From positions 1-23,770 of the IMG/VR virus record IMGVR_UViG_3300046007_012434: a DNA stretch of 23,770 nucleotides. The stretch is one strand, 5' to 3'. Origin of the DNA: a virus. Under the pieces are notes generated by a model, which worked only from the letters and a program-made list of their open reading frames with translations, was not told where the DNA came from and did no database searches. Shown here in pieces: positions 1 through 23,770 of the stretch; position 1 is the stretch's first letter; each line of letters begins with the position of its first letter. A program made the translations under genes and the position numbers.

Positions 1-336
1 AGATGTAATACCTGGCATTGGTCTATAACCTTGGCTAGTACCTATACTATATGTTTCTGTAAATCCTTTTCTAATAGAATCTCCAATAGAAACTCCACCA
101 AATAAAACATAATCTTTAGCTAAATTATTTCCTGCTGCAACATTAATTCCATATTTTTTTAATTTTTCTACTACAGTGATATCAATATCTGTAGCGGATG
201 TTAATTTTATCCAAGGAGTTCTTCCATTTAAATATTTTTGATATGGAGATTTATCAACTGAACCAAAAATTGCTTGTCTTTTGTAAACCTGGTCATGGAT
301 TTTTTCATTAAAACCTTCCCCTATTATATTTCCCAT
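1..336 (-). CDS. Partial virion structural protein, baseplate side (3' end outside window)
   Basis: An ATG at 336-334 opens a frame that runs without a stop to the window edge, giving 112 N-terminal residues that begin MGNIIGEGFNEKIHDQVYKRQ. It lies 2 nt after the stop of the gp53-like gene, so it is probably the last visible member of the operon starting at 3315. The sequence includes a short alpha-helical start, then a segment with WIKLTSATDID and a Gly-rich KDYVLFGGVSIGD. This resembles my memory of large structural proteins next to baseplate genes in T4-like environmental phages, but I cannot assign a specific T4 gene. The reading frame is clear. The role is inferred from position only. 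The C-terminal part is missing. Confidence 0.75.
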   Translation of the reverse strand, partial: MGNIIGEGFNEKIHDQVYKRQAIFGSVDKSPYQKYLNGRTPWIKLTSATDIDITVVEKLKKYGINVAAGNNLAKDYVLFGGVSIGDSIRKGFTETYSIGTSQGYRPMPGITS

Positions 337-338
337 AA

Positions 339-665
339 TTAAGAATTTATTCTATTAAAAACATTATATACTTCTAAAGGATTATTTGGAATTCTAATTT
401 GAACACCTTCAGGAATTACTAAAGTATCTTGAGATAAACCAGTTAAAGTATTAGCCCCAGCATTTCCTGTATTAGCTATGGAAATAACCCACCATAAGGA
501 ACTATCCCCATAGTATTGTTGTGCTAAAACATCAAATCTATCTCCTTGAGATGAAATAACATATATGTCATTTTCAGACAATGGAACCTCAGGATAACGA
601 GATGTTTTATAAACTATTTTTCCGTTTATTTTTTCTTTTGGTATGTTTTGATATCTATTAATCAT
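339..665 (-). CDS. Baseplate wedge gp53-like / LysM-type tail protein
   Basis: A 108-residue protein. The N-terminal ~30 residues end in RYPEVPLSENDIYV. A LysM-like fold follows (about residues 34-95): an opening VISSQGDRFDVLAQQYYGDSSLWW, split here as VISSQGDRFDVLAQQ and YYGDSSLWW, then ISIAN, and a closing LVIPEGVQIRIP. In tail proteins of the gp53 and XkdP/gpX type this pattern marks a small domain binding at the hub or wedge of the baseplate. T4 gp53 is longer (about 196 residues), so the family label is approximate. The ATG (665-663) shares one A with the TAA of the upstream 800-residue gene (TAATG), which implies translational coupling. Position after the tape measure and next to baseplate genes fits. 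Fold call fairly sure, exact orthology less so. Confidence 0.72.
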   Translation of the reverse strand: MINRYQNIPKEKINGKIVYKTSRYPEVPLSENDIYVISSQGDRFDVLAQQYYGDSSLWWVISIANTGNAGANTLTGLSQDTLVIPEGVQIRIPNNPLEVYNVFNRINS

Positions 666-3067
666 TATAATGATGTTCCATTTGGTGCTACTATACTTAT
701 AAATCTTGATGCTGCATTTCCTGCTTCTGGTAAGTAATTTGGTAGTGGGGTAAAACTAAATCCAGTTACTTTTACCACATGAGGTAATTGGGAAATGGTA
801 TTATCCTTTGTTCCATCAGGATTTATTGCTATTTCCCAAGTAGAATCTTCAGCTATATCAACACTAAATCCTTCAATATAACCAGGTAAGTTATATATAT
901 AACCCCCAACAGTTAAACTAACTATTGGACCTTGCATAAATCCATCCACATATTTAGGAGCGGTCATACTAGCTAAATAATTTAATCTTTTATACATTGG
1001 AAGAAGTTCTTCTCTTGATAAAGCTGCTATTGTCCAAGATAATGAAAGTTTTCTTGTTTGACCAGAATAAGTATAAAAATTTTCTCCTCGTCCTGGATAT
1101 TGTTGAGAGTTAATTCCTGCTGTGTATGAATCTGTTATTCCTCCTAAAAATGCTCTAAAGGCTAATGTACTACCACTGGTAAATAAACTTTGTATTCTAA
1201 ATTGAACTAAATCATCATTAGATAAATCTTCACCTATACCTTCAGCATTAATTAAATCTCTTGTAAGAATATTTCCTGTTCCTTTAGTAAAGTCTGATAG
1301 ATTTTTTAACTTAGTGCCAGGATTACCTAATAAATTTTTAACACCTATATTTCTATCAGTATAACTAATATAATTTTCATCAACAATATTTCCTGTTTTT
1401 AAATAATCTTCAGCAACAGTATTATTTGTTATTTTTCTACGAAGTACTTTTCTAAAATCTTCTTTTAATAAACTTGTATATCTTGCAGATTCTTGTTCAT
1501 CTAAATCTTTTTGACTATATGATATAGCACCACCATTCAAAGTTGGTGTTTCTCCTCCAACTTTTGTAGGGTCAGATATTAAAGGATAAGTACCTGGTGA
1601 GGATTGATACACTGTTTTAGGAGTTCTATAAAAACTCTCTAAATATAAAGGTTGGTTATTTTCTCCATCCCCTACTAATTTTGAAATACCTGTTTGAGTT
1701 AAAAGATTATATTTTGTACTTGTTTGAGGAGATGAAGCATCAATATAATTAGAGCCACTAGGATTTGTAACATCTTGTTTTGCTGTCCAAGTTAATGGTC
1801 CCTGTGGTATGTTAGATAAATTTGAAGATTGAGGAGTATTTACATTATTGCTTGGTAAACCATATTGAGTAGATTTAGTCCAAGATTTATCAGGATTTAT
1901 TTGTAAACCACCTATTTGTTCATCTTCAGCATTTACTGTTTTTTGTATAAAACTACCACCATTTCCTAATATCCTTTGATCTTCAGGAATTACTTCATCA
2001 ACTAATTTATTATTTGTTGTGAAAGGAGATAAATCAAATACTTCTAGGAGTTTATTATCTTCACCTTTTCGAGCATTTAAATATGTTATAAAAAATGAGT
2101 TGTTTAAATATTCACTAGAATATTTGTCAATATTTCCCCATTTGAATTCACCATCTCTAGTGTATTGAGGAGTCCAAGTACTTGGTCCTGAATACCAAGT
2201 ATTATTTAGACTGGATGATTGGGGGGAATTTACATTATTGTTAGGTAAAGTGTCTGTATAAAATTTTCCCTTGTAATCAAAAACAATACCTCCTTTAATC
2301 CAAGATTTTGTTCCATCACCTGTTTCTATTTGTAAACCACCAACTTGTTTATCTTCAACATTAACTGATCTTTGGTTGTTTTTACCTGTAAAAAAATCAG
2401 GGTTAGATGAAAAATATGGGTTTTGATTACCTGTTCTAAATGAAGAATATCTAATATTTGTTTTTCCAACACCTAAAATAGAACCAGGACCACCAATATA
2501 TGTTAAAACATTAGCAGGTCCATTATTTAAAATAAAACCATCTAATTTATCACCAGCATTTATTGATACTAACTGATGTAATCTGGCTAATCTATTATCT
2601 TCAACAGGTTGTGTTGGTTTTACTTTAACACTGTATAAAGCAATATTATTAGCATAAGCTCCTGTTTCAGCAAAAGGATTAACACCTTGTTTATTTAAAT
2701 GACCTCCTATGTTTACAACTCCTGCTTGAGCTAATGTATTTAAAGGTGAATAAATACCTTCATTAACACCTCTAGTTGTTTGAGTTCGAACAGCTGTTTG
2801 AGATAATAAATTTTGTTTAGCAATAAAAAGTAACCCATTAGGAGATTTAGTATCAGTAAACATTTTGGTTAAACGTTTGATATCTGTAGCAGCATCTCCT
2901 ACAACATTAACTCCTCCTCTTAAAATAAAATCTTCATTTGCTCCTAAATTATTAAATCCATCAGGAATTGGTTCTTGAATATAAGGCTGTCCACTATACC
3001 CTCCTCCGATGGTATCTTTCCCATATCTTAGGGACTTAAGATCAGTTTTTAGGTCAATTAAACCCAT
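665..3067 (-). CDS. Large baseplate/tail structural protein with internal duplication
   Basis: An 800-residue protein, Asn/Ser/Pro-rich in the middle. The N-terminus (1-150) looks like a structural anchor with a helical stretch near 62-95. The middle contains two diverged copies of one module, residues ~234-300 and ~377-428, each with the order VN.ED.Q.GGLQI, KSW, LP.NNVN.PQSS.L and a closing P.TWT. The C-terminal ~618-790 is a compact domain with LFTSGSTLAFRAFLGGITDS and QYPGRGENFYTYSGQTRK, ending in a beta-rich segment (IVSLTVGGYIYNLPGYIEGF). That end resembles the tube-like or cap domains of baseplate centre proteins (gp48/gp54 type), which is my inference. It starts at an ATG overlapping the preceding stop (TAATG) and couples in the same way to the following gp53-like gene. 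I do not recognise the full-length protein. Confidence 0.7.
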   Translation of the reverse strand: MGLIDLKTDLKSLRYGKDTIGGGYSGQPYIQEPIPDGFNNLGANEDFILRGGVNVVGDAATDIKRLTKMFTDTKSPNGLLFIAKQNLLSQTAVRTQTTRGVNEGIYSPLNTLAQAGVVNIGGHLNKQGVNPFAETGAYANNIALYSVKVKPTQPVEDNRLARLHQLVSINAGDKLDGFILNNGPANVLTYIGGPGSILGVGKTNIRYSSFRTGNQNPYFSSNPDFFTGKNNQRSVNVEDKQVGGLQIETGDGTKSWIKGGIVFDYKGKFYTDTLPNNNVNSPQSSSLNNTWYSGPSTWTPQYTRDGEFKWGNIDKYSSEYLNNSFFITYLNARKGEDNKLLEVFDLSPFTTNNKLVDEVIPEDQRILGNGGSFIQKTVNAEDEQIGGLQINPDKSWTKSTQYGLPSNNVNTPQSSNLSNIPQGPLTWTAKQDVTNPSGSNYIDASSPQTSTKYNLLTQTGISKLVGDGENNQPLYLESFYRTPKTVYQSSPGTYPLISDPTKVGGETPTLNGGAISYSQKDLDEQESARYTSLLKEDFRKVLRRKITNNTVAEDYLKTGNIVDENYISYTDRNIGVKNLLGNPGTKLKNLSDFTKGTGNILTRDLINAEGIGEDLSNDDLVQFRIQSLFTSGSTLAFRAFLGGITDSYTAGINSQQYPGRGENFYTYSGQTRKLSLSWTIAALSREELLPMYKRLNYLASMTAPKYVDGFMQGPIVSLTVGGYIYNLPGYIEGFSVDIAEDSTWEIAINPDGTKDNTISQLPHVVKVTGFSFTPLPNYLPEAGNAASRFISIVAPNGTSL

Positions 3068-3315
3068 TATCTAGGAGGATTATCTAAGTATTTATCAGGT
3101 GTTTTACCATCCAAATCTAATTGGGATTTAGTTAGACTAGCTATTTGAACTGTTTGTTTATTATATTCTAATGGGTTTTTACCATCCAAATCTAATTGGG
3201 ATTTAGTTAAACCAGCTATTTGAGCTGTTTGTCTGTCATACTCTAGAGGTTTTTTACCATCTAATCCACTTAATAAGGATCCGTCATTTGTTAGTTTATT
3301 TAATAGTGATGCCAT
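3067..3315 (-). CDS. Small tandem-repeat protein between tape measure and baseplate genes
   Basis: An 82-residue protein built almost wholly of a 25-residue repeat. Copy 1 is residues 18-42, copy 2 is 43-67, and a partial third copy starts at 68. The consensus is LDGK.PLEY..QT.QIA.LTKSQLD. Residues 1-17 (MASLLNKLTNDGSLLSG) form a short leader. No signal peptide, membrane helix or catalytic motif is visible. It is the first gene after the tape measure and has a copy of the AATATTTATAA box 12 nt before its ATG. Its TAA overlaps the ATG of the 800-residue gene, so it probably heads the baseplate operon. Function unknown. A structural or assembly role is inferred from position; the repeat could pair with a periodic partner, but that is speculation. 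Confidence 0.72.
   Translation of the reverse strand: MASLLNKLTNDGSLLSGLDGKKPLEYDRQTAQIAGLTKSQLDLDGKNPLEYNKQTVQIASLTKSQLDLDGKTPDKYLDNPPR
3085..3264 (-). repeat. 75-bp tandem coding repeat (2.4 copies)
   Basis: Two 75-bp units (3190-3264 and 3115-3189) and a partial third (3085-3114) encode the LDGK.PLEY..QT.QIA.LTKSQLD units. Copies 1 and 2 differ at scattered positions, mostly in the middle of the unit, while the stretch encoding TKSQLDLDGK is nearly identical at DNA level. Confidence 0.85.
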
Positions 3316-3327
3316 AATTATTTTTAT

Positions 3328-3338
3328 TTATAAATATT
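3328..3338 (-). promoter_or_regulatory. Late-type box AATATTTATAA before the 82-residue gene
   Basis: The coding strand reads AATATTTATAAATAA, 12 nt before the ATG at 3315, in the short gap after the tape-measure stop (3342). This copy is the only one that contains both TATTTATA and the canonical T4 late box TATAAATA in the sense direction. Promoter role inferred from recurrence before transcription units. Confidence 0.55.
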
Positions 3339-3341
3339 AAA

Positions 3342-6335
3342 TTATTGAACTTTAGATGTTCCCATTGCAAATCCTGTACCTACTTTGGTTGTATCTAAAT
3401 AAATATTTGTTTCTTTTGCTAGTATTTGTTGTAGTACTGATTTTATTTCAGCTAATTCATTATCTCTTTCATTACCTCCACCAATAACATTTCCTAAAGC
3501 TTGGATAGGGGCTGTAATAGCATTTACAATACCACCAACTGCATTTCCTATACTATTAGTAGTGGCAAATTCATTTAATGAATCTAATTTATCTGTATCA
3601 ATTTGGTTTAGGGCATTTGCTACTCCCATCAAAGCTGTAGCCATTTGTGTTAAGGCACTAGCTGTTGTTTGTAAAGGTCCAGCCATTTCTGCTAAAACTA
3701 CAATTTGATCTATAATTCCACCACCAAAAAATGAACTCACACCAGCAGCTGCTAATGCAATAGCAAAAGCTCCTAACCCAACAGAGGCACTTAATAAAGC
3801 GGGTCCTAGTAAAATTAAGTTTCCAATTTTGTCTAAGGAAAGAGAATCCATTAATATAACAAAACCTTCAGCAACTGATGTTACTAAAGTTGCTAATCCG
3901 TCAAAAATAGATGTTATTACTTTACCAAAGGCTTCAATAGCTGGTGCTGCTAGATTAAGAGCAAATCCTATGCCTATTAAAGCTCCAGTCAATAAAGCAA
4001 GTCCAACTGCTGCATAAGCTAATCCTACTGGTCCTAATGCTTCCATTGATTTTCCAAAACTTTTTATACCTTTTCCAAGTGCTGTTAATCCTTTACCGGC
4101 TGGTATTCCTATTGCTGCTAGAGCTAATAAAGCAGGAACTGCTAATGTCATTACTGCTAATGCTCCTGCTGTGGCTGCTAATTTACCAATGTCTTTAAAT
4201 TCAACTAATTTAAATGATTGAATTCCTTTAGATAGATTAGTTAAGAAATTTTTAATATTTTTTCCTGCTTGGTTGGTTATTCCTTTTGTTTTGTCTGCTG
4301 CTGCTTCAGCTCCATCACCTGCTTTATTGGCCATTTCTTTTGTTTTATCACCACCAAAGAATCCTTTAATTTTATCTTTTGCTTCTCCTAATCCTTCTTT
4401 TGTAAATAATCCACCTATACCTTTTACCATTCCTGCTATACTTTTAGCCATAGAACTAAATCCAGAAACCATAGCTGGGATTGTTTTGAAAGCTATTATT
4501 GTTAATATAGTGCCTATGCCTACCCATGATGAAGCAAACCATGCTACAAGATCTATTAAAGGAGAAAATATACTTACAATACTTCCTAATATATCTAATA
4601 CTTTATTTAAAACATTTTGTAATTTTTCGGTAGCATTTTGAGTTTTCATAGATTCATATGTTGTGTCACCATATATTCTTTTGAAATCTTCGGCTGCCAT
4701 ATTATTAAATTTTTGTTGTAAAGTAATTTTAGCCAATTGATCACGATTAATACCCATAGCTTTAGCTATTGCTTCTTGTTTAATAACATTTTTAGAGGCA
4801 AAAGCATCTTGAATAATAGCATTATCATTTAATGATTTAGATAATCCTTCTAAATCACCTGCTAAGGCTAATTGTCTTTCTTTTTCTAAATTAATATCTT
4901 TACCAGTTAATAATTCGGCTTCTAATTCAGCTTCAATAGATGATTCAAAATTTAGTAAACTATCGGCTACTCCTTGAACTTCAGATAATGAAAGACCTAA
5001 TTTAGTAGCAGCAGCGGCTGCTTTAATTAGTTTATCATTACTGAAGCCTAAATTAGCTTGTAAACCCATAGAAGCACCTGCTGCTTCTTTTAATACTTTA
5101 TTAACATTTAAAGCAGTTTTGTTTTGTTTATTAAATTCACCAACTATTTTTATGTTATTTTCTAATACTTTTTCAGTATCTTTACTTTGTAATCTAGCAT
5201 TAGTTACTAATGTAGCTGATTCTTTAGCACTAAAACCTAATTTTTGTTCTAAGTTTGTTGCTGATATTAAAGCATCATTTCCTAAAACTTGGGCAGACAT
5301 TCCTAATTCATTAGTTAGAGATGCTGCTGCTTTCATTAGTTTTTCAGTAGTAACAAAAGCATCTCCTGATGCTAGAGCTACTCCTGACATTTCTTGTTTT
5401 AACAAGTATGCATTTGTATATGACATACCTGTTTCTTTTCTTAATTCTGCTGTTTGTTTAGAAGCTTCAATAGCTGATTTTAAAGCAAAAGCTGCTATAG
5501 CTTCAAAAGATGTTATATTTTTTACAAAACCTTTACCTAATTCACTAAGAGATGCTTGTAATACTTTTATTCTTCCAGCTGTATTAAGAGGTTTTTCACC
5601 ATTTGCTGTTAATTCTGCTGCTAATTTTTTTCCTGCTGCTGCTGCTTTATCAAAATTAAATGCTGAGGCTAGGGAACTTAAACCAAGTTCTTTCATTGCC
5701 TCATTTGCGCTTTTTAAAACATCTCCTGTAAGTCCAGTAGCATCTTTTATATTTTTAGTTCTTTCTAGTAATTTACCTTCTACTTCTGCCTGTTGTTTGT
5801 ATTCTAAAGTTTGTTGACCTAAAAGCTTTAATATATCTTTTTCATTTTCACTAATTTTTAAATCCCTTTTTTCAATTAAATCTAAAATTTCTAACTCACC
5901 ATTTTTAGCTTTTACTATAGCATCAACAATTTCAGCATTGTTTTGGTTATTAGCTAGTACTTTTGACAATAATTGATCTTGTTCATTAAGAAGATTTGAT
6001 TGTAATTTTCTTCCTTTTTCAATTTTTTCTTCAAGATCAGCTAAATCAGATGTTCCATCAAGAAGATCATCTATTGAATTATTGATATCTTTAACATAAT
6101 CAGCTTGTTTTTTAAAAGCATTAAGTAATTCTCTGCTTTGAATCTTATCAATAGCTGTATATGTTTTTAAAGATCTTTCAAGCTCATAAGCAAGATCTCT
6201 ATAAATAAATAAATTATCTGAGGCTGCATCCTTTAGTTTTTGTTGATTTTTTGCTGCTTTTTCAGTAGCATTAGCTATTCTCTCAGTATTTTGAGCATTT
6301 TGAGCATTTATGTTAGGATCTTGGTTATTAGCCAT
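3342..6335 (-). CDS. Tail tape measure protein
   Basis: A 997-residue protein that would run along the lumen of the tail tube, setting tail length and being ejected before DNA. The N-terminal ~15-200 is Gln/Asn/Lys-rich and predicted coiled coil. Residues ~200-570 are Ala/Leu/Lys-rich helical, with motifs such as ELRKETGMS and ELLTGKDINLEKERQLALAGD. Long hydrophobic segments lie at about 580-625, 718-747, 766-800 and 838-868, as expected of tape measures that enter the host membrane. The Gly/Ala/Lys-rich stretch ~630-700 links them. The C-terminus ends NIYLDTTKVGTGFAMGTSKV. It directly follows the tube and chaperone genes, the standard place for a tape measure. At about 0.15 nm per residue this would imply a tail near 150 nm, a rule-of-thumb estimate. 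The promoter-like box lies 14 nt upstream of the ATG. The + strand open frames inside it look like shadows. Confidence 0.92.
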   Translation of the reverse strand: MANNQDPNINAQNAQNTERIANATEKAAKNQQKLKDAASDNLFIYRDLAYELERSLKTYTAIDKIQSRELLNAFKKQADYVKDINNSIDDLLDGTSDLADLEEKIEKGRKLQSNLLNEQDQLLSKVLANNQNNAEIVDAIVKAKNGELEILDLIEKRDLKISENEKDILKLLGQQTLEYKQQAEVEGKLLERTKNIKDATGLTGDVLKSANEAMKELGLSSLASAFNFDKAAAAGKKLAAELTANGEKPLNTAGRIKVLQASLSELGKGFVKNITSFEAIAAFALKSAIEASKQTAELRKETGMSYTNAYLLKQEMSGVALASGDAFVTTEKLMKAAASLTNELGMSAQVLGNDALISATNLEQKLGFSAKESATLVTNARLQSKDTEKVLENNIKIVGEFNKQNKTALNVNKVLKEAAGASMGLQANLGFSNDKLIKAAAAATKLGLSLSEVQGVADSLLNFESSIEAELEAELLTGKDINLEKERQLALAGDLEGLSKSLNDNAIIQDAFASKNVIKQEAIAKAMGINRDQLAKITLQQKFNNMAAEDFKRIYGDTTYESMKTQNATEKLQNVLNKVLDILGSIVSIFSPLIDLVAWFASSWVGIGTILTIIAFKTIPAMVSGFSSMAKSIAGMVKGIGGLFTKEGLGEAKDKIKGFFGGDKTKEMANKAGDGAEAAADKTKGITNQAGKNIKNFLTNLSKGIQSFKLVEFKDIGKLAATAGALAVMTLAVPALLALAAIGIPAGKGLTALGKGIKSFGKSMEALGPVGLAYAAVGLALLTGALIGIGFALNLAAPAIEAFGKVITSIFDGLATLVTSVAEGFVILMDSLSLDKIGNLILLGPALLSASVGLGAFAIALAAAGVSSFFGGGIIDQIVVLAEMAGPLQTTASALTQMATALMGVANALNQIDTDKLDSLNEFATTNSIGNAVGGIVNAITAPIQALGNVIGGGNERDNELAEIKSVLQQILAKETNIYLDTTKVGTGFAMGTSKVQ

Positions 6336-6349
6336 TATAAATTAGTTTA

Positions 6350-6360
6350 TTATAAATATT
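6350..6360 (-). promoter_or_regulatory. Late-type box AATATTTATAA before the tape measure gene
   Basis: Exact copy of the 11-bp box, 14 nt before the ATG at 6335 and immediately downstream of the terminator hairpin. It would restart transcription for the tape measure after termination. Function inferred. Confidence 0.6.
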
Positions 6361-6361
6361 A

Positions 6362-6396
6362 AAAAACAAAAAGTGGGCATCATTTATATGATGCCC
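6362..6396 (-). terminator. Intrinsic terminator after the chaperone genes
   Basis: On the coding strand a 9-bp perfect stem GGGCATCAT / ATGATGCCC (6396-6388 and 6383-6375) closes a 4-nt loop, and is followed by ACTTTTTGTTTTTT. This is a classic rho-independent layout. The stem contains the last codons and the TGA (6382-6380) of the short chaperone frame, so the terminator overlaps coding sequence. It separates the chaperone unit from the tape measure. Confidence 0.85.
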
Positions 6397-6586
6397 TTTT
6401 TCCTGTTGGAGCCACAGGTGATTTAGGTATACCATTTTTATTAGTCCAAGATGCTTCTGCTTTTTTCTGTTCTTGGTTTTGGTTTTCATAGTATTCCTTA
6501 ATTTTATTAAAAGTAAAATTTCTTAACCATATAGGCATATTATATATGGTGTAATAATCGTATCCTCCTTGTCCATGAAATACCAT
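6380..6586 (-). CDS. Second tail-assembly chaperone frame (gp51-like position), likely expressed by frameshift
   Basis: From its first ATG (6586) the frame encodes 68 residues, beginning MVFHGQGGYDYYTIYNMPIW and ending in a Lys/Gln-rich tail. The frame is open upstream to a TAA at 6646-6644. Translated, that extension reads GLTQEYRLTLFTQIHE, continuous in character with MVFHGQGGY, and contains no ATG, GTG or TTG. I therefore think the ATG at 6586 is internal and the true product is a fusion reached from the gp26-like gene by a ribosomal frameshift at the T7 run. Gene order (tube, chaperone 1, chaperone 2, tape measure) matches phage G/GT-type tail chaperones. In T4-like phages this slot holds gp51 or short relatives; that match is from memory. 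The other reading is independent initiation at 6586, 29 nt after the gp26-like stop. A terminator hairpin overlaps its stop. Confidence 0.72.
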   Translation of the reverse strand: MVFHGQGGYDYYTIYNMPIWLRNFTFNKIKEYYENQNQEQKKAEASWTNKNGIPKSPVAPTGKRASYK

Positions 6587-6614
6587 TTCATGAATTTGAG
6601 TGAATAAAGTTAAC

Positions 6615-7358
6615 CTATATTCCTGCGTCAGGCCAAAAAAAGTTTAGATTAATAGGAACATTAGCGCCCTCCTCGACACCATTTGGTCCATCATAATCAA
6701 ATTTTATTTCAATTTCAGGAGTTACTGAACGAATATATTCTCTTAATGATCTGGCATCTCTGGCTAATAACATATTATCAACAAATTGTCTTATTGTTTT
6801 GCTTTCTGTATTACCATCAATAGAAGTAATAATATGTTTTAAACGAGTTGTTAATTCTGGGTTTGAATCTTTGTTTATTTTTTGTAGACCTTTAATTTCA
6901 TCATTTATTTTTTTATCATCACCATGAGATAATAATTTAAATGTTAATATATGACCTGTAGTAGGTAAAGTATAAGAGAATTCATTTTTACCTTTAGCCC
7001 ATAATGATTCATCTACTTTATTTGGTTCTAGTATACTTAAATCAACAACACATTTGTCTCCTTTATACATGAACTCATAATCTTTACCGTAACCTAAAAC
7101 ACGAGCAGCAATCATAATTGCGTTTTTATCTACTAAAAGTAAATCATTATAATCAAATTTAGTTACAATCAAAGATTGTAATAATTTATCAATAACAATT
7201 CCTTTTTCAATGTAAGCTCTATTAGTTAAAATGTCTTCTTCTTTAGCAGTCATATATTTCATTTCTATTTTACCTGAAGCTAAGGGATGATTTTCGGGAT
7301 AAAGTAAACCTTTTGAAGGTAACTCAACCATTTCTGTTGGAAACTTTAATTCACTCAT
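6615..7358 (-). CDS. 26: gp26-like baseplate hub / tail-assembly chaperone
   Basis: A 247-residue protein with the hallmark start of the T4 gp26 baseplate family (Pfam T4_baseplate type): MVELPSKGLLYPENHPLASG, then KIEMKYMTAKEEDILTN and an IDKLLQSLIV helix. T4 gp26 is about 208 residues, so length fits. In T4 it is assigned to the baseplate hub. In many environmental relatives, as here, it sits between the tube and the tape measure, the place of a tail-assembly chaperone that binds the tape measure. The C-terminus NLNFFWPDAGI overlaps a T7 run from which translation may shift into the next frame. The AATATTTATAA box lies 11 nt before its ATG, and a hairpin separates it from the tube gene, so it starts a separate, probably lower-level, unit. 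Family call strong, role split between hub and chaperone. Confidence 0.82.
   Translation of the reverse strand: MSELKFPTEMVELPSKGLLYPENHPLASGKIEMKYMTAKEEDILTNRAYIEKGIVIDKLLQSLIVTKFDYNDLLLVDKNAIMIAARVLGYGKDYEFMYKGDKCVVDLSILEPNKVDESLWAKGKNEFSYTLPTTGHILTFKLLSHGDDKKINDEIKGLQKINKDSNPELTTRLKHIITSIDGNTESKTIRQFVDNMLLARDARSLREYIRSVTPEIEIKFDYDGPNGVEEGANVPINLNFFWPDAGI
6632..6646 (-). other. Candidate programmed frameshift site (T7 run)
   Basis: The coding strand reads AAC TTT TTT TGG CCT in the gp26-like frame, with seven T at 6641-6635, eleven codons before that gene's TAG (6617-6615, counting AAC as the first). The downstream frame is +1 relative to this (ACT TTT TTT GGC CTG). It is bounded upstream by a TAA at 6646-6644, so only the T run and the sequence just after it allow a shift. 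A +1 slip of Phe-tRNA from TTT to the overlapping TTT keeps full pairing. A -2 slip is equivalent in frame, but tandem re-pairing is poorer because AAC precedes the run. The expected fusion is about 325 residues. Confidence 0.6.
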
Positions 7359-7369
7359 AAACTATTTTA

Positions 7370-7380
7370 TTATAAATATT
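7370..7380 (-). promoter_or_regulatory. Late-type box AATATTTATAA before the gp26-like gene
   Basis: Exact 11-bp box, 11 nt before the ATG at 7358 and directly after the GC-rich hairpin that follows the tube gene. The hairpin-then-box order repeats that before the tape measure. Promoter role inferred. Confidence 0.6.
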
Positions 7381-7387
7381 GGTAGAA

Positions 7388-7421
7388 GAAAGAAGCTCGC
7401 GATTTCTCGCGAGCTTTCTTT
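7388..7421 (-). terminator. GC-rich hairpin after the tail tube gene
   Basis: On the coding strand a 9-bp perfect stem AGCTCGCGA / TCGCGAGCT (7415-7407 and 7402-7394) encloses GAAA, a GNRA-type tetraloop. The stem extends by several A-T pairs across one bulge. It is followed by TTCTTTCTTC, U-rich but not a pure U run. It is unusually GC-rich for the window. It probably terminates or attenuates transcription after the highly expressed tube gene and may also stabilise its mRNA. On the opposite strand the stem is also followed by a T-rich stretch. Confidence 0.75.
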
Positions 7422-7439
7422 GATTTGTTTTAATTTTAA

Positions 7440-7928
7440 TTAGAAGTTCAACACACAGTAATCCATACCAAGTGTTAACTGTAAGTTAATAGCTTGGTTT
7501 TCAGTGTCCCAGTTATATTCACCAAAGTTTCCACCTTTAATAAAGGCACCTTTAATTACCCATTCAGAAACAATGTCACCTACAGGACCTAATACATCGA
7601 TGGTTAAATCTTTCTTATAGAAATCTGAATAACCATCACGTCCTGTTACTGATTCATGATGTAAACGTACCCATTCCATTACTGCTTGAGCACCTGAAGG
7701 TGTGATAGGATCAAATAGAGTCATTGTTAAATCATTCCATTTGGTTTTGCCTTTAACTTTAGTATAAACGTTTATATGGTTTAATACTACTTCACCCTGT
7801 TCGAACGTTACAGCTGATATTCCTTTGATTACATACGATGGTATACCATCTATATACATAATGAATCTGTTTGCCTGTTTTGGTTCAAAGGCTGTGAAAA
7901 ATATTTCGTTTGGATCTAAGATTGCCAT
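7440..7928 (-). CDS. 19: Tail tube protein (gp19-like)
   Basis: A 162-residue protein, against 163 in T4 gp19. It forms the inner tube through which DNA passes. Family features visible are the FTAFEPKQANRFIMYIDGIP start, followed by VIKGISAVTFEQGEV, the WNDLTMTLFDPI strand, a VMEWVRLHHESVTGRDGYSD helix region, and the closing beta segment with IKGAFIKGGNFGEYNWD and LTLGMDYCVL. It lies directly downstream of the sheath, as in T4. The promoter-like box is 21 nt before the ATG, and a hairpin ends the unit just past its stop. The complete length and intact core leave little doubt. Confidence 0.95.
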   Translation of the reverse strand: MAILDPNEIFFTAFEPKQANRFIMYIDGIPSYVIKGISAVTFEQGEVVLNHINVYTKVKGKTKWNDLTMTLFDPITPSGAQAVMEWVRLHHESVTGRDGYSDFYKKDLTIDVLGPVGDIVSEWVIKGAFIKGGNFGEYNWDTENQAINLQLTLGMDYCVLNF

Positions 7929-7949
7929 TTTGTTATTTATTTAGTTTTG

Positions 7950-7960
7950 TTATAAATATT
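7950..7960 (-). promoter_or_regulatory. Late-type box AATATTTATAA before the tube gene
   Basis: Exact 11-bp box, 21 nt before the ATG at 7928, the longest spacing among exact single copies. It sits in the sheath-tube gap and would give the tube its own transcript. Function inferred. Confidence 0.6.
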
Positions 7961-7974
7961 TAATTTTTAAAAAA

Positions 7975-9705
7975 TTACACAGGGAAAGAAACTCCAGTTG
8001 GTAAAATGCTAAAGTTCAAGTAAACAAATTCAGCAGTTTTAGTTGGTTGTAAGTAAATTTGACCTACTAATTGGTTTCTATCAATTACATCAGGAGTGTT
8101 ATTTGATTCATCCATTACTACTTTGAAAGCATACAAACCTTGTCTTTGTTGTACTGATTCCAAATAAGGGTTAACTTGAGCTAAGAATTGGTTTCTTGTA
8201 GCAATTGTGTTTTGTTCAAATACCAAGTTATTAGCAACTTGTGAAATGTAAGATTTAAGAGCAATTAACAATCTACGTACATTTACTCTATCAAGAGCAG
8301 ATGCTTTAGTTTGTAATGTTTTCTGACCATATACTACAGTTCCAGTTCCTGGGAATGTTGCTATTGGGTTAACTTTGTTTTGGTATAAAGTATCACGGTT
8401 AGTTTGAGTTAATTTCTTTTCAGCTCTTACTACTGTGCTTAATCCACCTCTGTTAATACCAGCTGGAGCAAACCAAGGCTCACTTACTGAATCATTGTAA
8501 GCATAAACACCAGCTACCATAGTTGAAGCAGGTACCCATACTAATTGAGCAGAATCAGGATCAATTGTTTGAACCCAAGGCCAATAAGCAGCAGCATATG
8601 AAGTATTTTTAGCATTTGCTTGAGTTGTTACTGTTGTAATACTTGAGCTAAATGGTACTAAATCATTTACAAAAATATTATCACCTCTGTTTTCAGTATT
8701 AGAAATAATTGAAGTTACTTGAGAAGAACCAATTGGTGCTTCAGAAGCAAACAAACCAGGAGCAATTAAAGCATTGAATCTGTAATCATCTTGATTTGAT
8801 AACAAAGCAATCATATTATTATAATCACTTCCTGTTAAACCTTGAGTATTTGTTACACCAGAAATAATATTGTTATAATATTTAGCATTTCCTCCAAATA
8901 AATTACCTGTTGCTCCACCAAATGAACCACTAGCTGCTACTGGAATTGAACCTGTAAAAGAAGATTTTGCTGTACCATTATTATCAAAATAGAATGGGGT
9001 TGGAGTTAATACTGAAGATACATAAACATATCTTGAAGCATTTGGATAAGTTCCATTAACTACAATTTGATTATCTGTAGAATCGTACTGTCTATATTGA
9101 TCACCAATTACTTTAGCTACATAATTTGGAGCTGTTGGATCCATTGATAAGTTAGTCCAAGCTTCTAATACAGTTGGAGTAGTAGTGGTATCATCACCTT
9201 GTCTAATTAATAATGAGAATGTACCAGATGCTGTATCTGCATTAGTAATTTGCCATCTAATGTTATCAGATGAACCTGATGCTAAAGTTCCATTAGTTCC
9301 TAAACTGCTTGTACTATTCATAATGGCACCTTGTGAAATAGTGGCAAATCTAACTGATTCTGAAGTGTTAGAATTTAGAATAGGAGTACCTTGAGAACCA
9401 GAGGTAGTAGCTGATGTGAATGAACCACTTTTAACTCTTGCTACTAATAATGTTTCACCTCCATTAGCAAAATAGTTATAAGCTGCTATTGAAGTAAAAT
9501 AAGTGTAAACATTACTTGCACTTAAAAAGGTAGTACCGAATTTATTTTGATAGTCACTGTATGAAGTAACAACGGTAGGAATTTCTACTGGACCTTTAAC
9601 AGTAGGACCAATAATAGCAGCTCCTACTACTACTGGTTGTTGAGTAATAAACGATTGATCATTTTCAATCGCTAATACGCCAGGGGATATTAATGTTTCT
9701 GCCAT
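7975..9705 (-). CDS. 18: Tail sheath protein (gp18-like)
   Basis: A 576-residue protein (T4 gp18 is 659) that forms the contractile sheath round the tube. The N-terminal linker arm and strand are typical: ETLISPGVLAIENDQSFI, then VVVGAAIIGPTVKGPVEIPT. A large Ser/Thr/Gly-rich, likely surface-exposed middle (about 100-300) is variable in this family. The conserved core follows, with AAYWPWVQTIDPDSAQ and VRAEKKLTQTNRDTLYQ, and LDRVNVRRLLIALKSYI. The C-terminal arm includes LQPTKTAEFVYLNFSI and ends TGVSFPV. Both linker arms needed for sheath meshwork appear intact. It immediately precedes the tube gene. Only a degenerate promoter-like box is seen, 30 nt upstream. Start chosen because the family begins at this point. 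Confidence 0.95.
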   Translation of the reverse strand: MAETLISPGVLAIENDQSFITQQPVVVGAAIIGPTVKGPVEIPTVVTSYSDYQNKFGTTFLSASNVYTYFTSIAAYNYFANGGETLLVARVKSGSFTSATTSGSQGTPILNSNTSESVRFATISQGAIMNSTSSLGTNGTLASGSSDNIRWQITNADTASGTFSLLIRQGDDTTTTPTVLEAWTNLSMDPTAPNYVAKVIGDQYRQYDSTDNQIVVNGTYPNASRYVYVSSVLTPTPFYFDNNGTAKSSFTGSIPVAASGSFGGATGNLFGGNAKYYNNIISGVTNTQGLTGSDYNNMIALLSNQDDYRFNALIAPGLFASEAPIGSSQVTSIISNTENRGDNIFVNDLVPFSSSITTVTTQANAKNTSYAAAYWPWVQTIDPDSAQLVWVPASTMVAGVYAYNDSVSEPWFAPAGINRGGLSTVVRAEKKLTQTNRDTLYQNKVNPIATFPGTGTVVYGQKTLQTKASALDRVNVRRLLIALKSYISQVANNLVFEQNTIATRNQFLAQVNPYLESVQQRQGLYAFKVVMDESNNTPDVIDRNQLVGQIYLQPTKTAEFVYLNFSILPTGVSFPV

Positions 9706-9735
9706 GTTTTAAAATTTATAATTAGTTATATTCTA

Positions 9736-9746
9736 TGATAAATATG
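9736..9746 (-). promoter_or_regulatory. Degenerate late-type box before the sheath gene
   Basis: The coding strand reads CATATTTATCA, keeping TATTTAT but differing from the consensus at both ends, 30 nt before the ATG at 9705. It is the weakest and most distant copy, odd for a gene expected to be strongly expressed. Confidence 0.35.
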
Positions 9747-9763
9747 GCAAGGTCTTTTAAAAA

Positions 9764-10015
9764 TTATTCTAAAACAGTAAACTCTCCACTGTTTAGATCA
9801 ACAGATCCTTTTCCGTACTTACCTGAAATTTCTTGACTAATTTGTTCTTCTTCTTTTTTTAATTGAGTTAAAAATTCAATTAACATTTCTTTTTGTAACT
9901 CTAATTCTTGAATTTGTACTTCTATGTAACCAAAATCAATTGTTAGTTTGTCTCTTTTTTGTTGAATGTTTTTTAATGATTGTAACTCTTCGGTTGTAAC
10001 TGTTTGTTTTTCCAT
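9764..10015 (-). CDS. Small coiled-coil protein
   Basis: An 83-residue acidic/basic protein with a continuous predicted coiled coil from about residue 8 to 65: TTEELQSLKNIQQKRDKL, then IEVQIQELELQKEMLIEFL and LKKEEEQISQEISGKYG. It ends in a short DLNSGEFTVLE. No signal peptide or membrane helix. It lies between a fibre gene and the sheath, 15 nt after the upstream stop, and has no late-type box of its own. It probably belongs to the unit that starts at 11072. Similar small coiled-coil proteins occur next to sheath genes in T4-like environmental phages as I recall, without known function. It could be a structural or assembly factor. Confidence 0.7.
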   Translation of the reverse strand: MEKQTVTTEELQSLKNIQQKRDKLTIDFGYIEVQIQELELQKEMLIEFLTQLKKEEEQISQEISGKYGKGSVDLNSGEFTVLE

Positions 10016-10030
10016 GTTTTATATTTGTTT

Positions 10031-10711
10031 TTAAATGTATATTATGTGATAATAAAAATCTGTATCAGGAACTGTTGATTCAAAAGTTAATGAAGTACCT
10101 ACTAAACTATTAACTACCATATTGTTTGAAGCACCATTGCTTCCAGAAGGAGTAGCTGTTACAAAACAATTCTGTCCTAATGTTTTTCCTGAAATTTCAC
10201 TTATATTAATTATAACGGTATTAGTGGCTGTTTTACTAGCCCCTGCTATAAATTTTAAAGAGGCACTCGGTTGTGAAGCTGATCCACTTGGATAATAAGT
10301 ATTTTGAACTGAAGTTGCTGGTCCAGTTGATGAAGCATATGAAGCTGTTCCAAACAAACTACCTGTTATGGTAGTTACAGTCAATGTGTTTGTAGATGGA
10401 TTATATTTTAAACTATCATCATCAAATCTTAAAGCTGAATTGTTTGATTGGGTTGTATTAAATAAAGCTACAGCTAAAAATTCTGGAGAAACAGATGAAG
10501 TTATTGTTGATGTATCTGCTTGTGAAGCCACACCCAATAAACTTCCAGTATAACCATTCAAAGACATTACTGAACCAGTAAATGTTGTTGAACCAGATAT
10601 TTTTATATCATAGGCTACAGTACCTGTTAAAGCATCAATACTTTGAGATACATCAGATGCCTGTATAGTATTTCCTGTTAGGATATTACTTTTTGAGAGA
10701 ACTAAAGCCAT
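10031..10711 (-). CDS. Fibre-type structural protein with the shared TGS/TASYA module
   Basis: A 226-residue protein. The N-terminus MALVLSKSNILTGNTIQASD followed by VSQSIDALTGT looks like an attachment segment. Residues ~40-70 and ~110-130 hold the fibre motifs TGSLLGVAS and TGSLFGTASYAS shared with the larger fibre genes here. The C-terminal ~140-226 is beta-rich (VIINISEISGKTLGQNCFV, LTFESTVPDTDFYYHIIYI) and may be a small tip domain. No membrane or signal sequence. It lies between the 113-residue gene (19 nt gap) and the coiled-coil gene (15 nt gap), both without late-type boxes, which suggests one transcript from 11072. It is probably a short fibre or a connector carrying the same shaft type as its neighbours; role inferred. 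Confidence 0.75.
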   Translation of the reverse strand: MALVLSKSNILTGNTIQASDVSQSIDALTGTVAYDIKISGSTTFTGSVMSLNGYTGSLLGVASQADTSTITSSVSPEFLAVALFNTTQSNNSALRFDDDSLKYNPSTNTLTVTTITGSLFGTASYASSTGPATSVQNTYYPSGSASQPSASLKFIAGASKTATNTVIINISEISGKTLGQNCFVTATPSGSNGASNNMVVNSLVGTSLTFESTVPDTDFYYHIIYI

Positions 10712-10730
10712 TTTTTATTATATTAATTTT

Positions 10731-11072
10731 TTAAATCATTTCCCACCCATCAGTGTTAGCTGGGATACCATAAATATCATTGGTATTGAACCAATCTAAT
10801 AACATTATTTCTACACCTGTTTGGATTTGTTCTGTAAATGGTAGGTTTTCAATTTGTGGTTTTAAAGCATCATACATGTCATTTATTTGTTGATTAGAAT
10901 ATAAATCAATACCTGTATGAATTAACATATTACGTCCATCTTGCTCATAATAGTGAGAAGTGGTAGAAACATATTCATTATTTCTAATTTCTAAAACACT
11001 ATTTATAAAAATGTATTTTAATACATCTGGTTGTAATGGATTTACACTAACTGTTGTTTTTGACTTTATCAT
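10731..11072 (-). CDS. Conserved-looking small phage protein, function unknown
   Basis: A 113-residue protein without fibre repeats. It begins MIKSKTTVSVNPLQPDVLKY and contains a HYYEQDGRNMLIHTGIDLYS segment, a helix with QQINDMYDALKPQIENLPFTE and a C-terminal LDWFNTNDIYGIPANTDGWE. It looks like a globular alpha/beta protein. It starts a unit preceded by two copies of the late-type box 21 bp apart, and is followed by a fibre protein and a coiled-coil protein. I do not recognise it. Its place between fibre and sheath genes suggests a virion assembly or structural part, but nothing in the sequence proves that. Confidence 0.7.
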   Translation of the reverse strand: MIKSKTTVSVNPLQPDVLKYIFINSVLEIRNNEYVSTTSHYYEQDGRNMLIHTGIDLYSNQQINDMYDALKPQIENLPFTEQIQTGVEIMLLDWFNTNDIYGIPANTDGWEMI

Positions 11073-11087
11073 GTTTAATTTGTTTTA

Positions 11088-11098
11088 TTATAAATATG
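11088..11098 (-). promoter_or_regulatory. Late-type box, proximal copy of a pair
   Basis: The coding strand reads CATATTTATAA, 15 nt before the ATG at 11072. One base differs from the consensus. Confidence 0.55.
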
Positions 11099-11108
11099 TG
11101 ATATTTTG

Positions 11109-11119
11109 TTATAAATATG
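11109..11119 (-). promoter_or_regulatory. Late-type box, distal copy of a pair
   Basis: The coding strand reads CATATTTATAA, identical to the proximal copy and exactly 21 bp further upstream, about two helical turns. The only duplicated box in the window. Confidence 0.55.
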
Positions 11120-11126
11120 TAGTTTT

Positions 11127-14048
11127 TTAAGCTATTTCATAAGAACCGTTCCAAGATATTTCATCTAAGTTTCCCCAAGTAAAAGGAACTGTTGATTCTA
11201 ATCCAACAGCTACTGAGCTTGTGTTTTGCCATTGTATTTCTGATCTTGTAGAACTTCCAAGCCTTCCTCCATTCATTAATCCTGAATACCAGTTAATACC
11301 ATTATCTAAGAATGAAGATGGTATTTGGATTCCGTAAGCAGAAGATGCTGTAAATGGTAATTGGAAATACCAAGCACCTGTTCCATAAGTAGTTGTAGTT
11401 CCCATTACTAATCTTCCTCTTACAAAGCATGTTTTACCAATTACTTTATATTGACCTGTTATTGTTCCATCTCCAATTACAGGATCTGATGATGCAGCTG
11501 TCCAAACAGGAGTATACGAAGTCCAAGCTGTTGATAATTCTGAACCGTTAAAGTTAAGAGAACCAGTGGCTTGTATTGAACCAGTAAACGAAGGAGCATT
11601 TACAGAACCAAAGAAATCTACTCTTTTGGTTGAAAAACTTCCTGTTATTAACAGGTTTGTAGAAGAGTTAGCTAGTATGAAAGTATTAGAAGCAGCTGTT
11701 ATTGTTGATCCTGCTGCATAACCTATGAATACATTATAATTTCCTAAAGTTAATCTACCAGCTGTATATCCTAGATAAACTGAACCGTCATTAGATCCTG
11801 TTCCAGTAGCTGTAGCATTTTGATAACCTGCTTCATAACCTACTGCTACCATGTAACGAGAAGAAGATGCTAATTGCATAGCTCCATGTCCAACAGCTAC
11901 GTTTGAAGTAGTTGATCCTAAACTGTTAAACCATCCCATGGCTGCAGATCCTATGATTGTATCACTAATTGAAGTTCTTAATCCATATCCTGCTGAAGGT
12001 CCTATAGCTACAGTAAAATCAGAACCAGCACCTGACATATCTCTACCAGCTAAATAACCTATTAAAACATGTCTTCCATTTGATACGTTTCTTCCAGCAG
12101 TATAGCCAATAGCTATACCATAATCATCATTACCATCATTACCTACAAAGTTATTTCCAAATGCATCAAAACCAATAGCTATAGCACCAAATCTTGTATA
12201 ATTTAATAGTGAGTTATATCCGATAGCTACGTTATTAGACCCACTTTGATTGGCGTTTAAACTAAATACACCTATTCCAATATTAGCTTCTCCTACTGAA
12301 TTATTTTTCAGAGAAGCTCTTCCTAAAGCTATGTTGTTAAATCCTGTTGTTAAATTTCGTAAAGGTTCACTATTACTATTATCAAAACCAATAGCTATAT
12401 TATTATTTCCAGATGTTAATCCTAAAGCTATAGCATCATTTCCTGCAAAGAAATTATTAAATCCTGTTGTTATTGAAGGGTAAGTAGTAAGCCTACTCCC
12501 AAACATAAAGTTGTTTCTACTAGTGTCATATCTTACTACCCAGTTTGAACCTATCTTATAACCCATTGTAGAACCGGTTAAAGGAGTTACATCAATAAAT
12601 GAAGAAGCAGATGTTAAACTCATGTTTCCAAAGAAACCTGATGAGCCTGTTACAATTAGGCTTCCAGTAATAGCTGCTGAACCTGTAAATGGGAAAACAG
12701 CAGCGTATGAAGCAGTAGTTGCAAATGAAGCACTTAATGCTTGTGAAGCATATGAAGCTGTTCCTAATAATGAACCTGTGAATGAGGGAGCATTAACTGA
12801 ACCAAAGAAATCTACTCTCTTGGTTGTAAAGCTTCCTGTAATTAAGAAATCTGTTGATGAGTTAGCTAGTATAAAAGTGTTTGAGGCTGCTGTAATAGTT
12901 GCACCAGCATCATAACCTAAAAATACATTATAATTTCCTAATGTCAATCTACCAGCTCTGTAACCAACATAAACTGAACCATCGTTAGATCCTAACCCAG
13001 TTGCTGTTCTATTTTGATAGCCGGCTTCATAACCTATAGCTACCATGTAACGAGAAGAAGAAGCATATTCCATAGCTCCATAACCTATAGCTACGTTATC
13101 TCTTGTTGTTCCTAAACCATTAAAATCCCACATAGCTAAGGCACCAACAACAGTATCATTATTTGAAGTTCTTAAACCGTAACCAGCTGAAGGCCCTATA
13201 GCAGTTGCATTATTAGAAGTAGTTGCTGTCATATCTGCAGCAGTAAATGCTCCTATTAAAACATGACTTCCAGTTACTACGTTAATACCAGCATTATATC
13301 CAATAGCTACATTATAGTCATCTGAGGCTGCATTTCCGGCATGTCTGTTTAAAGCTGCATGTCCTATAGCTATTGAACCTACTCTTGTATAAACATTTAG
13401 AGCTGTATATCCCATAGCTATATTGTGAGAACTACTTTGATTAGTATATAAAGCAAGTTCTCCTATACTTATATTGTGGTTTCCTACAGAAAGACTTCTT
13501 AAACCTCCCCTTCCTAAAGCTATATTGGATTGACCAGTTGTTAAACTTCGTAAAGGTTCATTATTAGTAGTATCAGAACCAATAGCTATATTATTAAACC
13601 CTGTTGTTAAACCGTTTGCTATAGAAGGACCACCTGCGAAGAAATTATTACCGCCTGAACCTGTTACAGAAGCATATGTAGCTGTACTACTTCCTATAAT
13701 TAAGTTATTTCTACTAGAGTCATATCTTGTAACCCAGTTTGAACCTATTTTGTATCCAAAATTTGAACCAGTTAAAGGAGTTATGTCTATGAAAGATGAG
13801 CCAGATGTTAGACTCATGTTTCCGAAAAGTCCTGATGAACCTGTTACAAATAAACTCCCAGTAATATCTGCTGAACCTGTGTAAGGGAATGCATTACCAC
13901 TACCTCCTGCATTTAAAGCAAAAGATGCAGTTGTGGCAAAAGATGAACTAGTTGCAAATGAAGCTGTTCCTATAACCGTTCCACCAGTTACTGTTAAGCT
14001 TCCTGATAGGGATGAATCTCCTAATATTTGAGCGTTATCTATTCTCAT
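11127..14048 (-). CDS. Tandemly duplicated fibre/adhesin with YadA-like head repeats
   Basis: A 973-residue protein, probably a receptor-binding tail fibre. Residues 1-53 are an N-terminal segment with the ASFATTASFAL shaft motif. Two copies of a ~398-residue unit follow (about 54-426 and 452-824). Each starts FP[YF]TGSA.ITGSL and GNMSLTS.SSFID and ends KRVDFFGSVNAPSFTGS. Within each, 13 or so short strands of the form N.AIG..A recur every 16-23 residues, as in the left-handed beta-roll of YadA-type trimeric adhesins and Bacteroidota surface repeats. The C-terminal ~845-973 is a separate beta domain (YTPVW, VIGDGTITGQYKVIGKTCFV, GAWYFQLPF), a type seen at fibre ends in many phages and prophages. 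The late-type box ends 3 nt before the ATG. Trimerisation and receptor binding are inferred. No S74-type chaperone is visible. Confidence 0.85.
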   Translation of the reverse strand: MRIDNAQILGDSSLSGSLTVTGGTVIGTASFATSSSFATTASFALNAGGSGNAFPYTGSADITGSLFVTGSSGLFGNMSLTSGSSFIDITPLTGSNFGYKIGSNWVTRYDSSRNNLIIGSSTATYASVTGSGGNNFFAGGPSIANGLTTGFNNIAIGSDTTNNEPLRSLTTGQSNIALGRGGLRSLSVGNHNISIGELALYTNQSSSHNIAMGYTALNVYTRVGSIAIGHAALNRHAGNAASDDYNVAIGYNAGINVVTGSHVLIGAFTAADMTATTSNNATAIGPSAGYGLRTSNNDTVVGALAMWDFNGLGTTRDNVAIGYGAMEYASSSRYMVAIGYEAGYQNRTATGLGSNDGSVYVGYRAGRLTLGNYNVFLGYDAGATITAASNTFILANSSTDFLITGSFTTKRVDFFGSVNAPSFTGSLLGTASYASQALSASFATTASYAAVFPFTGSAAITGSLIVTGSSGFFGNMSLTSASSFIDVTPLTGSTMGYKIGSNWVVRYDTSRNNFMFGSRLTTYPSITTGFNNFFAGNDAIALGLTSGNNNIAIGFDNSNSEPLRNLTTGFNNIALGRASLKNNSVGEANIGIGVFSLNANQSGSNNVAIGYNSLLNYTRFGAIAIGFDAFGNNFVGNDGNDDYGIAIGYTAGRNVSNGRHVLIGYLAGRDMSGAGSDFTVAIGPSAGYGLRTSISDTIIGSAAMGWFNSLGSTTSNVAVGHGAMQLASSSRYMVAVGYEAGYQNATATGTGSNDGSVYLGYTAGRLTLGNYNVFIGYAAGSTITAASNTFILANSSTNLLITGSFSTKRVDFFGSVNAPSFTGSIQATGSLNFNGSELSTAWTSYTPVWTAASSDPVIGDGTITGQYKVIGKTCFVRGRLVMGTTTTYGTGAWYFQLPFTASSAYGIQIPSSFLDNGINWYSGLMNGGRLGSSTRSEIQWQNTSSVAVGLESTVPFTWGNLDEISWNGSYEIA
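11577..12695 (-). repeat. Copy 2 of ~1.2-kb internal duplication
   Basis: Encodes residues 452-824 of the 973-residue fibre, matching copy 1 at a near-constant offset of 398 residues. Landmarks FID.TPLTG, EPLR.LTTG and SSSRYMVA.GYEAGYQN are shared. Confidence 0.85.
12771..13889 (-). repeat. Copy 1 of ~1.2-kb internal duplication
   Basis: Encodes residues 54-426 of the 973-residue fibre. It differs from copy 2 at many scattered residues, mainly in the loops between the AIG strands, while strand cores and the 3' end are better kept. Confidence 0.85.
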
Positions 14049-14051
14049 TGA

Positions 14052-14062
14052 TTATAAATATT
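14052..14062 (-). promoter_or_regulatory. Late-type box AATATTTATAA, 3 nt before the 973-residue fibre ATG
   Basis: Exact 11-bp box ending 3 nt before the ATG at 14048. A promoter this close would give a leaderless or nearly leaderless mRNA. Confidence 0.6.
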
Positions 14063-14069
14063 TGAGTTT

Positions 14070-14264
14070 TTACCTCCAAACCCCTGATATTTTAATTTTA
14101 GGTTCAGTTTGCTTCCATACTCCAGCTACTTTTATCCATGTTATTGCTTGTTTCCACACACCTGCTATTTTAATCCACATTATGTTTCCTGTAGATGCGG
14201 GAGCAACAATAGGGACTTGTCCTATTTCAATGGTCGCACCGTCGAATAATCTTCTTGTTGCCAT
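14070..14264 (-). CDS. Small protein with repeated WIK.AGVWKQ motif
   Basis: A 64-residue protein. Residues 1-29 include RRLFDGATIEIGQVPIVAP. The rest is three copies of a short beta-hairpin-like motif: WIKIAGVWKQ (30-39), WIKVAGVWKQ (43-52) and KIKISGVWR (57-64), spaced about 13 residues. Runs of this K..GVWK motif occur in phage tail-tip and fibre-associated proteins as far as I recall, but the function is not established here. No signal or membrane segment. It is the last gene of the four-gene cassette, with only one base between the preceding TAA and its ATG, so it is probably coupled to it. It could be a small capping or decoration subunit of the fibre. Confidence 0.72.
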   Translation of the reverse strand: MATRRLFDGATIEIGQVPIVAPASTGNIMWIKIAGVWKQAITWIKVAGVWKQTEPKIKISGVWR

Positions 14265-14265
14265 C

Positions 14266-15069
14266 TTATGCTTCTGTTAATATTACTGCACCCATAATTG
14301 AAAAGTTTACTACCGTAACAGCACTAACGGTTAAACAAGCATCGGGATGAATTTCTGCCAAAGACCCAATAATACAACCTGTACTAACTGAATCTAAAGG
14401 CATTGCACCTGTTGCACTCTCTAATGAAATCATTGCTAATGGCTTAAATAAACAAACCCCAAAATTACCTGCAGTTCCTGTTGTGGCAGCAAGAGTTACC
14501 GACTCAATACTTCTTATTCCCGTATCTCCTGCTTGTAATGGTATTGGAATTAACAATCCTACTTCTCTATAAGAACCTGCACCAATTGTTGTGGCAGTAG
14601 ATGTTCTACCACTCACACCCGCTGAATTTGTGTAGCTTATTGTTACCGTTGTAGCTGTGTTTCCTACTTGTGTATAAACTACAATTCCTGCCATAACACC
14701 TTCACCAGATGTATATCTTGTTAATGCTGCGGTTGGAAGATTAGTTGTTTGAGGTGTTGTTAAAGTAGCGTTCAATCCACCATTAACATTTAACAAATCA
14801 ACAACCATCATTGATGCTGCACTATAAGTTGAAGTGCTTATCCTCGCCCCTAACATTGTCAATCTACCTGTTGATACAGCAGGTATAGGACCCATTGATT
14901 GTAGAGAATTTTTGTCTAATGCAACGCTTGTAGTTGGTGTAGCAGGAGCAGGATTAAAAGATTGCCAACTTGCATTCGGTCTTAATATTCTTATTGTGGT
15001 TGTGCTAAAATCAGATGCCCTGTTTTCGCTAAGTCTTTCTACGTATTCGTTAAAATCAGTTAGTGCCAT
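14266..15069 (-). CDS. Virion structural protein, paralogue A of cassette
   Basis: A 267-residue beta-rich protein. The N-terminus MALTDFNEYVERLSENRASD is helical and different from its paralogue. From about residue 110 on it aligns with the gene upstream: LTRYTSGEGVMAG, SYTNSAGVSGRTS (145-157), YREVGLLIPIPLQAGDTGIRSI (split: YREVGLLIPIPL, QAGDTGIRSI, 168-188), TAGNFGVCLFKPLA (199-212) and NPDACL-like HPDACL (241-246). No catalytic motif, signal or membrane helix. The gene is visibly less AT-rich than the tail genes and has no late-type box. It is coupled to the upstream gene by a TAATATG junction. I do not recognise the family. Both paralogues could build a hetero-oligomeric spike or decoration, which is inference. 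Confidence 0.75.
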   Translation of the reverse strand: MALTDFNEYVERLSENRASDFSTTTIRILRPNASWQSFNPAPATPTTSVALDKNSLQSMGPIPAVSTGRLTMLGARISTSTYSAASMMVVDLLNVNGGLNATLTTPQTTNLPTAALTRYTSGEGVMAGIVVYTQVGNTATTVTISYTNSAGVSGRTSTATTIGAGSYREVGLLIPIPLQAGDTGIRSIESVTLAATTGTAGNFGVCLFKPLAMISLESATGAMPLDSVSTGCIIGSLAEIHPDACLTVSAVTVVNFSIMGAVILTEA

Positions 15070-15070
15070 A

Positions 15071-15919
15071 TTATTTTTCTACTGTTGCTAATGAACCGAA
15101 TAATTCAGGTGCAGTTGCACTACCTGCAATAAACATTAAAGACAAACAAGCATCTGGATTGATTACTGGTATACCTGGAAGTCCTGTTGTGTAATCTCTC
15201 CACCCCATTGTACCACCTGCACCAACAGGTATCCATGCTAAAGGTTGAGCAATGGTTATACCAAAGTTACCTGCCGTTAATGTTGATGCACTTAATTGTA
15301 TTTGCTCAATAGCTCGAATACCTGAATCACCCGCTGCTAAAGGTATGCGTTGCATTCTTGATACTTCACGGAAACCTGTTGCACCTATATTAATAGTTGA
15401 AGTTCTTGAACCCGTACCTGCTTGATTTGTGTAGGTCATTGTGAGAGTGGTAGATGTTGTGCCTATTATTGTATAAATCTCATAAAATGCTATGTTACCT
15501 GCACCTCCCGTATTACGAGTTAAAGCAGGTGAAGCAGGTGACCCTTGTATTGTTTGTGCTCCAGTTGAAGTTCCTGACAATCCCCCCTCGTGAAATAACC
15601 TATCGTACAATAAATACACGCCTGCGGTTAGTGGCGCAATAGATGCCCCAATTAAGTGTTTATCTCTACCGCCAGTTGCTGGTGTGAAAGGTATTGCTCC
15701 TTGAGTTGTACGGTCAGGTATTGCTCCTATTGTTGGTACTACACCGCCCGCAGGCATGCCATCGTATTGCCACAGCGAACAACCTCTACCTGACACTAGC
15801 GAAGTTGCTGCAACACCTAAAACTCTTGGCACTTTGTGAAAAAAGATATTTTCAGGATTTCCATTATTGCCTCCTGATTGTAAGTTAATTAATTCTGATA
15901 AATCTGCTATTGCTGCCAT
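15071..15919 (-). CDS. Virion structural protein, paralogue B of cassette
   Basis: A 282-residue protein. The N-terminal ~1-30 is distinct (MAAIADLSELINLQSGGNNG). The middle is Gly/Ala-rich, with GRGCSLWQYDGMPAGG at 44-59. Shared with paralogue A are LTRNTGGAGNIAFYE (133-147), TYTNQAGTGSRTS (162-174), FREVSRMQRIPLAAGDSGIR (183-202), TAGNFGITIAQPLAWI (215-230) and NPDACLSL (254-261). Its local GC is the highest in the window; one 60-base line I counted (15721-15780) is about 55% G+C, against roughly 23-35% in sampled tail-gene lines. The ATG overlaps the end of the preceding small gene by 13 nt. Function unknown; placement among fibre genes suggests an exposed virion protein. Confidence 0.75.
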   Translation of the reverse strand: MAAIADLSELINLQSGGNNGNPENIFFHKVPRVLGVAATSLVSGRGCSLWQYDGMPAGGVVPTIGAIPDRTTQGAIPFTPATGGRDKHLIGASIAPLTAGVYLLYDRLFHEGGLSGTSTGAQTIQGSPASPALTRNTGGAGNIAFYEIYTIIGTTSTTLTMTYTNQAGTGSRTSTINIGATGFREVSRMQRIPLAAGDSGIRAIEQIQLSASTLTAGNFGITIAQPLAWIPVGAGGTMGWRDYTTGLPGIPVINPDACLSLMFIAGSATAPELFGSLATVEK

Positions 15920-16113
15920 ATTATTTCATTTTGTATTGCGTGTTCTTTTGCCTCTATGATTAGGTTAGCTAAATTATCAAGGTTAACTCCTGATTGATAT
16001 ATTAAGCCACCAGTTTGTGGTAAAATTTCAAATTCGTCATTACTAACTCGTAATGCCCAATCTCCCCCATCTGATAGATATAGAAATGATTCTGTTTTAA
16101 TAATTGTTTTCAT
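15907..16113 (-). CDS. Small hypothetical protein heading the cassette
   Basis: A 68-residue protein starting MKTIIKTESFLYLSDGGDWA, with a predicted helix near the C-terminus (NLANLIIEAKEHAIQNEIIW). Its last codons overlap the start of paralogue B by 13 nt. It has no AATATTTATAA box; upstream is only the 17-nt gap after the 417-residue fibre gene. It is therefore likely read through from that gene. I see no recognisable domain. It may be a small assembly partner of the cassette proteins, but this is a guess. Confidence 0.6.
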   Translation of the reverse strand: MKTIIKTESFLYLSDGGDWALRVSNDEFEILPQTGGLIYQSGVNLDNLANLIIEAKEHAIQNEIIWQQ

Positions 16114-16130
16114 TATTTTCTTAAATTATT

Positions 16131-17384
16131 TTATGTATATTGTAAATAAATATCTCCATCAGAACCGCCTGAAGGTGCTGCTGTTCCTGATGTTATAACC
16201 TTATTAGCACCAAGTGTATTATATGATATTGTCCTTGATGTTGAACCGTTAAAAGAAGTTCCTGGAGCGTCACCACTTCCTGAGTCATTAAATGTAATAG
16301 GATTTGTAGTTACACCACCATTTAAAGCAAATGAAGCTGTTAATGAGTAAGAAGAACTTAAGGCATAAGATGCACTTACTACACTTCCTAATAATAATGA
16401 TGCTGTCGCCGCATATGAAGAGCTTGTTGCGATAGAAGCAGTAGCAGCATATGAAGCACTTACTACACTTCCTAATAATACAGAGGCTGTAGCAGCGTAT
16501 GAAGAACTTAGGGCTTGATTAGTGTAACTTGATGTTCCTAAAACACTACCAGTAAATGATCCTGTAAACGAACCTGTTCTAAATGATCCAGTGAAACTAT
16601 TAAACGCTGTTAAAGTTGTATAAGCAGGAGCAAATGATGCTGTAGCGGCAAATGAAGAACTTAAAGCATTATTAGCATAAGATGCTGTTCCTAATAATGA
16701 TCCTGTAAAACTTCCTGTAAATGATCCTGTAGTGTATGAACTTGTGAAAGTATTAAAACTTGAAGTTGTTACAAATGAGCCTGTGTTTATATTTCCTCCT
16801 CCACCATTAAGAGCGAATGAGGCTGTTAAGGCAAAAGACGAACTTAAGGCATAAGATGCACTTACTACACTTCCTAATAATACAGAGGCTGTAGCAGCGT
16901 ATGAAGAACTTAAAGCATTTGTAGCATAAGAAGCTGTACCTAATAAACTACCTGTAAATGAACCTGTGAATGAACCACTTCTATAAGAACTAGTAAAACT
17001 ATTAAAGCTTGTAAGAGTAGTATAATTAGGAGCTAATGATGCTGTTGAGGCAAATGATGAACTTAAAGCATTTGTAGCATAACTTGCTGTTCCTAAAAAT
17101 GAACCAGTAAAACTACCTGTGAATGAACCTGTAGTGTTTGTTGGAGCAAATGATGCACTTAAAGTATAAGAAGCACTTGTTGCAATAGAAGCAGTTGCAG
17201 CATAACTTGAACTAACTACACTTCCTAATAATAAAGAAGCTGTAGCAGCGTATGATGAGCTTAAAGCATTTGTAGCATAAGATGCTGTACCTGTTAGATT
17301 TCCCATAATAGAACCGGAAATTCTTAAACTCCCTGTTATACTTAAATCATCTATACTCGCTGAGTCTGTGAAAAATATTGCCAT
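16131..17384 (-). CDS. Repetitive tail fibre shaft protein
   Basis: A 417-residue, extremely Ser/Ala/Thr/Gly-rich protein. It opens MAIFFTDSASIDDLSITGSL and then repeats one shaft module: FTSSY..GSFTGSFTGS, LLGTASYATNALSSSYAATA, LLLGSVVSASYAL. Four TGSFTGSFTGS or SGSFTGSFTGS blocks are present. Residues ~360-417 are a non-repetitive end with FNDSGSGDAPGTSFNGS and a terminal GGSDGDIYLQYT, a motif I associate with ends of phage fibres. Two identical 55-bp segments lie inside the gene. The late-type box ends 3 nt before the ATG. The protein is likely a trimeric fibre. Whether it binds the host or serves as a shaft for the cassette proteins downstream is open. Confidence 0.82.
   Translation of the reverse strand: MAIFFTDSASIDDLSITGSLRISGSIMGNLTGTASYATNALSSSYAATASLLLGSVVSSSYAATASIATSASYTLSASFAPTNTTGSFTGSFTGSFLGTASYATNALSSSFASTASLAPNYTTLTSFNSFTSSYRSGSFTGSFTGSLLGTASYATNALSSSYAATASVLLGSVVSASYALSSSFALTASFALNGGGGNINTGSFVTTSSFNTFTSSYTTGSFTGSFTGSLLGTASYANNALSSSFAATASFAPAYTTLTAFNSFTGSFRTGSFTGSFTGSVLGTSSYTNQALSSSYAATASVLLGSVVSASYAATASIATSSSYAATASLLLGSVVSASYALSSSYSLTASFALNGGVTTNPITFNDSGSGDAPGTSFNGSTSRTISYNTLGANKVITSGTAAPSGGSDGDIYLQYT
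16456..16510. repeat. 55-bp exact repeat, copy A (fibre shaft)
   Basis: Identical to 16858-16912 by eye; encodes part of the SSSYAATASVLLGSVVSAS shaft unit in the 417-residue fibre gene. Confidence 0.85.
16858..16912. repeat. 55-bp exact repeat, copy B (fibre shaft)
   Basis: Identical to 16456-16510 by eye, 402 bp apart within one gene and in the same frame (402 is a multiple of 3), so recombination between them would delete or add whole shaft units in frame. Confidence 0.85.
17211..17292. repeat. 82-bp near-identical repeat shared between fibre genes, copy A
   Basis: In the 417-residue fibre gene; matches 18998-19079 in the neighbouring 1109-residue gene with one mismatch (81/82 by eye). 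Confidence 0.85.
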
Positions 17385-17387
17385 TTG

Positions 17388-17398
17388 TTATAAATATT
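17388..17398 (-). promoter_or_regulatory. Late-type box AATATTTATAA, 3 nt before the 417-residue fibre ATG
   Basis: Exact 11-bp box, ending 3 nt before the ATG at 17384 and 6 nt after the stop of the upstream gene. Confidence 0.6.
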
Positions 17399-17404
17399 AT
17401 TTTA

Positions 17405-20400
17405 TTAACTTTCCCCATAAGCTGTTGCTATCCAATATGTAGTTCCTGCTAGAGCTGTATTACTGTTAGCGCTAACTATAAAACTTCCAGACACTTTACT
17501 TTCTATTGTCCATGTTCTAGCATCTTCTCCTGTAACAACTACTGAATAATTAGCATCAACAAATGCTGTTGAAAAAGTAACTGTTGCTGTTTTTGGATTT
17601 CCTGTAAAAGAACTATTAAGAATTCTTCCAGATTTAGTTGTTAAAACATTTGAAGCATATGAGGCAGTTAAGGCTTGTGTAGCATAAGATGCTGTACCAA
17701 ATAAACTACCTGTTAATGAACCTGATGCTCTTAGAGCTAGTGAAGCTGTTGAAGCAAATGAAGCACTTATAGCATTTAAAACATATGAAGCAGTTGTAGC
17801 AAAAGAAGCAGTAGTTGCAAATGAGGAACTTACAGCATTTAAAACGTAAGAAGCAGTTGTGGCAAAAGATGCACTTAAAGCTTGTGAAGCATAAGATGCT
17901 GTTGTTGCAAAAGATGATGATGTTGCAAAAGAAGAGCTAACAGCGTTTAAAACGTATGAAGCAGTTGTAGCAAAAGATGCACTTACAGCATTTAAAACAT
18001 AAGATGCTGTTGTAGCAAAAGATGCTGTATTAACAAGCAATGATGCTGTAGGTATTATAGTTGGTATACTATTACTATCACCTACCCATACAGAACCTGA
18101 TGTTATATTTGGTAAATTTGCTGGACCTGGGTTAAGTACTACTCCTTGGCCTCCTGAGCCTTCTTTGGTTACTACTCCTAGAACTTGTATGATTGCAGAA
18201 CCTGATGGTCTTGATGGTGTCCATCCTCCACCAACTGCTGTATATATTTCTGTACCTCCTGGGTATCCTGTGGTGTCTACTCCTGTAATTAAACCTAATG
18301 CTATACCTCTTCCTATATCTCCAGGATCAATATTATCAGCTGTTATATAGATTACAGGCATTCTTGCTGGGTCTCCAGCATCAGCTGCGTAAACTATAGA
18401 ATTAGCACCTACAGAACCAGATACAAAAACAGGAGTTCCTTTTTGTAAAGTAAAAGATTCTCCATTGTAAATATTTTCATATAATGTGTTTACATATTGT
18501 AAACTTAAATTACCATTTCCATCTGTTTGTATAAAAGAAAATTCACCATTGTCAGCTGAAGGATAATTTAATCCGCTTGCTGTTAAAGAATTTCTTACTA
18601 TAAAAGTATCAGCTGAGGAAGCAGTTGCTGCATAAGAGGCACTTGTTACAAATCCTTCTAAGTAAGAAGCCGTAGCTGCATAACTAGCACTTGTTACTGT
18701 ACCTTCTATGAATACTGCTTGTCCTAAAATAGTTGCATATCCAGAAGATGAAACTGCAAAGTAAATTTCTATACTATTAGCATCTATAGATCTTATTTGT
18801 GAAGGTATAAGAGCATAACTACTTGAATATACATTTACTAATGGATATGTTTCATTTAAGTTATGAGTTATACTCCAAGTTGTTGCCGCTACTGATTGAG
18901 TAAATACAAATAATGAAGCTGATACAGCTGTTGATGCACCTGCATTTAAAGCATAAGAAGCTGTTAAGGCAAATGATGAACTTAAAGCATAAGATGCACT
19001 AACTACACTTCCTAATAATAAAGAAGCTGTAGCAGCGTATGATGAGCTTAAAGCATTTGTAGCATAAGAGGCTGTACCTAAAACTGAGCCTGTAAAACTT
19101 CCAGTAAATGAACCAGTAGTATTTGTAGGGGCAAATGACGCACTTAATGCATATGAACTACTTAAGGCATATGATGAACTAGTTGATATTGAAGCAGTTG
19201 ATGCAAATGATGAACTAATTGCTTGTAAAGCGTTTGATGCCCAACTTGAAGTACCTAATAATGAACCAGTAAAACTACCAGTAAAAGATCCTGTTGTGTT
19301 TGTTGGAGCAAATGAAGCAGATATTGCAAATGAAGAATTTATACTAAAAGATGAGGTGGTTGCAAATGATGAACTTAAAGTATTTGTAGCATAAGAAGCA
19401 GTACCTAATAAACTACCAGTAAATCCTTGGGTTGAAATTATTGAACCAGTTACAGTGAGAGAGCCTGTTATTACCGCGCTACCAGTGTATGGAAATGAGG
19501 AAGCATTAGCAACATATGAGGCTGTTAAGGCATAAGAAGCACTTGTAGAAGCCGAAGCATATGATGAACTTGTTGAGATTGATGATGTAGAAGAAAATGA
19601 AGCACTTACTGCTTGTAATACGTAAGAAGCTGTTTGAGCATTAGATGCACTTGTTGAACTTAAAGCATATGAAGAGGAAGTTGCTATAGATGATGTGGCA
19701 GCATATGATGAACTTATTACGTTATTAGCCCATGATGCTGTTCCTAATAATGATCCTGTAAAACTTCCTGTAAATGAACCAGTAGTATTTGTTGGAGCAA
19801 AGGATGCGCTTAGAGCGTATGATGCACTTAATGCATAACTTGAGCTTAATGTATAACTTGCACTTATTGCTTGTGATGAACTCTGTGCCCATGATGCTGT
19901 TCCTAATAAACTGCCTGTAAATGATCCTGTATAAGATCCAGTTCTAAAAGAACTAGTAAAATTGTTAAATGTTGTTATTAAAGTATAACTTGGAGCAAAT
20001 GAAGCAGTTGAAGCAAATGAAGAACTTAAAGCGTTTGTAGCAAAAGATGAAGTTCCTAAAATACTACCTGTAAATGAACCTGTGAATGAACCGGTGTTAT
20101 AAGAGCTTGTAAAAGCATTAAAACTAGAAGTTGTTACAAATGAGCTAGTATTTATAGTTGTTCCTGCATTAAGAGCAAAAGATGCAGTTAAAGCATATGA
20201 TGAACTTAAAGCATTATTAGCATAAGATGCTGTTCCTAATAAACTGCCTGTAAATGAACCTGTGAATGAACCTGTTCTATTTGTAGGAGCAAATGAAGCA
20301 CTAAGAGCATATGAACTACTTAAGGCAAATGATGAACTTAAAGCATAAGATGAACTTACTACTGTTCCTATAAAATAAGAAGCGGTTGCAGAATATGAAG

Positions 20401-20734
20401 ATGATCTTGCCTGTTCAGCAAACAAAGCGTAAGAAGCGGTTGCTATTGAACCTGATTGGGATACAGTTACATCAAATGTTGTTCCATTACCTTTTGTAAA
20501 AGTAATTGTTGTATTTACAGCTGAAGCTGTTATTATACCTAATAAAGGTAATGATGATGTTGATGCGTATGATGCAGATAATGTTGGTGTAGTAAATTCT
20601 TTAACCTCATTCCCTGAACCACTTCCATAAAATAATCTACCATTGGTAACATTGATAGCCATTTCCCCTTGTATAAGGGTTGAAGGAACGCTTCCGGATG
20701 TGGCGCTATTTTTTATTATGATGGTACTACTCAT
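17405..20734 (-). CDS. Long repetitive tail fibre with Mtd-like N-terminus
   Basis: An 1109-residue protein, the largest in the fibre block. Residues ~3-48 (IIIKNSATSGSVPSTLIQG, EMAINVTNGRLFYGSGSG) resemble the N-terminal beta-prism of Mtd-type phage tropism proteins that attaches fibres to the virion. A short ITFTKGNGTTFDVTVSQSG (77-95) follows. Residues ~100-600 are shaft, with seven TGS.TGS blocks alternating with S[YF]A..[AS] units, mostly 6 or 9 residues long. Residues ~605-675 form a non-repetitive domain (WSITHNLNETYPLVNVYSSS). A second runs ~735-895 (FTLQKGTPVFVSGSVGANS, GWTPSRPSGSA). Shaft motifs return to ~1030, and a beta C-terminal domain closes the protein (1035-1109; NPKTATVTFSTAF, YWIATAYGES). 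The late-type box ends 3 nt before the ATG and overlaps the upstream stop. Fibre identity is strong; the receptor is unknown. Confidence 0.88.
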   Translation of the reverse strand: MSSTIIIKNSATSGSVPSTLIQGEMAINVTNGRLFYGSGSGNEVKEFTTPTLSASYASTSSLPLLGIITASAVNTTITFTKGNGTTFDVTVSQSGSIATASYALFAEQARSSSYSATASYFIGTVVSSSYALSSSFALSSSYALSASFAPTNRTGSFTGSFTGSLLGTASYANNALSSSYALTASFALNAGTTINTSSFVTTSSFNAFTSSYNTGSFTGSFTGSILGTSSFATNALSSSFASTASFAPSYTLITTFNNFTSSFRTGSYTGSFTGSLLGTASWAQSSSQAISASYTLSSSYALSASYALSASFAPTNTTGSFTGSFTGSLLGTASWANNVISSSYAATSSIATSSSYALSSTSASNAQTASYVLQAVSASFSSTSSISTSSSYASASTSASYALTASYVANASSFPYTGSAVITGSLTVTGSIISTQGFTGSLLGTASYATNTLSSSFATTSSFSINSSFAISASFAPTNTTGSFTGSFTGSLLGTSSWASNALQAISSSFASTASISTSSSYALSSSYALSASFAPTNTTGSFTGSFTGSVLGTASYATNALSSSYAATASLLLGSVVSASYALSSSFALTASYALNAGASTAVSASLFVFTQSVAATTWSITHNLNETYPLVNVYSSSYALIPSQIRSIDANSIEIYFAVSSSGYATILGQAVFIEGTVTSASYAATASYLEGFVTSASYAATASSADTFIVRNSLTASGLNYPSADNGEFSFIQTDGNGNLSLQYVNTLYENIYNGESFTLQKGTPVFVSGSVGANSIVYAADAGDPARMPVIYITADNIDPGDIGRGIALGLITGVDTTGYPGGTEIYTAVGGGWTPSRPSGSAIIQVLGVVTKEGSGGQGVVLNPGPANLPNITSGSVWVGDSNSIPTIIPTASLLVNTASFATTASYVLNAVSASFATTASYVLNAVSSSFATSSSFATTASYASQALSASFATTASYVLNAVSSSFATTASFATTASYVLNAISASFASTASLALRASGSLTGSLFGTASYATQALTASYASNVLTTKSGRILNSSFTGNPKTATVTFSTAFVDANYSVVVTGEDARTWTIESKVSGSFIVSANSNTALAGTTYWIATAYGES
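18998..19079. repeat. 82-bp near-identical repeat shared between fibre genes, copy B
   Basis: In the 1109-residue fibre gene; matches 17211-17292 with one mismatch. Such conservation in a flexible low-complexity coding sequence points to recent exchange between the two genes. Confidence 0.85.
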
Positions 20735-20737
20735 TTA

Positions 20738-20748
20738 TTATAAATATT
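20738..20748 (-). promoter_or_regulatory. Late-type box AATATTTATAA, 3 nt before the 1109-residue fibre ATG
   Basis: Exact 11-bp box ending 3 nt before the ATG at 20734. Its first two coding-strand bases fall inside the TAA stop (20749-20747) of the upstream 82-residue gene. Confidence 0.6.
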
Positions 20749-20995
20749 AAAAAGTTCCTCCATCTATTATTGGAACATAAGATGCTGTTAAAGCATAAGA
20801 TGCACTTAACGCATAAGAGGCAGTCCCTAATAAACTGCCTGTAAATGAACCTGTGAATGAACCAGTTGTTGTTGATGATGAACCTGAAAAGTTAAAAAGA
20901 GAACCAGTCCCATCGTATACGTTAACTCCATCTGTTTGAAGGAGTCTTTGGTAGGTGTTGCTTATTGCTGACCCTGATAAGTTATAAGATGACAT
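20747..20995 (-). CDS. Short fibre-module protein ending in IDGGTF
   Basis: An 82-residue protein. The N-terminal 45 residues (MSSYNLSGSAISNTYQRLLQ, then TDGVNVYDGTGSLFNFSGSS) are unique. The rest is one shaft module, TGSFTGSFTGSLLGTASYAL, then SASYALTASYVPIIDGGTF. Its short IDGG[TS]F end is shared with the 112-residue protein at 22026-22364. It lies 16 nt after the 192-residue gene and immediately before the 1109-residue fibre. It may be a short connector between baseplate or collar and the long fibre, or a remnant of a longer fibre. Neither can be decided from sequence. Confidence 0.72.
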   Translation of the reverse strand: MSSYNLSGSAISNTYQRLLQTDGVNVYDGTGSLFNFSGSSSTTTGSFTGSFTGSLLGTASYALSASYALTASYVPIIDGGTF

Positions 20996-21011
20996 TATGG
21001 TTCAACTTTAT

Positions 21012-21590
21012 TTAAAATTTATCTACAAGATATTTTAAAGTTGATTCCAATGTTTCTCCAGAGATTTTATTTTCATTAATATAAGATCTAACAATAATTT
21101 TTGCTTTTCTATTTTCTTTAAACATTGATGCTAAAGAAGAATATTTGTTAAAATTAATATTTTCACTTATAAGCCTTTCGTATATTCTTTCTCCATTAAC
21201 ATTAGAACTAACTTTTTTAGTATCATTATCTTCATCATGATAATGAATTCCTGTTACTTCTACAAGGGGTTTTGAAGGAGTTTTTTCTTCTATTATTTCT
21301 ATAACTACATTTTTAGATTGTTCTATCTTATATTCTGATTTCCATGGAGTAAAATATACATCATCTGCTATAACTTCTAGTCTAACATATCCTTTACTTT
21401 TAAAATTATCAAAGTTTTTGAATTTACCAATGTTAACTTCGCAAATACCATCTTTGATTTTACCATCAAACATCAAATTATGATTTTCACCTTCAACTAT
21501 TAAACGAGCTATAGATGTAGACTCAGTTGCTCCTTCTAAAGTTACATTACATTTAAATGTGTTTATTTTATCTGTGTATAATTTGAACAT
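21012..21590 (-). CDS. Hypothetical protein with beta N-domain and helical C-domain
   Basis: A 192-residue, Lys/Glu/Asn-rich protein. Residues 1-95 look like a beta-sandwich: FKLYTDKINTFKCNVTLEG, ARLIVEGENHNLMFDGKI, YVRLEVIADDVYFTPWKSEY. A linker with GIHYHDEDNDTKK (about 114-126) follows. Residues ~130-192 are helical (ERIYERLISENINFNKY, SGETLESTLKYLVDKF). It carries no fibre repeats, signal or membrane helix. Its ATG lies inside the upstream 143-residue gene, a 23-nt overlap, which implies coupled translation. I have a loose memory of similar proteins in environmental T4-like phages but no function. It may be a virion or assembly component. Confidence 0.7.
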   Translation of the reverse strand: MFKLYTDKINTFKCNVTLEGATESTSIARLIVEGENHNLMFDGKIKDGICEVNIGKFKNFDNFKSKGYVRLEVIADDVYFTPWKSEYKIEQSKNVVIEIIEEKTPSKPLVEVTGIHYHDEDNDTKKVSSNVNGERIYERLISENINFNKYSSLASMFKENRKAKIIVRSYINENKISGETLESTLKYLVDKF

Positions 21591-21999
21591 TTTCTAATAT
21601 TATTTTTTGGCCTATTTTTTCAGTTAATATATTTTCGACTTTGTCTTTGAATTCGGTTTTAACTTGATTGTTTTTTTCCTTTTCAATGACCTTAGTTAAA
21701 TCATCTATCATAAATATTATCTTTATCTTTTTCTTATGCTTTTTACGTTCTCCTTGTTGGGTTTGGTAATCATAATCCGAAGGAAAAGCAACAGTTAGAA
21801 TTACAGCATGATTCCAAAGTACAGCAAATGGAGGAGGTATTTCTAAATTAAACGCCTCATAAAGATAAGAAGCATAAGCATTATCACCATAGAATGAATC
21901 CCAATTAACATCGGCTTGTTCCCAGTTAATTAGTTCTACCTGCGTTATAACACCAAGAGGATTATTTATGTTGATATTTGTTGGAGTAATTTCTCCCAT
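21568..21999 (-). CDS. Hypothetical phage protein
   Basis: A 143-residue protein. Residues 1-75 include INNPLGVITQVELINWEQAD, a Tyr/Trp-rich DSFYGDNAYASYLYEAFNL and LEIPPPFAVLWNHAVILTVA. A basic patch QQGERKKHKKKIKI (about 81-94) follows, and then a helical end with EKEKNNQVKTEFKDKVENIL. It looks globular, not fibrous. It starts a unit, with the late-type box ending 3 nt before its ATG, and overlaps the 192-residue gene by 23 nt. The basic stretch could touch nucleic acid, but that is weak. No family recognised. Confidence 0.7.
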   Translation of the reverse strand: MGEITPTNININNPLGVITQVELINWEQADVNWDSFYGDNAYASYLYEAFNLEIPPPFAVLWNHAVILTVAFPSDYDYQTQQGERKKHKKKIKIIFMIDDLTKVIEKEKNNQVKTEFKDKVENILTEKIGQKIILENVQIIHR

Positions 22000-22002
22000 T
22001 TA

Positions 22003-22013
22003 TTATAAATAAT
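22003..22013 (-). promoter_or_regulatory. Late-type box, 3 nt before the 143-residue gene
   Basis: The coding strand reads ATTATTTATAA, one base off the consensus, and ends 3 nt before the ATG at 21999. The TATTTATA core is intact. Confidence 0.55.
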
Positions 22014-22025
22014 ATAATATCTTAT

Positions 22026-22364
22026 TTAAAAACTACCTCCATCAATGTAGGAAGAAGTTAGAGAATAAGAGGCACTTATTATGGTTAATGTTGATAAATT
22101 CACATTAAAAGTACTACCATTTCCTTTTGTAAATGTTAAATTAGGATTTGAAAAAGAAGCAGTTGTTAATAAAGAACCAGTATCTACAGAACCACTTCCT
22201 CCTCCTGTACTTGATATTGTTAATGTTAAGTTATTAAAGTCTCCAATTTGAGCTGTTACCGCAGAACCTGTTATTACTATCTCATTTAAATAAGAAGTTA
22301 ATAGAGTACTCCCACTATAAATTTTTAAAAACGTTAAACCATTAGAATTATTTATTAAAGCCAT
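22026..22364 (-). CDS. Short fibre-module protein ending in IDGGSF
   Basis: A 112-residue protein starting MALINNSNGLTFLKIYSGST. It contains an NLTFTKGNGSTFNVNLSTL block that recurs in the 1109-residue fibre (ITFTKGNGTTFDVTVS), and a GGGSGSVDTGSLLTTASF linker. It ends SASYSLTSSYIDGGSF, like the 82-residue protein at 20747. It lies 8 nt after the gp15-like gene without a late-type box, so it probably belongs to the neck operon. It is most likely a small fibre or collar-associated structural protein; the link to the larger fibre is shown by the shared blocks. Confidence 0.72.
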   Translation of the reverse strand: MALINNSNGLTFLKIYSGSTLLTSYLNEIVITGSAVTAQIGDFNNLTLTISSTGGGSGSVDTGSLLTTASFSNPNLTFTKGNGSTFNVNLSTLTIISASYSLTSSYIDGGSF

Positions 22365-22372
22365 TAACTATT

Positions 22373-23308
22373 TTATGTAGGAGTTTCTGTTACATTAGGA
22401 TCAATAAAATTAGATCTATTTCTATTGTCCGTATCAATACTTCTTATATTTGTTGGAGGATCTAAACTAGAGGCTTCCATATTAAATATTGTTTTTACTT
22501 TATTAGAGAATTTATTAATAGCGGTAACATCTTTTTGAAGTATATCTGGAATAATATAACCATTGATTTTAATACTAAATGTGCTTCTAACTATTCTTTC
22601 ATCATCTTGGGCTAATTCTGTTTGAAAACCAAATGAATCAATCATAGCCTTAAATTGAAAACGTTGTGGATTACCCCAATAAGCATCTGAGGCATATTCC
22701 ATTGCTTCAACTATTTTATTTAATTGTTCTACATAATAAGTAAACACTGCTACCTCATATGTTACAGTTAAATAATCAGGCATTACAACTGCATAATATT
22801 CTTTTTGTGGTATTCTATTATTTAATACTTTAAAATTATCGTAAGCATTTTTTGGAGTATATGTTTTAGTAAAAACTTGAAACAAATTAGGGTTATTAGC
22901 ATCCAATTTATTTGCAATTTGTCTATTTTTAGTTATGTCCGTTCTTTTAAACATAATTAAAGGAGCCATAATTTTACCTTTTTGATCTCTGTAATAACCA
23001 TCCTTTTGATATGATTTCCATTTTTCAGGAGAACCATAAATTATAGGAACGGGCAAACGTTGTCCATTTTGTGTTACAGTAGGTTTAATTATGTTTTCAA
23101 AGTAATAAAAAATAGATTCATCAATATCCTGAATTCCAACTGAAAATGGTTTTGTATTGTCTCCTTTAAAGGATGTATTTAATCCTCTATTATTTGTAGG
23201 ATTTTCTATAAAATCATTAGGATTACCTGCCTGAGGGTAAGTAGAAACATGTTGTTCTTTGGACAACTGTTGTTGGGTTTTTGGTATTGGTTTTCTATTA
23301 TTAGGCAT
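22373..23308 (-). CDS. 15: Tail sheath stabiliser / completion protein (gp15-like)
   Basis: A 311-residue protein (T4 gp15 is 272). Residues 1-60 are a Pro/Asn/Gln-rich arm. The core resembles gp15: IFYYFENIIKPTV, the VPIIYGSPEKWKSY strand (T4 has VPITYASKEHF), a central TYEVAVFTYYVEQLNKIVEA region (T4 has IYELSIFTRYEDDMFQIVEQ), and a closing FSIKINGYIIPD (T4 has LTFEVNGWMYPP). It would form the ring that caps and stabilises the sheath top where the tail joins the head. The C-terminal ~60 residues are Asn/Asp/Thr-rich and look flexible. The ATG shares one A with the TAA of the gp14-like gene (TAATG), as expected of coupled neck genes. Assignment is from motif comparison by memory. Confidence 0.75.
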   Translation of the reverse strand: MPNNRKPIPKTQQQLSKEQHVSTYPQAGNPNDFIENPTNNRGLNTSFKGDNTKPFSVGIQDIDESIFYYFENIIKPTVTQNGQRLPVPIIYGSPEKWKSYQKDGYYRDQKGKIMAPLIMFKRTDITKNRQIANKLDANNPNLFQVFTKTYTPKNAYDNFKVLNNRIPQKEYYAVVMPDYLTVTYEVAVFTYYVEQLNKIVEAMEYASDAYWGNPQRFQFKAMIDSFGFQTELAQDDERIVRSTFSIKINGYIIPDILQKDVTAINKFSNKVKTIFNMEASSLDPPTNIRSIDTDNRNRSNFIDPNVTETPT

Positions 23309-23769
23309 TATAATCTTGATAATTCTATATTAACTTTATCAGATGGAGTGTAATGAGCATTACATATTACTGAAACACTATAACCGAATTGTCCTAAATC
23401 AGTTTCATAGGGGTTATTTCCAGCATCATCCAAGTAAGGATATTCAGGATCTTTACCCATAAAAAATTGTGCTGTACTAATATTATCTATTTCCCAATAG
23501 CCATTTTGGAACATAATTATATCTCCTACTTCAGGATAAATATTATCTGCAACTAAATCATCTCTTAAAAATTTATAAGTTACCTGCCATTTAAAATCAG
23601 GACCAAAATCACTTACAGGGAATTCAAATTGGCTTGTTTCGATTAAAGCAAATAAAATAACAGGATCTGCAAAGTTTCTACCTTTAGAGGCTTCACCATA
23701 CATGTTAACTTTAGTAGTAGTACTATTGTATTTATAAAATACTACTTGTTGAGAAATAATTTTTTGCAT
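23308..23769 (-). CDS. 14: Neck protein (gp14-like), probably 5'-partial
   Basis: At least 153 residues. Visible landmarks are TKVNMYGEASKGRNFADPV, a FGPDFKWQVTYKFLRDDLV segment, NIYPEVGDIIMFQNGYWEID, a QFFMGKDPEYPYLDD loop and a final SVSVICNAHYTPSD. Together these resemble the C-terminal two thirds of T4-like neck protein gp14, which seals the head-tail joint after packaging. T4 gp14 is about 256 residues. The ATG at 23769-23767 lies one base from the window edge, and the family has further sequence before this point, so it is likely an internal Met and the gene likely continues beyond the window. It is directly upstream of and coupled to the gp15-like gene, the same order as in T4. Confidence 0.7.
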   Translation of the reverse strand: MQKIISQQVVFYKYNSTTTKVNMYGEASKGRNFADPVILFALIETSQFEFPVSDFGPDFKWQVTYKFLRDDLVADNIYPEVGDIIMFQNGYWEIDNISTAQFFMGKDPEYPYLDDAGNNPYETDLGQFGYSVSVICNAHYTPSDKVNIELSRL

Positions 23770-23770
23770 T

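Follow-up and report, generated by a model that had tools for sequence, protein, structure and literature searches.

Here, we report that two overlapping reading frames in a 23,770-nucleotide stretch of viral DNA (positions 1 to 23,770 of IMG/VR record IMGVR_UViG_3300046007_012434; hereafter, the window) are very probably explained by programmed +1 frameshifting within a tail chaperone gene of the gp26/gp51 type. The frame arrangement is conserved among relatives, and both the second-frame extension and the shift site are constrained. One gene would yield two tail assembly chaperones. Most ribosomes would follow the gp26-like frame to its TAG and release the short form, TAC-N (247 aa); a fraction, holding peptidyl-tRNA-Phe on TTT while TGG occupies the A site, would pause there, the P-site tRNA would slip forward by one base onto TTT, and the +1 frame would then be read to its end. 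The product, TAC-NC (325 aa), would carry a helical C-terminal domain resembling the one in T4 gp51. If the parts act as lambda G and GT do, the abundant N part would coat the tape measure, and the C part, made rarely, would bring in tube subunits. Ribosomal shifting, its frequency, and the chaperone role are inferred from DNA. A first-pass annotation of the window had proposed a programmed frameshift in the tail chaperone pair, and the proposal was supported: extension and T run are conserved, and 116 of 126 loci keep the frame relation with a [TC]TT-TGG site.

The genes concerned lie on the minus strand in the order tail sheath, tail tube, gp26-like gene, short ORF with an ATG at 6586, and 997-aa ORF (Table 1), which bears out the annotated likeness to the gene order of phage chaperone pairs. 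The ORF at the place of the 997-aa ORF is annotated as tail tape measure in Immutovirus and SP-15; the window's own ORF was without a Pfam or PHROG match at E < 0.1. Both chaperone frames are flanked by two terminator-like hairpins and by copies of the box AATATTTATAA (7380-7370 and 6360-6350), and neither box nor hairpin occurs between the gp26-like ORF and the second ORF. There are seven copies of AATATTTATAA in the window (3328-3338, 6350-6360, 7370-7380, 7950-7960, 14052-14062, 17388-17398, and 20738-20748, minus strand), all on the coding strand and directly 5' of ORF starts (0.24 expected); it is likely a promoter element of the phage. Matches resembling sigma-70 promoters were at chance level here (7 versus 10.8 expected). 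Elsewhere, several ORFs in 16131-20995 and in parts of 10031-14048 (minus strand) are made of near repeats such as GSFTGSFTGSLLGTASYA and perhaps encode tail or fibre proteins. Two small minus-strand ORFs are also repetitive, one of 64 aa (14070-14264) with repeated K(I/V)(A/S)GVW units and one of 82 aa (3067-3315) with repeated LDGKxPLEYxxQTxQIAxLTKSQ units.

Table 1. Features of the two-frame chaperone locus and its neighbours (window coordinates)
Feature	Position	Strand	Basis
Tail sheath protein, gp18-like	7975..9705	-	phrog_23, E 2.2e-75; PF04984, E 4.6e-17
Tail tube protein, gp19-like	7440..7928	-	phrog_4542, E 1.9e-21
Terminator-like hairpin before the unit	7393..7416	-	z -5.7
gp26-like putative tail assembly chaperone, short form (TAC-N), 247 aa	6615..7358	-	ORF; phrog_150 (baseplate hub), E 4e-8; PF12322, 17.8 bits
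GGAGG, Shine-Dalgarno core, 26 nt 5' of T run	6668..6672	-	Conserved across clusters; synonymous codon choice
T7 run with predicted +1 shift site	6635..6641	-	P site TTT 6638-6636, A site TGG 6635-6633
Zero-frame stop TAG closing the short form	6615..6617	-	Sequence; stop position in 61/61 clusters
+1-frame C-terminal part (TAC-C), 84 codons plus stop	6380..6634	-	Conservation in relatives; dN/dS; phrog_634
Terminator-like hairpin overlapping the +1 ORF end	6375..6396	-	z -3.8
Large ORF, 997 aa, putative tape measure protein	3342..6335	-	Position only

The gp26-like ORF ends in NLNFFWPDAGI, followed by TAG, and reads AAC TTT TTT TGG CCT GAC GCA GGA ATA TAG around the run; the first T stands eight codons before the stop, where the first pass had counted eleven. 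In the +1 frame, the same stretch reads TAA ACT TTT TTT GGC CTG and onward (TFFGLTQEYRLTLFTQIHEMVFHGQGGYDYYTIYNMPIW...), running to TGA at 6382-6380. Because TAA lies immediately 5' of ACT, entry from the gp26 frame must occur at the run or a few codons after it. As annotated, this frame is open from the run with no usual start codon: no ATG, GTG, or TTG precedes the ATG of MVFHG (6586), and there is none before codon 16. In the window sequence, taking TTTT a single time as one step produces a fusion of 325 residues. TTTTTTTGG occurs once on the window's coding strand and is kept in relatives, which places the arrangement beyond chance.

Relatives were collected in three scans. A scan with the +1-frame protein found 238, of which 80 were kept; one of its six search peptides spanned the site, a possible bias toward the site. 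All 80 loci share the frame relation of the window (79 with TTTTTTTGG, L027 with TTTCTTTGG). Two further scans with distant gp26-like proteins as queries gave 10 and 36 loci, with a +1 [TC]TT-TGG site in 2 and 34, respectively; 8 of the remaining loci were -1 and 2 were cut off. Taken together (126 loci), 116 had the +1 relation with [TC]TT-TGG, 8 had a -1 heptamer at the homologous place, and 2 were cut off. Adding the window, L082, L083, L087, and L091 to the 116 gave 121 loci with the site; removal of copies identical over 300 nt left 100 entries, and removal of two spurious second matches (L082 and L102) left 98 non-redundant sequences, which formed 61 clusters at 90% nucleotide identity. 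The window is represented by L002, identical in this region. The [CT]TT TGG pattern was part of cluster selection, though the loci had been fetched by protein, and it dropped only the -1 group, the cut-off loci L135 and L137, and the distant phages SP-15, GXN1, and LR756508; L135 likewise reads TTT TTT TGG. Searches with SP-15 and RM378 queries returned the same phages and nothing else. No p-values are given because the clusters share ancestry.

The shift site was TTTTTTTGG in 55 of 61 clusters, as would follow from the annotated T run being kept at one place, TTTCTTTGG in 3, and TTCTTTTGG in 3. The P-site codon was TTT in 58 clusters, CTT in 3, and TTC in none; P-site Phe was thus TTT in 58 of 58, and TTC makes up 19% of Phe codons elsewhere in the same genes. 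Asn before the run was AAC in 37 of 37 (24% AAC elsewhere in the same genes). The base 5' of the run was C (51 clusters), G (9), or A (1), and never T, and this held when clustering at 40% protein identity reduced the set to 9; a T there would create the -1 heptamer T TTT TTT. All 61 clusters have a slip codon [CT]TT followed by T, allowing +1 re-pairing to TTT (a pattern partly selected for), and the zero-frame stop lies 5 to 10 codons past the site start in all 61 (selection limit, ≤20). The A-site codon was TGG throughout (TGG was required in selection) and is CAC in SP-15, CGT in GXN1, and CTA in LR756508. GGC CTG after the run can be explained by coding in both frames. A stop codon in the A site and a stable RNA structure are common helpers of efficient shifting. 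The former occurred in 0 of 61 clusters, and RNAalifold on four stretches detected no stable structure; folding of 106 nt of the window gave z -0.17.

On its own, T7 permits +1 and -2 shifts alike, and the first-pass annotation had named both. A -2 ribosomal shift at the run, as in phage Mu, would add one more Phe, and in the 55 clusters with the run, seven Ts let the P-site tRNA-Phe re-pair two bases back. This re-pairing is barred, however, at TTC TTT TGG (3 clusters; L102, L103, and L105), where the P-site tRNA can re-pair +1 and not -2 at that codon, and likewise at the homologous TTC TTT CGT of Streptococcus phage GXN1 and AAC TTT CTA of LR756508. The TTCTTTTGG form and these two distant phages therefore favour +1; this half of the annotated alternative stood, and a -2 shift appears unlikely. 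TTT CTT TGG (L027, L082, L100, and L101), an RF2-like CTT-T, and TTT TTT CAC of SP-15 are compatible with either direction. The annotated pure T run was found in most clusters, but slippage would occur on [TC]TT followed by T or C and not on a pure run as such.

A -1 heptamer (X XXY YYZ) leading into the downstream frame does not occur at the +1 loci, the downstream frame being +1. In L088 and L092-L099, the zero frame reads xxT TTT TTC and the downstream frame is -1, a classic heptamer; Leptospira phage LE4 has AGT TTT TTC with the downstream frame at -1 (judged by eye). In LE4 (L157, 21543-22645), the gp26-like gene and the next short gene, identified from structural matches and assigned by size, join via the -1 heptamer T TTT TTC. 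The T run lies one base earlier relative to the frame in the -1 group, and run position thus goes with shift direction. A wider reading, which includes the claim that the same T7 displaced by one base toggles the family between +1 and -1, is offered tentatively, and we would sooner doubt it than rely on it. The annotated +1 variant describes the majority of lineages seen, and some distant relatives appear to shift -1 at the equivalent position.

Separate translation of the second ORF without a shift, from the ATG at 6586, from CTG after the site, or from starts upstream, is less likely still. It would make use of an in-frame ATG in the window, and genes are annotated here in Immutovirus (immuto35A_232, a short hypothetical gene covering the C part) and in Microcystis phage Mel-JY01 (WWT39326, from a TTG 5' of the site). 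Upstream, an ATG, GTG, or TTG stands in the +1 frame in 32 of 61 clusters, and an ATG in 18; against this, 29 clusters, the window among them, have no such codon between the last +1-frame stop and the site, and 43 have no ATG 5' of the site. Downstream, 43 clusters lack a start codon within the first 25 codons after the site (22 lack one both there and 5' of the site), and in 34 of 61 the nearest downstream start is at codon 32. Homologues that start at MVFHG, looked for as the annotation had suggested, were few: the Met position holds Met in 7 clusters, Ile in 41, and Leu in 1, with the motif unfitted in 12, and a second ORF starting at MVFHG was rejected. None of the 22 window gene starts with upstream sequence (23 ORFs taken as genes) has a Shine-Dalgarno (SD) sequence, and no start codon lies at a fixed distance after GGAGG. 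Separate translation also leaves the conserved T run unaccounted for.

The extension itself begins before this Met. In an alignment of relatives, the conserved segment starts 5' of it, and in the AlphaFold model of the +1 part, a helix predicted at residues 7-23 (pLDDT 76) spans the Met at residue 20. In +1 codons 8-15, which lie past the usual zero-frame stop and before the Met, dN/dS was 0.30 (1037 pairs with a divergence of 5-30%; the filter retained 60 of 61 clusters), compared with 0.24 after the Met and 1.5 in the +2 frame (910 pairs). By this measure, the codons before the MVFHG Met are under purifying selection, in keeping with the annotated protein-like character of this sequence. In the zero-frame segment upstream, dN/dS was 0.76, probably inflated by ungapped comparison across indels. 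The C-part annotations in the isolates Immutovirus and Mel-JY01 could be corrected.

Transcriptional slippage by RNA polymerase on T7, with one U lost or two gained, would draw on the homopolymer run found at the junction in most loci, but the junction has no more than 3 consecutive Ts in relatives with TTTCTTTGG and no more than 4 in those with TTCTTTTGG, and the constraint on the preceding base and on codon phase points to the ribosome; we regard it as highly improbable. An assembly or sequencing error is hardly credible, for although T runs are error prone, the same arrangement is found in isolate genomes and in 98 non-redundant sequences, including run-breaking variants.

Apart from the +1 shift site itself, the strongest upstream synonymous constraint falls at -33 to -22, where the SD core GGAGG is kept, mostly at -31 to -27. 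Gly here is GGG in 28 of 30 (background, 5%) and Glu is GAG in 46 of 46 (background, 14%). GGAGG starts within 45 nt 5' of the run in 57 of 61 clusters (exactly at -31 in 44), compared with 6 of 883 45-nt windows drawn from the same genes and 11 of 952 windows of 43 nt, and 7 of the 9 clusters formed at 40% protein identity retain it. Its first base falls at codon position 3 in 50 clusters and at position 1 in 7, and this occurrence in two codon phases argues against a mere codon effect. GGAGG was absent from L058, L075, L080, RM378, 7 of 8 -1 loci, and L088; the -1 locus L096 has it at -10. In predicted RNA folding, GGAGG pairs diffusely.

Shifts of +1 are known with the SD at a spacing of 3 nt, and -1 shifts with one of 9-14 nt (PMC5009743); GGAGG, at 26 nt before the run, is outside both. 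Bacteroidia ribosomes hide their anti-SD (PMC9976891), and Flavobacterium johnsoniae prfB nevertheless retains an SD-like shift motif (PMC8710568). Initiation at GGAGG was rejected for want of a start codon at fixed spacing after it. Phage-encoded bS21 as a partner of GGAGG was also rejected, Ribosomal_S21 being found in just 3 of 15 records. The bS21 genes are those of Mel-JY01 and the huge phages LR756508 and LR756511 (L159, L160, and L161); there was none in Immutovirus or in eight IMG/VR contigs, which are possibly fragments. The element is conserved and was unexpected; that it stimulates the shift is a guess. An SD core at this unusual spacing would let a reporter directly test how rRNA pairing acts on the reading frame in a group of hosts whose anti-SD is hidden.

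The N part is similar in sequence to the T4 gp26/gp51 family. The gp26-like ORF matches phrog_150, which represents that family, at 34.0 bits over profile positions 10-232 (its PF12322 score is below the gathering cut-off of 24.5), and the window fusion matches it at E 1.4e-9 (38.7 bits, profile 10-265). Five other fusions match at E 1.9e-8 to 3e-12, and the L103 fusion matches at E 2.7e-13, with its match ending at position 237. The gain in score from fusion is small: joining the two parts raised the score by 0.8 to 4.5 bits in four of five other ORF/fusion pairs and lowered it by 0.1 bit in the fifth, the only loss among the six pairs. T4 gp26 covers phrog_150 positions 14-235 and T4 gp51 covers 13-280; gp51 thus consists of an N part of the same family plus an extra C-terminal end. 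The window extension alone matches phrog_634 (gp51 family) weakly (E 0.33); among 21 aligned extensions, 4 match phrog_634 at E up to 1 (best, 2.5e-4) and 8 match phrog_32580, a tail assembly chaperone family (best E, 0.025). In profile comparisons, neither T4 gp51 nor T4 gp26 taken singly was matched, and an HMM of the fusions placed both T4 proteins below the inclusion threshold.

The AlphaFold model of the gp26-like protein (pLDDT 89.9) had as its best match among solved structures the HK97 tail assembly chaperone 2ob9 (Z 4.7, under 8; 79 residues, 3.5 Å), followed by the PICI-like element protein 5ir0 (Z 4.2) and two others (2.1 and 2.0); Foldseek alone gave E 0.89 against solved structures. 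Among viral models, the gp26-like model matched hub assembly proteins of T4-like phages and the hub protein of SP-15; for the extension model, no viral match fell under E 0.001 (best, 0.017). A chaperone function of both products would follow by analogy.

Out of 13 records examined, T4 and CP220 have two phrog_150 genes each; RM378, GXN1, Mel-JY01, LR756508, LR756511, and the IMG/VR contigs G001 and G002 have one; SP-15 has one plus a further match at E 0.03; and none was found in PTm1, pT24, or LE4. The window is a fragment, and these counts refer to other records. We read this as duplication of the phrog_150 gene in T4-type phages versus frameshifting elsewhere. T4 and CP220 have two such genes and seven frameshift records one each, so the arrangement resembles the T4 chaperone pair recast with a frameshift, and it shares the N part with that pair; the window fusion spans most of phrog_150, including part of the gp51-only end, whereas in T4 two divergent genes stand where the window has a single gene with a proposed shift. 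Vladimirov, Gautam and Davidson (2022) reportedly hold that T4-like chaperones are made by a mechanism other than frameshifting. A literature search, which did not include that work, found no +1 shift in a gp26-type chaperone, and an earlier description is possible. PolyT -1 signals in TAC-N genes of T4-like phages are credited to Vladimirov et al. in excerpts of PMC12846349. The same excerpts describe, for Vandenendeviridae and Andersonviridae (phage Adele), a GTTTTT polyT at the end of TAC-N with the C part as a hypothetical gene; the shift there is -1, as in L088, L092-L099, and LE4, in contrast to +1 here.

Tail chaperone frameshifting is widely conserved in long-tailed phages except T4, according to parts of PMC5009743. 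As at the window, lambda G/GT are described there as two proteins with a common N part, made from one gene 5' of the tape measure by a shift late in the frame; the lambda shift is -1, unlike the +1 shift proposed here in a gp26/gp51-type family. The same parts call the tail chaperone shift of the archaeal myovirus HSTV-2 very likely +1, a likeness in description. The shift site resembles that of RF2 (prfB), with a P-site CTT (TTT in some genomes) followed by T, a tRNA moving to TTT, and an SD-like element upstream (excerpts of PMC12421855 and PMC8710568). The A-site codon differs (UGA in RF2, TGG here), as does the spacing, the RF2 SD lying 3 nt before the slippery sequence and GGAGG 26 nt before the T run. 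The +1 site of influenza PA-X, UCC_UUU_CGU (PMC3498833, in part), resembles TTC TTT CGT C at the homologous place in GXN1; gene and host are unrelated, and the likeness is limited to the shift sequence UUU CGU.

As read from these sequences, the family has a tail chaperone of the gp26/gp51 type with a shift whose direction appears to be +1 in the majority of lineages seen and -1 elsewhere. A family with shifts in both directions offers a comparison for how T4 came by its two genes, and a large family of T4-related tailed phages appears to use the shift that T4 was thought not to use.
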